Part shown: positions 1 to 64,000 of the stretch, one piece after another
Position numbering within the stretch: the first letter of the stretch is position 1
How the letters are laid out: every line of letters starts with the position of its first letter
Origin: Pseudomonas sp. MTM4
GTDB taxonomy: Bacteria; Pseudomonadota; Gammaproteobacteria; Pseudomonadales; Pseudomonadaceae
Assembly: GCF_019355055.1 (NCBI RefSeq)
Contig: NZ_CP048411.1
Location: forward strand, 4,139,001 to 4,203,000
Reading direction: 5' to 3'
Length of the DNA: 64,000 bases
The notes under the pieces: generated by a model
What the model was told of the DNA's origin: nothing
What the model saw: only the letters and a program-made list of their open reading frames with translations
Databases searched by the model: none
Translations under genes and position numbers: made by a program

Positions 1-503
1 CCCAGGACGAAACGCCCGACGGCGTACTGGCGCAATGACTCGCTGCGTTCCACGGCATAACCCAGGGCGACATCCGCATCGCCGCCGGCCACCGCGCGCG
101 CGGCCTCCTCGGAGCCAGCCGAGCGCACGGTGACCCGCAGCATCGGATAGCGGGTCAGCAGCTGTTGCAGAACCATCGGCAGGAAACTGCTGTTCAGACC
201 TTCCACCGAGACGATGGACAGCTCGCCGCGGCGCAATCCCTTGAGTGCGTCCAGCTCGCTGACCATACGGTGCTCGTCCTGCAGAACGGTGATCACATGC
301 AGCGAGAAGATCTCACCAGCCGCGGTCAGCCGCAGCCCGCCGGGCAGGCGCTCGAACAACGGCGAGCCGATTTCCTCTTCCAGTTGCAACAGCTGACGAT
401 TGACTGCCGAAGAGGCGACGTGCAGCCGCCGCGCCGCTTCGCGAATGGAGCCGCAGCGGCGGATCATGTCGAAATACTTCAGCGCACGGGCGTGAATATG
501 CAT
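1..503 (-). CDS. LysR-family transcriptional regulator (3' end beyond window)
   Basis: The 5' part of a LysR-type regulator whose C-terminus lies outside the window. Translation starts at ATG 503-501 (MHIHARALKYF) and stays open to base 1, about 167 residues. Residues 1-60 form the winged helix-turn-helix with typical LysR wording (GSIREAARRLHVASSAVNRQ, then LEEEIGSPLFER), and the effector-binding domain begins near residue 90. It is co-directional with the TetR gene, which ends 9 bases upstream of its start. It may control the oxygenase/ABC island to the right, but its target cannot be read from the sequence. Confidence 0.9.
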   Translation of the reverse strand, partial: MHIHARALKYFDMIRRCGSIREAARRLHVASSAVNRQLLQLEEEIGSPLFERLPGGLRLTAAGEIFSLHVITVLQDEHRMVSELDALKGLRRGELSIVSVEGLNSSFLPMVLQQLLTRYPMLRVTVRSAGSEEAARAVAGGDADVALGYAVERSESLRQYAVGRFVL

Positions 504-512
504 GGCGATGTC

Positions 513-1214
513 CTAGGTCCGTCGCGCCCGCTCGCCGGTGGTTTGAACTGTCGCTGCTGGAAGCGCCAGCCCGCAACCCTTGAGGATGACCCGCACGAGG
601 TTGTCGGTCGCGTGAGCGAAATCGTTTTTGGTCATGCGCTTGCCGTTGATGCGCAGGATCTGGTCGGAGAAGTCGGCGTAATGCTGGGTACCGGCCCAGA
701 TGAGGAATATCAGGTGCATCGGGTCGACCGGGTCCATCTTGCCTGCCGCAATCCAGGCCTCGAAGACCGCCGCGCGGCCGCGGAACCAGTTGCGGTAGTC
801 CTGGTTGAAATGCTCGGACAGGCATTCGCAGCCGCTGATGACTTCCATGGCGAAGATCTTCGAGGCCTGCGGGTGGCGGCGGGAGAATTCCATCTTGATG
901 CGTATGTAGTCGGCCAATGCAATAGCCGGATCGTCATCGACGGTGAGGTCGTCGAAGGCGGTATCCCAGAGTTCCAGGATGTGTCGCATTACCTCGACGT
1001 ATAGCCCCAGCTTGCTGTTGAAGTAGTAGTGCAGGTTCGCCTTGGGCAGCCCGGCGCGGGTGGCGATGGCGTTCATGCTGGTGCCCTTGAAGCCGTAACG
1101 GGCGAATTCTTCCGCCGCCGCGGCGAGGATGGTTTCCTCGTTCTGCTGGCGGATGCGGCCGGCGGGTTTGCCCGTGGCGGTGTACAGCGGCTGCGGTGCT
1201 TCGTTCTTGTTCAT
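513..1214 (-). CDS. TetR-family regulator, RutR-like
   Basis: A 233-residue TetR-type repressor. The N-terminal helix-turn-helix lies at residues 23-70 (ILAAAAEEFARYGFKGTSMN then GLPKANLHYYF). The C-terminal part (WIAAGKMDPVDP, LIFLIWAGTQHYADF) resembles the YcdC/RutR C-terminal domain, a branch whose best-known member senses uracil and thymine and controls pyrimidine and purine catabolism. That fits a setting with purine-type deaminases and the remnant of a nucleobase permease just upstream. The ATG at 1214-1212 was chosen because it opens the reading frame. Effector and targets are inferred, not visible. Confidence 0.88.
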   Translation of the reverse strand: MNKNEAPQPLYTATGKPAGRIRQQNEETILAAAAEEFARYGFKGTSMNAIATRAGLPKANLHYYFNSKLGLYVEVMRHILELWDTAFDDLTVDDDPAIALADYIRIKMEFSRRHPQASKIFAMEVISGCECLSEHFNQDYRNWFRGRAAVFEAWIAAGKMDPVDPMHLIFLIWAGTQHYADFSDQILRINGKRMTKNDFAHATDNLVRVILKGCGLALPAATVQTTGERARRT

Positions 1215-1334
1215 AGTCCCTTATCCGAAGAGCGCGTTGACGTCCGTACGCCACCGCATGGGTTCAAGCCCGCTGCGTGCTGGCGACGATGGCGGGTTCG
1301 CTCCGCTCGTGCAGCAGTAGGATCGCCGCCAGCG

Positions 1335-1451
1335 GGTGACGATGCCGGCGAAGCTGGCGAGGATGTGCTGCCGGGCGGCGAAGATGGCCGGGGTTGGAGC
1401 GGGGCGGTCGTCCAGGCCATAGATCAGGTCGGACTCGGCGTTTTCTTGCAT
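1335..1451 (-). pseudogene. Remnant of NCS2 nucleobase permease (N-terminus only)
   Basis: On the minus strand, ATG 1451-1449 opens a frame whose first 39 residues (MQENAESDLIYGLDDRPAPT, continuing through FAARQHILASFAGIVT) match the N-terminus of NCS2 uracil/xanthine permeases, where the LIYGLDDRP and LQHxLASFVGIIT wording is highly characteristic. After the Thr the family expects PPLIIGGAL; here the frame runs into unrelated RWRRSYCC sequence and ends about 77 codons later without membrane segments. About 90 % of the transporter is therefore missing. It sits directly upstream of the RutR-like gene in the same orientation, as though a deletion removed the permease body. Confidence 0.72.
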
Positions 1452-2154
1452 GCAGTAATCTCGACGCGCACGGGAAAATTGCGGGCTTTGTCGCCTGTCT
1501 TGTCTTCGCCTACTGCAAGAAGCTGTCCAGTCGCTTAGGTTTGTCCGCGTGCGCAGCGACCGGCTACGCGGCGGCTGCACGGATTTGGCGATTTTCCCTT
1601 CATGCGCCGCGGCATGGCTGAACCTGCGCTATGAGTCCAGGCGAAGCGCTTGTCTGCACCAAAAATGGTCCGGCTGGTACGCGCTTGCCCGTTTTTGTCG
1701 CGGTGGGCGAGGCGGTGCGGTATATCGAGCCGAGCTCGCCGTTGCCCCCGCATGCCAAGTGAAAAAGCTGTCCGATGCGTCAGTTAGAGCGATTCGCATC
1801 GGCTCGCCTGCTCCTCGTCCCGGTCTCGGAAAAAGCTGGCACAGCTCGTGCTACGTCACTCAGCGAGTAGAAGCGGTTAGCGTCGATCGAATCTTCCGAC
1901 GACGTGGGACATTGCTCTTGCGGCCCTCATGGCCGCACGCCCTGTTTTGCACGGGGTGCTTGTTCTCGCCCCTCAAGGGCTCGACAGGAGAGAGGTCAAC
2001 CGCCATGCGCAATGTCGCGTCGCTCGTTCCTTGCTGCAGCCGTCCGGTGCCGATAGGCCGGATGCTATCGCCTCGCTTTCCTGTGCTTCGTTCGCCTGCT
2101 GGCTGCCTCTGGCAGCCGGCGGCATCACCGTGCCTTGCCGATGGAGTTATCCCT
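1452..2154. other. 703-bp gap before the oxygenase/ABC operon
   Basis: No convincing gene. The frame of the downstream binding protein is open back to 1549, but the upstream translation has no protein-like character and no ribosome binding site. A perfect 6-bp GC stem (GCGGCC at 1920-1925 with GGCCGC at 1931-1936) and further short stems at 1936-1990 suggest a structured leader, but no known riboswitch was recognised. The operon promoter should lie here. Confidence 0.5.
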
Positions 2155-3177
2155 ATGAAAACGATGGAACCAGGACGTCCTGCGTCCAGATTGTGCAAGT
2201 TGGTTCGCCGGGCGCTGCTGCCCATGACGCTGCTCGGCACTGCCTTGGCTGCCGCCTCGGCACAGGCCAACGATAAGCTGACACTGCTCACCTCTTGGTA
2301 TGCCCAGGCCGAACATGGTGGCTTCTACCAGGCTGTGGCCGAGGGCATCTACGAGAAGCACGGCCTGGACGTGACCGTGAAGATGGGCGGTCCGCAGGTC
2401 AACGGCATGCAGTTGCTGGTGGCGCGCAAGGCTGATGTGATCGTCGGCTACGACTTTCAGATTCTCAAAAGCGTTGAGCAGGGCCTGCCGGTGGTGGCTA
2501 TCGGCGCATGCTTTCAAGGCGACCCGCAAGGGTTGCTCACCCACGGTGACGTCAAGGGCCTCGACGGCCTGAAGGACAAGACCATTCTGGTCGCAACCTC
2601 CGGACAGACGTCCTGGTGGCCCTGGCTCAAGGCCAAGTACGGGCTGAGCGACACTCAGACGCGACCTTATACCTTCAACCTGCAGCCCTTTTTCGCCGAT
2701 CCGAACACCGCGCAGCAGGCCTACGCCAGTTCCGAGCTGTTCCAGGCGCGCCAACAGGGGGTGGACGCCAACTTCTACCTGTTCGCCGACCACGGTTATC
2801 CGCCCTATGGCTCGACCCTGGTGACCCGCAACGACCTCATCGAGTCGCGGCCCGATGTGCTGCAACGCTTCTATGACGCCACCATGGAGGGCTGGAAGAG
2901 CTATCTCGCCGACCCGGCGCCGGGCAATGCGCTGATCAAGCAGGACAACCCCAACATGACGGATGCGCATATCGCCTGGGCCCTTGAGCGCATGAAGGAA
3001 TTTCAGCTGGTCGCGGGCGGCGATGCGGCCACCGGCGGTATCGGCGTGATGACCGACGCGCGTTGGCAGAAGACCCGCGACTACATGGTCGAGGCCGGCC
3101 TGCTCGGCGAATCCATGGACTTCAAAAAGGGCTACGACCTGCGCTTCGCCAACGGCGCGCAGAAGGTGCTGCCGTAA
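2155..3177 (+). CDS. ABC transporter substrate-binding protein, NMT1/THI5-like (first copy)
   Basis: Periplasmic binding protein of about 340 residues. ATG 2155 is preferred over the open frame upstream because it begins a clean signal peptide: basic KLVRR, a hydrophobic stretch, then ASAQA before NDKLTLL. The mature start (TSWYAQAEHGGFYQAVAEGI) is the NMT1/THI5-like signature; that family binds thiamine precursors, pyrimidines, riboflavin, taurine-like or aromatic ligands. It opens a same-strand gene run, 74 bases before the Rieske oxygenase, and shares the ATPase and permease at 6427-8080 with a second binding protein at 4384. The ligand is not deducible; context favours a purine-like ring. 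Confidence 0.88.
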   Translation: MKTMEPGRPASRLCKLVRRALLPMTLLGTALAAASAQANDKLTLLTSWYAQAEHGGFYQAVAEGIYEKHGLDVTVKMGGPQVNGMQLLVARKADVIVGYDFQILKSVEQGLPVVAIGACFQGDPQGLLTHGDVKGLDGLKDKTILVATSGQTSWWPWLKAKYGLSDTQTRPYTFNLQPFFADPNTAQQAYASSELFQARQQGVDANFYLFADHGYPPYGSTLVTRNDLIESRPDVLQRFYDATMEGWKSYLADPAPGNALIKQDNPNMTDAHIAWALERMKEFQLVAGGDAATGGIGVMTDARWQKTRDYMVEAGLLGESMDFKKGYDLRFANGAQKVLP

Positions 3178-3251
3178 CGCGTACCCGACCATTCATTTTC
3201 GAGCTCGGCGCCTGATCGCCGGGCCGCGTAAGACCTGATGAGGAAAACACC

Positions 3252-4277
3252 ATGTTAGTTACCCAACAGCCTGTGCTGCGTCGCTTCTGGTATGCACTGA
3301 TGCCCACCTCGAAGCTCGCCGAAGGTCCGCAGCCATTCACACTGCTCGGCGAACAGCTGGTGCTGTGGCAGAAGCCCGACGGCACACCGGTTGCCATGCG
3401 GGACCGCTGCTGCCATCGCACTGCCAAACTGTCCAAGGGCTTCGTCAGCGAAGCGGGCAACATCGCCTGTGGTTATCACGGCTGGGAATACGATTGCAGT
3501 GGTACCTGCGTGAAAATCCCGCAGAATCCCGAAGGCATGATTCCGCGTGGCGCCAAGGTCGAGTCCTTTCACTGCCAGGACCGCTACGGTTACGTCTGGG
3601 TCGCGCTGGATGACCCGTTGCAGCCGATCCCGGAATTTCCCGAGGACGGCGCTCCCGGCTACCGGCGCATCTTCCAGTTCTACGAGGAGTGGAAAACCAG
3701 CCCGGTTCGGGTGATGGAGAACTCGTTCGACAACTCGCACTTCTCCTTTGTGCACAAGGCCAACTTCGGCCTGTTCGACCAGCCGAAACCGTCGAGCTAC
3801 GAGTTCCGCGAGACCGATTATGGCTTCGAGGCTGAAACGCTGGTGCCGATCCGCAACCCCGATGCGAGTTTTCGGATCACCGGCTCCACCGAGCCGATCA
3901 CTAATCGCCACCTGATCAACCGCTACTACCTGCCGTTCTCGCGGCGCTTCGGCTGCATGTACCCGGAAAGCGGCATCCATCACATCATCTACAACTGCGC
4001 CACGCCCATCGACGACGGTCGGCTGATGCTCGTCCAGTGGCTCTATCGCAACGACAGCGAAGAGCAATGCTCGACGCAGGAGCTGATTGACTGGGATGCA
4101 GCCATCACAGCCGAGGATCGCGACATTCTCGAAGCCACCGACTACGACGCCTGTGTCGATACCCGTCGTCGGGTGGAACTACACATGCCGTCGGACAAGC
4201 CGGGCTTGGTGATCCGCAAACAGCTACTGGCGCTGCTCGAGGCGCACGGCGAGAACGAAGTATTCATGACTGCCTGA
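3252..4277 (+). CDS. Rieske non-heme iron oxygenase, alpha subunit
   Basis: A 341-residue terminal oxygenase. The [2Fe-2S] Rieske site is visible as C53-x-H55 and C73-x2-H76 (CCHRTAKL, ACGYHGW). The mononuclear iron site shows D160-x2-H163-x4-H168 (ENSFDNSHFSFVH), and a carboxylate ligand is expected near residues 295-305. Length and single-subunit form match the VanA / caffeine-demethylase (NdmA/B) type, which hydroxylate or N-/O-dealkylate small ring compounds using electrons from a separate reductase. Such a reductase is encoded at 9766 in the same gene run. Between two THI5-like binding proteins and upstream of purine-type deaminases, oxidative dealkylation of a modified purine is the leading guess. 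Confidence 0.9.
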   Translation: MLVTQQPVLRRFWYALMPTSKLAEGPQPFTLLGEQLVLWQKPDGTPVAMRDRCCHRTAKLSKGFVSEAGNIACGYHGWEYDCSGTCVKIPQNPEGMIPRGAKVESFHCQDRYGYVWVALDDPLQPIPEFPEDGAPGYRRIFQFYEEWKTSPVRVMENSFDNSHFSFVHKANFGLFDQPKPSSYEFRETDYGFEAETLVPIRNPDASFRITGSTEPITNRHLINRYYLPFSRRFGCMYPESGIHHIIYNCATPIDDGRLMLVQWLYRNDSEEQCSTQELIDWDAAITAEDRDILEATDYDACVDTRRRVELHMPSDKPGLVIRKQLLALLEAHGENEVFMTA

Positions 4278-4383
4278 GTTCGACCCGTAATGCCCCGCGG
4301 ACAGCTCGCGCAGACGAGGCAGCCCGCGGGAACGGATTCGCCGCAATGACGCGGCGGACCTGCATAAGCCATGGAGACCGTGC

Positions 4384-5409
4384 ATGAACGCCACTACGAC
4401 TTCGATTTCACGACCCCTGCGCCGGGTATTGACCACTCTGGCCCTGCCGCTGGGTCTGCTGGCCGCATCGGCGAACGCCGCCGAACCCCTTCGTTTCGGC
4501 CTCAACTGGTTGCCGCAGGCCGAAATGTGCGGCTTCTACCAGGCCCAGGCCACCGGGCTGTACGACCAGGCCGGGTTGGCCGTCGAGTTGGTGCCCGGCG
4601 GGCCGGACCGCAACATTCCTTTGCAGGTGGCCACCGGTGACCTGCAGATGGGCATGGGCTCGAGCTTCACCACCTTGAACATGGTTCAGCAGGGCATCCC
4701 AGCGCGCACCGTCGCCGCCTTTCTGCAGAAGGACCCGCAGACGCTGGTCGCCCATGCCGACCAAGGCGTCGAGACGCTCGAGGACCTCAAGAGCCGGCCG
4801 ATCATGGTCGCCAAATTTTCGCAGGCCGAGTTCTGGCAATTCCTCAAGCAACGTTACGGCTTCAGTGATAGCCAACTGCGCCCCTACGCCTATTCCTCGG
4901 TGCCTTTCCTGGCCAATCCCAAGGCGGTGCAACAGGGCTACATCACCGAGGATGCGCACTTGCTCGGCAAGGCGTTGGACAAGCCGCCGGTGTCGATCCT
5001 GCTGGCCGACTACGGTTACGAAAACTATGCCACCACCGCCTTCGCCACGCAGGCGTATCTCGATGAGCACCGCGACGCCGTTGCCCGCTTCGTCGATGCC
5101 AGCCGCAAGGGGTGGCGCGAATGCGCGACCGGCGACTATAGCCCGGCGATGCAGGCGATCCTCGCGGCCAATCCTGAGCATGGCGAGGAGCTGTTCCACT
5201 TCAAGATGAAACAGATGCGCGAGCGCGGATTGATCGATAGCGGCGATGCCGTGACCGACGGTCCCGGGGCGATGAGTGACGCCCGCTGGCAGGGCTTCTT
5301 CGAGACCATGAGCGCCGCGGGCGTGTACCGATCCGATCTCGATTACCAGCAGGCCTATACCCTGGAATTCGCCAATCCGGCTGCGGCCGTGGCCAAGCAG
5401 GAGCCCTGA
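4384..5409 (+). CDS. ABC transporter substrate-binding protein, NMT1/THI5-like (second copy)
   Basis: A 341-residue periplasmic binding protein, a divergent paralogue of the protein at 2155. The signal peptide ends at ASANA before AEPLRFGLNWL. The mature start (LPQAEMCGFYQAQATGLYDQ) aligns with the first copy, and both end in the same arrangement (MSDARWQGFFETM here, MTDARWQKTRDYM in copy one). Its stop is one base from the start of the 2-oxoglutarate-type oxygenase, so the two are probably co-translated. Two binding proteins beside one ATPase/permease pair suggest two related ligands feeding one channel. Confidence 0.88.
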   Translation: MNATTTSISRPLRRVLTTLALPLGLLAASANAAEPLRFGLNWLPQAEMCGFYQAQATGLYDQAGLAVELVPGGPDRNIPLQVATGDLQMGMGSSFTTLNMVQQGIPARTVAAFLQKDPQTLVAHADQGVETLEDLKSRPIMVAKFSQAEFWQFLKQRYGFSDSQLRPYAYSSVPFLANPKAVQQGYITEDAHLLGKALDKPPVSILLADYGYENYATTAFATQAYLDEHRDAVARFVDASRKGWRECATGDYSPAMQAILAANPEHGEELFHFKMKQMRERGLIDSGDAVTDGPGAMSDARWQGFFETMSAAGVYRSDLDYQQAYTLEFANPAAAVAKQEP

Positions 5410-5410
5410 G

Positions 5411-6433
5411 ATGAGCCAGGACAGCATTCCAGTCATCGACCTTGGCCCGTTCCTGACCGGCGATGCGGCGGCACGCCATGATGTAGCGCGTCGGTTCGGC
5501 GCAGCGTTCGAAACCTTCGGTTTCGCCAGCATCGTCAACCACGGCGTCGACCCCGCCTTGGTCGAGCGCATGTACAGCGAGGCCGAGCATTTCTTCGCCC
5601 AATCGTTCGCCGACAAGCTGGTCTGGAACCCGCCGGAACAGACCAAGGGCCGTGGCTACCTGCCTCTTGGCATCGAGAGCGTAGCCGCAACGCTCGCCGG
5701 CGAAACGCCACCCGATTTGTGCGAGGCATTGGTTTTCGCCTCGCTGCAGCGCGAGCGGGCCGGGCAGGGCTTGCCGAACATCTGGCCGACCGAGCCGCCG
5801 ACGCTGGGCGAGTCGGTCAATGCCTGGTTCGATGCGATGTACCTGTTGTGTCAGCGCCTGATGCAGCTGTCGGCACTGGCCCTGGAGCTTCCGGACGATT
5901 ATTTCGAGGCGAGTCATCGCGAACCCTCATTGGCGCTGCGCTTCGTCAATTACCCCGACCAGCCCGAGGCGCCGCGCGAGGGCCAGCTGCGCTACGGCGC
6001 GCACCATGACTACGGCGGGCTGACCATCTTGCGCCCCGACCAGGCGCCGGGCGGCCTGCAAGTGTGCGGCCTCGACGGGCAGTGGCGTGATGTCAACGCG
6101 CCGGCCGATGCCTTCGTGATCAACGTTGGTGACCTGATGGCACGCTGGACCAATGACCGCTGGCGTTCGACGCTGCACCGGGTTGTCAACCCGCCACGCA
6201 CGCTGACCGGCTCGACCCGGCGGCTGTCGCTGGTGGCCTTCACTGGGCCAGCAGCAGGCACCGAAGTGGCCTGCCTGCCGAGCTGCTGCAGTGCCAAACA
6301 GCCACCGCGCTACGCGCCAGTGGAGGCGGGTGCCTACATCCGCGCCAAGCTGGACCAATCCATGCAGATCTCCACACCGGCGGCCGATCTCCCGGCCGTG
6401 CACGGACCCGACCGGAGCACTCAACCATGCTGA
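5411..6433 (+). CDS. Fe(II)/2-oxoglutarate-dependent oxygenase, isopenicillin N synthase-like family
   Basis: A 340-residue cytosolic oxygenase. The N-terminal DIOX_N segment (IPVIDLGPF, then FGFASIVNHGV) and the core are both present. Iron ligands are H198-x-D200 (YGAHHDYGGLTIL) and H256 (STLHRVVNPP), and R271-x-S273 is the usual 2-oxoglutarate clamp, so the enzyme looks active. Bacterial members hydroxylate or dealkylate small molecules, including xanthine and modified nucleobases in some lineages. It follows the second binding protein by one base and its 3' end overlaps the ATPase gene by 7 bases, tying an intracellular oxidation to the transporter. Substrate unknown. Confidence 0.88.
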   Translation: MSQDSIPVIDLGPFLTGDAAARHDVARRFGAAFETFGFASIVNHGVDPALVERMYSEAEHFFAQSFADKLVWNPPEQTKGRGYLPLGIESVAATLAGETPPDLCEALVFASLQRERAGQGLPNIWPTEPPTLGESVNAWFDAMYLLCQRLMQLSALALELPDDYFEASHREPSLALRFVNYPDQPEAPREGQLRYGAHHDYGGLTILRPDQAPGGLQVCGLDGQWRDVNAPADAFVINVGDLMARWTNDRWRSTLHRVVNPPRTLTGSTRRLSLVAFTGPAAGTEVACLPSCCSAKQPPRYAPVEAGAYIRAKLDQSMQISTPAADLPAVHGPDRSTQPC

Positions 6434-7266
6434 TGCATTCAATAGCCGTCGACACGGCTCGTCCTGCGCCCGGTGCGCCCGCCAACGAGGCGGTTCCAGT
6501 GCTGCTGGCCAATCAGGTCGAGAAGACCTACCCCAATGGCACGCATGCGTTGCAGCGACTGAAACTGGCCATCGGCCGCGGCGAATTCGTCTCGTTGCTG
6601 GGCCCGTCCGGCTGCGGCAAGAGCACGCTGCTGAAAATGTTCGCCGGGCTCGAAGCACCGTCGGCCGGGCATGTGCGCTGGTGGGGCAAGGGTGACCTCA
6701 ACGCGACCCAGACCGATCAGCGCATGGCCATGGTGTTCCAGGAGGCGACGCTGATGCCCTGGGCCAAGGTTGCCGACAACGCCCGGTTGCCGCTGGATCT
6801 GGCCGGCGTACCGAAAGCCGAGGGCAACGCGCGCGTTCAGGCAGCGCTGGAGTTGGTGGGCCTCGGGACGTTTGGCGAGGTTTACCCTCGCGAGCTTTCG
6901 GGGGGCATGCAGATGCGTGCGTCCATCGCGCGTGCGCTGGCTACGCAACCGAACCTGCTGCTGATGGACGAGCCTTTCGGTGCGCTCGACGAGTTCACCC
7001 GCAACCGGCTGGACAGCGATCTGCGCGACCTCTGGCGGGACCGCGACCTGACCGTGGTGTTCGTCACCCACAGCATCTACGAGGCGGTGTTTCTCTCCTC
7101 GCGGGTGGTGGTGATGGGCGCACGCCCGGGCCGGGTGCTGGCCGACGTGGCCATCGAGGGACCGGACGTGCGCGACGAGGCGTTCCGCACCAGCCCCGCC
7201 TTCATCGAACAATGCGCGCAACTGTCCCGGTTGCTCGTCGAAGCCAACGCCGATGCCGGCCACTGA
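6427..7266 (+). CDS. ABC transporter ATP-binding protein (SsuB/TauB/ThiZ type)
   Basis: A 279-residue nucleotide-binding subunit. Walker A is GPSGCGKST (residues 59-67), the signature is LSGGMQMRASIARAL, Walker B is LLLMDEPFGALDEFTR, and the switch histidine is in VTHSIYEAVFLS. It energises uptake of the ligand delivered by the binding proteins at 2155 and 4384, together with the permease 10 bases downstream. The start at 6427 overlaps the end of the upstream oxygenase; a second ATG at 6433 in the same frame is an alternative. The class normally moves sulfonates, nitrate, taurine or thiamine precursors. Confidence 0.92.
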   Translation: MLMHSIAVDTARPAPGAPANEAVPVLLANQVEKTYPNGTHALQRLKLAIGRGEFVSLLGPSGCGKSTLLKMFAGLEAPSAGHVRWWGKGDLNATQTDQRMAMVFQEATLMPWAKVADNARLPLDLAGVPKAEGNARVQAALELVGLGTFGEVYPRELSGGMQMRASIARALATQPNLLLMDEPFGALDEFTRNRLDSDLRDLWRDRDLTVVFVTHSIYEAVFLSSRVVVMGARPGRVLADVAIEGPDVRDEAFRTSPAFIEQCAQLSRLLVEANADAGH

Positions 7267-7276
7267 GGTGATCACC

Positions 7277-8080
7277 ATGGACAAGCGCCCCCAACCCCTG
7301 TTGGCCGATCCGCGCTTTCAGCGCATCGCGGCACCCTTGCTGGTCGGCCTGGTGCTGCTCGGCGGCTGGCAATTCCTCTGCGTCGCGCTGAAGGTCCCGA
7401 CGTATCTGGTGCCGACGCCCCAGGATATCGGCCGAACGCTGATTAGCGATGGCCCGATACTGCTCGGCGCGCTGATGGTGACGCTGAAGATTACCTTCCT
7501 GTCGTTCGCGCTCGCAGTGGTGCTCGGCGTGATCGCCGCGTTTCTGTTCGTGCAGAGCCGAGTGATCGAAGCCAGCCTGTTCCCCTACGCGATTCTGCTG
7601 CAGGTCACGCCAGTCGTGGCGATCGCGCCGCTGATCATCATCTGGGTGAGCAATACCACGCTGGCCTTGACCATTTGCGCGACGCTGGTGGCGATCTTCC
7701 CGATCATTTCCAACACCGTGCTGGGCCTGCGCAGCGTCAATCCAGGCCTGCTCAATCTGTTCCGGCTGAACCGCGCGAGCCGCTGGCAGACCCTGGTGCG
7801 CTTGCGCATTCCCAGCGCCTTGCCGTATTTCTTTGGCGGCCTGCGCATCGCCTCGGGGCTGGCGTTAATCGGCGCGGTGGTCGCAGAGTTCGTGGCCGGT
7901 ACTGGCGGTACCGGGGCGGGATTGGCCTATCAGATTCTGCAGGCCGGCTTTCAGTTGAATATTCCGCGCCTGTTCGCCGCGCTCCTTCTCATCGCCATGA
8001 CCGGCGTACTGCTGTTCAGCCTGATGGCCGCGCTGGCGCGCTACAGCCTTGGGCACTGGCACGAGAGCGAGCAGGGGTAA
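7277..8080 (+). CDS. ABC transporter permease (SsuC/TauC type)
   Basis: A 267-residue inner-membrane permease with about six hydrophobic segments. The cytoplasmic coupling loop is visible near LNLFRLNRASRWQTLVRLRI and just after. The frame is open from an ATG at 7253, but ATG 7277 has a good GAGGTG ribosome binding site at 7265-7270 with correct spacing, so it is preferred. It completes the importer with the ATPase gene and ends the transporter part of the island. The following 250 bases contain two REP-like hairpins. Confidence 0.9.
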   Translation: MDKRPQPLLADPRFQRIAAPLLVGLVLLGGWQFLCVALKVPTYLVPTPQDIGRTLISDGPILLGALMVTLKITFLSFALAVVLGVIAAFLFVQSRVIEASLFPYAILLQVTPVVAIAPLIIIWVSNTTLALTICATLVAIFPIISNTVLGLRSVNPGLLNLFRLNRASRWQTLVRLRIPSALPYFFGGLRIASGLALIGAVVAEFVAGTGGTGAGLAYQILQAGFQLNIPRLFAALLLIAMTGVLLFSLMAALARYSLGHWHESEQG

Positions 8081-8123
8081 CGCAGCCACGAGCCGTCGGG
8101 CCCACCGCAAACATCAAAACGCC

Positions 8124-8241
8124 GGTGGGCTAAAGCCCACCCTACTGCCGGATCTGAGCTCGCCTCGATTATCCATCCGCAGGTCACGCCGGATTGCATC
8201 GCGGCCCTCGGTTGGCTCGGAGTAGGGTGGGCCTCAGCCCA
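8124..8241. repeat. Pair of REP-like palindromes in opposite orientation
   Basis: First hairpin: GGTGGGCT (8124-8131) with AGCCCACC (8134-8141), followed by CTAC. Second: GTAGGGTGGGCCTCAGCCCA at 8222-8241. The pair reads ...GCCCACCCTAC ... GTAGGGTGGGC..., the inverted arrangement typical of intergenic REP doublets in Pseudomonas. A related GCCCACCCTAC stretch recurs near 55815-55825. It lies between the permease and deaminase genes and could modulate mRNA stability or end the upstream message. Confidence 0.65.
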
Positions 8242-8332
8242 TCACTGCCATCAGACCGCCCGGCCACCCTACCTTTCATGCATCGCGGGACCGCTTGCCG
8301 TCGCGATCGACTGTCTACAGGATTCTGGACCT

Positions 8333-9769
8333 ATGAAAACCAACACCAACTGGCTAATCCGCAACGCCAGCGCCATTCTCACCGGCCTGGCAGGTGATGC
8401 AGCACGTCACGCCGGGCCTGATATCCGTATCGTCGAGGGACGCATCGCGGTGCTTGGGCAACTCGAACCACAGCCGGGGGAGCAGGTCATCAATGCGCGC
8501 GACTGCGTGGTCTATCCGGCCTGGGTCAATACTCATCACCACCTGTTCCAGTCATTGCTCAAGGGCGAGCCCCAGGGACTCAATCAGACGCTGACGCCCT
8601 GGCTAGCCGCCACGCCTTATCGTTTCCGCGGTGCCTTCGACGAAGACAGCTTCCGTCTGGCCGCCCGCGTCGGGCTGGTCGAGCTGGTGCGTTCGGGCTG
8701 CGGCACGGTAGCCGACCACCACTACCTGTATTACCCCGGCATGCTGTTCGACAGTGCGGCGATCCTGTTCGAGGAGGCCGAGGCCTTGGGGGTGCGTTTC
8801 GTGCTCTGTCGTGGCGGCGCGACGCAAACCCGTCAGCTCGAAGCCGACTTGCCACAGGCACTGCGTCCTGAGCGCATCGATAACTACCTCGCCGATGTGG
8901 AGCGCCTGGTCGCGGCGTACCACGACCCGGCTGCCGATGCCTGGCGCCGGGTGGTCATGGCGCCGACCACGACATTGCATTCGACCACGCCTGAAGAGTT
9001 GCGCCTGACCGCAGACGTGGCGCGCCGTATGGGCATTCGCCTGCACAGCCACCTGTCCGAGACCGTCGACTATCTCGACGCGGCGCGCGCCAAGTTCGGC
9101 ATGACTCCGGTGCAATTCTGCGTCGAGCAAGGCTGGGTCGGGTCGGACGTCTGGTTCGCGCATCTGGTCAAGTTGTTGCCCGAGGAAATCCGGCTGCTCG
9201 GCGAGACGGGTACCGGTATCGCCAGTTGTCCACAGAGCAACGGCCGGCTCGGAAGCGGCATCGCCGACCTGCCTGCGCTGGAAGCGGCGGGTGTGACCGT
9301 GTCGCTGGGCGTCGATGGCGCCGCGTCCAACGAGGCCGCCGACATGCAGTCCGAAGCGCACGCCGCCTGGCTGTTGCAGCGTGCCCGGAAAGGCGAACGT
9401 GCGCAGCCGCGCTATGACGGCGGCACCTTCGAAGGCGGCGCCGATGCCGCCAGCATCGAGGACGTGCTGCGCTGGGGTACCGCCGGCGGTGCCAAGGTGC
9501 TGGGCCTTGACGCCATCGGTACGCTGCAGGTCGGTCAGGCTGCGGACCTGGCCATCTACCGCCTCGACGACCCGCGCTATTTCGGGCTGCACGATCCGGC
9601 CATCGGTCCCATCGCCAGCGGCGGTCGCGCCCATTTACAGGCGCTGCTGGTGGGTGGTCGGCGGGTGGTCGAAGACGATGTCATCCCGGACCTCGACATG
9701 GCTGAACTGGGACGGAGCGCGCGCGAAGCCATGACGCGGCTGATGCAGCGCGCGGAGCCACTGGTGTGA
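8333..9769 (+). CDS. Amidohydrolase, guanine/8-oxoguanine deaminase-like
   Basis: A 478-residue metal-dependent deaminase of the amidohydrolase superfamily. The metal site HxH is H68-x-H70 (VNTHHHLFQ), the later ligands are in RLHSHLSET and WFAHLVKLL, and the catalytic Asp is in SLGVDGAASNEAADM. This fold and wording are shared by 8-oxoguanine deaminases, guanine deaminases and the triazine hydrolase AtzB, so the leaving group is ammonia or an alkylamine on a purine- or triazine-like ring. The stop codon overlaps the GTG start of the reductase by 4 bases (GTGA), a sign of translational coupling. It is distinct from the deaminase at 11866, so the two probably handle different intermediates. 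Confidence 0.88.
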   Translation: MKTNTNWLIRNASAILTGLAGDAARHAGPDIRIVEGRIAVLGQLEPQPGEQVINARDCVVYPAWVNTHHHLFQSLLKGEPQGLNQTLTPWLAATPYRFRGAFDEDSFRLAARVGLVELVRSGCGTVADHHYLYYPGMLFDSAAILFEEAEALGVRFVLCRGGATQTRQLEADLPQALRPERIDNYLADVERLVAAYHDPAADAWRRVVMAPTTTLHSTTPEELRLTADVARRMGIRLHSHLSETVDYLDAARAKFGMTPVQFCVEQGWVGSDVWFAHLVKLLPEEIRLLGETGTGIASCPQSNGRLGSGIADLPALEAAGVTVSLGVDGAASNEAADMQSEAHAAWLLQRARKGERAQPRYDGGTFEGGADAASIEDVLRWGTAGGAKVLGLDAIGTLQVGQAADLAIYRLDDPRYFGLHDPAIGPIASGGRAHLQALLVGGRRVVEDDVIPDLDMAELGRSAREAMTRLMQRAEPLV

Positions 9770-10713
9770 GCTGGTTCGATATGCGCGTGCGCGCCCTGCG
9801 TGAAGAAGCACGCGACATTCTTGGCGTTGAGCTGGCGGTGGAGGATGGCGCGCCGCTGCCCTTCGACTGGTTGCCTGGTGCCCATGTCGATCTGCGTCTG
9901 CCGGATGGGCTGGTAAGGCAGTATTCGTTAGTCAGCCGGCCGGCCGATGGTCATCTGTATCTCGCCGTCAAGCGCGAGCCTGAATCGCGTGGTGGCTCCC
10001 GCTGGCTGCACGAGGCACTTCGCCTGGGCCAGATACTGCGGGTCGGCGCGCCGCGTAATCTGTTCGCCCTTGATGATGGCTCGGACGCGGTCATGCTGAT
10101 TGCGGGCGGCATCGGTATCACGCCCTTGCTGGCGATGTACCGCAGCTGTCGCGAGACCGGCAGGCCGGTCCGGCTGCATTGTTTCGCACGCGAGCAATCA
10201 GGGCTGGCTTTTCACCGGGAGCTCGAAGGGCAAGCGGACGTGTTTCTGCATGTGGGTCTGGACCGTGCTGCGCTGCAGGATCGCCTAACCGAATTGCTGT
10301 CAGAACACGCCACGAAGGCCGGTCTGTATTTCTGCGGTCCTGCGGGCTTCACGCAACAGGTGCGCGAGCGTGCATTAGCTGAAGGTTGGCCGGAGTCGGC
10401 GCTGCACCAGGAGCATTTTCAGGCCACTAAAGAGCCGACCCCAGCAGGGAGCTTTGAACTGGTGTTGTCTGCCAGTGGCAGGCAGGTGCAGGTTGGAGCG
10501 GGCGAATCGGTTGTTGCGGCCGCAGCTCGTGCCGGGGTCGAGATTCCGCTTTCGTGTGGCATGGGAATATGCGGTTGCTGCCTGACCCGGGTGCTCGACG
10601 GCGTACCGTCGCATTGCGATGACTACCTGGATGCTGATCGCAAAGCCTCTGGCAATTGGATCTTGCCCTGTGTCTCGGGCTGTTCAGGTGCGCGGCTGGT
10701 ATTGGACTGCTGA
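9766..10713 (+). CDS. VanB/PDR-type flavin reductase with C-terminal ferredoxin domain
   Basis: A 315-residue oxygenase reductase in phthalate-dioxygenase-reductase order. The flavin site is R51-x-Y53-S54 (VRQYSLVSR), the NAD(P)H site is GGIGITP (114-120) with FCGPAGF near 189-195, and the plant-type [2Fe-2S] domain has C264-x4-C269-x2-C272 and C302. It should pass electrons from NAD(P)H to the Rieske oxygenase at 3252; no other partner oxygenase is in the window. The GTG start at 9766 overlaps the deaminase stop; ATG 9781 is an in-frame alternative that would remove five residues. Confidence 0.92.
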   Translation: MSWFDMRVRALREEARDILGVELAVEDGAPLPFDWLPGAHVDLRLPDGLVRQYSLVSRPADGHLYLAVKREPESRGGSRWLHEALRLGQILRVGAPRNLFALDDGSDAVMLIAGGIGITPLLAMYRSCRETGRPVRLHCFAREQSGLAFHRELEGQADVFLHVGLDRAALQDRLTELLSEHATKAGLYFCGPAGFTQQVRERALAEGWPESALHQEHFQATKEPTPAGSFELVLSASGRQVQVGAGESVVAAAARAGVEIPLSCGMGICGCCLTRVLDGVPSHCDDYLDADRKASGNWILPCVSGCSGARLVLDC

Positions 10714-10756
10714 GACGAGCGCCGACATTTAAGGACAGTGGCGCTCCAGCGATGCA

Positions 10757-10782
10757 GCGCCGCCCATGGAATCGGGCGGCGC
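10757..10782. terminator. Hairpin between converging genes
   Basis: Perfect 9-bp GC stem, GCGCCGCCC (10757-10765) with GGGCGGCGC (10774-10782) and an 8-base loop. It lies between the stops of the reductase (+) and the Tsx-like porin (-). There is no clear T tract, so it may serve both directions only partly. Confidence 0.6.
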
Positions 10783-10788
10783 AGGCGA

Positions 10789-11604
10789 TCAGAAGTGAGC
10801 CTTGACGATGGCGCTGAAGGTGTTCTGGTCGGTTGGGCCTACAAAGTTTTCGCTGACGAAGCCGCCGTCCTCGATGCCGTACTTGTTCGACCAATAGTCG
10901 TACTCGATACCGACATAGAGCTTGCCAGGCGTGTAATCCAGCGCCTTGCCCAGGTCGTACTTGACCTGCGGGTTGAAGTGGAAGTTCTTCTTCAGCTCGG
11001 TGTTGCCGTTTTTCTTGTCGTTGACTATCCAGTCGATGTAGCCGTCGAAGAGAATGTCGGACTTGCCCACGGGAATGGTCATTGCCCAGGTTGGGGTTAC
11101 CTGCCACTGGCCGGAAGGCTTGCCGGTGGTGCCGTCGGGCTTACGGTAGTAGAGATTGAGGTTGAACCGATCAAAGCCGGGGATGCTCAGGTCGACGGCG
11201 GGTCCGAACAGATAGTTCTGGTTGGGAGTACCGTCATCCTGGCTTTCGCCGCGTTCATAGGTGAACGCGAGCAGCACATCCTTGATCGGCCCGAAGGACA
11301 GGTCGGTTCCGCTGATCTTGCCGAACGACAGACGTGGGCTGAACTCGCCGTAGTAGGTATGGCCTGCGCCGCCGGACAGGCCGTTGTACCACTTGTTGTC
11401 GACGAACAGGAATATGTCCCCCCAGGTCCAGCCACTGGCATGTTCGAAGGTGATCGTCTGCTGTATTTCGCCAGCATCGACTTTGAAGTCCTTGCCGTAG
11501 AGGTAGGTGAGGCTGTTGTTCTGCCAAAGCATAGGGGAAGCCATGGACTGGCCGGCGAACAGCAGGCCAGCGGCGAGGCCGGCCAGGGTGAGGCTTGCTT
11601 TCAT
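10789..11604 (-). CDS. Outer-membrane nucleoside-type channel, Tsx/OmpK-like
   Basis: A 271-residue beta-barrel protein. It has a signal peptide (MKASLTLAGLAAGLLFAGQS, ending MASPMLW), alternating aromatic strands such as LTYLYGKDF and FLFVDNKWY, and a C-terminal Phe (VKAHF) as in outer-membrane proteins. The wording fits the Tsx/OmpK family that lets nucleosides and bases cross the outer membrane. The ATG at 11604 has an AGGAGAG site just upstream; a TTG one codon earlier is not needed. Flanked by an oxygenase/ABC operon and an 8-oxoguanine deaminase, it probably supplies their purine-like substrate to the periplasm. Confidence 0.85.
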   Translation of the reverse strand: MKASLTLAGLAAGLLFAGQSMASPMLWQNNSLTYLYGKDFKVDAGEIQQTITFEHASGWTWGDIFLFVDNKWYNGLSGGAGHTYYGEFSPRLSFGKISGTDLSFGPIKDVLLAFTYERGESQDDGTPNQNYLFGPAVDLSIPGFDRFNLNLYYRKPDGTTGKPSGQWQVTPTWAMTIPVGKSDILFDGYIDWIVNDKKNGNTELKKNFHFNPQVKYDLGKALDYTPGKLYVGIEYDYWSNKYGIEDGGFVSENFVGPTDQNTFSAIVKAHF

Positions 11605-11865
11605 CAATCTCTCCTTGAGGGTAGATCCGCTGGCTTAAGTTGGCCGAACGGTCAGGCATTGATGCCTAAGCAAGCGGCGGGCCAGCTTTCAAGGAGGTCT
11701 TCATGTATATATAAGTCCTTGAATTTAATCATTTTTTATAGGTGGCTGGCGTATGTCGAGAGGCCGCGAGCAGTACGCAAGCTGACCAATCGATCAGGCT
11801 GCCTCAACCTGGCGCACCGCTGCGGTGTGCTGCACGCCGGTGTGGCAGCCGAATCGGCTCGATGA
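11605..11865 (-). promoter_or_regulatory. AT-rich upstream region of the porin gene
   Basis: The segment 11702-11742 is markedly AT-rich in an otherwise GC-rich area (TATATATAAG, AATTTAATCATTTTTTATAG). Reading on the minus strand it lies about 100-140 bases before the porin start and is a plausible promoter or activator-binding region. No specific operator was identified. Confidence 0.4.
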
Positions 11866-13221
11866 TCAGCCGCTGATCAGTTGCGCGGCGGCCTGGCGGT
11901 GATCGGCGATCAGTCCTGCCACATCGAGGCCTTCGATCTGCCCGTCAACCACTTGCCAGCGACCGCCGATCATCACGCGGTCGGCACGATCGGCGCCGCA
12001 GAGCAACAGCGCAGACAGCGGGTCGTGGCTGCCGGAGAAGCGCAGCTCGTTTAGCTTGAACATCGCGAGATCGGCCTGTTTTCCCACAGCCAGCTCACCA
12101 ATGTCGTCGCGGCCCAGCAGCCGCGCCGAGCCGCGGGTGGCCCAGCCCAATGCCAGCTCAGGGGTGATCCTCTCGGCGCCGTAGCGCAGGCGCTGCAGAT
12201 ACAGCGCCTGGCGAGCTTCGAGCATCATGTTGGATGCGTCGTTGGAGGCCGAGCCGTCCACGCCCAGGCCAATGGGGGCGCTAGCAGCTTCCAACTCCAG
12301 TGTCGGGCAGATGCCGGACGCCAGGCGCATGTTGGAACTCGGGCAGTGAGAGATGCCGGTGCCGGCCTGACCGAGGCGGGCGATTTCATCGGCGTTGAAG
12401 TGGATGCCGTGGGCCAGCCAGGTGCGGTCGGACAGCCAGCCGACGCTGTCCAGATAATCCACGGTGCGCAGGCCGAAGCGCTCAAGGCAGAAGTCTTCTT
12501 CATCGAGGGTTTCCGCCAGATGGGTGTGCAGGCGAACGTCCAGGCGCTCGGCCATGGAGGCGCTGGCGCGCATGATCTCCGGGGTCACCGAGAAGGGCGA
12601 GCAGGGCGCCAGGGCGATCTGGATCTGCGCGCCGTCGCCGCGCTCGTGGTAGCGCCCGATCAGCCGTTCGCTGTCGGCCAGGATCACCTCGGCTTCCTGC
12701 ACTGTCTGTTGCGGTGGCAACCCGCCGTCGGCTTCGCCCAGGCTCATCGAGCCGCGTGTGAGCATCGCGCGCATGCCAAGGTCGCGCACGGCCTGGACCT
12801 GCACGTCGATGGCTTCTTCCAGTCCTTGGGGAAACAGATAGTGGTGATCGGCGGCGGTGGTGCAACCTGACAGCAGCAATTCGGCCAAGGCGACCTTACT
12901 TGCCAGTTCGAGCTTTTCCGGGGTCAGCCGTGCCCAGACCGGATAGAGCGTTTTCAACCAAGGAAACAGCGGCTGGTTGACCACAGGGCCCCAGGCGCGG
13001 GTGAGTGTCTGATAGAAGTGGTGATGGGTGTTGATCAGGCCCGGCAGTACCACATGCTCACGGGCATCGAAGGTGCTGTCGACGGGGACGGTTGGCGTCT
13101 GGCCGGCGGCGAGCAGTTCGGTGATGACGCCATTGTCTACGACCAGTCCGCCGGAAGCGTCCTGATCGTTGGCAGTGAAAATAGCGAGGGGGTTCTTGAT
13201 CCAGATGCGGGTAGCGGCCAT
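11866..13221 (-). CDS. 8-oxoguanine deaminase
   Basis: A 451-residue amidohydrolase that closely recalls the P. aeruginosa PA0142 type, which converts 8-oxoguanine to uric acid and ammonia. The start (RIWIKNPLAIFTAND) is distinctive; metal ligands are H66-x-H68 (INTHHHFYQ), with VRLHTHLAET, WLAHGIHF and LGVDGSASNDASN following. It acts in the cytosol. The gene runs convergent to the catabolic operon but belongs to the same island, with the Tsx-like porin 261 bases beyond its 3' end. The product urate would enter ureide catabolism, whose later genes are not in this window. Confidence 0.88.
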   Translation of the reverse strand: MAATRIWIKNPLAIFTANDQDASGGLVVDNGVITELLAAGQTPTVPVDSTFDAREHVVLPGLINTHHHFYQTLTRAWGPVVNQPLFPWLKTLYPVWARLTPEKLELASKVALAELLLSGCTTAADHHYLFPQGLEEAIDVQVQAVRDLGMRAMLTRGSMSLGEADGGLPPQQTVQEAEVILADSERLIGRYHERGDGAQIQIALAPCSPFSVTPEIMRASASMAERLDVRLHTHLAETLDEEDFCLERFGLRTVDYLDSVGWLSDRTWLAHGIHFNADEIARLGQAGTGISHCPSSNMRLASGICPTLELEAASAPIGLGVDGSASNDASNMMLEARQALYLQRLRYGAERITPELALGWATRGSARLLGRDDIGELAVGKQADLAMFKLNELRFSGSHDPLSALLLCGADRADRVMIGGRWQVVDGQIEGLDVAGLIADHRQAAAQLISG

Positions 13222-13558
13222 TGCCGGCTCCTCCTGAAATGATGGGTTCAGAAAAGCCAGCTCAGTTATGCCCTGTCTGCTGATCCAGGGGGACGCCTAG
13301 TCGGGGGCGCCTAGTCGGGACGCCCCTTGGGCGCGAGGCGCGGACACACGATAGTGGCTTGCGGTTGGGTTGTCACCCGGAATGCGCGTTCCCCTACGAC
13401 CGGACATCGGTAACGCTGAGCGCATTGCCCAGCTGATTTGCTTGGCGAATGGCCGCCCTGAAAAACGAAACCCCACCGAAGTGGTGGGGTTCGTCAACAG
13501 CTCGCAAAGCTGAGCGCGGCCTTCAGGCCTACAAAGCACACGCCTCTCCGCTCTCCGA
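13222..13558. other. Intergenic region with the bra operon terminator
   Basis: No gene supported. It holds the terminator of the minus-strand bra operon (13469-13491) and the upstream region of the 8-oxoguanine deaminase. A minus-strand frame at 13297-13539 reads through the terminator hairpin and was rejected. Confidence 0.6.
13469..13491 (-). terminator. Rho-independent terminator of bra operon
   Basis: Stem AACCCCACC (13469-13477) with GGTGGGGTT (13483-13491), loop GAAGT. Read on the minus strand the stem is followed by TTTCGTTTTTC, a T-rich tail, about 70 bases past the braG stop. Confidence 0.88.
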
Positions 13559-14260
13559 TCAACCGCCCAGGTAAGCGTCGCGCACCTTGGGGTTGCTCAG
13601 CAGCTCTTCACCGCTGCCTTGCATGACGATGCGTCCATTCTCCAGCACATAACCACGGTCGGCCAGCTTGAGCGCCTGGTTGGCGTTCTGCTCGACCAGG
13701 AAGACGGTCACACCATCCTCGCGCAGCTGCTCGATGATCTCGAAGATCTGCTGGATGATGATCGGCGCCAGGCCCAGCGACGGCTCGTCGAGCAGCAGCA
13801 GCTTGGGCTTGCTCATCAATGCACGGGCGATAGCGAGCATCTGCTGCTCGCCGCCGGACATGGTGCCGCCGCGTTGCTGGTAGCGTTCCTTCAGCCGCGG
13901 GAACAACTGCAGCGCTTTGTCCAACTGCTCCTGGAAGTCGCCCTTGTTGGTGAAAAATCCTCCCATGGCGAGGTTTTCCTCCACAGTCAGGCGGGCAAAG
14001 ATGCGCCGCCCTTCAGGCACCACGGCGATGTCCTTGCGCATGATGTCGCAGGTCTGTTTTCCGACCAGTTCTTCGCCCTCGAAGCGGATGCTGCCTTCGG
14101 AGGCCATCGGCGTACCGCAGAGGGTCATCAGCAGTGTGGATTTGCCTGCACCGTTGGCGCCGATCAGCGTGACGATTTCGCCCTTGCGGACCTCGACGTC
14201 GACGTTATGCAGCGCCTGGATCTTGCCGTAGCAGGTCGAGACGTTTTCGAAATACAGCAT
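13559..14260 (-). CDS. braG: Branched-chain amino acid ABC transporter, ATP-binding protein BraG/LivF
   Basis: A 233-residue ATPase, last gene of the high-affinity branched-chain amino acid importer. Walker A is GANGAGKST, the signature MSGGEQQMLAIARALM, and Walker B LLLLDEPSLGLAP; the C-terminal VLENGRIVMQGSGEELL is typical of LivF. It pairs with BraF on the cytoplasmic face and starts 2 bases after the braF stop. Gene order braC-D-E-F-G is the same as in P. aeruginosa. Confidence 0.95.
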   Translation of the reverse strand: MLYFENVSTCYGKIQALHNVDVEVRKGEIVTLIGANGAGKSTLLMTLCGTPMASEGSIRFEGEELVGKQTCDIMRKDIAVVPEGRRIFARLTVEENLAMGGFFTNKGDFQEQLDKALQLFPRLKERYQQRGGTMSGGEQQMLAIARALMSKPKLLLLDEPSLGLAPIIIQQIFEIIEQLREDGVTVFLVEQNANQALKLADRGYVLENGRIVMQGSGEELLSNPKVRDAYLGG

Positions 14261-14262
14261 GG

Positions 14263-15030
14263 TTACGCCTCCCCCAGATAGGCTTTGATCACGTCCGGAT
14301 TGTCGCGAATCTGCTCCGGAGTGCCATCTGCCAGCGGGCAGCCCTGGTTGATCACGACGATATGGTCGGAAATGCTCATGACCAGCTTCATGTCGTGCTC
14401 GATGAGCAACACCGTCACGCCATGGGTGTCGCGCAGCATGCCGATCAGCGCCTTGAGGTCCTCGGTTTCCCTCGGGTTGAGGCCGGCCGCCGGCTCGTCG
14501 AGCATGAGGATGCGCGGGCGCGTCATCATGCAGCGGGCGATTTCCAGGCGGCGTTGCTGACCATAGGCGAGCGTGCCGGCTGGTCGGTTGGCGATATCCG
14601 TCAGGTTGACCTGCTCGAGCCAGTGCGCGGCGAAATCCATCGCTTCGTGCTCGCTCTCGCGAAACGCCTTGGTCTTCAACAAACCGGAGATGAAGCCGGT
14701 GTTGAGGTGGCGATGCTGGGCGACCAGCAGGTTTTCCACCGCGGTCATGTCCTTGAACAGCCGGACGTTCTGGAAGGTGCGAACCACGCCCTTGCGTGCG
14801 ATCTTGTGGCCGGGCAGGCCCTGGATCGCTTCGCCGTCCAGCAGAATTTCGCCGGAGGTTGGCTGATAGAAGCCGGTCAGGCAGTTGAAGACGGTGGTCT
14901 TGCCCGCACCGTTGGGGCCGATCATTGAGACCACTTGTTTATCGTGTACGGTCAGGCCCACCCCATTGACGGCCAACAGGCCGCCGAAGCGCATGGTCAG
15001 GCCGCTTACTTCGAGAATCGGGCGGCTCAT
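14263..15030 (-). CDS. braF: Branched-chain amino acid ABC transporter, ATP-binding protein BraF/LivG
   Basis: A 255-residue ATPase. Walker A is GPNGAGKTT, the signature [16 protein letters not shown], Walker [16 protein letters not shown], and the LivG-type C-terminus ([13 protein letters not shown]) is present. ATG 15030 was chosen because it overlaps the braE stop by four bases (ATGA) and begins [11 protein letters not shown]; an 18-codon upstream extension lacks domain sense. It forms the second half of the ATPase pair with BraG. Confidence 0.95.
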
Positions 15031-16279
15031 CGCTTCAGCTCCAGGTGGGGACGTTGCATGGGCAGCAGGCCCTGCGGACGCCAAATCATCATCAGCACCA
15101 TCATGGCGCCGAACATCAGCATGCGGTACTCGCTGAACTCACGCATCAGTTCGGGTAACAGGATCATTACGATGGCGGCGAGAATCACCCCCAGCTGCGA
15201 GCCCATGCCGCCCAGAACCACGATGGCGAGGATGATGGCCGATTCGATGAAAGTGAACGACTCCGGTGACACCAGGCCTTGGCGTGCCGCGAAGAAGCTG
15301 CCGGCGAAACCGGCGAAGGTCGCGCCGATAGTGAAGGCCGAGAGCTTGATCACCGTTGGGTTCATGCCCAGTGCGCGACAGGCGATCTCGTCTTCGCGCA
15401 ATGCTTCCCAGGCGCGGCCGATGGGCATGCGCAGCAGGCGGTTGATCACGAACAGCGTCAGCAGGACCAGCAGTAGGGCGATCAGATAGAGGAAGATCAC
15501 CTTGTTGATCGAGTTGTAGGCGACACCGAAGAACTCATGGAAGGTCTGCATACCTTCGGCAGCGCGCCGGTCGAACGACAGGCCGAACAGCGTCGGTTTG
15601 TCGATGCCGCTGATACCGTTTGGTCCACCGGTCAGCTCGGTCATGTTGCGCAGCAACAGCCGGATGATTTCGCCGAAGCCTAGGGTCACGATTGCCAGGT
15701 AATCGCCCCGCAGACGCAGCACCGGAAAGCCCAGCAGAAAGCCGAACAACGCCGCCATGGCGCCGGCGATCGGCAGACTGAGCCAGAACCCGAAGCCGTA
15801 GTAGTGCGAGAGCAGCGCGTAGGTGTAGGCACCGACGGCATAGAACCCGACATAACCCAGATCGAGCAGACCGGCCAGACCCACCACGATGTTCAGGCCC
15901 AGGCCGAGCATTACGTAGATCAGGATCAGCGTGGCGATATCCACCGCACCGCGCGAGCCAAAGAATGGCCAAGCGAGCGCCACCAGCACCAGGCCGATGA
16001 TGATGTAACGCTGAGTCGAGGGCAGGGTGAAGAAATTGCCGGCACCGGCGGGTATGGTCGGCAGGCTGGGGCTGGCTGCCCATCCCGCTGCCAGACGGGT
16101 GCGAACCAGCTGCCAGAAAAACATGGCCACGGCGCAGGCGGCGATGATCCAGAAGGTGGAAGCTTCGGCGCCATGGACCTCGACCTTGATACCCACCGTG
16201 GTGAGCTTCAGGCCGAATACCGGCACCGCGACGGCGATGACCAGCAGGGCACTGAAAAAGGCAGTACGCAGATGCAGAG

Positions 16280-16283
<4 letters not shown>
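15027..16283 (-). CDS. braE: Branched-chain amino acid ABC transporter permease BraE/LivM
   Basis: A 418-residue inner-membrane permease. Two or three N-terminal hydrophobic segments precede the conserved LivM core ([39 protein letters not shown]). The coupling loop region reads [20 protein letters not shown], followed by [16 protein letters not shown]. It overlaps braD upstream and braF downstream by four bases each, as expected for a tightly coupled operon. Confidence 0.95.
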
Positions 16284-17203
<920 letters not shown>

Positions 17204-17414
17204 TACATTCTCCTGAACATCCTGCGTCCGTGCTCGCTACCAATGCAGGCCTGCTTCGAACACGCTGCATGGAGAATGCAGCGCCAAGGGCTCAGTGCGG
17301 ATCGCGCACCTACCTGTTCGACGCGGGCCAGCTCTGCAGGCTGCTCGCTTGGTTAAGGATGTTGCTGGGGCGGCCCTGTGCTTGTGGCCGAGTCAGCCCC
17401 GATCAGCTAAAACA

Positions 17415-17440
17415 AAGCCCACAGCGGGTGCCGTGGGCTT
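17415..17440 (-). terminator. Attenuator-like hairpin between braC and braD
   Basis: AAGCCCAC (17415-17422) pairs with GTGGGCTT (17433-17440). On the minus strand the stem is followed by TGTTTTAG. It sits about 20 bases after the braC stop and before braD, where partial termination would raise binding protein over membrane components. Confidence 0.75.
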
Positions 17441-17458
17441 CGGTTGGTGGTTACTGGC

Positions 17459-18577
17459 TCACTTGGCTTCGGTCTTGGTGCCGTCCTGGTGCCATTCGTA
17501 AACCACGAAGTTGAAGTCCTTGAGGTCTCCCTTCTCGTCAAACGAGAGGTTGCCGGTCGGAGTATCGAAGGTGTTGCTGCGCAGCGCTTCGGCCACCTTG
17601 TCGGTGTCGGTGCTGCCAGCTTTCTCGATACCCTCGGCAATAACCTGGACTGCGGCGTAAGCGGGGAACACGAACGGGCCGCTCGGGTCCTGCTTCTTGG
17701 CCTTGAAGGCTTCGACCAGTTCCTGGTTGCGAGGATCCTGGTCGAAGGATTTCGGTAGGGTGACCAGCATGCCTTCGGAGGCTGCACCGGCGATTGCCGA
17801 AATTTCGGAGTTGCCGACGCCTTCAGGCCCCATGTAGCGCACGTTCAGGCCTTTTTCCTTGGACTGACGCAACAGCAGGCCCAGCTCCGGGTGGTAGCCG
17901 CCGTAATAGACGAAGTCGACACCGGCCTGCTTGAGCTTGGAGATCATCGAGGAGAAATCCTTGTCTCCGGCATTGATGCCTTCGAACACGCTGACCTTGA
18001 CGCCTTTCTCTTCTAGCGTCTGCTTGACTGCGGTGGCGATGCCCTCGCCGTACTGCTGTTTGTCGTGAATGACCGCAACGTTCTGCGGCTTGACGTGGTC
18101 GGCGATGTAATTACCGGCGGTCGGGCCCTGCAGGCTGTCCAGGCCAATGGTGCGGAAGATCAGTTCGTAACCGCGCGAGGTGATGTCCGGGCTGGTCGAG
18201 GCCGCGGTAATCATCAGAATGCCTTCGTCTTCGTAAATATCCGAGGCCGGCTGGGTCGAGCTGGAGCACAGGTGGCCGACCACGAAACTGATTTCGTCAT
18301 TGACGATCTTGTTGGCTACCGCAACCGCCTGCTTCGGGTCGCAGGCGTCGTCATACACGACGCCTTCCAGTTGTTGCCCGTTGACACCGCCCTTCTTGTT
18401 GATCTGCTCGATGGCCATCTGGGCACCGATGAATTGCATATCCCCGTACTGCGCGACGGCCCCCGTGACCGGACCGGCCAAACCGATCTTGATAGTGTCG
18501 GCGGCAAGCGTGTAGCTCGCGGCTCCCGTCAAAGCGATAGCCATGAAAAGTTTGGACAGACGCTGCTTGGTCATCAT
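17459..18577 (-). CDS. braC: Branched-chain amino acid binding protein BraC/LivJ
   Basis: A 372-residue periplasmic binding protein. The signal peptide ends TLAA before DTIKIGLAGPVTGAVAQYGD. The family wording GAQMAIEQINKKGGVNGQQL and VVGHLCSSSTQPASDIYEDE is unmistakable. It captures Leu, Ile, Val (and Ala or Thr in the Pseudomonas system) for the BraDEFG complex. Two consecutive ATGs at 18577 and 18574 are both possible; a GGAG site lies upstream. The first gene of the operon, promoter within 18578-18776. Confidence 0.95.
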   Translation of the reverse strand: MMTKQRLSKLFMAIALTGAASYTLAADTIKIGLAGPVTGAVAQYGDMQFIGAQMAIEQINKKGGVNGQQLEGVVYDDACDPKQAVAVANKIVNDEISFVVGHLCSSSTQPASDIYEDEGILMITAASTSPDITSRGYELIFRTIGLDSLQGPTAGNYIADHVKPQNVAVIHDKQQYGEGIATAVKQTLEEKGVKVSVFEGINAGDKDFSSMISKLKQAGVDFVYYGGYHPELGLLLRQSKEKGLNVRYMGPEGVGNSEISAIAGAASEGMLVTLPKSFDQDPRNQELVEAFKAKKQDPSGPFVFPAYAAVQVIAEGIEKAGSTDTDKVAEALRSNTFDTPTGNLSFDEKGDLKDFNFVVYEWHQDGTKTEAK

Positions 18578-18776
18578 TTGCGCTCCAATTGCATATTATT
18601 GTTTGAATCCTGCTGGCTGCAGTGTCGTTAAGGGGCAAACGTCCCCAAACGGTACGGCAACTGTACCGGCACAGTGTAGAAGCGTCAGCACCTATTTGCA
18701 CAGTCAGGAATTCGATCTCGTTTGATGAGATTTACCCGGGCGCTATCATTGCGCCCTTTCGAAACGGGTGAGTCTC

Positions 18777-19094
18777 ATGAGCGAAGTACCAAGCACTCTC
18801 TATGCCAAGCTGCTGGGCGAAACCGCGTCGATCTCGTGGCACGAATTACAGCCTTTTTTCGCTCGGGGCGCTCTGTTGCGCGTCGCCAGCGACTTCGACC
18901 TGATCGAGGCCGCGCAGGCCGTGGCACAGGACGACCGGGAAAAGGTGGCTGCATGGCTGGCTTCAGGCCATATCGCCAAGCTCGAGGTCGGGCAGGCGCA
19001 GGACTGGCTGGAGCGGGATCCGCCACTATGGGCTGTGGTCGTTGCGCCCTGGGTGCTGGTGCAGGAACGGGCGGCGAAGCCCAGTCTGCACTGA
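18777..19094 (+). CDS. DUF2288 family protein
   Basis: A 105-residue soluble protein. Family wording: LYAKLLGETASISWHELQPF, FARGALLRVASDFDLIEAA, then REKVAAWLASGHIAKL and WAVVVAPWVLVQE. It matches the small DUF2288 family of proteobacteria and cyanobacteria, of unknown function. ATG 18777 is preferred to a GTG three codons upstream. It is divergent from braC and converges with the transporter genes that follow. Confidence 0.8.
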   Translation: MSEVPSTLYAKLLGETASISWHELQPFFARGALLRVASDFDLIEAAQAVAQDDREKVAAWLASGHIAKLEVGQAQDWLERDPPLWAVVVAPWVLVQERAAKPSLH

Positions 19095-19157
19095 TCCGGA
19101 GCCTGTTCTCGTTTCGCTGGGAACGCGCCGGAGCCTGCTCCGGCGCCGGCCAAACGC

Positions 19158-19925
19158 CTAGCCACGCACCCAGCGCATCCTCACCCAGCCGCTCAAGGCG
19201 TCCACCGCCAGCACCATCAGCAGCATCGCCAGGATGACCGTTGACGCCTGGGCTTGCTGGAACAGGCTGAGGCTCATGTAAAGCATCTGCCCCAGGCCGC
19301 CGGCGCCGACGAAACCGAGCACACTGGCCATGCGGATGTTGTTTTCCCAGCGATACAGGCTGTAGGCGATTAGTTGCGGCCACAGGACGGGCAAAGTGCC
19401 GTAGCAGAAGGCGCTGATGCGATCGCTGCCTGAAAGCCGCAACGCCTCGGCGGGAGCGCTCGGGGTGTTTTCCAGGGCTTCGGCGAATAGCCGTCCCAAT
19501 ACGCCAGCGGTGTGCAGCGCCAGGGCCAGAGTGCCGGCATTCGGCCCCAGGCCAGCCGCCAGTACCATCAGCGCCGCCCATACCAGCTCGGGAATGGCTC
19601 GCAATGCGTTGAGTAGCAGTCTGGAGAGACCCTTGCCGAGTAACCCGAAACGTCCAGACGCTGGTAACGCCAATGCCAAGCCGAGTATTGCGGCCAACAG
19701 CGTGCCGATCGCTGACATCGCCAGGGTTTCCATCGCGGCATAGCCAATCGCGCGCAGGTGGACCGGTGATAAATCCGGTTCGAGGAAGCCCGACGCATAC
19801 TCGGCCATCTGTCCCAGACCGTCGCGGCTGAACAGTGCACTGGCTTCGAGCTGCAGAAAGACGAACGAGCCGATCACCGCTGCGATCAGCAACAACGGCA
19901 AGGCATAGCGCGACAGTGCCTTCAC
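19158..19925 (-). CDS. PhnE-like ABC transporter permease (second)
   Basis: A 255-residue permease of the PhnE family: six hydrophobic segments and the coupling motif EALENTPSAPAEALRLSGSD, followed by [20 protein letters not shown]. It is paralogous to the next gene and overlaps it by four bases. The two permeases, ATPase and binding protein form one unit (22525 to 19158), as in phosphonate-type importers with two different permeases. Confidence 0.88.
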   Translation of the reverse strand: MKALSRYALPLLLIAAVIGSFVFLQLEASALFSRDGLGQMAEYASGFLEPDLSPVHLRAIGYAAMETLAMSAIGTLLAAILGLALALPASGRFGLLGKGLSRLLLNALRAIPELVWAALMVLAAGLGPNAGTLALALHTAGVLGRLFAEALENTPSAPAEALRLSGSDRISAFCYGTLPVLWPQLIAYSLYRWENNIRMASVLGFVGAGGLGQMLYMSLSLFQQAQASTVILAMLLMVLAVDALSGWVRMRWVRG

Positions 19926-20755
19926 ACGAACCTCCGGCGCAGCAACTGGCTGATCAGGTCCGCCATCAGCACCAGGGCCAGGAAGGTCAACAGCATGCTG
20001 GCCACTTCACCACCGGCGAACATGCGCATCGATAAGTCCAGCTGCTGGCCTAGCCCGCCGGCGCCGACGAAGCCCATCACCACCGAAGCGCGAATCGCGC
20101 ATTCCCAGCGGTAAACGGTGTAGGAGAGCATTTCACCCGCCGCTTGTGGCAGCACGCCATAGGCGAAGGCCTGCAGTCGCGAACCCCCGCCGCCGAGCAG
20201 CGCACGCGTGGGCAGCGGATCGACTGATTCGAAGATTTCCGCATAGACCTTGCCGAGCATGCCGGCATAAGTGATGGCGATGGCCAGTACCCCGGCGGTC
20301 GGGCCGAGGCCCACCGCGCGGACGAACAGCAGTGCCCATACGATCTCCGGCACGCTGCGCAGCACGATCAGCAGACCACGCACCGGCCAGCGCAGTGACT
20401 GCGCCCACCAGTGCGGCCGCCCGCCGCGGCTGATGGCCGAGATCGACAAGGCGCGTGTGGCCAGGATGGCGCACGGCAGCGCCACGACCAGCGCCAACGT
20501 CATGCCAGCGGTTGCGATGGCGAGCGTCTCCCACGTGGCTTGCCACAACAGGAGCAGGAAATCTTCGTCGTGCGCCGGCGGCCAGAAGCCGGAAAGGAAT
20601 ACCGCCATGGTGTCGGCGTTGCTGCCGTCGAATAGCACGCTGAGGTCCAGCTCGCTCAGCGACAGGCCCGGCCACAGCAAGGCCAGAGCCAACAGAGTCA
20701 CCAGCAGACGCGGCCCGGCGGCTGGGTCGCGCTGTGCGATGGCAGGGTTCAGCAT
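19922..20755 (-). CDS. PhnE-like ABC transporter permease (first)
   Basis: A 277-residue inner-membrane permease. The PhnE coupling region is [20 protein letters not shown], with [20 protein letters not shown] downstream. The N-terminal third carries an extra segment ([20 protein letters not shown]). Its start overlaps the end of the ATPase gene by 7 bases. Works as a hetero-dimer with the product of the following gene. Confidence 0.88.
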
Positions 20756-21609
20756 CGTGGAACGTGCAACGGCTGGCCGGGCAAGGACAGAGGCGCTTGT
20801 TCATTGCCCAGCTGCTCGTTGGCATAGAGCGCCTCGAGCTCGGCTGGCGTCACGTCCGTCGAGGCCTTGTCGAACAGGATGCGTCCCGCACGCACGCCGA
20901 TAACACGCGGGAAGTGCTCAAGCGCCAGCTCTACCGCGTGCAAGCTGGCGACCAAAGTTGCCTGGCGGCGCGTGGCTTCGCTGTTGAGCACATTCAGCGA
21001 GTATGCGGCGAGCACCGGGTCCATCGCCGAGACGGGCTCGTCGGCGAGGATGAGCGTCGGGCTCTGATACAGCGCGCGGGCGATGCCGACGCGCTGCAGC
21101 TGGCCGCCGGAAAGCTGATCGCAGCGCTCGTAGAGTTTGTCGGCCAGATCCAGTTGAGCCAATGCCTGTGCCGCGCCTTCCTTGTCCAGCGGATAGACCA
21201 GGCTGAGCAGGCTGCGCCCCAGCGACCATTGCCCCAGGCGACCGGCTAGCACCGAGGTGATGACGCGCTGACGCGGCGGCAACGGTGGTGCCTGGTGAAT
21301 CAGTCCGATACGGGCGCGGAGTCCCTGCCGGGCGCTAGTCGACAGCGACCAAGGCCGGCATCCGAGCAGCTCCAGCCGGCCAGTACTTGGCGGTAGATGA
21401 GTCGCGAGCAGACGCAGCAACGTGGTTTTGCCCGCACCGGAAGGTCCGATGAGGGCAATTCGCTCGCCTTTGAAGATCTGCAGATCGAGATCACGCAGCG
21501 CGACATGGCCGTTGGCGTGTCGATAGCTCGCGCCCGATAGCGTCAGGACAGGCTCGGCGCTGCTCGTGCATGTCGTCAGCAGCGCCGAACTCGATGTTGA
21601 ATGGCTCAT
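20749..21609 (-). CDS. PhnC-like ABC transporter ATP-binding protein
   Basis: About 286 residues from ATG 21609 ([11 protein letters not shown]); a 12-codon upstream extension to 21645 is possible but less likely. Walker A is GPSGAGKTT, the signature [20 protein letters not shown], Walker [17 protein letters not shown]. It is the energising subunit of the phosphonate/selenate-type importer. Some positions deviate from typical PhnC, consistent with the non-phosphonate subgroup. Confidence 0.88.
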
Positions 21610-21673
21610 TCCGACCTGCCTGCTTGCCGCTCTCCAAACGCCCACAGGGCCGTTGCAGAACGGCCGGCAAGGC

Positions 21674-22525
21674 TCACTTCAGCAGGCCAGCGGCGCGCGC
21701 TGCTTCCTCGATGCCCTTGTAGTTTTCCGGGCGGGTCTCGATGAAGCGGCTGGCAGCCTGCAGGTCGAGAATTTTCTTGTGCTCCGGATTCGCCGGATCG
21801 AGTTCGAGGAATGCGGTCTTGATCTTTTCGACTAGCTCTGTATCGAGGTTGCCGCGCACCGTCCAGTTGTAGTCGTAGTAAGGCGGCGTCGTGGAGATCA
21901 CGCGGACCTTGTCGGTATCGACCTTTCCAGCGGCGACCAGCTTGTCCCAGACCGAGGCGTTGAGCACGCCGGCATCGGCCTTGCCCGCCTCAACCCAGGC
22001 GGCGGTGGCATCATGTGCGCCGGAGTAGGCGATGCGCTTGAAGAACTGCTCGGGATCGATGCCGTCCTTGATCATGAAATAGCGCGGCATCAGGCTGCCG
22101 GACGTCGACGACACGGAGCCGAAGGCGAACGTCTTGCCCTTGAGATCCTGCAGGGTTTTCACTTCGGGATCGGCGGTGATGAATTTGCTTGTGAATTTCT
22201 CGTCCTGCTCACGCTGCACCAGAGGAATCGCATCGCCGGTCTTAAGGCGGGTCTGGACGAAGGTGAACCCGCCAAGCCAGGCCAGGTCGAGGCGGTCAGC
22301 AGCCAGGGATTCGACCACGGCGGCGTAATCGGACACCGGGGTGAACTTCACCGGCATGCCCAGCTGTTTTTCGAGGTATTGGCCCAGCGGCTCGAACTTG
22401 CGGATCAGCTCGGTCGGCGCTTCATCGGGGATCGCCGATACACGAAGGGTTTCGGCGGCATGTGAGGTGGCAAAAGACAGGGAAATGGCAAGGCCGGCGA
22501 CGGCTGCCAGGGAGCGCTTCAACAT
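21674..22525 (-). CDS. PhnD-like periplasmic binding protein (phosphonate or putative selenate type)
   Basis: A 283-residue binding protein. ATG 22525 ([11 protein letters not shown]) with a GGAGAA site is preferred to an upstream start. The signal peptide ends SHAA before [20 protein letters not shown]. The [20 protein letters not shown] stretch and [20 protein letters not shown] place it in the PhnD superfamily; the wording recalls the subgroup annotated as putative selenate-binding. No phosphonate-cleaving genes lie nearby, which argues against a classical phosphonate operon. Ligand unproven. Confidence 0.82.
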
Positions 22526-22735
22526 TGTGGTTCTCCGGTTCAATAGCGGAAAAAGCGCGCGGATTATAGAGCTAGACCGATGCGCAGGGGCAAGTGTCTG
22601 GCAGTTGGCTGGCTGCGACGAGCCTGGTCGCTCGCACCGCCTGTAAGCATCGCGACTGTCTGGCTAAGGAAATTTTGTGATTCAGTTCTCCGTTGCACTA
22701 GAATCCGCGCCCTCCTCGGATGATGGCTTATTGCT

Positions 22736-23053
22736 ATGGAACAGCAACGAGACAAACGTACGCTTCACTCTCTTCGCAAACACATCGACGAACTCCTAGC
22801 GACCGGTGCGACGATCATCGCGCGTGATCCGGTGACGCTGGTCAGCGAAGGCCAGACGCTCAAGGTCAGGCACGGGATGCTCGTCGGCCATTCCGGCTTG
22901 CTCGATCTGGTCGAGCCGCTCACCGATCACCAGTGGCCGGATGCCCTGCGGCAGATGGCGATCGATCTGTGCATTCAACAATTGGATGAAGCGATCCGTG
23001 CGCTGGAGAACGAGGCCGTCGTGATGGCGTCGGAGCCGGCGAACGACGGCTAG
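22736..23053 (+). CDS. Hypothetical protein, 105 residues
   Basis: Not recognised. A soluble, slightly acidic protein with no signal peptide or membrane segment: MEQQRDKRTLHSLRKHIDEL at the start, a central small-domain-like region (VTLVSEGQTLKVRHGMLVGH), and a C-terminal helix (QMAIDLCIQQLDEAIRALEN). Codon use resembles the neighbours, so it is probably real. It is divergent from the PhnD-like gene and 99 bases upstream of the M4 protease gene. Confidence 0.6.
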   Translation: MEQQRDKRTLHSLRKHIDELLATGATIIARDPVTLVSEGQTLKVRHGMLVGHSGLLDLVEPLTDHQWPDALRQMAIDLCIQQLDEAIRALENEAVVMASEPANDG

Positions 23054-23152
23054 ACTCAAGAAAATATCCAGGCAACGAAACGTAGCGGACAGGGCCTGAT
23101 CAGATATGCACGGATGCAGCCTGCGTTCGTGTCGTATTAAAGGGGGTTTTGC

Positions 23153-24208
23153 ATGTTCGTTCGGAGCTCGCACCACGGCTTCATCCCGCCCTATATCCTC
23201 AGGCGCATCGTCGACAACGGCTCGCAGCGCCAGCGTGATCGAGCGCTGGGGACGCTGGCTCACGTGCGCAACCTGTTGCCCAATCCGGGGCCGCCCAATC
23301 GCCAGCCGATGGCCAGCGTATTGCCCGAGCGTGGCCGGCCAGGCGAGCCGCGGCGCAGCGTTCACGATGCCCAGCAACAGATGGTGCTGCCTGGTGTGCT
23401 CGCGCGAATCGAAGGCCAGCCGCCGGTCGCCGATGCGGCGGTGGACGAGGCTTACGATGCGCTCGGCACGACCCACGAATTTTTCTGGCAGGTGTTTGGC
23501 CGGGACTCGATCGACAACCACGGCTTCCCGCTGATCGGCACGGTGCACTATGGCGTCGATTACGAGAACGCCTTCTGGAATGGCGCGCAGATGGTGTTCG
23601 GGGATGGCGATGGCGAAATCTTCAATCGCTTCACCCTCTCGCTGGATGTAGTGGCTCATGAGCTAGCCCATGGCGTGACCGAAAGCGAGGCGGGGCTGGT
23701 GTACTTCAATCAGTCGGGCGCGCTGAACGAATCGGTTTCGGATGTGTTTGGCGTGCTGGTACGACAGTTCAGCCTGAAGCAGACGGCGGATCAGGCCGAC
23801 TGGCTGATTGGTGCCGAGCTGCTGACCGATCGTGTGCAAGGCTCGGCGCTGCGCTCGATGGCCAATCCCGGCAGCGCCTATGACGATCCTTTGCTGGGCA
23901 AGGACCCGCAGCCTGGGCACATGAATGATTTCATCGACACCCGTGACGACAACGGCGGCGTGCATCTGAACTCCGGCATCCCCAACCGCGCGTTTTATCT
24001 GGCCGCGACCGCCCTGGGTGGCTACGCCTGGGAGAAGGCCGGACGCATCTGGTACGACACGCTGTGCGACCGGCGCCTGGCCAACGACGCGGATTTTTCC
24101 GCATTTGCCCAGTTGACCGTGGACAACGCGACCGTTCGTTTCGGCGCGGGCGGTAACGAAGAGCGGGCTGTCGTGCAGGCTTGGGCGGCTGTGGGCGTGA
24201 ATCCCTGA
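23153..24208 (+). CDS. Protealysin-like M4 metallopeptidase
   Basis: A 351-residue thermolysin-family protease. The zinc site is H169-E170-x2-H173 (VVAHELAHGVTE) with E193 as third ligand (GALNESVSDVFG), and the later histidine region is DNGGVHLNSGIPNRAFYLAA. It lacks a signal peptide and the long FTP/PepSY propeptide; instead the short N-terminus has the HGFIPPYILRRI pattern of protealysins, whose propeptide is about 50 residues. Protealysins are cytoplasmic or released without a Sec signal. The next gene, 14 bases away, encodes a likely emfourin inhibitor. Confidence 0.9.
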   Translation: MFVRSSHHGFIPPYILRRIVDNGSQRQRDRALGTLAHVRNLLPNPGPPNRQPMASVLPERGRPGEPRRSVHDAQQQMVLPGVLARIEGQPPVADAAVDEAYDALGTTHEFFWQVFGRDSIDNHGFPLIGTVHYGVDYENAFWNGAQMVFGDGDGEIFNRFTLSLDVVAHELAHGVTESEAGLVYFNQSGALNESVSDVFGVLVRQFSLKQTADQADWLIGAELLTDRVQGSALRSMANPGSAYDDPLLGKDPQPGHMNDFIDTRDDNGGVHLNSGIPNRAFYLAATALGGYAWEKAGRIWYDTLCDRRLANDADFSAFAQLTVDNATVRFGAGGNEERAVVQAWAAVGVNP

Positions 24209-24222
24209 TTGAGGAGACGTGC

Positions 24223-24546
24223 ATGAAACAGTTACCGGCATTGGATTCGGACGCGACCATTCGCCTGTCGCGGCAAGGCGGCTTTGCCGCGATACAGGCG
24301 CTCAGCCGTCCACGCGAAATAGACTTCGCCAGTTGTAACGAGCAGCAGCGCCAGCAAATCTGCTCCGTTCTCGAAGGTTGCCTGCCGTTGGCGACTTCTC
24401 CCAGCGGGCAAGGCGACCGCCGCTATTACCAGATCGAATTGCGCTTCAGGCAGCATGACAACGACGACGAAATGGTGATCCAGGTGCCGGAGGAGCGGGC
24501 ACCCGGTGAGTTGGTGCGGCTCTGGGACAAGGGTGAGGTGCTCTGA
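24223..24546 (+). CDS. Emfourin-like M4 protease inhibitor
   Basis: A 107-residue cytosolic protein (MKQLPALDSDATIRLSRQGG) with the emfourin-style start, in which a short strand with the RxGGFA wording precedes the fold. ATG 24223 has a strong GAGGAG site. Emfourins are slow-tight inhibitors encoded beside protealysin genes; position, length, and the two-gene arrangement agree. The assignment rests on context plus a short N-terminal pattern, so it is strong but not certain. Confidence 0.75.
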   Translation: MKQLPALDSDATIRLSRQGGFAAIQALSRPREIDFASCNEQQRQQICSVLEGCLPLATSPSGQGDRRYYQIELRFRQHDNDDEMVIQVPEERAPGELVRLWDKGEVL

Positions 24547-24601
24547 GCGCGACTTGGCCGCCCGGGCTAGAATCGGCCCTCTCTCATTCAGGAGCCAAAC
24601 C

Positions 24602-25489
24602 ATGTCCGAACTGCCTTCCATCGCCTTTGCCGGCATCGGCCTGATGGGTCTGCGTATGTGTCGCCGGCTGATTGCCGCCGGTTATCCGCTAACGGTATGG
24701 AACCGTTCGCCGGAAAAATGCGCGCCCCTCGTCGAAGCCGGTGCGCGGCAGGTGAGCACGCCGGCCGAGCTCTGCGCGGCTGCTGATGTGGTGTTGCTGT
24801 GTCTGGCCGATACCTCAGTCGTGCGCGAGGTGGTGTTCGGCGCGGGTGGCATCGTTGAAGGGGCGCGAGCGGGGCAAGTGCTGGTCGATCATTCCAGCCT
24901 GGAACCGGCGGCCACGCGCGCCATGGCCGCCGAGCTGGAGTCGCGTGGCGGCATGCGCTGGATCGATGCGCCGGTATCTGGCGGCACCGCTGGCGCCGAG
25001 GCGGGCAGCCTGGCGATCATGGCTGGCGGGCGTGACGAGGACGTCGAGCGGGTCCGACCGATCCTGATGCAGCTGGGGCAGCGACTGACGCGCATGGGCG
25101 GGGTCGGTGCGGGGCAGGTGACCAAGGCCTGCAACCAAATGATCGTCGCTTGCAATGCGCTGGTCATCGCCGAAGTCGTGGCGCTGGCCGAGCGTTCCGG
25201 TGTCGATGCGAGTCTGATCGCGCCGGCACTGGCTGGCGGTTTCGCCGACTCCAAGCCGCTGCAGATTCTCGCCCCGCAGATGGCCAGCAGTGAGTTCGAG
25301 CCGATCAAATGGCACGTGCGCACCCTGCTCAAGGACCTCGACACCGCCGTCCAGCTTTCCCGCGAAGAGGGCAGCGCCACGCCAATGACCGGGCTGGCCG
25401 CGCAGCTGATGCGCCTGCATGGCAGTCAGGGTCATCTCGAGCAGGACCCGGCGACCCTGGTGCGGATGTACCGGGAGCAGAGCCAATGA
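24602..25489 (+). CDS. Beta-hydroxyacid dehydrogenase family (tartronate semialdehyde reductase-like)
   Basis: A 295-residue NAD(P)-dependent dehydrogenase. The Rossmann start is IAFAGIGLMGLRMCRRLIAA; the substrate-site segment is DAPVSGGTAGAEAGSLAIMA; the catalytic Lys lies in QVTKACNQMIVACN. GlxR-type enzymes reduce tartronate semialdehyde to glycerate; relatives act on threonate or 3-hydroxyisobutyrate. The next gene, overlapping by four bases, is a hydroxypyruvate isomerase family member, which supports the glyoxylate/tartronate route or the tetronate route. No glyoxylate carboligase is present here. ATG 24602 follows CAGGAG. Confidence 0.85.
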   Translation: MSELPSIAFAGIGLMGLRMCRRLIAAGYPLTVWNRSPEKCAPLVEAGARQVSTPAELCAAADVVLLCLADTSVVREVVFGAGGIVEGARAGQVLVDHSSLEPAATRAMAAELESRGGMRWIDAPVSGGTAGAEAGSLAIMAGGRDEDVERVRPILMQLGQRLTRMGGVGAGQVTKACNQMIVACNALVIAEVVALAERSGVDASLIAPALAGGFADSKPLQILAPQMASSEFEPIKWHVRTLLKDLDTAVQLSREEGSATPMTGLAAQLMRLHGSQGHLEQDPATLVRMYREQSQ

Positions 25490-26268
25490 AAATCGCCGCC
25501 AACCTGTCCATGCTGTTCAACGAGCTGCCGCTGGCCGAACGCATCATGGCGGCGTGTGTTGCCGGTTTCGATGGCGTGGAGATTCAGTTTCCCTACGAAC
25601 TGCCGGCGATCCACCTCAAGGAGGTGCTCGAGCGTGCCGGCTTGCCGTTGGTGCTGATCAACCTGCCAGCCGGCGATTTCATGCAGGGAGGCGCCGGTCT
25701 GGCTGCGGCCCCGGCGCGTCAGCAGGACTTCGATGCGGCGCTGCAGGAAGCCCTGACCTACGCGGCGATGGCGCGACCGGCGTGCGTCAACGTGTTGCCG
25801 GGGCGGCTGGCCGAGGGCGTCACGCGCGAGCAGGCGTTGGAAACGCTGGTTCAGAATCTGCGCAAGAGTGCCGAAGCCTTCGCGTTGCTCGGTGTGCGCG
25901 TGGTGTGCGAGGCGATCAACCCGCTGGATATGCCGGGTTTCCTGATCAATACCCCTGAGCATCTGCACGCCTTGCTGGAGCGCGTTGATCACCCCAACTG
26001 CCAAGCGCAGCTGGACCTGTACCACATGGCGCGACAAGGGCTCGATATCGCCGCCGGGATCAGGCTTCTGGGTCCGCGCATCGGCCATGTGCAGTTCGCC
26101 GACTGCCCCGGGCGCGGCGCACCGGGTAGCGGCGAGGTGGCATTCGCGAGTCTGATCGAAGCGCTGCGTGGGACGGGTTACGACGGTTGGCTGGCAGCGG
26201 AGTATCGGCCCGATGGGCAGGACACCGCAGCAGGCCTGGGCTGGTTGGCGGAGTGGCGGCAGCATTGA
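25486..26268 (+). CDS. Hydroxypyruvate isomerase family protein (Hyi/OtnI-like)
   Basis: A 260-residue TIM-barrel isomerase. Visible family segments: ANLSMLFNELPLAERIMAAC, GFDGVEIQFPYE, VVCEAINPLDMPGFLINTPE, QLDLYHMARQG, HVQFADCPGRGAPGSGEV. Metal/catalytic Glu residues fall in CEAINP and in AAEYRPDG. Hyi interconverts hydroxypyruvate and tartronate semialdehyde; OtnI relatives isomerise 2-oxo-tetronate. It overlaps the dehydrogenase gene by four bases (ATGA) and is followed by an MFS transporter. Confidence 0.88.
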   Translation: MKIAANLSMLFNELPLAERIMAACVAGFDGVEIQFPYELPAIHLKEVLERAGLPLVLINLPAGDFMQGGAGLAAAPARQQDFDAALQEALTYAAMARPACVNVLPGRLAEGVTREQALETLVQNLRKSAEAFALLGVRVVCEAINPLDMPGFLINTPEHLHALLERVDHPNCQAQLDLYHMARQGLDIAAGIRLLGPRIGHVQFADCPGRGAPGSGEVAFASLIEALRGTGYDGWLAAEYRPDGQDTAAGLGWLAEWRQH

Positions 26269-26393
26269 TGCCATCGCCCGGCATAAGCGGGAATGATGTT
26301 GACAGACAGAAGCGTGAAGGAGCTCTAGAGTCATTCGCGGGAGAGCCGATTGACACCATGGTCGGCCTATAACAATAAATCGAGAGCGACGTC

Positions 26394-27740
26394 ATGCAGC
26401 CAACCAACCAAGCCGCGAACGCCTGGCGTGTCCTGTTTCTGCTGTTTCTGGCCAACCTGTTCAACTTCTTCGACCGCACCATTCCCGCCATCATCGCCGA
26501 GCCGATTCGTCTGGAGTGGAGCCTCAACGACTTCCAGCTCGGCCTGATCGGCACTGCCTTCACCATCGTTTATGCGATAGCCGGGGTGCCGCTGGGGCGT
26601 ATGGCCGATATCGGCTCGCGCCGCAAGATCATGGGCTGGGGTTTGACCGCCTGGAGTGGGCTGACTGCCGTCAACGGCTTCGCTTGGAATTTTTGGAGTT
26701 TCCTGCTGATCCGCATGGGCATCGGCATCGGCGAGGCCAGCTACGCGCCGGCGGCCAACTCGCTGATCGGCGATCTGTTCCCGGCACACAAGCGCGCTCG
26801 TGCCATGGGAATCTTCATGCTCGGCCTTCCGCTTGGGTTGCTGCTGGCGTTTTTCACCATCGGCTCGATGGTCGAGTATTTCGGCAGCTGGCGCGCGCCG
26901 TTCTTCATCGCTGCCGTGCCTGGATTAGTGCTGGCGGTGTTCATCTTCTTCGTCAAGGAGCCGCAGCGTGGCGCCGCCGAGACGGTGAAGGTGTCCCAGG
27001 AGCGCGTGCAACAGCCCGTGCGCAAGGTGTTGGCGATCCGTACCTTCTGGTGGCTGGTGCTGGCCGGCCTGGCGTTCAACTTCGCGACCTACGCCTGTAA
27101 CGCCTTCATGGTGCCGTTGTTGATGCGTTATCACGCGGTGCCGCTGGTTGAGGCATCGATTGCCACCGGTGTGATCGTCGGCCTGACCGGCTTGATTGGG
27201 TTGACCTTTGGCGGCTGGGTGGCCGACCAGATCCATCAGCGTTTCGCCCGTGGCCGGCTGATCTTCGCGGCGGTGAGCATGGTCATCGCCACGCTCGCCA
27301 CCGGTTACGCGCTACTCGCCGGGCGCATCGAGGTCGGCGTGTTCGTCGCGATTTTCAGCATCGGCTGGCTGTTCTCCTACAACTTCTACACCTGCGTCTA
27401 CACCGCGATTCAAGACGTGGTCGAGCCACGTTTGCGCGCCACTGCCATGGCGCTGTTCTTCGCGGGGCTTTATCTGCTTGGCGGTGGCATGGGTACGGTG
27501 GTGGTGGGGCTGTTGTCCGATCACTTTGCCGAGTCGGCGATGCTCGCCGCAGGGGCCAGCGAGATGAGCGAAGCGTTCCGCGCGGAAGGGCTGCATGGGG
27601 CGATGTACCTGATCCCGGCATCGTTGCTGCTGACCATGGTGTTCCTGTTCCAGGCCTCGCGGACGTTCTGCCATGACGCCAAACGCATGACCGATGGCAT
27701 GACTCAGTCCGCCAGCGACGCCGAGGCCGCTCTGGCCTGA
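26394..27740 (+). CDS. MFS transporter
   Basis: A 448-residue, 12-segment major facilitator permease. The first membrane helix (LFLLFLANLFNFFDRTIPAI) carries the charged FDR typical of the spinster-like and hexuronate/anion branches; the loop 2-3 signature is GRMADIGSRRKIM. Position after the reductase/isomerase pair suggests import of a related organic acid, but 125 bases separate them and no ligand residue is diagnostic. Confidence 0.85.
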   Translation: MQPTNQAANAWRVLFLLFLANLFNFFDRTIPAIIAEPIRLEWSLNDFQLGLIGTAFTIVYAIAGVPLGRMADIGSRRKIMGWGLTAWSGLTAVNGFAWNFWSFLLIRMGIGIGEASYAPAANSLIGDLFPAHKRARAMGIFMLGLPLGLLLAFFTIGSMVEYFGSWRAPFFIAAVPGLVLAVFIFFVKEPQRGAAETVKVSQERVQQPVRKVLAIRTFWWLVLAGLAFNFATYACNAFMVPLLMRYHAVPLVEASIATGVIVGLTGLIGLTFGGWVADQIHQRFARGRLIFAAVSMVIATLATGYALLAGRIEVGVFVAIFSIGWLFSYNFYTCVYTAIQDVVEPRLRATAMALFFAGLYLLGGGMGTVVVGLLSDHFAESAMLAAGASEMSEAFRAEGLHGAMYLIPASLLLTMVFLFQASRTFCHDAKRMTDGMTQSASDAEAALA

Positions 27741-27747
27741 TCGCCTC

Positions 27748-27781
27748 GCCGTCGACAGTGCCGCAGGGTACTGTCGACGGC
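27748..27781. terminator. Long GC hairpin after the MFS gene
   Basis: Perfect 12-bp stem GCCGTCGACAGT (27748-27759) with ACTGTCGACGGC (27770-27781), 7 bases past the MFS stop. No T tract; could terminate or stabilise the 3' end. Confidence 0.6.
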
Positions 27782-27888
27782 ACCGATTGACGCCTGCTGA
27801 CTTGCTTGCCGACTGGGCGACGATTGGCCAGCAATTGCCGGCAGGCTCGCATAAACTGCGCGGCCGTTTTTGGCAGTCCGGACCGCAC

Positions 27889-29154
27889 ATGCACACTCCG
27901 TCTCCCGCCCGCGCCTGCGGCATCGATTTCGGCACCTCCAACTCGACCGTCGGCTGGTGGCGTCCCGCCAGCGAGCCGCTGATCGTGCTCGAGGACGATC
28001 AGCACACCCTGCCTTCGGTGGTCTTCTTCAATGTCGAGGAACGCCGTCCGGTGTATGGCCGGCTAGCCCTGGCCGAATATCTGGAAGGCTACGAGGGGCG
28101 GTTGATGCGCTCGCTCAAAAGCCTGTTGGGCTCCAAGCTGCTGAAGAGCGAAACGACGGTACTGGGCAGTGCCATGCCGTTCAAAGACATCCTCGGCCTG
28201 TTCCTCGGGACGCTCAAACAGCGCGCCGAAACCAGTGCCGGTCGAGCGTTCGACGAGGTGGTACTGGGTCGCCCGGTGTTCTTCGTCGACGACGACCCGC
28301 AGGCAGACAAGGAAGCTTCCGACACCCTGGCTGCAGCGGCGAAGAAGATCGGTTTCAAGGACGTCTCGTTCCAGTACGAACCCATCGCAGCAGCCTTCGA
28401 CTACGAGTCGCGCATCGAGCGGGAAGAGCGCGTATTGATCGTCGATATCGGCGGCGGTACTTCCGACTTTTCCCTGGTGCGGCTGTCGCCGGAGCGGCGC
28501 CAGATCGATGACCGTCAGAGCGACATTCTCGCCACCTCGGGCGTACACATCGGCGGCACCGATTTCGACAAGCAGCTCAGCCTGCAGGGCGTGATGCCTT
28601 TGTTCGGCTATGGCAGCCGGATGAAAAGCGACGCGCCGATGCCCACCAGCACCCATCTCAACCTCGCCACCTGGCATACCATCAACGCGGTCTATGCGCC
28701 GGCTTCGCTGCGTGCGCTGCAGAGCATGCGCTACGACATCGTCGACCCCACCGGGATCGACCGGCTGTTCAGTCTCATCGAGCAACGCGCTGGCCACTGG
28801 CTGGCGATGCAGGTGGAGCAGGGCAAGATCGAGCTGACCGAGCAGGACCGCTATCTCATCGACTTCGCGCGGATCGAAGCGGGATTGCAGGCGAGCCTGA
28901 CCCGCGACGGCTTCGAAACGGCCATCGACCCGTTGCTCGAACGAATCCGCGGCAACGTCAGTCAATTGCTGGCAAGCGCCGGGCTCAAGCACGACGACAT
29001 CGATACGGTGTTCTTCACCGGCGGTTCCAGCGCGATTCCGGCCTTGCGCCAGAGCATCGCAGCACTGCTGCCAAGCGCCCGTCATGTGGAAGGCAACCGC
29101 TTCGGCAGTATCGGTAGCGGCTTGGCCATCGAAGCGAAGAAACGCTACGGTTGA
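27889..29154 (+). CDS. Hsp70-family protein, YegD-like
   Basis: A 421-residue actin-fold ATPase related to Hsp70 but lacking the C-terminal peptide-binding domain. Nucleotide motifs: CGIDFGTSNSTVGWW (phosphate 1), LIVDIGGGTSDFSLVRLSP (phosphate 2), and FFTGGSSAIPALRQSIA (adenosine). ATG 27889 was chosen because it begins just before the phosphate-1 loop; the open frame to 27787 has no site. E. coli YegD is a slightly longer homologue of unclear chaperone function. Confidence 0.9.
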   Translation: MHTPSPARACGIDFGTSNSTVGWWRPASEPLIVLEDDQHTLPSVVFFNVEERRPVYGRLALAEYLEGYEGRLMRSLKSLLGSKLLKSETTVLGSAMPFKDILGLFLGTLKQRAETSAGRAFDEVVLGRPVFFVDDDPQADKEASDTLAAAAKKIGFKDVSFQYEPIAAAFDYESRIEREERVLIVDIGGGTSDFSLVRLSPERRQIDDRQSDILATSGVHIGGTDFDKQLSLQGVMPLFGYGSRMKSDAPMPTSTHLNLATWHTINAVYAPASLRALQSMRYDIVDPTGIDRLFSLIEQRAGHWLAMQVEQGKIELTEQDRYLIDFARIEAGLQASLTRDGFETAIDPLLERIRGNVSQLLASAGLKHDDIDTVFFTGGSSAIPALRQSIAALLPSARHVEGNRFGSIGSGLAIEAKKRYG

Positions 29155-29206
29155 TTTCCCGTGAGCGCCTGTCCGGCATGTCTCGCGGGCCTGTTGGGGA
29201 GTTTTC

Positions 29207-30103
29207 ATGGGTTACAAACTTCGTCCGCAAGACCCTGTCGCCGAGGTGCGCAAGGTCGCTCGACAGCGCATCGACAAAGCCATCGAGGCACTGAGCGTGC
29301 CGGCTGCCGAGCGAGCCGAGGGTGTGCATCAGGCGCGCAAGCGCTTCAAGGAATTGCGCGCGTTGCTGCGATTGGTGCGAAAGCCCTTGGGTGCTGAATT
29401 CAAGCGCGAGAATCAGCGCCTGCGCGATCTTGGCCGTGCGCTGGCCGAATCTCGCGACGCCACCGCCATGCTGGAAAGCTGGGATCTGCTGAGCGCACGG
29501 TTCCCCAAATTGTTCGCCGAGGCGGGCTTCAAACAGATCCGTCGGCGCCTGCAGGCAAGAGCCAGGCAGGGCGAAGGCGATGCCACTAACCTCGATGCCC
29601 GTATTGCCCAGGCGATCAATGAACTGAGCAATGCCAGCGCCTGTATCGACAGCTGGCCATTGAGCGCCGAGGGTTTCGAGCTGTTGGCCGCCGGGGTGGA
29701 GCGCACCTATGCCGACGGTTGTGCCGAGCTGGCCAAGGTCAAACTCGAACCGAGCGACGAGCAGTTCCATGAATGGCGCAAACGGGTTAAGGATCACTGG
29801 TATCAGACGCGGCTACTGACTCCTAGCTGGCCGACGCTGATGCAGGTGCGCAGCGACTCGCTCAAGCGTCTGGCCGATCTGCTCGGCGACGATCATGATC
29901 TGGCGATGATGCAGCAGCTGATGCAGGCGCAGCCGCCTTTAGTCGGTGACCAGTCGTTGCGTGAGCGGCTCGATCGCGTGATCGTGCAACGGCGCGGCGA
30001 AATGCAGCGCGAAGCGTTGGCGCTGGGTAATGAGATCTATCTGGAGGCGCCTCGGGATCTGGTGGCGCGCTGGCAGCGCTACTGGGAAACGGCCGAGGTC
30101 TGA
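29207..30103 (+). CDS. CHAD domain protein
   Basis: A 298-residue all-helical protein with conserved His and basic residues of the CHAD fold: VHQARKRFKELRALLRLVRK near the N-terminus, and FHEWRKRVKDHWYQTRLL with LLGDDHDLAMMQQLM later. CHAD proteins bind inorganic polyphosphate. It follows the YegD-like gene by 52 bases on the same strand. No CYTH partner domain is fused. Confidence 0.88.
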   Translation: MGYKLRPQDPVAEVRKVARQRIDKAIEALSVPAAERAEGVHQARKRFKELRALLRLVRKPLGAEFKRENQRLRDLGRALAESRDATAMLESWDLLSARFPKLFAEAGFKQIRRRLQARARQGEGDATNLDARIAQAINELSNASACIDSWPLSAEGFELLAAGVERTYADGCAELAKVKLEPSDEQFHEWRKRVKDHWYQTRLLTPSWPTLMQVRSDSLKRLADLLGDDHDLAMMQQLMQAQPPLVGDQSLRERLDRVIVQRRGEMQREALALGNEIYLEAPRDLVARWQRYWETAEV

Positions 30104-30107
30104 CTGT

Positions 30108-30137
30108 CTGGCGCACGGTCATAAGACCGTACGCCAG
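30108..30137. terminator. Hairpin between converging CHAD and cyclophilin genes
   Basis: CTGGCGCACGGTC (30108-30120) pairs with GACCGTACGCCAG (30125-30137), one mismatch, loop ATAA. It sits between two converging stops and may terminate both transcripts. Confidence 0.65.
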
Positions 30138-30154
30138 CGGCAGGAGAATCGAGG

Positions 30155-30706
30155 TTACAGCTTCTTCGCGGAAACGATCGTCACCGGCTGCAGCGGGACG
30201 TTCTGCATCATGCTGCGGTTGCCGGTGGGCACTTGGGCGATCTGATCGACCACATCCATTCCGCGCACCACCTTGGCAAACACCGCATAGCCGAAATCGC
30301 GGCCGCCGTGGTCGAGGAAGTCATTGTCGCGGTGATTGATGAAGAACTGGCTGGTGGCCGAGTTGACGTTCTGTGTACGGGCCATCGCCAAGGTTCCGCG
30401 AACGTTGTGCAGGCCATTGTCGGCTTCGTTCTTGATCGGCTCGCCGGTCTTCTTCTGGCCCAGGCCTTCGTTGAAACCGCCGCCCTGGATCATGAAGCCA
30501 GGGATCACGCGGTGGAACACGGTGCCATCGTAGAAGCCGCTTTCCACATAGCCGAGGAAATTCTTCACGCTGATCGGCGCCTTCTCGGCTTCAAGCTCGA
30601 TTTCGATTTCGCCCATGCTGGTGTTCAGCAGCACGCGTGGGTTGTCTGCCGCCAGGAGGTTTCCGGCGAGCAGCAGCGAGCAGGCGGCGAGTACGAGTCG
30701 TTTCAT
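30155..30706 (-). CDS. ppiA: Periplasmic peptidyl-prolyl cis-trans isomerase (cyclophilin)
   Basis: A 183-residue cyclophilin with a signal peptide ([20 protein letters not shown]). Catalytic wording is intact: [38 protein letters not shown], and [15 protein letters not shown]. It catalyses proline isomerisation during folding in the periplasm. Its ATG overlaps the stop of the LysR gene by four bases, unusual for PpiA. Confidence 0.92.
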
Positions 30707-31647
30707 GGTGTAGTCCTGTTGAGGGTGGAAGCTTGGGCCGGTCGGCCATCGGCAGGTTGAGTTTGCGCATCGTACGTCTTGATCAGGTCGATGAGAATCT
30801 GCGTTGCCGGGCCGAGCGGTTTGTCCGGGTTAGTGTAGAGATGGAACAACGGGCGGCGAATGCTTCCCTGGATCAACGGCAGCGGCTTGAGCACGCCTTC
30901 GGCCAGTTCGCGGTCGATCATGTGACGCGGCAGCCAGGCGAAACCCAGCCCGCTGCTGACGAAGGCGACCGAGGTGGCCAGGCTGCCGACCGTCCAGCGC
31001 TGCTCGGCGCCCAGCCAGCCGGCGTCTCGCGGCTGACGTTGGCCGGAGTCGCGCACCACGACCTGCATCTGATTCTGCAGGTCCTGCACGCTCAGCTTGC
31101 GCTGCAGCTGGTGCAGCGAATGGTCGGCATGGGCGACGGCGATGAATTCGACAGTGCTCAGCTCCGCTCCGAGGTAGCCGGTAATGTCCAGGCTGGTAAT
31201 TGCCAGATCCGCAGTGCCGTCCCTGAGCACATCTTCAACGCCCGACAGGACTTCCTCGCGTAAACGCACCCGGCAGCCCTGGCTCTGCGGCATGAAAGCC
31301 GTCAACGCGCGGATCAGCTTGGCGTTGGGGTAGGCGGCGTCCACCACCAGGCGTACTTCGGCTTCCCAGCCCTGTTCCATGTGATGGGCCAGTTCTTCGA
31401 GCTGCCCGGCCTGGACCACCAGTTGCCGCGAGCGGCGCAGCAGCACTTCGCCTGCATCGGTGAGCACTGCCTTGCGACCATCGATGCGCAACAGCGGAAC
31501 GCCGAGCTGCTCCTGCATGCGCGCCACGGTATAGCTGACCGACGATTGCGAGCGATGCAGCATCTCCGCCGCCTGGGCAAAGCCGCCGTGATCGATCACC
31601 GCCTGCAGGGTTCGCCATTGATCGAGGGTTACGCGTGGCACTTTCAT
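30703..31647 (-). CDS. LysR-family transcriptional regulator
   Basis: A 314-residue regulator starting at ATG 31647 ([20 protein letters not shown]); an extension to 31755 is open but would overlap the divergent gene. The winged helix is [20 protein letters not shown] then [19 protein letters not shown], and the effector domain begins near residue 90. Divergently placed to the 109-residue exported protein at 31712 with a 64-base shared promoter region, its likely target. Confidence 0.9.
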
Positions 31648-31711
31648 TCCATTGTTTTCCTGTCGCGTCTGTCTGGTACGCTGGCACGCCTTCACGAGGA
31701 GCCCGCATAAA

Positions 31712-32041
31712 ATGAAAAAAATACGCTTCGCCGCGCTCGCTTCGCTCGCAATCATCCCACTGAGCGCCCTGGCCGTCAGCTATCCGGTGGAACTGGAGCA
31801 AGAGCTCAATGGCGCCGAAGTGCTGGCTACCACCGAAACCATCGACCGGGACATGGCCGGTCTGCTGTTGCAGAACTTCGGCGAACGCCCGGTGAGCTGC
31901 TCAGCGGTGTTCCGCAACGGCCCGGAAGTACCACGCACCCGCCGCACCACGCTCGACGCTGGCGAGCGCAAGCCGCTGACCGCCAAGTTCAAGCGCGATG
32001 TGATCCGGCTGCGTATCAAGCTGACCTGCGAGCCGCAGTGA
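31712..32041 (+). CDS. Small exported protein, 109 residues
   Basis: Not recognised as a named family. A signal peptide (MKKIRFAALASLAIIPLSAL, cut near AVSYPVE) precedes a mature ~88-residue basic domain with two Cys (PVSCSAVFRNGPE and KLTCEPQ at the end), suggesting a disulfide in the periplasm. A GAGGA site lies about ten bases upstream of ATG 31712. Divergent from the LysR gene, so possibly controlled by it. Confidence 0.75.
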   Translation: MKKIRFAALASLAIIPLSALAVSYPVELEQELNGAEVLATTETIDRDMAGLLLQNFGERPVSCSAVFRNGPEVPRTRRTTLDAGERKPLTAKFKRDVIRLRIKLTCEPQ

Positions 32042-32256
32042 GGTTCGCGCGGTGAGCCGATCGGGACGCGGTGGCCGGCTTCCAAGGCTCGGCTTAGCGC
32101 GTCGCTAATGTTCAATTGTTAGTCGCGTCCGCACTGTCGATCCGCCCGCCTCGGGTTCGATCAACGATCCGGTCGATCGTCGCGCTGATAAAGCCGCCTT
32201 TCCACCGGCCGGACGCGTTAATCTATGCGACGTTTTTCGACCTTGAGGTATCCCCC

Positions 32257-33603
32257 TTGTTTGACCAATTCGCCCTGCATGAACGCCTGCTCAAGGCGGT
32301 CGCCGAACTCAAATTCGTCGAGCCGACGCCGGTGCAGGTGGCGGCCATTCCCCCGGCGCTGGAAGGGCGCGACCTGCGGGTAACGGCGCAGACCGGCAGC
32401 GGCAAGACGGCGGCGTTCGTGCTGCCGATGCTCAACCGGCTGATCGGCGATGCGGTGGTGCGCACCGACGTGCGCGCGCTGATCCTGCTGCCGACCCGCG
32501 AGCTGGCCCAGCAGACCCTCAAGGAAGTCGAGCGCTTCTCGCAGTTCACCTTCATCAAGTCGGCGATGATCACCGGTGGCGAGGACTTCAAGGTCCAGGC
32601 GGCGATCCTGCGCAAGGTCCCGGACATCCTCATCGGCACGCCGGGACGGATGATCGAGCATCTCAATGCCGGCACGCTGATCCTCAAGGACGTCGAACTG
32701 CTGATCCTCGATGAAGCCGACCGCATGCTCGACATGGGCTTCGCCGACGACGTACAGAGGCTGGTCGGCGAATGTGCCAAGCGTCAGCAGACGCTGCTGT
32801 TCTCCGCCACCAGCGGCGGCGCCGCCTTGCGCGAGATGGCGGCAAGTGTGTTGCGCGATCCGCTGCACCTTCAGCTCAACCGCGTCAGCGAGCTGAACGA
32901 GGGCACCCGTCAGCAGATCATCACCGCCGAGAACATCGAGCATAAAGAGAAGCTGGTGCACTGGCTGCTGGCCAACGAGACCTACAAGAAGGCCGTGATC
33001 TTCACCAATACCCGCGTGCAGGCCGACCGTCTTTACGGACGGTTGGTGGCCGAGGGCGTCAAGGCTTACGTGCTGCACGGGGACAAGGATCAGAAGGAGC
33101 GCAAGCTGGCCATCGACCGCGTCAAGGAAGGTGGCGTGAAGGTTCTGGTAGCCACCGACGTGGCGGCGCGCGGTCTGGATATCGAAGGTCTGGATCTGGT
33201 GATCAACTTCGACATGCCGCGCTCGGGTGATGAGTACGTTCACCGCATCGGACGTACCGGGCGCGCCGGCGCCGACGGCCTGGCGATCTCGCTGATCTGC
33301 CATAACGACTGGAACTTGATGTCGAGTATCGAACGCTACCTCAAGCAGCGTTTCGAGCATCGTGTCATCAAAGGGCTGAAGGGCGGCTACATGGGCCCGA
33401 AGAACCTCAAGGCATCGGGCAAGGCCGCCGGCACCAAGAAGAAAAAGGACGACAAGAAGAAGGCCACCGACAAGAAGACCAAAGTGGCATCAAAACCGAC
33501 GGCCAAGCGACCGAAGAACGCCAAGCGTGAAGCGCCTGCCTCGCAGGTCGTCAGTCAGGACGGCATGGCACCGCTGCGCCGCAAGAAGCCCGCCGCCGAA
33601 TAA
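32257..33603 (+). CDS. DEAD-box ATP-dependent RNA helicase
   Basis: A 448-residue RNA helicase. Motifs in order: Q motif (FVEPTPVQVAAIP), I (AQTGSGKT), Ia (PTRELAQQ), II (LDEADRML), III (SATSGG), V (ATDVAARGLDI), VI (HRIGRTGRAG). A Lys-rich tail (KAAGTKKKKDDKKKATDKKT and onward) likely aids RNA binding. No in-frame ATG fits; TTG 32257 with GAGGTA 7 bases upstream gives the usual start (fMet-FDQFALHERLL), so a TTG start is proposed. Acts in ribosome assembly or RNA decay. Confidence 0.9.
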   Translation: MFDQFALHERLLKAVAELKFVEPTPVQVAAIPPALEGRDLRVTAQTGSGKTAAFVLPMLNRLIGDAVVRTDVRALILLPTRELAQQTLKEVERFSQFTFIKSAMITGGEDFKVQAAILRKVPDILIGTPGRMIEHLNAGTLILKDVELLILDEADRMLDMGFADDVQRLVGECAKRQQTLLFSATSGGAALREMAASVLRDPLHLQLNRVSELNEGTRQQIITAENIEHKEKLVHWLLANETYKKAVIFTNTRVQADRLYGRLVAEGVKAYVLHGDKDQKERKLAIDRVKEGGVKVLVATDVAARGLDIEGLDLVINFDMPRSGDEYVHRIGRTGRAGADGLAISLICHNDWNLMSSIERYLKQRFEHRVIKGLKGGYMGPKNLKASGKAAGTKKKKDDKKKATDKKTKVASKPTAKRPKNAKREAPASQVVSQDGMAPLRRKKPAAE

Positions 33604-33617
33604 GGTCTCCACGACAC

Positions 33618-33639
33618 ACCGGGGCGTCGTAGCCCCGGT
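33618..33639. terminator. Hairpin after the RNA helicase gene
   Basis: ACCGGGGC (33618-33625) pairs with GCCCCGGT (33632-33639), extended by GACAC/GTGTC on the flanks. It lies between converging genes. Confidence 0.65.
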
Positions 33640-33651
33640 CATTCGTGTCCG

Positions 33652-33945
33652 TCAGCGCTTCTCCGCTGGTGCGATATCAGCTTTTTTCTCCGCTTCCTCG
33701 ACGTGCTGCAGGCGCTTGTCATAGGCCTGGCATTCGTCGCCCAGCTGGTCAGCGGTCTGCTTGACCTCCATCTCCCGCAATTGCTCGTTGATCTCGGCAG
33801 CACGCTCGGGGTCGCTTTCGGTTAGCTGATTGACGCGTTCGGCCAGCTGCCGGGCCTTGGCGTTTATCTGGTCCGTGGTGCATTCGGCCAGTGCCGGCTG
33901 GCTGGCCAGCAGGGCGGCAGCGAGGGGTATCAACAGGTATTTCAT
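33652..33945 (-). CDS. Small periplasmic protein with coiled-coil character
   Basis: A 97-residue exported protein starting at ATG 33945 with an AAGGAG site. The signal peptide (MKYLLIPLAAALLASQPALA) is followed by ECTTDQINAKARQLAERVNQ and a charged helical region with two Cys (C22 and the one in GDECQAYDK). Not assigned to a named family. The C-terminus (EEAEKKADIAPAEKR) looks disordered. Confidence 0.75.
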   Translation of the reverse strand: MKYLLIPLAAALLASQPALAECTTDQINAKARQLAERVNQLTESDPERAAEINEQLREMEVKQTADQLGDECQAYDKRLQHVEEAEKKADIAPAEKR

Positions 33946-34097
33946 GGTGGTGCGCTCCTTTAAGACCTGTTCGGTGGATGCCATGCGAGCGCTTTGGTTC
34001 AGCCTTTCCCGTTGTGCTGATGATCGAACCATGCCGCAGCCGGCACGGTCCGTATTAGCAAGAGCCGCGTTCTGACGCGGTGCAACAGGAGAACGAC

Positions 34098-34475
34098 ATG
34101 ACCTATGACTGGGATCTAATGCTGCGTCTGCTGCGCGAAGCGCAAAAGCCTGGCAACGAGGCCTTCGCGCCGCGTCAATATGCCGATGAGCATGCGATTG
34201 CCATGGAGGATGCCGGCCAGCCACTGCCTAATCTCGATTCGCTCAAGGCTGAAGCGCAGAACTACGAGAGCCTGCTGTTCGAAGGGGGGTTTCTGGTGAC
34301 GCGCCCGGAAGAGCAGGGCGGTAATGGTGAGAATTTCGTCCTGACCGAGCGGGGTTCACGGCTACTTGAGATGCTCGAAGGCGACATTGCGGGCACTGCG
34401 TACCGCCAGCGCCTGGATGACAAAGGCGAGGCCGCGCTGACGCCGGAAATCTTCGACGCCTTGGCGACGGGCTGA
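34098..34475 (+). CDS. Hypothetical protein, 125 residues (DUF2513-like)
   Basis: A soluble acidic protein (MTYDWDLMLRLLREAQKPGN). The N-terminal half and the FVLTERGSRLLEMLEGD stretch resemble winged-helix DUF2513-type proteins that sense or bind DNA, but the match is only by impression. ATG 34098 is preceded by CAGGAGAAC. It converges with the GH5 gene and a terminator lies between them. Confidence 0.65.
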   Translation: MTYDWDLMLRLLREAQKPGNEAFAPRQYADEHAIAMEDAGQPLPNLDSLKAEAQNYESLLFEGGFLVTRPEEQGGNGENFVLTERGSRLLEMLEGDIAGTAYRQRLDDKGEAALTPEIFDALATG

Positions 34476-34483
34476 AAAAAATA

Positions 34484-34503
34484 CGCCCCGCTAAGGCGGG
34501 GCG
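34484..34503 (-). terminator. Rho-independent terminator of the GH5 gene
   Basis: CGCCCCGC (34484-34491) pairs with GCGGGGCG (34496-34503). On the minus strand the stem is followed by TATTTTTTTC, a strong T tract, just past the GH5 stop. Confidence 0.9.
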
Positions 34504-34525
34504 CAGAGTTAGCGATACAGGCCGA

Positions 34526-36634
34526 TTAGAGCAGTGGGCCGATGGTCCCGCAGGATTTGTTCGCCGCGTGCTTTTGCAGAACTGGCAGCTGCGGACGTGG
34601 CTTTCCACTCTTCACGTCCAGCGACAGCGCGTAGTCGCCCCACCATGGACCGGCAGCCCAGTAGGTGCTTGGGATGCAGTTCTGGTTGAGATACTTCAAC
34701 AGGTTGTCCGTCGCTACGATTGCTGAGGACGAGAAGTCCGGCGCGCCGTGTTCACCGATGAAGCCACGCAGCTTGTTTTTCCTGAGCCACTCGACGAAAG
34801 GCTTGGCCCGATTGACGCCGATCATTGGGTCGTAGACCTCTTTCCTGTTGGTGTAATAGCCCGAATAATCCTTGTCGAAATACAGGTGGGCTTCGAATAC
34901 CAGATTGTTTTTCGAATCACGCATCCAAGCGTCGTTGACCAGCTGGGTGTTATAGGACGGCCAGTGGAATGCGCTGGACCAGCGGTCGCCGGCAATGACT
35001 ACCCAGCGTTTGGAGTCGATCGCACGGATGCTCTTCGCCGCAGCCAAGGCAGCGGTGGGCCACTTGCCGTTTGTGGTGTGTGGCTCGTTCATCAGTCCAT
35101 AGCCATAAACTGCCGGGTGGTTGGCAACCTTTTGTGCAATGCGGCGCCAGGCATCGGCAAAAGCGCTAACGGGCACTTCATTGGAACCGATCATCTTGCC
35201 GTAGTAGCGATAGTAGTTATGCATGTCGAGGACGACTTGCATGTTGTACTTCTTTGCATAGTCAAGCGTCGCCATCATTCGCGCCAGCTCGGCGCTGTTC
35301 AGCTCGCCGTTGAGCCTCGGTTGAATCCGTTCCCAACGAAATGGCAAACGTACCAGCTTCAGGTTGCGTTCGGCGTAGCGCTTGAAGTCAGCTTCGCCCG
35401 GATAGATGTAGTGCTTTAGGTATGTCCCCGGCAAGGCGACGTCAGCACCAAACTCGGCACCGGCCAGGTTGATGCCGACCAGGTTGATGGGGTTTGCCAC
35501 TGGTGCGTCGTTGGCTGGAGCGTTAGTTCCGGTGCTCGGGCTTGCCTGACTGAAACCGGTGCTGCTAACCGACACGGTTCGCGGATAGCCCACGGCCTTC
35601 CCGTTGATGGCGCCGCCGTCCATCATCACCGTCATATTGCCGCCTGAGTAATAGATCAGGTTGATAGTGCGTACCTGGCCATCGGCAAACCTGACCTTTG
35701 CGCCCTTGTGAAATGCTGCCTTGTTCTGTGCGGTCGCCTTGACTGAAATGCCTACGAACTTGCTGGTGGTGTAGACACCGTTAACGAAGTCGCCACCGTT
35801 AAAGGAATTCAGCGCAGTCGTCAGGGATGGGGACGAACTGTTCGACGGCGGGGTGGCTACAGGCTTGGAGGGCTGGCTAGGTGCAACCGGAGCTGGAGCC
35901 GCAGGCGTGCTCGGCTTGCTGGTCGCGGTGAACAGCTTGTTGGGATGGCCGAGCGAACTGCTGAGTTTGCCGCCGGAAAGCATCACACTCATGTTGTTGC
36001 CGGAGATGTACACCGCAGTGATGGCGCGAGTCTCGCCATTTGCGAGCTTCACCGAGGCGCCAGGCTTGAATGCCGAACGATTGGTCGTGGTCAGTGGGAT
36101 CGAATAGCCCGCCGATTTGCGCCACACACCATTCTGCCAATCGCTGTTGGTGTAATTGTTGATGGCGCTGCTATGGCTGGACGTACTGGCCGAGGGTGCC
36201 GGCTGCGGTGCGGCGATTGCCGGCGCGCCTGTATCCGAGCCCAGCGCCGAAACCGTTTTCGGGTAACCGGTGGCTGCGGCGTTGAGCGTTGCGCCCGACA
36301 GCATCACGCTCATATGCGCACCGGAAAAATAGACGACCTTCACCGAACGAATCTCGCCGTTCGCCAGCTTTACCTGTGCGCCTTTTTTGAATGCGGCTTT
36401 GTTAGCCGTTGTCGCCGGGATGGAAAACCCCGCCGATTTACGCCAGGTCCCCTTGTTCCACTCAGGACTGGTGAAGTCGTTGACTTGCGCGGTGGCGATG
36501 GCCCTCGTCGCGCTTGCAGCGGACGAGGTAGCTGCTGCGTTGGCATCCTGGACCGTAGTGAGGCCAAACATCGCGGTAAGCATGAAGGCGCCGAGTACTG
36601 CTCGTGGTGCGCCCGAGACTGCTTTGAGGAACAT
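34526..36634 (-). CDS. Secreted GH5 glycoside hydrolase with three N-terminal repeat modules
   Basis: A 702-residue exported enzyme. The signal peptide ends near DANA (residue 33). Three copies of a ~78-residue module lie at about 52-130, 159-237 and 277-357 (shared wording: WRKSAG.SIP, AAFKKGAQVKLANGE, YFSG..MSVMLSG, GYPKTVS), joined by Pro/Ser/Thr-rich linkers. The GH5 domain spans about 383-695: acid/base E517 (YGYGLMNEPH), nucleophile E628 (RGFIGEHGAP), and VLDMHNYYRYYG. It cleaves a beta-linked glucan or mannan outside the cell; cellulase is the usual label. The modules may bind carbohydrate. Its upstream region is AT-rich, suggesting transfer. Confidence 0.88.
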   Translation of the reverse strand: MFLKAVSGAPRAVLGAFMLTAMFGLTTVQDANAAATSSAASATRAIATAQVNDFTSPEWNKGTWRKSAGFSIPATTANKAAFKKGAQVKLANGEIRSVKVVYFSGAHMSVMLSGATLNAAATGYPKTVSALGSDTGAPAIAAPQPAPSASTSSHSSAINNYTNSDWQNGVWRKSAGYSIPLTTTNRSAFKPGASVKLANGETRAITAVYISGNNMSVMLSGGKLSSSLGHPNKLFTATSKPSTPAAPAPVAPSQPSKPVATPPSNSSSPSLTTALNSFNGGDFVNGVYTTSKFVGISVKATAQNKAAFHKGAKVRFADGQVRTINLIYYSGGNMTVMMDGGAINGKAVGYPRTVSVSSTGFSQASPSTGTNAPANDAPVANPINLVGINLAGAEFGADVALPGTYLKHYIYPGEADFKRYAERNLKLVRLPFRWERIQPRLNGELNSAELARMMATLDYAKKYNMQVVLDMHNYYRYYGKMIGSNEVPVSAFADAWRRIAQKVANHPAVYGYGLMNEPHTTNGKWPTAALAAAKSIRAIDSKRWVVIAGDRWSSAFHWPSYNTQLVNDAWMRDSKNNLVFEAHLYFDKDYSGYYTNRKEVYDPMIGVNRAKPFVEWLRKNKLRGFIGEHGAPDFSSSAIVATDNLLKYLNQNCIPSTYWAAGPWWGDYALSLDVKSGKPRPQLPVLQKHAANKSCGTIGPLL

Positions 36635-37222
36635 TGATATCTCCGGAACTTAATACGACAAAAGGCACGCGTGCCCTTTAAAAAATTGCGGAAGCATTCA
36701 TTGGGGGATGCAACAAACGAAGCACTGCCGACGACGCCACCCACTCACAACAAAGCAGCGAAACGGCAACACCGTTGGGCTCGCTTTGAATGGATAGGCT
36801 TTATATAGAAGGAATAGCAGACAGTAAAATTATTTTGGCGCCGGTAAGTCGGCATAAACCTTGGCTTTAGTTATGTGGTTTCATATTGATATTATTTGAT
36901 AGCAATAAGCTACTAATTTCAAATAATGCAACTTGTTGATTAATAAGTAATTATTATTTCCTAGGGAAACAGGCTTGGCGCTGGTTTAGATAATTACCGT
37001 TTCGCTTGTTAGTTTGTCAGCGCATAAAAGTAGCTAATCTGTTCATTGCAGAATATTTCTAAAACACATACGCGGTTAACAAGCGAAACGTAATTAGCTC
37101 GTTCATTGAAAGATAAACGCTGTTAGATGGCAGATTGATAGCTCGGCTAGAAGAGCTGATGCAGGTACGTCGAATCAGACCAGGACGACTGACTCGCCGA
37201 AGCGGCGTCGGATCACGCTAGG
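36635..37222. other. 588-bp AT-rich intergenic region with inverted repeat
   Basis: No gene seen. From about 36790 to 37130 the sequence is far richer in A+T than the neighbours (for example TTTCATATTGATATTATTTG at 36880-36899). Arms at 36993-37011 (ATTACCGTTTCGCTTGTTA) and 37077-37094 (TAACAAGCGAAACGTAAT) are complementary with one bulged base and enclose 65 bases. GTTCATTG occurs twice (37041, 37101). The GH5 promoter must lie at the left end. Confidence 0.6.
36993..37094. repeat. Inverted repeat with 18-19-bp arms
   Basis: The arms 36993-37011 and 37077-37094 pair with a single bulge and could fold into a 100-nt stem-loop in RNA or single-stranded DNA. The origin is unknown: a small RNA, a protein-binding pair of sites, or the end of a lost element. 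Confidence 0.55.
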
Positions 37223-38980
37223 TCAGCGCACCTGATCCAGGCTGTCGACGGTGAGCTCCAACGCCTTGCGCATGTCCAGGCGGGCCGAGCGACCGATGTC
37301 CTGATTGTTCATCTGATAGTTGCGCTCGGAAGGCAGAATCGGCGCGGTCAGGTCGTCGGCTTCGACCGGCTCGAAATCGCTGTCTCGGCCGATGGTCAGT
37401 GCGCTGCGACGTAACAGTTCCCGCACCTGCTCCGGCGCCAGCTGCGGGTTGATCGAGAGCATCGTCGCGATAATGCCCGTCACCATCGGGGTGGCGTATG
37501 ACGTGCCGCAATGCACCTCGCCGCGCTTGTCGGGTTCCAGCGTTGCGGCGCGCGTGCAGGCCGAGGCGGTGATGTCGACGCGCATGTCGACGTTCGATGA
37601 AGGCCGCTTGGTGACGTATTCCGGATGCTCCACCGGTACGTCGCGCTTGTCGTTGCGCTGGTGGCCGCCGACGACCAACAATTGCTCGGTGATGAATGAG
37701 GACGGCAGGCGGTAGTCATCCAGACTGGAGCGCGCCGAACCGTTGCCGGCGGAATTCACCACCAGTACGTCGGGATGCTCACGGCGCAACCAGAGGAAGA
37801 ACTCTTCGAGCAACTCCTCATAGCCGCTCATGGCGATGCCTGAACGAATCAGCGAGTCGACTTCCTCGCCCTCCACATCCCGCGTGCCGATGCGGTGGAT
37901 GCCCCAGCTCCAGTTCAATACGCGTACGCCATCCTCGACCAGGTTGACCGATGCGGCCACATTGGCGGTGATGCCGGCATCGGAATTGCGCTCGACGATC
38001 ACCTCGAAGCCGGCGCTGGCTGGCTCCAGGGCACTTAGAAAACCGCTGTCGCTTGGCTCAACACTACGCGCCGCAAGTATTCCAGTAACGGTGGTGCCGT
38101 GTTCGTCCGGCGCCTCGGCATCCCTGGCATACACGCATGTGCGCGGCTCTCGTGGATCGCAATCGCCTAAATAAGGAGCGAACTCGGGGGCGTCGAAGTC
38201 GACGTTGCGCTCGACGATGCCGATTCGCACGGGGTGCGCCTCGACAGGGGCTTGTTTGGACGGCACGCGGTGCTGGTAATAGTCGACGGCGTCCAGGAAT
38301 CGATTGGCGACCCACTCACTGTGGCGCGGCTTGGGCTCCTTGTCCTGTTCCAGCGGCTCCTCGGCGCCAGATTCTTCGATCACCACCGCGTCTACGCCTA
38401 CCTCGTTTCCCAGGCGCAGCACCATGGCGTCTCGCTCGGTCAGGTTCTTTACCGGCAGGCGCAACTGATAGATGTTGAGCGGTGCGATGGCGCCGACCAC
38501 TTCGGCTCCGTATTTCTTGGCCAGTTGCTGCGACTTCTCCAGGCCGTCGAGGTTTTCCTCGATGATCAGGCTGATCAAATCGACATAGGTGTTCAGCCCG
38601 TCCATGTTCTTGGTCACTTCGTCAGGGCCGGCTGCCAGCACGTGGCTCCCGTTCATCGTCAGCCACACCGGGTTGCTGCGGCGTTCGCCTTGCTCCAGCC
38701 AAAGCGGCCCGCTCTCGTGCTCGGACTTGCGCAATGACAGCCGCAGCTTGCCGTCATCTGAGCGGGTGGCTTGGACCGGTTTGCCGCGCAGCATCAGCCT
38801 GACGTCGCCGTCATCGAGCCCGGTCGCACGCAGACAGAAGGTCAACTGATCGTCCGAGAAGAGATCGCCGCAACGCTGCATATCCTTGAGCCGCAGCGGA
38901 GTCGATTCAGCCATCGCCAGGCTTGGGTTCAGCAGGCCCAGCGCAAGCCCGATCGATACGCAGAGATGAGCTGCCTTCAT
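37223..38980 (-). CDS. S8 subtilisin-like serine peptidase with Asp-to-Glu change in the triad
   Basis: A 585-residue exported protein (signal peptide ending LAMA). Residues ~26-245 form an N-terminal domain without a known name. The S8 core shows H294 (DEHGTTVTGI), oxyanion N413 (VVNSAGNGS) and S494 (HCGTSYATPMVTG). Where subtilases have the catalytic Asp (VAVIDSGVD), this protein reads IGIVERNVDF, placing Glu257 at the Asp position. It could be a weak or altered peptidase. The start overlaps the egtD stop by four bases, making it the third gene of an egtB-egtD-peptidase operon. Confidence 0.85.
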   Translation of the reverse strand: MKAAHLCVSIGLALGLLNPSLAMAESTPLRLKDMQRCGDLFSDDQLTFCLRATGLDDGDVRLMLRGKPVQATRSDDGKLRLSLRKSEHESGPLWLEQGERRSNPVWLTMNGSHVLAAGPDEVTKNMDGLNTYVDLISLIIEENLDGLEKSQQLAKKYGAEVVGAIAPLNIYQLRLPVKNLTERDAMVLRLGNEVGVDAVVIEESGAEEPLEQDKEPKPRHSEWVANRFLDAVDYYQHRVPSKQAPVEAHPVRIGIVERNVDFDAPEFAPYLGDCDPREPRTCVYARDAEAPDEHGTTVTGILAARSVEPSDSGFLSALEPASAGFEVIVERNSDAGITANVAASVNLVEDGVRVLNWSWGIHRIGTRDVEGEEVDSLIRSGIAMSGYEELLEEFFLWLRREHPDVLVVNSAGNGSARSSLDDYRLPSSFITEQLLVVGGHQRNDKRDVPVEHPEYVTKRPSSNVDMRVDITASACTRAATLEPDKRGEVHCGTSYATPMVTGIIATMLSINPQLAPEQVRELLRRSALTIGRDSDFEPVEADDLTAPILPSERNYQMNNQDIGRSARLDMRKALELTVDSLDQVR

Positions 38981-39948
38981 TGTCGACGCTGCAGATAGTG
39001 GACGCTGAATAGCTCAGCGGAGTCGGTCCACTGGCCGCTGCAATCGAAGCCGGCACTGTTGGCGAGATTGGCGAAGGACTCCAGCGTGTACTTGTAGGAA
39101 TTCTCGGTGTGCAGGCTTTCGCCGGCATCGAAGTGAAACCGCTGGCCGTCGACGGTCACGTCCTGCGCCTCACGGCTGATCAGATGCATTTCGATTCGCG
39201 AGTCATTTTCATTGAAGAAGGCGCGGTGAGCGAAACGTGACGGGTCGATATCGCTGTTCAGTTCTTCTCGGATACGTCGCAACAGGTTGAGGTTGAACGC
39301 CGCCGTGACATGGGCACGGTCGTTGTACGCCGCTTCGAGCACGTCGCGGTCCTTGACCAGGTCAACGCCAATCAGCACACCGCCCCTGGGCGGAAGGATA
39401 TCGTGCAGATGCCCAAGCAGTTTGCGCGCTTGCAACGGCGTGAAATTACCGATGCTGGAGCCGGGAAAGAACACCAGCGGGTGATGGATGGTGAAGTCGT
39501 CCGGCAGCGCCAGCTCATCGGAGAAGTCGGCACAGGCGGCATGTACTTCCAGCCAAGGATAGTCGGCGGCCAGGCGCTGAGTGCTGGTCAGTAGGAACTG
39601 CTCCGAGATGTCGATGCCCAGATAACTGACCGGCCGCAACCCTTCGAGCAGCAGGCGCACCTTGCGGCTGGCGCCGCTGCCCAGCTCGATCAGGTCGGTC
39701 TGCGGTCCGGCGATCTCACGGATATCGTTCGCCGCATCGGCGAGAATTCGTTCCTCGGTACGGGTCAGGTAGTACTCGGGCTGCAGGCATATCTGCTCGA
39801 AGAGCTCCGATCCGCGCCGGTCGTAGAAGAACTTCGGCGAAATATGCTTCGGCGAGGCGGCGAAGGCGGCCAACGTTTCGTCACGCAGCGAGGCCTCGTG
39901 AGGTTGCTGGGTCTGGTCATGGAAATGCACGGCTAACGCCATCGTCAT
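38977..39948 (-). CDS. egtD: L-histidine N-alpha-methyltransferase EgtD
   Basis: A 323-residue SAM-dependent methyltransferase. ATG 39948 (MTMALAVHF) overlaps the egtB stop by four bases. Family wording: SPKFFYDRRGSELFEQICLQ, PEYYLTRTEERIL, LIELGSGASRKVRLLL, and VFFPGSSIGNF. The enzyme makes hercynine (trimethylhistidine), first step of ergothioneine synthesis, in the cytosol. Length and motifs are normal. Confidence 0.93.
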   Translation of the reverse strand: MTMALAVHFHDQTQQPHEASLRDETLAAFAASPKHISPKFFYDRRGSELFEQICLQPEYYLTRTEERILADAANDIREIAGPQTDLIELGSGASRKVRLLLEGLRPVSYLGIDISEQFLLTSTQRLAADYPWLEVHAACADFSDELALPDDFTIHHPLVFFPGSSIGNFTPLQARKLLGHLHDILPPRGGVLIGVDLVKDRDVLEAAYNDRAHVTAAFNLNLLRRIREELNSDIDPSRFAHRAFFNENDSRIEMHLISREAQDVTVDGQRFHFDAGESLHTENSYKYTLESFANLANSAGFDCSGQWTDSAELFSVHYLQRRQ

Positions 39949-41240
39949 AGCTCCCTGGCCAGGCGCAGCCCGGCGAATTGCCAGCGCATGGCCGGCTGGA
40001 AAAAGTTGCGGTAGGTGGCGCGGATATGGCTTTGCGGCGTGGCGCAGCAACCGCCGCGCAGCACCATCTGGCCGGACATGAATTTGCCGTTGTACTCGCC
40101 CAGGCTGCCTTCCAGCGGGCGGAAGCCGGGGTAGGGGAGGTAAGCGCTGGCCGTCCATTCCCAGACATGTCCGAACAACTGCGCGGGCCCGTCATGGGGG
40201 GCGCTCGCCGCGACTGGCTGCAGATGATCGTTCTCCAGGAAGTTGCCGCGCAGTGGCTGTTCCCCAGCGGCGATCTCCCACTCGGCTTCGCTGGGCAGCC
40301 GGGCGCCGGCCCAGCGTGCGTAGGCATCCGCCTCGTAGAAACCGACGTGGCAGACCGGCGCCTCCAGATCCAGCGGCCGCAGCCCGCCAAGAGTCATTTC
40401 GTACCAGGCGCCGTCGTCGCGGTGCCAATACAGCGGGGCGTTCCAGCCGTGCTGTTGGATATGTGCCCAGCCATCGGACAGCCAGAGTTCACTGCGCGCG
40501 TAACCGCCGTCGGCGATGAACGACAGGTATTCGCGATTGCTCACCAATCGATCGGCCAGCTGGAAATCTTCGATGAACTGCCGATGTCGCGGTGTCTCAC
40601 AATCGAAGGCGAAACCGTTGCCGTCGTGGCCGATGTGGCGCACCCCGCCGCCATAGTCGTGCCAGCGCAGGCGGTCGTTATGCAGTGTCGGTGCCGGTTT
40701 CAGATCGTTCCGGTAAACAGGGTGCAAAGGGTTTTGCGCCAGGATGTGCTTGATGTCCATCAGCAGCAGCTCCTGATGCTGCTGTTCATGCTCGAGACCC
40801 AGCTCGACCCGGCGCAGGATTTCAGCGTCATGCTGCTGGGGTGGATTGGCCAGAAGCTCGCCCATCGCCTGATTGACGTAATGGCGGAAACGATAGACAT
40901 CGTCCACGCCGGGCCGTGAAATCAGCCCGCGCTGGGCCCGTGGGAAAGGCGTGCCGTGGGTTTCGTAATAGGAATTGAACAGGTGGTCATAAGCCTGATC
41001 GAGCGGTGTGTAGCCAGCCAGATACGGCTTGAGCACGAACGCCTCGAAGAACCAGCTGACGTGCGCCAAGTGCCATTTCGGCGGGCTGACGTCGGGCATG
41101 CTCTGGATGACGTAATCCTCGATCTGCAAGGGTGCGCAGATCGCTTCGCTGGTGGCGCGTACCTGCCGGAAGCGTTGCAGCAGGTGATCTGGTTCGGCGA
41201 GCGCCAGTTGCTGGTTTCGCCGTTCTGCCAGGTTGCCCAT
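39945..41240 (-). CDS. egtB: Ergothioneine biosynthesis protein EgtB (sulfoxide synthase)
   Basis: A 431-residue iron-dependent enzyme with an N-terminal DinB-like domain and a C-terminal FGE-sulfatase-like domain. Iron ligands are expected in PKWHLAHVSWFFE and in GLEHEQQHQELLL (HxxxH). The C-terminal GHVWEWTASAYLPYPGFRPL is the usual FGE segment. It joins hercynine to a sulfur donor (gamma-glutamylcysteine or cysteine, depending on type). egtC is absent, which favours the cysteine- or alternate-donor type. First gene of a three-gene overlapping operon. Confidence 0.92.
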   Translation of the reverse strand: MGNLAERRNQQLALAEPDHLLQRFRQVRATSEAICAPLQIEDYVIQSMPDVSPPKWHLAHVSWFFEAFVLKPYLAGYTPLDQAYDHLFNSYYETHGTPFPRAQRGLISRPGVDDVYRFRHYVNQAMGELLANPPQQHDAEILRRVELGLEHEQQHQELLLMDIKHILAQNPLHPVYRNDLKPAPTLHNDRLRWHDYGGGVRHIGHDGNGFAFDCETPRHRQFIEDFQLADRLVSNREYLSFIADGGYARSELWLSDGWAHIQQHGWNAPLYWHRDDGAWYEMTLGGLRPLDLEAPVCHVGFYEADAYARWAGARLPSEAEWEIAAGEQPLRGNFLENDHLQPVAASAPHDGPAQLFGHVWEWTASAYLPYPGFRPLEGSLGEYNGKFMSGQMVLRGGCCATPQSHIRATYRNFFQPAMRWQFAGLRLAREL

Positions 41241-41541
41241 GGCGTCCCCCTTGTTTATGCCCGGCTAGTTCGAGACCGGGAGCGGCCGAAAACCGCCTCT
41301 ATAGCGACCCGAAGCGAGGCGCAAAAGTTTCTGCGATGCGGATGCGAGAGCGCTGCAATGGCTTCGCTTCGCCTGTGATGTAAAGCCCGATTGCGTTAGG
41401 TACTGAACGATGTCCGGCTAACGGCTGTTACCGCTTTGCTGCGCTAGCCGTGGTGCCGATCTTGTTAGGCCTTCGCAAAAATGTGCGGCCGAATAAATTC
41501 GGCCCTACGGACCTGCGCGTTCAGAACGTTTGGAACAGGCC
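41241..41541. other. Intergenic region with a REP-like hairpin
   Basis: No gene. Contains the egtB promoter region and a hairpin GGCCGAAT (41487-41494) / ATTCGGCC (41497-41504) followed by CTACGG. Such GGCCGAATNNATTCGGCC units with adjacent CTAC are a known style of extragenic repeat in Pseudomonas relatives. Confidence 0.55.
41487..41504. repeat. REP-like palindrome
   Basis: Perfect 8-bp stem GGCCGAAT/ATTCGGCC with a 2-base loop in the gap between egtB and the SDR gene. Confidence 0.6.
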
Positions 41542-42237
41542 TTAGCGTTCTTCGACCGGCGGAGTAGGGCGGATAAGGATCTCGTTGACGTCCACGTGTG
41601 CCGGCTGCGACAGCGCGTAGACCACTGCTCGGCCAATGTCGTCCGGTTGCATCGCGTACGCCGGAGGTTCGTCGAACAGCGGCGTGTCGACCATGCCCGG
41701 CTCGATCAACGTGACCCGCACGCCAGTGCCGCGCAATTCCTCGCGCACGCTGAGGCCCATGCCGGTCACGGCCCATTTGCTGGCGCTGTACATCGAGCCG
41801 GGTATGACGAAGCGTCCTGCGGCCGAGCCCGTCAACAGCAAGTGGCCGCGACTGGCCTTGAGCGCCTCGATGCTGCAGCGCAGGGTCAGCCCGACGCCGT
41901 AGACATTGGTCAGCAGCATCTCGCGCCAGACTTCAGGGTCGGCGCCGCTGAAGCCGCCTTCGCTGCCGGGTATTCCGGCGTTGGCGTAGACCGCATCGAG
42001 CTGGCCGAAATGCTCCAGCACCTGCCGCACCATGGCCTGCTGCTCGGCGTATTCCTTCACATCACAGCGGATCGCCAATGCGCGCTCCGAGCCGCCGAGT
42101 TCGCTTACCAGTTCCGCGAGCTTGTGCTCGGAACGCGCCGCCAGCGCAACGCGGTAACCGGCTTCAGCGGCGAGCCGTGCAGTGGCCGCGCCGATTCCGG
42201 ATGAAGCACCGGTGATCAGCAGAACCGGATCGCTCAT
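41542..42237 (-). CDS. Short-chain dehydrogenase/reductase (SDR)
   Basis: A 231-residue SDR. ATG 42237 is preceded by GGAGGTG. The NAD(P) motif is LLITGASSGIGAATAR, the NAG motif is AVYANAGIPG, and the catalytic Ser-Tyr-Lys is TGSAAG...SMYSASKWAV. The C-terminus (DVNEILIRPT) is typical of the YdfG-like serine/3-hydroxy acid dehydrogenase branch. The substrate cannot be stated. Confidence 0.9.
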   Translation of the reverse strand: MSDPVLLITGASSGIGAATARLAAEAGYRVALAARSEHKLAELVSELGGSERALAIRCDVKEYAEQQAMVRQVLEHFGQLDAVYANAGIPGSEGGFSGADPEVWREMLLTNVYGVGLTLRCSIEALKASRGHLLLTGSAAGRFVIPGSMYSASKWAVTGMGLSVREELRGTGVRVTLIEPGMVDTPLFDEPPAYAMQPDDIGRAVVYALSQPAHVDVNEILIRPTPPVEER

Positions 42238-42251
42238 GGTCACCTCCAGAC

Positions 42252-42563
42252 TCAATAGTTTGGTGGGGTTTCCGGGATGCCGGTGTCGTCGGCCAGTACC
42301 GGCATGGTCCAGGGCTCGAGGCGCTGATCCTTGTCTTCAACGTCGAGCCGCGCCTGCTCGATGACGCTGCCGAGCCGCTGCGCGCTGCTGTATTCGTCAC
42401 GCGGCACGCTGGGCACGCGTAGCATCTCGGCACCGCTGCTCGACATCACGGTAAAACCGAAACTGTCGTCGTCCGGGTTAGCACTGGTCACGCAGCCGCA
42501 CGGCAGAAAGGCTTCGGTGACCAGCTGCATCGCATCGTCGAGTGTCAGGGGTTGAGTGTTCAT
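42252..42563 (-). CDS. Hypothetical protein, 103 residues
   Basis: Not recognised with confidence. A soluble acidic protein starting at ATG 42563 (MNTQPLTLDDAMQLVTEAFL) with FGFTVMSSSGAEMLRVPSVP in the middle; perhaps a DUF1652-like pseudomonad protein. It ends 14 bases before the SDR start and may be co-transcribed with it. A MITE-like element lies just upstream of it. Confidence 0.65.
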   Translation of the reverse strand: MNTQPLTLDDAMQLVTEAFLPCGCVTSANPDDDSFGFTVMSSSGAEMLRVPSVPRDEYSSAQRLGSVIEQARLDVEDKDQRLEPWTMPVLADDTGIPETPPNY

Positions 42564-42601
42564 GGTGCTCTCCATTGGCGGGCTGTCTCCAAGTTGACCG
42601 C

Positions 42602-42870
42602 TAGGGTCTGTTGACGTTTCGTCGCGAGCCGCGTTGCTGCGCCAAATGGCACCAGGCCAGGCGCGGGACACAGGTAATGGTTGTTCCCTTGCCAAGTCCC
42701 GCAACGCCGCATGGCGCCATTTGCCGCGCAACCCTTTGGGCCGGGCCTGTTTTTGCGCGATTCGGCGTTTCTCGTCGTTTATTTGGAACGACCAAGCTTC
42801 ACTCCTCGTGCCTTGCCTCGCGCAAAAACAGGCTCCGGCGCGGCCGCGTACGAAACGTCAACAGACCCTA
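42602..42870. mobile_element. MITE-like element with 21-bp terminal inverted repeats
   Basis: Bases 42602-42622 (TAGGGTCTGTTGACGTTTCG...) are exactly inverted at 42850-42870. Outer TA dinucleotides at both ends fit a TA target duplication. The 265-bp body has no gene and contains nested stems, such as CAAATGGC.CC (near 42650) with GG.GCCATTTG (near 42720), and GCCTGTTTTTGCGCG (near 42745) with CGCGCAAAAACAGGC (near 42815). Terminal sequence and TA duplication suggest mobilisation by an IS5/IS630-type transposase. Confidence 0.75.
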
Positions 42871-42954
42871 TGGCGAGCGGCTGTTTCCGAGTAAACGACG
42901 GGCTGCGAGCGTCTGCCCTTGTGGCTGCGCCAAGGCGGCAGCATATTCGTTCGT

Positions 42955-47712
<4,758 letters not shown>

Positions 47713-47806
47713 TGAGATTTGGGCTTCTGGCTAAAAGCGCAGCCCTGCGGTCTGCATTCGCCGCGGGTCGCGCCTCCCACTTGGCACGGTGTGCACCGGC
47801 TGCTTT

Positions 47807-47833
47807 CGTAGGAGGCCCGCCCTCGGGGCGAAG
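47807..47833. repeat. REP-like element (GTAGGAGGCCCGCCC type)
   Basis: CGTAGGAGGCCCGCCCTCGG then GGCGAAG, a Pseudomonas-type extragenic palindromic unit; a relative lies at 56013-56038 (CTCAGGAGGCGCGCCCTCGC). Confidence 0.55.
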
Positions 47834-47871
47834 CGGGGTGCAGACAATGTGAGGCGGTAAGGTCTGATGTG

Positions 47872-47940
47872 AGCTGGAGGCTGGAGGCTTGAACCTCTCA
47901 GCCTCCAGCCTCCAGCCTCCAGCCTCCAGCCTCCAGCCTC
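47872..47940. repeat. 7-bp tandem repeat (AGCCTCC) with inverted copies
   Basis: AGCCTCC is repeated about six times in a row (47900-47940). The complementary GGAGGCT occurs twice just before (47874-47889), so the block can fold into a hairpin. It lies in the gap between the lhr and rapA stops. Confidence 0.75.
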
Positions 47941-47991
47941 AGGCCTTCAGCTCAACGCCAACGACCTGAGCGTCCCAAGACCGTCAACCAA

Positions 47992-50841
47992 TCACCCCGC
48001 AACCAATACGCGTATCGCCTCCAGGCGCAGCGCTGCTTTCTCCAGCATGGCCAGACCTTCTTCACGCTGTTTGCGCAGAGCTTCGATCTCGCTGTCCCGC
48101 ACGCTGGGGTTGACCGCTTGCAGCGCGGTCAGACGCGCCAGTTCTTCATCGAGGTTGGCTTTCAACCGGCGCTGTGCTTCGGCTACGCGCTCGCTGTGAC
48201 GCGGGGCGATCTTGGCTTCAGCACCGGAAATCTGCGCCGACAGCACGTCGCGTTGGGCCTGCACGAACTTGTTGGCGCTGGCCCGAGGCACGCTTTCCAG
48301 CTGATCGGTGAGGGTTTCGAAGGCTACTTTCGGTGCCAGATCGTTGCCGTTGGAATCGAGCAGACAACGCAGTGCCAGCGGCGGCAGGAAGCGGTTGAGC
48401 TGCAACGCACGCGGCGCCACCACTTCGCTGACGAACAGCAATTCCAGCAACACGGTGCCGGGCTTGAGGGCCTTGTTCTTGATCAGCGCCACGGCGGTGT
48501 TGCCCATGGAGCCGGACAGCACCAGGTCCATGCCGCCCTGCACCATGGGGTGTTCCCAGGTGAGGAACTGCATATCCTCGCGGGCCAGAGCCTGCTCGCG
48601 GTCGTAGGTGATGGTCACGGCTTCGTCGTCGCCGAGCGGGAAGCTGGCGTCCAGCATCTTCTCGCTGGGGCGCAGGATCAGGGCGTTCTCGGAATGATCT
48701 TCGCTGTCGATGCCGAAGGCGTCGAACAGCTCTTCCATATAGATCGGCAACGCGAATTGATCGTCCTGTTCCTCGATGGCTTCGACCAGCGCGGCGCCTT
48801 GCTCGCCGCCGCCGGAATTGAGTTCCAGCAAGCGGTCGCGACCGGCATGCAGTTCGGCTTCCAGGCGTTCGCGCTCGGCACGCGCTTCGTCGATAAGCTT
48901 TTGAAACTCGTCATCGTCGCCTTCTTCCAGCTGGCTCAGCAGGCGCGGGCCGAACTGGTGCTGCAGGGCGTTGCCGGTAGGGCAGGTATTGAGGAAGGCA
49001 TTCAGCGCCTGGTGATACCACTGGAACAGACGTTCCTGCGGGCTGGTTTCCAGATAGGGCACGTGCAGCTGAATGACGTGCGCCTGGCCGATCCGGTCGA
49101 GACGGCCGATGCGCTGTTCGAGCAGGTCAGGGTGCGCCGGCAGGTCGAACAGCACCAGATGATGAGCGAACTGGAAGTTGCGACCCTCACTACCAATCTC
49201 GGAACATATCAGCACCTGCGCACCGAACTCTTCGTCGGCGAAGTAGGCGGCCGCACGGTCGCGCTCCAGGATGCTCATGCCTTCATGAAACACGGTGGCC
49301 GGAATGCCGGAGCGCACGCGCAGGGCGTCTTCCAGATCCAGCGCGGTCTCGGCGTGGGCACAGATGACCAGCACCTTGAATTTCTTCAGCATTTTCAGCG
49401 TATCGATCAGCCACTCGACGCGCGGATCGAAGGTCCACCAGCGGTTCTGCGCCTCGGGCTCGTCCAGCTGGCTTTGGAAGGCGACTTCCGGATACAGCTC
49501 GGCGTGCTCGCCCAGTGGCAGCTCCAGATATTCGGCCGGGCAGGGCAGCGGATAAGGATGCAGCTGGCGCTCTGGGAAGCCACGCACGGCGGCGCGGGTA
49601 TTACGGAACAGCAGGCGCCCGGTGCCGTGGCGGTCGAGCAGTTCGCGGATCAGCCGGCTGCTGGCTTCGATGTCGCCGTCGGTAGCCGCTGCGAGCAACG
49701 CTTCGCCCTCGGCGCCGAGGAACTCGTGAATCGTCTGGTGCGCCTTTTGCGATAAGCGGCCTTCGTCGAGCAGCTCCTGCACCGCTTCGGCGACCGGCTG
49801 GTAGCTGGCGCTTTCGGCGCGGAATGCTTCGAGATCATGGAAGCGGTTCGGGTCGAGCAGGCGCAGGCGGGCGAAATGGCTTTCCTGGCCCAGCTGTTCC
49901 GGCGTGGCGGTCAGCAGCAGCACGCCGGGAATGACCTCGGCCAATTGCTCGACCAGCGTGTATTCGGCACTGGCGTTTTCCGGATGCCAGACCAGGTGAT
50001 GCGCCTCGTCCACCACCAGCAGGTCCCAGCCGGCAGCGAAGGCCGCGTCTTGGGCGCGTTCGTCGTCCTTCAGCCATTCCAGCGAAACCAATGCCAGCTG
50101 GGTGTCTTCGAAGGGGTTGCTGGCATCGCTCTCGATGAAGCGCTCGTCGTCGAACAGCGCGACTTCCAGGTTGAAGCGGCGGCGCATTTCCACCAGCCAC
50201 TGATGCTGCAGGTTTTCCGGCACCAGGATGAGTACCCGGTTGGCGCGGCCGGAGAGCAGTTGGCGATGGATCACCAAGCCGGCTTCGATGGTTTTGCCCA
50301 GGCCCACTTCATCGGCCAGAAGTACCCGCGGCGCGATGCGGTCGGCGACTTCGCGGGCGATGTGTAACTGGTGCGCGATGGGTTGTGCACGCGCGCCACC
50401 CAGGCCCCACAGCGAGGAGGTCAGCTGTTTGCTCTGGTTTTCCAGCGTGTGGTAACGCAGCTTGAACCAGTTCAGCGGGTCGATCTGGCCGGCGAACAGA
50501 CGATCACTTGCGAGGCGGAACTGGATGAAATTGGACAGCTGGGTTTCCGGCAGAGTGCGGGCTTCGTTCTGCGCGGTCAGGCCGTGGTAGACCAGCAGAC
50601 CGTCGACGTCGTCGACTTCGCGCACTGTCATCTTCCAGCCTTCGAAGTGCGTAACTTCATCGCCGGGGACGAAGCGCACGCGGGTCAGCGGAGCACTGCG
50701 CGCGGCGTACTGGCGGGTTTCGCCGGTCGCTGGGTAGAGCACGGTGAGCATCCGCCCATCCTGCGTTAGGATGGTTCCAAGGCCGAGTTCCGCTTCGCTG
50801 TCGCTGATCCAGCGTTGCCCCGGTAGATACTGCTGCGCCAT
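47992..50841 (-). CDS. rapA: RNA polymerase-associated ATPase RapA (HepA)
   Basis: A 949-residue SWI2/SNF2-family ATPase that recycles RNA polymerase. N-terminal Tudor-like domains ([20 protein letters not shown]) precede motif I ([20 protein letters not shown]), II ([10 protein letters not shown]), III (LLLTATPEQ), and the C-terminal helicase half ([31 protein letters not shown]). Length and order match E. coli RapA (968 residues). It stands alone on the minus strand. Confidence 0.96.
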
Positions 50842-51023
50842 GCTGCCTCCCGCTGTGAAAAAAGCGCGCTATGGTAACGGAACACTGTCGCGAGAGCGAC
50901 GACAGATGCCCACTGGAGTGTAGTCCTGCTGTTAAAGTCGGCAGCGGTTCAGCCGATCAACTGGTACAGGCCCATCTCACGGGTAACCGATTGATCTCGG
51001 GCTGCTTAAGGGAGAGAGCGAAA

Positions 51024-51320
51024 ATGCTGCCAATCATTCCGCCAGGCACCGTTCAGGTCACCGCGCAACAGGATGTGGTCAAGCCGCGCCCCGACATCGC
51101 CCCGGTTACGCCGGTAGAGCCGAGCGCCGATGAAAGCTCGGTCGAGCTCGATCGCCGACATCCGCAGGAAGCTGAGCAGATGTTGCGCGACGAACAGCGC
51201 CGCCGTCGGCGCCGTGGCTATACCGCTCAGGAGCTTGCCGAGGGCGAAACCGCCGAAGAGGATCAGGACGCCCTCGATGAGTTGCCGCGCCAAGGGCTCT
51301 GGGTGGATGTCGAGGTTTGA
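51024..51320 (+). CDS. Conserved hypothetical protein, 98 residues
   Basis: A small, highly charged, probably disordered protein (MLPIIPPGTVQVTAQQDVVK; then Arg-rich EQRRRRRRGYTAQELAEGE; ending PRQGLWVDVEV). ATG 51024 has a GGGAGAGAG site. The sequence style matches a pseudomonad-conserved protein of unknown role found beside rapA. It precedes alkB on the same strand by 23 bases. Confidence 0.8.
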   Translation: MLPIIPPGTVQVTAQQDVVKPRPDIAPVTPVEPSADESSVELDRRHPQEAEQMLRDEQRRRRRRGYTAQELAEGETAEEDQDALDELPRQGLWVDVEV

Positions 51321-51343
51321 CACATCCTTTAGCCGATGCCGCG

Positions 51344-51931
51344 ATGATCGACCTGCCGCACGCTGAATTGGCCTACCTGCCGCAATGGATCGGCGTGGAT
51401 ATAGCCGACTACTGGCTGCACGAGCTGATGCTGCAGACGCCCTGGTCGCAACCCCGGATAAAGCTTTACGGCCGCAGTTTCGCCGTGCCGCGATTGGTCG
51501 TCTGGTATGGCGATGCCGGGGTGGGCTACCGTTATTCGGGACTGGTTCATGAGCCGCTGTTGTGGACGCCGCTGCTGGCCGACATCCGCGAACGGGTGCA
51601 GCGGCAGGTCGGCCAACGGCTGGACGGCGTGCTGCTCAATCTATATCGCAACGGGCAGGATGCCATGGGCTGGCACAGCGATGACGAACCGGAGCTTGGT
51701 CCGGAGCCGTTGGTGGTTTCGCTCAACCTGGGCGCGACGCGGCGCTTCGACTTTCGTCGAAAAGGCACCAGCCGCATCGAGTATTCGCTCAATCTGGGAC
51801 ATGGTTCGCTGCTGGTCATGAGCGGTCCGACGCAGCATTATTGGCAACACCAGATAGCCAGAACGCGCAAGGTTTCCGAACCGCGCCTCAACCTGACATT
51901 CCGCCAGATCATCCGCGAGCCAGTCTTATGA
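51344..51931 (+). CDS. alkB: AlkB-family Fe(II)/2-oxoglutarate dioxygenase
   Basis: A 195-residue demethylase of alkylated nucleic acids. The iron site is H-x-D in MGWHSDDEPELG and the later His in GPTQHYWQHQI; the 2-oxoglutarate Arg pair lies in SEPRLNLTFRQI. The substrate-loop segment (LNLGATRRFDFRRKG) is AlkB/ALKBH2-like. ATG 51344 is chosen; the frame is open from a TTG at 51317. It overlaps the next small gene by four bases. Confidence 0.9.
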   Translation: MIDLPHAELAYLPQWIGVDIADYWLHELMLQTPWSQPRIKLYGRSFAVPRLVVWYGDAGVGYRYSGLVHEPLLWTPLLADIRERVQRQVGQRLDGVLLNLYRNGQDAMGWHSDDEPELGPEPLVVSLNLGATRRFDFRRKGTSRIEYSLNLGHGSLLVMSGPTQHYWQHQIARTRKVSEPRLNLTFRQIIREPVL

Positions 51932-52089
51932 GCAACGATGTAAAGCTGATCGACTTCAGTGCCGAACGTGAAAAGCGCATTCATGACATCAAGGAAAAGC
52001 GCCTGGCTGAAATGCGCGATGCATTCGAACAGGCGCTGCCCTTGGCCAAGCCGAAAAAGAAAGCCAAAAGCAAACCGAAGAAGCGCTGA
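51928..52089 (+). CDS. Small Lys-rich protein, 53 residues
   Basis: MSNDVKLIDFSAEREKRIHD then EKRLAEMRDAFEQAL, ending in a basic tail of Lys repeats (PKKKAKSKPKKR). ATG 51928 overlaps the alkB stop (ATGA), so it is probably translated with it. Helical charged start plus a basic tail suggests nucleic-acid or partner binding; no family is recognised. Confidence 0.75.
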   Translation: MSNDVKLIDFSAEREKRIHDIKEKRLAEMRDAFEQALPLAKPKKKAKSKPKKR

Positions 52090-52181
52090 GAAAGCCAGTC
52101 TACGCCACGCTTCCAGTAGCGCCTTTGCAGCTCTCCGATTCGCCGCTTCGCCGTCGCTCCCTTCCGCATACCCTCGTTTTC

Positions 52182-52195
52182 TTGATCCAGATCAG
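52182..52195 (+). promoter_or_regulatory. Anr/FNR box upstream of ccoM
   Basis: TTGATCCAGATCAG is one base from the Anr/FNR consensus TTGAT-N4-ATCAA. It lies 119 bases upstream of the ccoM start, consistent with low-oxygen activation of a cbb3-oxidase subunit. Confidence 0.72.
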
Positions 52196-52313
52196 CTCCT
52201 ACGGCGCCTGTTTTGCCAGGCTTCGCGCCTATTGATTCCCGTCAATTTTTTATTCGGGCGAGAAGGCGACTATGCAGCCATCAGACAGCGCAACACCTTG
52301 GAGGCAAGAAATC

Positions 52314-52424
52314 ATGTTCGTCGATAATGTGGTGCTCGCAGGGGTGGTCACGGTCGGCCTGATGGTCGCCTTCCTTGGCGGTTTCGGATTTTTCATCTGG
52401 CGGGACGCGCAAAAGAAGCGGTGA
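52314..52424 (+). CDS. ccoM: cbb3-type cytochrome c oxidase subunit CcoM
   Basis: A 36-residue single-span membrane protein too short for normal gene finding. Sequence starts MFVDNVVLAGVVTVGLMVAF, continues with a Gly/Phe-rich helix end and finishes DAQKKR. This matches the CcoM subunit first seen in the P. stutzeri cbb3 oxidase structure: same length, same N-terminus, single helix. Start ATG 52314 has a GGAGGCAAG site. It is far from ccoNOQP, as known for ccoM. An Anr box lies upstream and a rho-independent terminator 34 bases after the stop, so it forms its own transcript. Confidence 0.9.
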   Translation: MFVDNVVLAGVVTVGLMVAFLGGFGFFIWRDAQKKR

Positions 52425-52457
52425 TCCGGCCGGTATTACAGAGCACGCAAGGCATTT

Positions 52458-52481
52458 GGGCGACTTAGGTCGCCCTTTTTT
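52458..52481 (+). terminator. Rho-independent terminator of ccoM
   Basis: GGGCGAC (52458-52464) pairs with GTCGCCC (52469-52475), loop TTAG, followed by TTTTTT. Confidence 0.92.
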
Positions 52482-52493
52482 ATTGCCTGCGGT

Positions 52494-55613
<3,120 letters not shown>

Positions 55614-56089
55614 GGTTGAGGTCCCGGTGTTGTTATTGTTGTACCGCCCGCCCGATGGTCGGCGCGCGGTGGACGCTGCGCATCCTCCGTGGGGGTTGCT
55701 CGTGGGGCGTAGCTTGGGGCCGTAATAGCCTTCTGCTTGCCCCACCATGCCGAGAACGTCTGGTTGGTGGTGTTGCCCGGTCCTCGCTGCGGTGGGCTGA
55801 AGCGGAACGCCGCCCGGCCCACCCTACAACTGGTTGGGCTTGGGGTAACCGGGTAGGGTTGCTGATCGAGGCCGGCGGGTGACTCGTCTTTCGGAAAAAG
55901 ATGGGCACGGCGCAATCGGGCATGGAAAGCCTGACTGCTTAAACAATGTCGTTCACTTAGCCGTTCGCCCGAGGTCGGGCCTCTCACGAAAGCGGCAGGT
56001 ACACACCCGTTCCTCAGGAGGCGCGCCCTCGCGGCGAATACAGGCTGCAGGCCTGTCCAAACGCACCTGTTTCGAGTTTGCCCAATGGC
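55614..56089. other. Intergenic region with REP-like sequences
   Basis: No gene supported. Holds the promoter side of the pullulanase gene, a REP-like stretch near 55792-55826 (GGTGGGCTGA ... GGCCCACCCTAC) and the REP-like unit 56013-56038. Confidence 0.5.
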
Positions 56090-56560
56090 TCAACCGAAGT
56101 TGATCGGCGGCAGGTCCTTCAACTCCACGGTTTCTTCACGGCGCGGCGCGAGTACTTCGGCTTCGCCATCCACGACCTGTTCATCGTTCTGGTTGAACAC
56201 GCGCGTGGCGATGCGTACGCGGTTCTTCGGCAGTTTTTCGAGAATTTCCAGGCGCACGGTCAGGGTGTCGCCGAGCTTGACCGGGCGGGTGAATTTCATC
56301 GTCTGGCCGAGATAGATGGTGCCCGGGCCGGGCAGGGTGCAGGCAACGGCCGCGCTGATCAGTGCACCGCTGAACATGCCGTGGGCGATGCGCTCCTTGA
56401 ACGGCGTGCCGGCGGCGAATTCCGCGTCGAGGTGGACGGGGTTGCGGTCGCCCGACATGGCGGCGAAGAGCTGGATGTCGCGCTCCTCGACGGCTTTCTC
56501 GAAGCTTGCGGTCTGGCCGACTTCCAGAGCGGAGTAGGGCGTGTTGCTGATGGTGGTCAT
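56090..56560 (-). CDS. phaJ1: (R)-specific enoyl-CoA hydratase, MaoC type
   Basis: A 156-residue single hot-dog-fold hydratase. The catalytic D-x4-H is in SGDRNPVHLD and the hydratase 2 motif continues into AHGMFSGALISAAVACTLPG. It hydrates trans-2-enoyl-CoA to (R)-3-hydroxyacyl-CoA, linking fatty acid oxidation to polyhydroxyalkanoate synthesis. Length and wording match P. aeruginosa PhaJ1 (156 residues), which is also found near fadD2-fadD1. Divergent from fadD2. Confidence 0.88.
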   Translation of the reverse strand: MTTISNTPYSALEVGQTASFEKAVEERDIQLFAAMSGDRNPVHLDAEFAAGTPFKERIAHGMFSGALISAAVACTLPGPGTIYLGQTMKFTRPVKLGDTLTVRLEILEKLPKNRVRIATRVFNQNDEQVVDGEAEVLAPRREETVELKDLPPINFG

Positions 56561-56891
56561 TAAGTTTCCTCGGGCGCAGTCGGGGCAGGGGCCGTCCGAC
56601 GGTCGATATGAATTGCGCTGCGCGATGAGCGCTGCGCCTGCGGTGCGGCTGCATTCTAGTGAGATGTCGCGGTCTTGTCCCAGCGAGAGTCACGGCATGA
56701 CTCATGGGTTCCCGCGAGGCGCGGTACGTCTTCTTTCACTATTACGTATAGCTGACGTGTGCGCCTCGAAATCGTGGCTTGCCGTGACGAAAGATTCACA
56801 ACAGTGATTTGCGCGACGCAACGCTGTTGCGCTGTGCGGTCGAACTGCTAACTTCGCCGCAGCCCACTCTCAGGTAACGAGGCCAATAACA
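56561..56891. other. 331-bp divergent promoter region (phaJ1 / fadD2)
   Basis: No gene. Should carry the promoters of both fatty-acid genes. No clear FadR/PsrA operator was recognised by eye. Confidence 0.45.
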
Positions 56892-58580
56892 ATGCAACCT
56901 GATTTCTGGAACGACAAACGACCCGCCGGTGTGCCCAATGACATGGATATGGGTGGGTTCCGCTCGGTGGTGGAAGTGTTCGAGCGCTCCTGCAAGACCC
57001 ATGCGAACCGCCCCGCATTCAGCAATATGGGCGTCACGCTCACCTTCGCTGACCTCGATCGTTACTCGGCGGCCTTTGCGGGCTGGTTGCAGAATCATAC
57101 GGATCTGCAACCGGGGGATCGCATCGCAGTGCAGATGCCCAACCTCCTGCAGTATCCGATCGCCGTTTTCGGTGCCCTGCGTGCCGGACTGATTGTGGTC
57201 AACACCAACCCGCTGTACACCGCGCGGGAAATGCGCCACCAGTTCCAGGATTCCGGCGCACGGGCGCTGGTGTATCTCAATACCTTCGGCAAGCTGGTGC
57301 AGGAGGTGCTGCCTGATACCAGCATCGAGGTGCTTATCGAGGCGCGGATCGGCGACATGCTGCCCTCCTTCAAAGGCCTGCTGGTCAATGCCGCGGTCAA
57401 GCATGTGAAGAAGATGGTGCCGGTCTACAGCCTGCCTCAGGCTGTGTCGTTCAAGCATGTGCTGCGCGACGGTGCCCGCCACAGCCTGAAGCCGGTTCCG
57501 CTGACGCTCGATGACGTCGCGGTGCTGCAATACACCGGCGGTACCACTGGCGTCGCCAAGGGCGCGATGCTCACCCACGGCAATCTGGTCGCCAACATGC
57601 GTCAGGCACATGCCAACATGCAGCAGCTCGGCGCCGACGGCCACCCGATCATCAAGGAAGGGCAGGAAGTGATGATCGCGCCGCTGCCGCTGTACCACAT
57701 CTATGCATTCACGGTGAATTGCATGTGCATGATGGTGACGGGCAACCACAACGTGCTGATCACCAATCCGCGCGACATCGACGGCTTCGTCAAGGAGCTG
57801 CAGAAGTGGCAGTTCACTGCCTTCCTCGGATTGAACACCTTGTTCGTCGCGCTCATGTCGCATCCGGAATTCAAGAAGATCGACTTTTCCTCGCTCAAAG
57901 GCACCAACTCCGGCGGTACCGCACTGGTATCGTCCGTGGCCGAGCGCTGGAAGAGCCTGACCGGCGTCACCGTGACCGAGGGCTACGGCCTGACCGAAAC
58001 GTCGCCGGTGGTTTGCGCCAACCCCCACGGAGACAAATCGCGTCTGGGCACTGTCGGCCTGCCAGTACCGGGCACGGCGTTGAAGGTGATCGACGACGAG
58101 GGCATCGAGCTTGCGCTAGGTGAGCGTGGTGAGCTTTGCGTTAAGGGTCCGCAGGTGATGAAAGGCTATTGGCAACGACCGGAAGCTACCGCCGAAGTGC
58201 TCGACGACCAGGGCTGGCTGAAGACTGGCGACATCGCTGTGATCGACCCTGATGGTTTCGTGCGTATCGTCGATCGCAAGAAAGATCTGATCATCGTTTC
58301 CGGTTTCAACGTCTATCCGAACGAGATCGAAGACGTGGTCATGGCGCATCCGAAGGTGGCCGCCTGCGCCGCGATCGGCGTCGCCGACGAGAAGTCAGGG
58401 GAGGCGGTGAAGCTGTTCGTAGTGCGCAGCGATACCAGCCTGACGGTCGAAGAGCTGCAAGCCTACTGCCGGGAAAACTTCACCGGTTACAAGGTGCCCC
58501 GGCATCTGGTCTTCCGCGACGCGCTGCCGATGACGCCGGTTGGCAAGATCCTGCGCCGGGAGCTGCGCGAGCAAGCCTGA
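56892..58580 (+). CDS. fadD2: Long-chain fatty acid-CoA ligase FadD2
   Basis: A 562-residue AMP-forming ligase of fatty acids. AMP motif YTGGTTGVAKGAML, the second motif GYGLTETSPVVCAN, and the FACS segment DGFVRIVDRKKDLIIVSGFN are all present, with C-terminal Lys in PVGKILRREL. It activates imported fatty acids at the inner membrane for beta-oxidation. It is followed by its paralogue fadD1 in the P. aeruginosa order (PA3300-PA3299). Confidence 0.93.
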   Translation: MQPDFWNDKRPAGVPNDMDMGGFRSVVEVFERSCKTHANRPAFSNMGVTLTFADLDRYSAAFAGWLQNHTDLQPGDRIAVQMPNLLQYPIAVFGALRAGLIVVNTNPLYTAREMRHQFQDSGARALVYLNTFGKLVQEVLPDTSIEVLIEARIGDMLPSFKGLLVNAAVKHVKKMVPVYSLPQAVSFKHVLRDGARHSLKPVPLTLDDVAVLQYTGGTTGVAKGAMLTHGNLVANMRQAHANMQQLGADGHPIIKEGQEVMIAPLPLYHIYAFTVNCMCMMVTGNHNVLITNPRDIDGFVKELQKWQFTAFLGLNTLFVALMSHPEFKKIDFSSLKGTNSGGTALVSSVAERWKSLTGVTVTEGYGLTETSPVVCANPHGDKSRLGTVGLPVPGTALKVIDDEGIELALGERGELCVKGPQVMKGYWQRPEATAEVLDDQGWLKTGDIAVIDPDGFVRIVDRKKDLIIVSGFNVYPNEIEDVVMAHPKVAACAAIGVADEKSGEAVKLFVVRSDTSLTVEELQAYCRENFTGYKVPRHLVFRDALPMTPVGKILRRELREQA

Positions 58581-58605
58581 GGTAACGACTTGGTGCTACA
58601 TAGTG

Positions 58606-58633
58606 AGTGACTGATCGTTCGTGATCAGTCACT
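58606..58633 (+). terminator. Hairpin between fadD2 and fadD1
   Basis: AGTGACTGATC (58606-58616) pairs perfectly with GATCAGTCACT (58623-58633), followed by TTGTG and, slightly later, TTTT. Probably a terminator of fadD2, so fadD1 has its own promoter in 58634-58787. Confidence 0.75.
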
Positions 58634-58787
58634 TTGTGTCGTTTTAACCAGTCGTGGCCACTGTTCGGCCTGTGCCAAAGCTGCTAACCTCGGCCCGCTT
58701 TTTGACCGGAAAACCGGGTACAAAAATTAACAAAACACAACAAAACAGCTGCTATATGCAGTGAAGCTGTCGCTGAGGAGTGGGGTC

Positions 58788-60476
58788 ATGACCGATAACT
58801 TCTGGAAGGATAAATATCCTGTCGGGGTCGAGAGCGAAATCAATCCCGATGAGTTCCAGAACATCCAGGCAGTGCTGAAACAGTCCTGTGAGCGTTTCGC
58901 TGACAAACCGGCCTTCAGCAATCTCGGCAAGACCCTGACCTACGGTGAGCTGTACGCCCTGTCCGGCGAATTTGCCGCCTACCTTCAGCACAACACCGAT
59001 CTGCAGCCGGGCGACCGGATCGCGGTCCAGCTGCCCAACCTGCTGCAATATCCCGTCGTGGTATTCGGCGCCATGCGCGCCGGGCTGATCGTGGTCAATA
59101 CCAACCCGCTGTATACCGCGCGGGAAATGGAACATCAGTTCAATGACTCCGGCGCCAAAGCATTGGTCTGCCTGGCCAACATGGCTCATCTGGCCGAAGA
59201 AGTGCTGCCTAAGACCGGCATCAGACACGTCGTCGTCACCGAAGTCGGTGACATGCTGCCGGCGGTCAAGCGCCTGCTGGTCAATGCCGTGATCAAGCAC
59301 GTGAAAAAGATGGTGCCCTCCTACAACCTGCCGAAGGCAGTCAAATTCAACGACGCCATGGCCCTCGGCCGTGCCAAGGCGGTTCGAGAGTTCAATCCTG
59401 CCGGTGACGACATTGCCGTGCTGCAGTACACCGGCGGTACCACCGGCGTTGCCAAGGGTGCGATGCTGACCCATCGCAACATTGTCGCCAACATGCTGCA
59501 GTGCCGCGGCTTGATGGGCACGGAGCTGGGGGTCGGCTGTGAAACCATGGTTGCGCCTCTGCCGCTGTATCACATCTACGCGTTCACCTTTCACTGCATG
59601 ACGATGATGCTGATCGGCGCCCATAACGTGCTGATCACCAACCCGCGTGACCTGCCGGCTTTCGTCAAGGATCTGGGCAAGTATCGTTTCAGCGGCTTCG
59701 TCGGGCTCAACACCCTGTTCGTCGCGCTGTGCAACAACGACGACTTCCGCAAGCTGGACTTCTCTTCGCTGAAGGCAACCTTCTCCGGCGGTATGGCGCT
59801 GCAACAGGCAGCCGCCGAGCGCTGGCAACAGGTAACTGGCTGCTCCATCTGTGAAGGCTTCGGCATGACCGAAACCAGCCCAGTGGTCTCGGTCAACCCG
59901 TTCGGCGGTATCCAGATTGGCACCATCGGTATCCCGATGCCTTCCACCCAGTGCAAGGTCATCGACGACGAAGGCAATGAACTGCCGATTGGCGCGACGG
60001 GCGAGCTGTGCGTGAAAGGGCCGCAGGTGATGAAGGGCTACTGGCAGCGCCAGGAAGCCACCGACGAAGTTCTCAGCGCCGATGGTTGGCTGAAGACTGG
60101 CGACATCGGCATCATTCAGGAAGACGGCTATCTGCGGATCGTCGATCGCAAGAAGGACATGATTCTAGTGTCCGGTTTCAACGTCTACCCCAACGAACTC
60201 GAAGACGTGCTCGCGACGCTGCCGGGCGTGATGCAGTGCGCTGCGATCGGGGTTCCAGACGACAAGTCCGGTGAGGCGATCAAGCTATTCGTGGTGGTCA
60301 AGCCAGGCGAGAGCCTGACCAAGGAGCAGGTCATGCAGCACATGCATGACAACGTCACGGGCTACAAGCGGCCCAAGGCCGTCGAGTTCCGCGACAGCCT
60401 GCCAACCACCAACGTCGGCAAGATTCTGCGTCGTGAATTGCGTGACGAGGAGTTGCGCAAGCTCGGCAAAAAGTAA
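58788..60476 (+). CDS. fadD1: Long-chain fatty acid-CoA ligase FadD1
   Basis: A 562-residue ligase, paralogue of fadD2. ATG 58788 (MTDNFWKDKYPVGVESEINP) with GAGGAG nearby is preferred to a 9-codon extension. Motifs: YTGGTTGVAKGAML, GFGMTETSPVVSVN, GYLRIVDRKKDMILVSGFN, and NVGKILRREL. Catalyses acyl-CoA formation. Rho-independent terminator follows at once. Confidence 0.94.
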   Translation: MTDNFWKDKYPVGVESEINPDEFQNIQAVLKQSCERFADKPAFSNLGKTLTYGELYALSGEFAAYLQHNTDLQPGDRIAVQLPNLLQYPVVVFGAMRAGLIVVNTNPLYTAREMEHQFNDSGAKALVCLANMAHLAEEVLPKTGIRHVVVTEVGDMLPAVKRLLVNAVIKHVKKMVPSYNLPKAVKFNDAMALGRAKAVREFNPAGDDIAVLQYTGGTTGVAKGAMLTHRNIVANMLQCRGLMGTELGVGCETMVAPLPLYHIYAFTFHCMTMMLIGAHNVLITNPRDLPAFVKDLGKYRFSGFVGLNTLFVALCNNDDFRKLDFSSLKATFSGGMALQQAAAERWQQVTGCSICEGFGMTETSPVVSVNPFGGIQIGTIGIPMPSTQCKVIDDEGNELPIGATGELCVKGPQVMKGYWQRQEATDEVLSADGWLKTGDIGIIQEDGYLRIVDRKKDMILVSGFNVYPNELEDVLATLPGVMQCAAIGVPDDKSGEAIKLFVVVKPGESLTKEQVMQHMHDNVTGYKRPKAVEFRDSLPTTNVGKILRRELRDEELRKLGKK

Positions 60477-60865
60477 CGCATTCCGCCGGACATCAAGCCC
60501 CGCTTTGGCGGGGCTTTTCTTTATCCGCAACGCTCATCGAACTCATCCGTTCCGAGCCGCCCAGGTTCGAGTTCAATCAACCCGACAAACGGTGCTGCCG
60601 TCTGGCGCAAAGTTCGAACCGAGACGAGGTTGCCCCGGTCTAGGACGCTATGGCCGCGTCCCGCTTTCCGGTCGTTGAACCCCAACCTGCCTCGCTATGT
60701 AACGCTGAAGCTGCAAGATCGTTTTCTGTAGATGCGATCGTGCGGGCGGCTTCGCCTTGCTATTCGCTGTACGCCGGGTTTCAACGTCGGTCGTGCCGTA
60801 AGGGGACGATGGCGCATGCCATTTCGCGGCCTGCCCATCAATCTCGTTGCAAGGATGAGTTACCC
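60477..60865. other. Intergenic region (terminator and upstream of M28 gene)
   Basis: Contains the fadD1 terminator; from 60530 to 60865 no gene is supported, although the frame of the aminopeptidase is open back to 60650. Confidence 0.5.
60495..60518 (+). terminator. Rho-independent terminator of fadD1
   Basis: AAGCCCCGC (60495-60503) pairs with GCGGGGCTT (60508-60516), then TTCTTT. Confidence 0.9.
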
Positions 60866-62470
60866 ATGCAGAAAAAAAACAATGCACGTCGGGTAGTTGC
60901 TTCTCTCGCGCTAATCGCTTCCGCTTCAGCCCTGGCTGCGCCTTCCGCGGAAACGGCACATTTCGATGAGTTATGGTCACCCGGCAAGCCCGACTCCAGG
61001 GCGTGTCGGTCCCCTCTGCTGGTTGGCACGCCGCTGGGTCTGCCGCGCTGCATGCAGGCCAGCAACATCATGAAGCACCTGGAGAACCTGCAGGACATCG
61101 CCGCGCTGAATCAGGGCAACCGGGCCTCCGGTCAGCCCGGTTACCAGGCCTCGGTGGATTACGTGCGCACGCACCTCGAGCGCGCTGGTTATGAGGTCAG
61201 GGTGCAGAGCTTTCCGTTCCTCGCCTTCTACCCGGCAGGCCCCGGCTCGCTGAATGCCGTCACGCCGCAACCGGTGCAATACACCTGGGAAGAAGACTTT
61301 ACCTACGCCGACCAGACCGACCCGGGCAACGTCACCGCGCCAGTGGTTGCGGTGGACCTGTCGCTCGGCGCCGGCAACACTTCGACCAGCGGCTGCGAGG
61401 CGGCGGATTTCGCTGGCTTCCCGGCTGGCGCCATCGCACTGATGCAGCGTGGCACGTGCCCGTTCGGCGACAAGGCGACCAACGCTGCGGCTGCGGGCGC
61501 GTCCGGCGCGATCATCTTCAACCAGGGCGATACCGAGGATCGCAAGGGGCTGATGGCTGCCACGCTCGGTGAGGACTATCAAGGCGGTATCCCGGTCCTG
61601 TTTTCGACCTACGACCTCGGTGTCGCCTGGGCGGGTACCGAAGGCCTGCAGATGAGCATGAACGTCGACGTGGTGCGTGAGCAGACCGAGACCTACAACG
61701 TGCTGGCCGAAACCCGCCGGGGCAACCGTAACAATGTCATCGTGGTCGGCGCGCATCTGGACTCCGTGTTCGAAGGGGCTGGCGTCAACGATAACGGTTC
61801 GGGCAGTGCCGCCTTGCTGGAAATGGCGGTATTGATGGGCAAGGCGCATCCGTTGAACAAGGTGCGCTTCGCCTGGTGGGGCGCGGAAGAGTCGGGTCTG
61901 GTCGGTTCGACCTATTACGTTAATCAGCTGCCAGACGAGGAGAAACAGCGGATCAAGGCGTACCTGAACGTGGACATGATCGGCTCGCCGAACTACGCCA
62001 ACTTCATCTACGACGGTGACGGCTCGGACTTCGGCCTGCAGGGTCCGCCCGGCTCGGCGGCGATCGAGCGTCTGTTCCGCTCCTACTTCCAGCTGCGCAA
62101 CGAGCCGTCCGAAGGCACCGAAATCGACTTCCGTTCCGACTATGCGCAGTTCTTCGACGACGGCATCGCCTTTGGTGGCCTGTTCACCGGCGCCGAAGAC
62201 ATCAAGAGCCAGGAGCAGGCGCAGCGTTACGGTGGCACAGCGGGGCAGTCGTTCGATCCGTGCTACCACAGCGAGTGCGACAACCTCGGCAATATCTCCA
62301 CCGAGGCGCTGGAGCTGCACGGCGATGCGCTGGCCTTCGCCACCAGCTGGCTGTCGCTGTCGACTAAGATGGTCGATGACGAGATTGCTGCGGCGGCCGA
62401 GCAGAGCATAGGCACAATGCGCATTCAGCAGGTTCAGGAAAGGTCTCGCTGGGGCCTCTGGATCAGGTAA
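60866..62470 (+). CDS. Secreted M28 aminopeptidase (PaAP-like)
   Basis: A 534-residue exported zinc aminopeptidase. ATG 60866 (MQKKNNARRVVASLALIASA) starts a signal peptide ending ALAA. A protease-associated (PA) domain spans about residues 150-250 (GCEAADFAGFPAGAIALMQR). Zinc ligands of the M28 site are visible in VVGAHLDSV, GVNDNGSGSAALLEM, WGAEESGLVGS, LNVDMIGS and DPCYHSECDN. Length and order match the P. aeruginosa quorum-regulated PaAP (536 residues), which is secreted and processed at both ends. Confidence 0.92.
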   Translation: MQKKNNARRVVASLALIASASALAAPSAETAHFDELWSPGKPDSRACRSPLLVGTPLGLPRCMQASNIMKHLENLQDIAALNQGNRASGQPGYQASVDYVRTHLERAGYEVRVQSFPFLAFYPAGPGSLNAVTPQPVQYTWEEDFTYADQTDPGNVTAPVVAVDLSLGAGNTSTSGCEAADFAGFPAGAIALMQRGTCPFGDKATNAAAAGASGAIIFNQGDTEDRKGLMAATLGEDYQGGIPVLFSTYDLGVAWAGTEGLQMSMNVDVVREQTETYNVLAETRRGNRNNVIVVGAHLDSVFEGAGVNDNGSGSAALLEMAVLMGKAHPLNKVRFAWWGAEESGLVGSTYYVNQLPDEEKQRIKAYLNVDMIGSPNYANFIYDGDGSDFGLQGPPGSAAIERLFRSYFQLRNEPSEGTEIDFRSDYAQFFDDGIAFGGLFTGAEDIKSQEQAQRYGGTAGQSFDPCYHSECDNLGNISTEALELHGDALAFATSWLSLSTKMVDDEIAAAAEQSIGTMRIQQVQERSRWGLWIR

Positions 62471-62599
62471 GCGCGTAACCACCGCGCCGATTCGTCGGCG
62501 CGGTTCCACCCGTTCGGTCATCCGGCTCCCGATCCGCCTACGGCCAGCCGGCCAAATCTGCGACAATCGCCGTCCTCCCGAAATCGCTTACGGCTGTCC

Positions 62600-64000
62600 A
62601 TGACCGACGCAACGCCCGCTTTCGACACCCTGCACAAAAATCTCGACCAGGCCTTCAGCGCCGACCGCCATCGCCTGCGCCGCCAGTTGCATGAGCTGAG
62701 AAAAAAGCCAGACGAGAGCAAGCTCGCGCAGTGGCTCGAACGCTTCCAGGCCTCGGCTGCCAAGGTCGAGGCGCGGCGGCAGAGCGTGCCGGCCATCCGT
62801 TACGACGATGCCCTGCCTATCGCCGCCAAGCGCGACGAGATCAAGGCCGCGCTGGAAAAGCATCAGGTGCTGGTGATCGCCGGCGAAACCGGTTCGGGCA
62901 AGACCACTCAGCTGCCGAAGATCTGCCTGGAAATCGGCCGTGGCGTGCACGGGCTGATCGGCCATACCCAGCCGCGGCGTCTGGCCGCGCGCAGCGTTGC
63001 CACGCGCGTGGCGGAGGAAATCGGTACGCCGCTGGGCGAGCTGGTGGGCTATCAGGTGCGCTTCGAGGACCAGAGTACCGACAGCACGCTGATCAAGCTG
63101 ATGACCGACGGCATCCTGCTGGCTGAAACCCAGCACGACCGCTTTCTGGAAAAGTACGACACCATCATCGTCGACGAGGCCCACGAGCGCTCGCTGAACA
63201 TCGACTTCCTGCTGGGCTTCCTCAAGACGCTGCTGCCGCGCCGGCCGGATCTGAAGGTCATCATCACCTCGGCGACTATCGACCTGGAGCGCTTCAGCAA
63301 GCACTTCAATGACGCGCCGATCATCGAGGTTTCAGGGCGTACCTATCCGGTAGAGACCTGGTATCACCCATTGGCAGCGGAGACCGACGAAGACGGCAAC
63401 CGCGTCGAGGACGATCTGACCGTCGACCAGGGCATCCTCGCCGCGCTGGACGAGATCGAAGCCCATGAGAAGAGCATCGGCAAGCGCCCCGGCGACGTGC
63501 TGGTGTTCCTCCCCGGCGAGCGCGAGATTCGCGATGCCGCTGAGATGCTGCGCAAGGCCAACCTGCGCCTGACCGAAGTACTGCCGCTGTATGCGCGGCT
63601 GACGCCTGCCGAGCAGCAGAAGATTTTCCGCCCGGCAGCGGGGCGCAAGATCGTGCTGTCCACCAACGTGGCGGAAACCTCGCTCACCGTACCGGGCATC
63701 CGCTACGTGATCGACTCCGGCACCGCGCGTATCAGCCGCTACAGTTACCGCGCCAAGGTCCAGCGCCTGCCCATCGAGGCGGTGTCCCAAGCCAGCGCCA
63801 ACCAGCGCAAGGGCAGGTGCGGACGCGTCGAACCAGGCATCTGCATCCGCCTGTACAGCGAGGAAGATTTTCTTTCCCGCCCCGAATTCACCGATCCGGA
63901 AATCCTGCGTACCAACCTCGCCGCGGTCATTCTGCAGATGCTGCACCTGCGCCTGGGCGACATTCAGGACTTCCCCTTCATCGAGCCGCCGGACGGCAAG
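62600..64000 (+). CDS. hrpA: ATP-dependent RNA helicase HrpA (5' part)
   Basis: The first 467 codons of a DEAH-box RNA helicase, running off the window. ATG 62600 ([20 protein letters not shown]) follows CGGCTGTCC. Motifs: [21 protein letters not shown], Ia [93 protein letters not shown] start [12 protein letters not shown]. Acts in mRNA processing and ribosome rescue. E. coli HrpA is about 1300 residues, so about 830 are missing here. Confidence 0.95.

Follow-up and report, generated by a model that had tools for sequence, protein, structure and literature searches.

Organization of the operon and its surroundings

The window, a stretch of 64,000 nucleotides from the soil-type Pseudomonas relative Pseudomonas sp. 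MTM4, carries near its start an operon headed by a xanthine riboswitch, which an earlier note made from the sequence alone had missed. The features are the following:

513..1214, minus strand: TetR regulator with YcdC/RutR-type C-terminus (PF08362, 174.9 bits); neighbour
1335..1451, minus strand: remnant of an NCS2 xanthine/uracil-type permease gene (first 39 residues; 77% to the intact L007 gene)
1860..1922, plus strand: xanthine riboswitch aptamer (NMT1 motif, RF03054; 54.5 bits, gathering 36, E 7.2e-10)
2155..3177, plus strand: NMT1/THI5-type substrate-binding protein 1 (SBP1)
3252..4277, plus strand: Rieske oxygenase (Rieske and VanA_C domains)
4384..5409, plus strand: NMT1/THI5-type substrate-binding protein 2 (SBP2; PF09084, 89.8 bits); local add-on
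5411..6433, plus strand: 2OG/Fe(II) oxygenase of isopenicillin-N-synthase type (DIOX_N and 2OG-FeII_Oxy); local add-on
6427..7266, plus strand: ABC importer ATPase (PF00005)
7253..8080, plus strand: ABC importer permease (ORF; conserved place adjoining ATPase and deaminase)
8333..9769, plus strand: deaminase 1, clade of PDB 2PAJ (PRK12393; NF009059, 777.9 bits, cut-off 543)
9766..10713, plus strand: FAD/NAD/[2Fe-2S] reductase (Fer2 and NAD-binding domains), presumed partner of the Rieske oxygenase
10789..11607, minus strand: Tsx-type outer-membrane channel (PF03502, 49.3 bits)
11866..13221, minus strand: deaminase 2, 8-oxoguanine-deaminase type (NF006055, 703.8 bits, cut-off 532); neighbour, weakly linked

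ORF and profile searches of the window found all the genes named in the earlier note open, in the families and at the places it had given them. The junctions were also exactly as it had described: a GTGA overlap joins deaminase 1 and the reductase (9766-9769, by coordinates and sequence letters), the start of the ATPase gene overlaps the end of the 2OG gene by 7 bases (6427-6433), and a single base (5410) separates SBP2 from the 2OG gene. The proposed RutR-like regulator held up in part, since its C-terminus is of YcdC/RutR type but its scores lie under both RutR cut-offs (203.6 bits against 368 for TIGR03613, and 185.7 against 230 for the other model). The relative of the NCS2 permease remnant at locus L016 is a PF00860 protein.

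Similarly, the two deaminases that had been placed in one set are both present, but deaminase 2 lies on the opposite strand and was found near deaminase 1 in 3 of 66 relatives. It clears the NF006055 cut-off, groups with 3HPA/7WW2 in the deaminase tree and is 43% identical to 3HPA; it is a neighbour of 8-oxoguanine-deaminase type, rarely linked to the operon. A long purine-breakdown cluster also adjoins the operon, with GuaD, XdhABC, OHCU decarboxylase and allantoinase; GuaD (708 bits, cut-off 351), XdhB (1338, cut-off 849.5) and XdhC (328, cut-off 161.6) lie about 13-18 kb before the window. The HIU hydrolase, the upstream nucleoside-type ABC set with its LysR gene and the xdh/urate genes of locus L081 were named by reading and not by family search, and the name of the PuuD candidate, for which no NCBIfam match was found, was likewise given by reading.

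The riboswitch and its gene set among relatives

The riboswitch lies 232 nt upstream of SBP1, and its alignment to RF03054 is full-length (1-56), with two pairs marked as not standard. Thirteen copies from 10 sources (the window and nine loci) went into a riboswitch model, R1; they match it by construction and share 20 invariant columns. Genome-wide, scoring of 150 of 628 first-look candidates turned up no copy besides that of the window, and no riboswitch was detected at the GuaD/Xdh cluster by Rfam, model R1 or the genome-wide search. As judged from its sequence, the operon is probably shut off by a xanthine-sensing riboswitch, a class with a solved structure (PMC8266621) and known ligands, and we infer that xanthine represses it in this strain.

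The riboswitch was present in 59 of 69 named loci of relatives, a sample that derives from one scan with deaminase 1 as query, is biased to that protein and includes many close kin. All 83 strong copies, at 59 loci, head genes of the set, these being SBP (59), 2OG (13), Tsx (10) and flavin oxidase (1) genes; the Tsx gene has its own xanthine riboswitch in 10 relatives. Across the Pseudomonadaceae, where 50 candidates per genome were scored under stricter filters than in the genome-wide search, 9 of 99 genomes had the riboswitch, and all nine were among the 14 with a relative of deaminase 1 (E <= 1e-100). One of the nine is the window's own genome, and three (G043, G070 and G091) belong to the species of loci L006, L020 and L010.

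In the 66 loci with enough flank, relatives of SBP1, the ATPase and the permease occurred within 6 kb of deaminase 1 in 63, 40 and 39 cases, respectively, and this clustering is more than chance. Beside the SBP and the deaminase, 27 loci had a Rieske gene only, 32 a 2OG gene only, 4 both and 3 neither. Because SBP2 and the 2OG gene were found at 60% identity or more in only two of the 66 relatives (L006 and L009), this pair is regarded as an add-on. A compact riboswitch locus, consisting of one 2OG gene and one deaminase 41-44% identical to deaminase 1, was found in L081 and L082.

Gene sets of this kind are already known. The island had been thought undescribed, a view that does not stand, as Yu & Breaker 2020 (PMC7373994), in the portion available, already list the same gene families behind the NMT1-motif riboswitch. 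Their regulon and the window share the riboswitch, NMT1/THI5, pcbC/DIOX_N, hcaE, PDR, PRK12393 and tsx, with a tadA-like gene further upstream, whereas the window operon differs in joining importer, Rieske, 2OG, deaminase and reductase genes and in lying beside a purine pathway that has no riboswitch. In the same portion of that paper, the functions of the oxygenases are left open, the regulon is without genes for degrading oxidised purines, and isoxanthopterine stands on the list of chemicals for ligand tests and is not named in the text as a binder.

Affinities of deaminase 1 and of the oxygenases

Deaminase 1 is 66.8% identical to PDB 2PAJ over 473 aligned residues, as compared with 37.5% for 3HPA, and the catalytic and metal-binding motifs expected of an amidohydrolase deaminase (THHHLFQ, HSHLSE, AHL and GVDGAASNE) are present and align to 2PAJ without gaps. 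Both proteins belong to a clade of 60 rows supported at 100/99, and 56 of these rows are the window or riboswitch-bearing loci. Within it, 2PAJ pairs with L057, a locus with no riboswitch match, at weak support (90/55), and the two lie next to but outside the 58-row group in which the riboswitch loci fall. In the protein search for relatives of deaminase 1, 7999 candidates were scored and 120 of 4525 were listed. One relative, 45% identical and lying in an importer-deaminase-2OG layout, was named 'Isoxanthopterin deaminase' by its depositor. The PDB title of 2PAJ is 'putative cytosine/guanine deaminase', and a literature search for '2PAJ' returned nothing relevant to the question. We take 2PAJ to be the isoxanthopterin deaminase assayed by Hall et al. 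in 2010, an enzyme reportedly active on pterins but on none of the purines assayed; it is said to come from an ocean metagenome.

The N2,N2-dimethylguanine hydrolase NdmH (PMC13054789) is likewise an amidohydrolase deaminase, with AtzB and 8-oxoguanine deaminase among its relatives. Deaminase 1 was rejected as an NdmH, since it is without the C-Q..N motif by the active site and has threonines instead (APTTTLHS); by hand count in either register, no C, Q or N stands at the three positions compared, C213, Q214 and N217.

By fold, the Rieske protein is nearest to NdmA/B and the saxitoxin oxygenases. It is 32% identical to NdmA and 40% to NdmB (partial), but the island Rieskes form a group of their own (97/99) apart from the NdmA and NdmB pair (99/99), the deeper order being weak (77/58) with long branches and few references. 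In the tree it does not group with the methylxanthine demethylases NdmA/NdmB; nor, among these few references, does it join any clade whose known substrates are not purines, the outcome that the earlier note had named as counting against its reading. The protein search with the Rieske protein listed 120 of 2942 matches. PDB kin of the 2OG oxygenase include thymine dioxygenase, and it shares 26-28% identity with two 2OG enzymes from riboswitch regions (L062 and L081).

A candidate scavenging route and its alternatives

Most likely, the operon serves to take up a guanine-like compound, which may be a pterin, and to convert it to ordinary purine breakdown products. The import, oxidation and deamination of a purine-like compound, as first proposed, is supported by the riboswitch, the purine pathway, the ThiY-like fold of SBP1 and the deaminase family. 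In contrast, the proposed oxidative dealkylation of N- or O-substituted purines found no support, the closest assayed relative of deaminase 1, 2PAJ, being said to take pterins. Our tentative reading, which we place a little short of an even chance, is that of a xanthine-repressed operon scavenging a guanine-like 2-amino bicycle, most likely a pterin, that ends as xanthine.

When xanthine is low, the riboswitch would leave the operon on, and the cell would then make the ThiY-like binding protein, the ABC importer, deaminase 1 and the oxygenase-reductase pair. With the Tsx-type channel probably passing the substrate through the outer membrane, the importer would take up this bicycle, e.g., isoxanthopterin or 6-carboxypterin; deaminase 1 would strip its 2-amino group, and the Rieske enzyme, or the 2OG enzyme in other bacteria, would hydroxylate the ring. 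The product would end as xanthine, feed the adjoining xanthine-dehydrogenase/urate pathway and close the switch.

The old bacterial pterin route (McNutt) leads from lumazine through tetrahydroxypteridine to xanthine-8-carboxylate, and in the pterin case these steps would lead on to xanthine. The pterin as substrate, the order of steps and the ring contraction are what we infer from these comparisons. No candidate gene was found for the ring-contracting step that a pterin needs, and 'xanthine-8-carboxylic' and 'tetrahydroxypteridine' were not found among the literature matches listed. Additionally, the compact L081/L082 locus would suit a two-step purine route better than a pterin, although its deaminase shares just 41-44% identity with deaminase 1.

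A rival substrate would be an N-methylated guanine (1- or 7-methylguanine) from RNA turnover, deaminated by deaminase 1 to a methylxanthine and then N-demethylated by the Rieske or 2OG enzyme, with xanthine shutting the operon; we consider this unlikely, if still worth weighing. It resembles the dealkylation idea of the earlier note with the order of steps reversed.

Ordinary purine breakdown, in which the operon would be a molybdenum-free bypass oxidising hypoxanthine/xanthine or deaminating guanine, seems improbable. HpxDE of Klebsiella is said to act as such a molybdenum-free purine bypass and, like the operon, ties a Rieske oxygenase and a VanB-type reductase to purine use. The Rieske protein was nevertheless rejected as HpxD, since it shares 27% identity with the L028 protein that occupies the HpxD position next to HpxO, and that protein falls outside the island clade. 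As L028 has both an hpx-type set and a deaminase-1/2OG set, a few kb apart, these are different things. The adjoining 8-oxoguanine-type deaminase 2 would suit a bypass, and PMC7373994, in its available portion, reads the regulon in this way and likens the oxygenases to hpxD/hpxE; against it, deaminase 1 scores 398.4 bits with the 8-oxoguanine deaminase model NF006055, below the cut-off of 532, and the genome already has GuaD and XdhB/XdhC without a riboswitch. Scavenging of a thiamine-type pyrimidine or other heteroaromatic compound, with a regulatory xanthine link only, is least probable of all: the fold of SBP1 is nearest to pyrimidine/thiamin and FAMP binders, but the set recurs with the xanthine riboswitch and purine-type deaminases, and thiamin-pathway compounds did not modulate the riboswitch according to the same portion of PMC7373994.

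Returning to the pterin reading, its extension to the whole xanthine-riboswitch regulon as pterin-to-xanthine salvage, comprising import, deamination, oxidation and ring contraction with xanthine as an end-product brake, is possible but somewhat more doubtful. If true, it would explain why the regulon reportedly has xanthine producers without xanthine degraders, either a Rieske or a 2OG oxygenase could serve for ring hydroxylation, and free pterins would come from folate decay, insects and other microbes. It would also be a lead to the genes behind the old conversion of tetrahydroxypteridine into xanthine-8-carboxylate. The 2PAJ clade, together with the 83 of 83 copies heading one import-oxidise-deaminate set, narrows the function of the regulon to a few assays, and the pterin reading, if true, would join folate/pterin decay to purine metabolism.

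Xanthine riboswitch at the head of the island

The genes that an earlier note had listed in the window (G000:C1:4139001-4203000; source genome of 4.69 Mb, single contig) were recovered by open reading frames and family searches, and the three gene junctions it had quoted were exact to the base in coordinates and sequence letters. Absent from it was a regulatory RNA revealed by an Rfam search of window positions 1-20000:

1860-1922, + strand, xanthine riboswitch RF03054, 54.5 bits (gathering score 36)

This copy was the sole one found genome-wide among the best 150 of 628 first-look candidates scored, and the start of SBP1, an NMT1/THI5-type binding protein, lies 232 nt downstream. According to the accessible part of Yu and Breaker (PMC7373994), the NMT1-motif RNA is an OFF switch binding xanthine (KD ~3.7 uM) and urate (~25 uM), and the genes behind it are NMT1/THI5-like, pcbC and tauA, together with hcaE, PDR, DIOX_N, PRK12393, tsx and, rarely, tadA, which is the gene list of the window island. 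Since these families were already listed there, the island was wrongly called undescribed. The same part of that paper predicts that the regulated genes work upstream of xanthine and urate, and reports that they include none for breaking down oxidised purines, the precise oxygenase functions not being established.

A purine-rich, ribosome-binding-site-like stretch (GAGAGAGGT type) was observed in the window 1987-2155 region, with a start 57-64 nt past the aptamer; an ATG follows it in the window, as it does in 8 of the 21 Pseudomonas-type loci inspected (L006, L007, L008, L012, L013, L016, L056 and L060). By hand count, the frame opened after it in L007 and L008 has 49-50 codons and ends at the SBP1 start, as if this leader frame were the switched one; the corresponding frame in the window continues into SBP1. 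Compared with L007, the window lacks about 1.33 kb between regulator and riboswitch, and an NCS2 xanthine/uracil-type permease (1335-1451, - strand) is reduced there to its first 39 residues.

Riboswitch and oxygenase distribution among relatives

A riboswitch model built from 13 copies was run over the window, 69 loci named in one scan with deaminase 1, and two upstream stretches, giving 87 matches, one of them the window's. Strong matches (at least 42 bits) numbered 83, in 59 of the 69 loci, and in a search restricted to island-set genes all 83 lay at most 700 nt upstream of one on the same strand: a binding protein (59), a 2OG/Fe(II) oxygenase (2OG; 13), Tsx (10) or a flavin oxidase (1). 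Three matches were weak (25-28 bits; L064 once, L065 twice), and no strong match was found in ten of the 69 loci (L011, L025, L057, L063-L067, L070, L073), the sequences of L011 and L070 starting at or within deaminase 1. Among 99 Pseudomonadaceae genomes, the nine with a riboswitch all belong to the 14 with a deaminase 1 relative (E <= 1e-100), five of the 14 being without it. In five of the nine, from one genus, 16-28 nt separate the riboswitch from the downstream match to a deaminase of 43-44%; the two fetched (L081, L082) carry a second copy ahead of a divergently oriented 2OG gene, and L081 has adjoining genes of guaD, xdh and urate type, named by reading.

In Pseudomonas the genes usually run SBP1, Rieske, (SBP2, 2OG), ATPase, permease, deaminase 1, (reductase), and Tsx lies in the vicinity; in enterics and Acinetobacter, SBP1, (ATPase, permease) and deaminase 1 are accompanied by 2OG, and a close Rieske gene is absent. 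Among the 66 loci with sufficient flank, an SBP1 relative lies within 6 kb in 63, the ATPase in 40 and the permease in 39, and deaminase 2 is near the deaminase 1 relative in three. Rieske only occurs in 27 (including L057, whose Rieske is distant, 34%), 2OG only in 32, both in four (L006, L009, L073 and L028, the last with an HpxD-position Rieske) and neither in three; this alternation tracks lineage and thus does not represent independent events. The 2OG of enteric L062 is 60% identical to that of the Pseudomonadaceae locus L081, and both are 26-28% identical to the window's; the window's SBP2-2OG pair is a separate add-on.

The window's Rieske protein is 88-90% identical to those of the P. 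chlororaphis/fluorescens group (L035, L040, L053), while deaminase 1 is at ~72%; for L013 the values are 70% and 82%. These identities suggest that lineages have exchanged the Rieske gene. Three consecutive Rieske genes (54-78% to the window's) stand near importer and deaminase 1 in L064, L066 and L071. A divergent enteric operon (L028 875-7590; L062, L089) encodes an oxidase of the FAD_binding_4 family, another THI5-type importer and creatininase-family, RidA-type and cytosine-deaminase-like proteins, with the reductase also in L062 and L089. In combination, the oxidase and RidA suggest that an amine is converted to an imine. Acinetobacter L022 has a relative of this oxidase with its own xanthine riboswitch, and L089 (NZ_CP074582.1) places the enteric form on a 120-kb Klebsiella pneumoniae plasmid. 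At L028 16049-20415, HpxO (611.8 bits against a cut-off of 500) is grouped with LysR, a Rieske gene and a reductase, the arrangement of the hpx cluster, 4-5 kb from the deaminase-1/2OG genes.

Deaminase 1 and the purine-breakdown surroundings

Deaminase 1, whose closest named relatives in its scan are Pseudomonas lopnurensis and Stutzerimonas species (88-92%), exceeds the NF009059 'amidohydrolase family protein' cut-off (777.9 vs 543 bits). Its top solved structure is 2PAJ (707 bits, 66.8% identity), with 3HPA far behind (256 bits, 37.5%). 2PAJ is taken here to be isoxanthopterin deaminase, an enzyme reportedly described by Hall et al. 2010. In a 70-row maximum-likelihood tree, it falls within a 60-row clade (support 100/99), pairing weakly with L057 (90/55); the remaining 58 comprise the window, 55 loci that bear a riboswitch, L011 and L025. 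L063-L067, with similar importers and no strong riboswitch, fall outside the clade. Against the 8-oxoguanine deaminase model, deaminase 1 stays below the cut-off (398.4 vs 532 bits). In NdmH enzymes, changing residues C, Q, N and N strongly impairs activity (accessible part of PMC13054789); where the alignment covers C, Q and the first N, deaminase 1 has APTTTLHS instead.

Features upstream of the window (several names come from reading, not family search)
guanine deaminase, 708 bits (cut-off 351)
XdhC, 328 bits (cut-off 161.6)
XdhB, 14 kb before the window, 1337.7 bits (cut-off 849.5)
allantoinase PuuE, 536.9 bits (cut-off 424.6)
OHCU decarboxylase, 230.1 bits (cut-off 96.25)
two NCS2-type permeases
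second Tsx-type porin, 77% to the window's Tsx
nucleoside-type ABC set
TadA-like deaminase, 55 bits, below the TadA cut-off of 150
second THI5-type ABC importer
two further 2OG oxygenases, 33-36% to the window's

Neither Rfam nor the riboswitch model found a riboswitch in the 30 kb upstream. A second module there (L078 14545-19460) groups the TadA-like deaminase, a THI5-type importer, an alpha/beta hydrolase and a 2OG oxygenase, without a riboswitch match.

Proposed mechanism and substrate

The operon very probably performs riboswitch-braked import, oxidation and deamination of a 2-amino bicycle feeding the xanthine pool. At low xanthine it would stay on, with importer, oxygenase plus reductase and deaminase handling the imported compound; the product would enter the xanthine pool and be burned by the adjoining XDH/urate genes, and surplus xanthine would turn the operon off. 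The compound may quite possibly be a pterin. The McNutt route is said to lead from isoxanthopterin through 7-oxolumazine, tetrahydroxypteridine and xanthine-8-carboxylate to xanthine; deaminase 1 and the oxygenase would then act at adjacent steps, and the ring-contracting enzyme would be encoded elsewhere or among the unassigned genes. A methylguanine is a less likely substrate, favoured by folate one-carbon genes 4-7 kb from the deaminase in Paracoccaceae locus L087, where folD and a gene annotated methyltransferase/methylenetetrahydrofolate reductase lie at 2128-4642 near the deaminase operon. In the accessible part of PMC7373994, the aptamer tolerates some bulk at C8 and refuses N-methylxanthines, which fits both pterin and methylguanine. 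An ordinary or oxidised purine is improbable, and some other compound is more improbable still.

Purine-like import and oxidation, as first proposed, stands, and oxidative dealkylation has found no support so far. The island is a genuine catabolic operon controlled by a riboswitch and belongs to a kind already described. New here are the riboswitch itself, the setting beside a purine pathway, the grouping of the deaminase with 2PAJ and the alternation of Rieske and 2OG genes.
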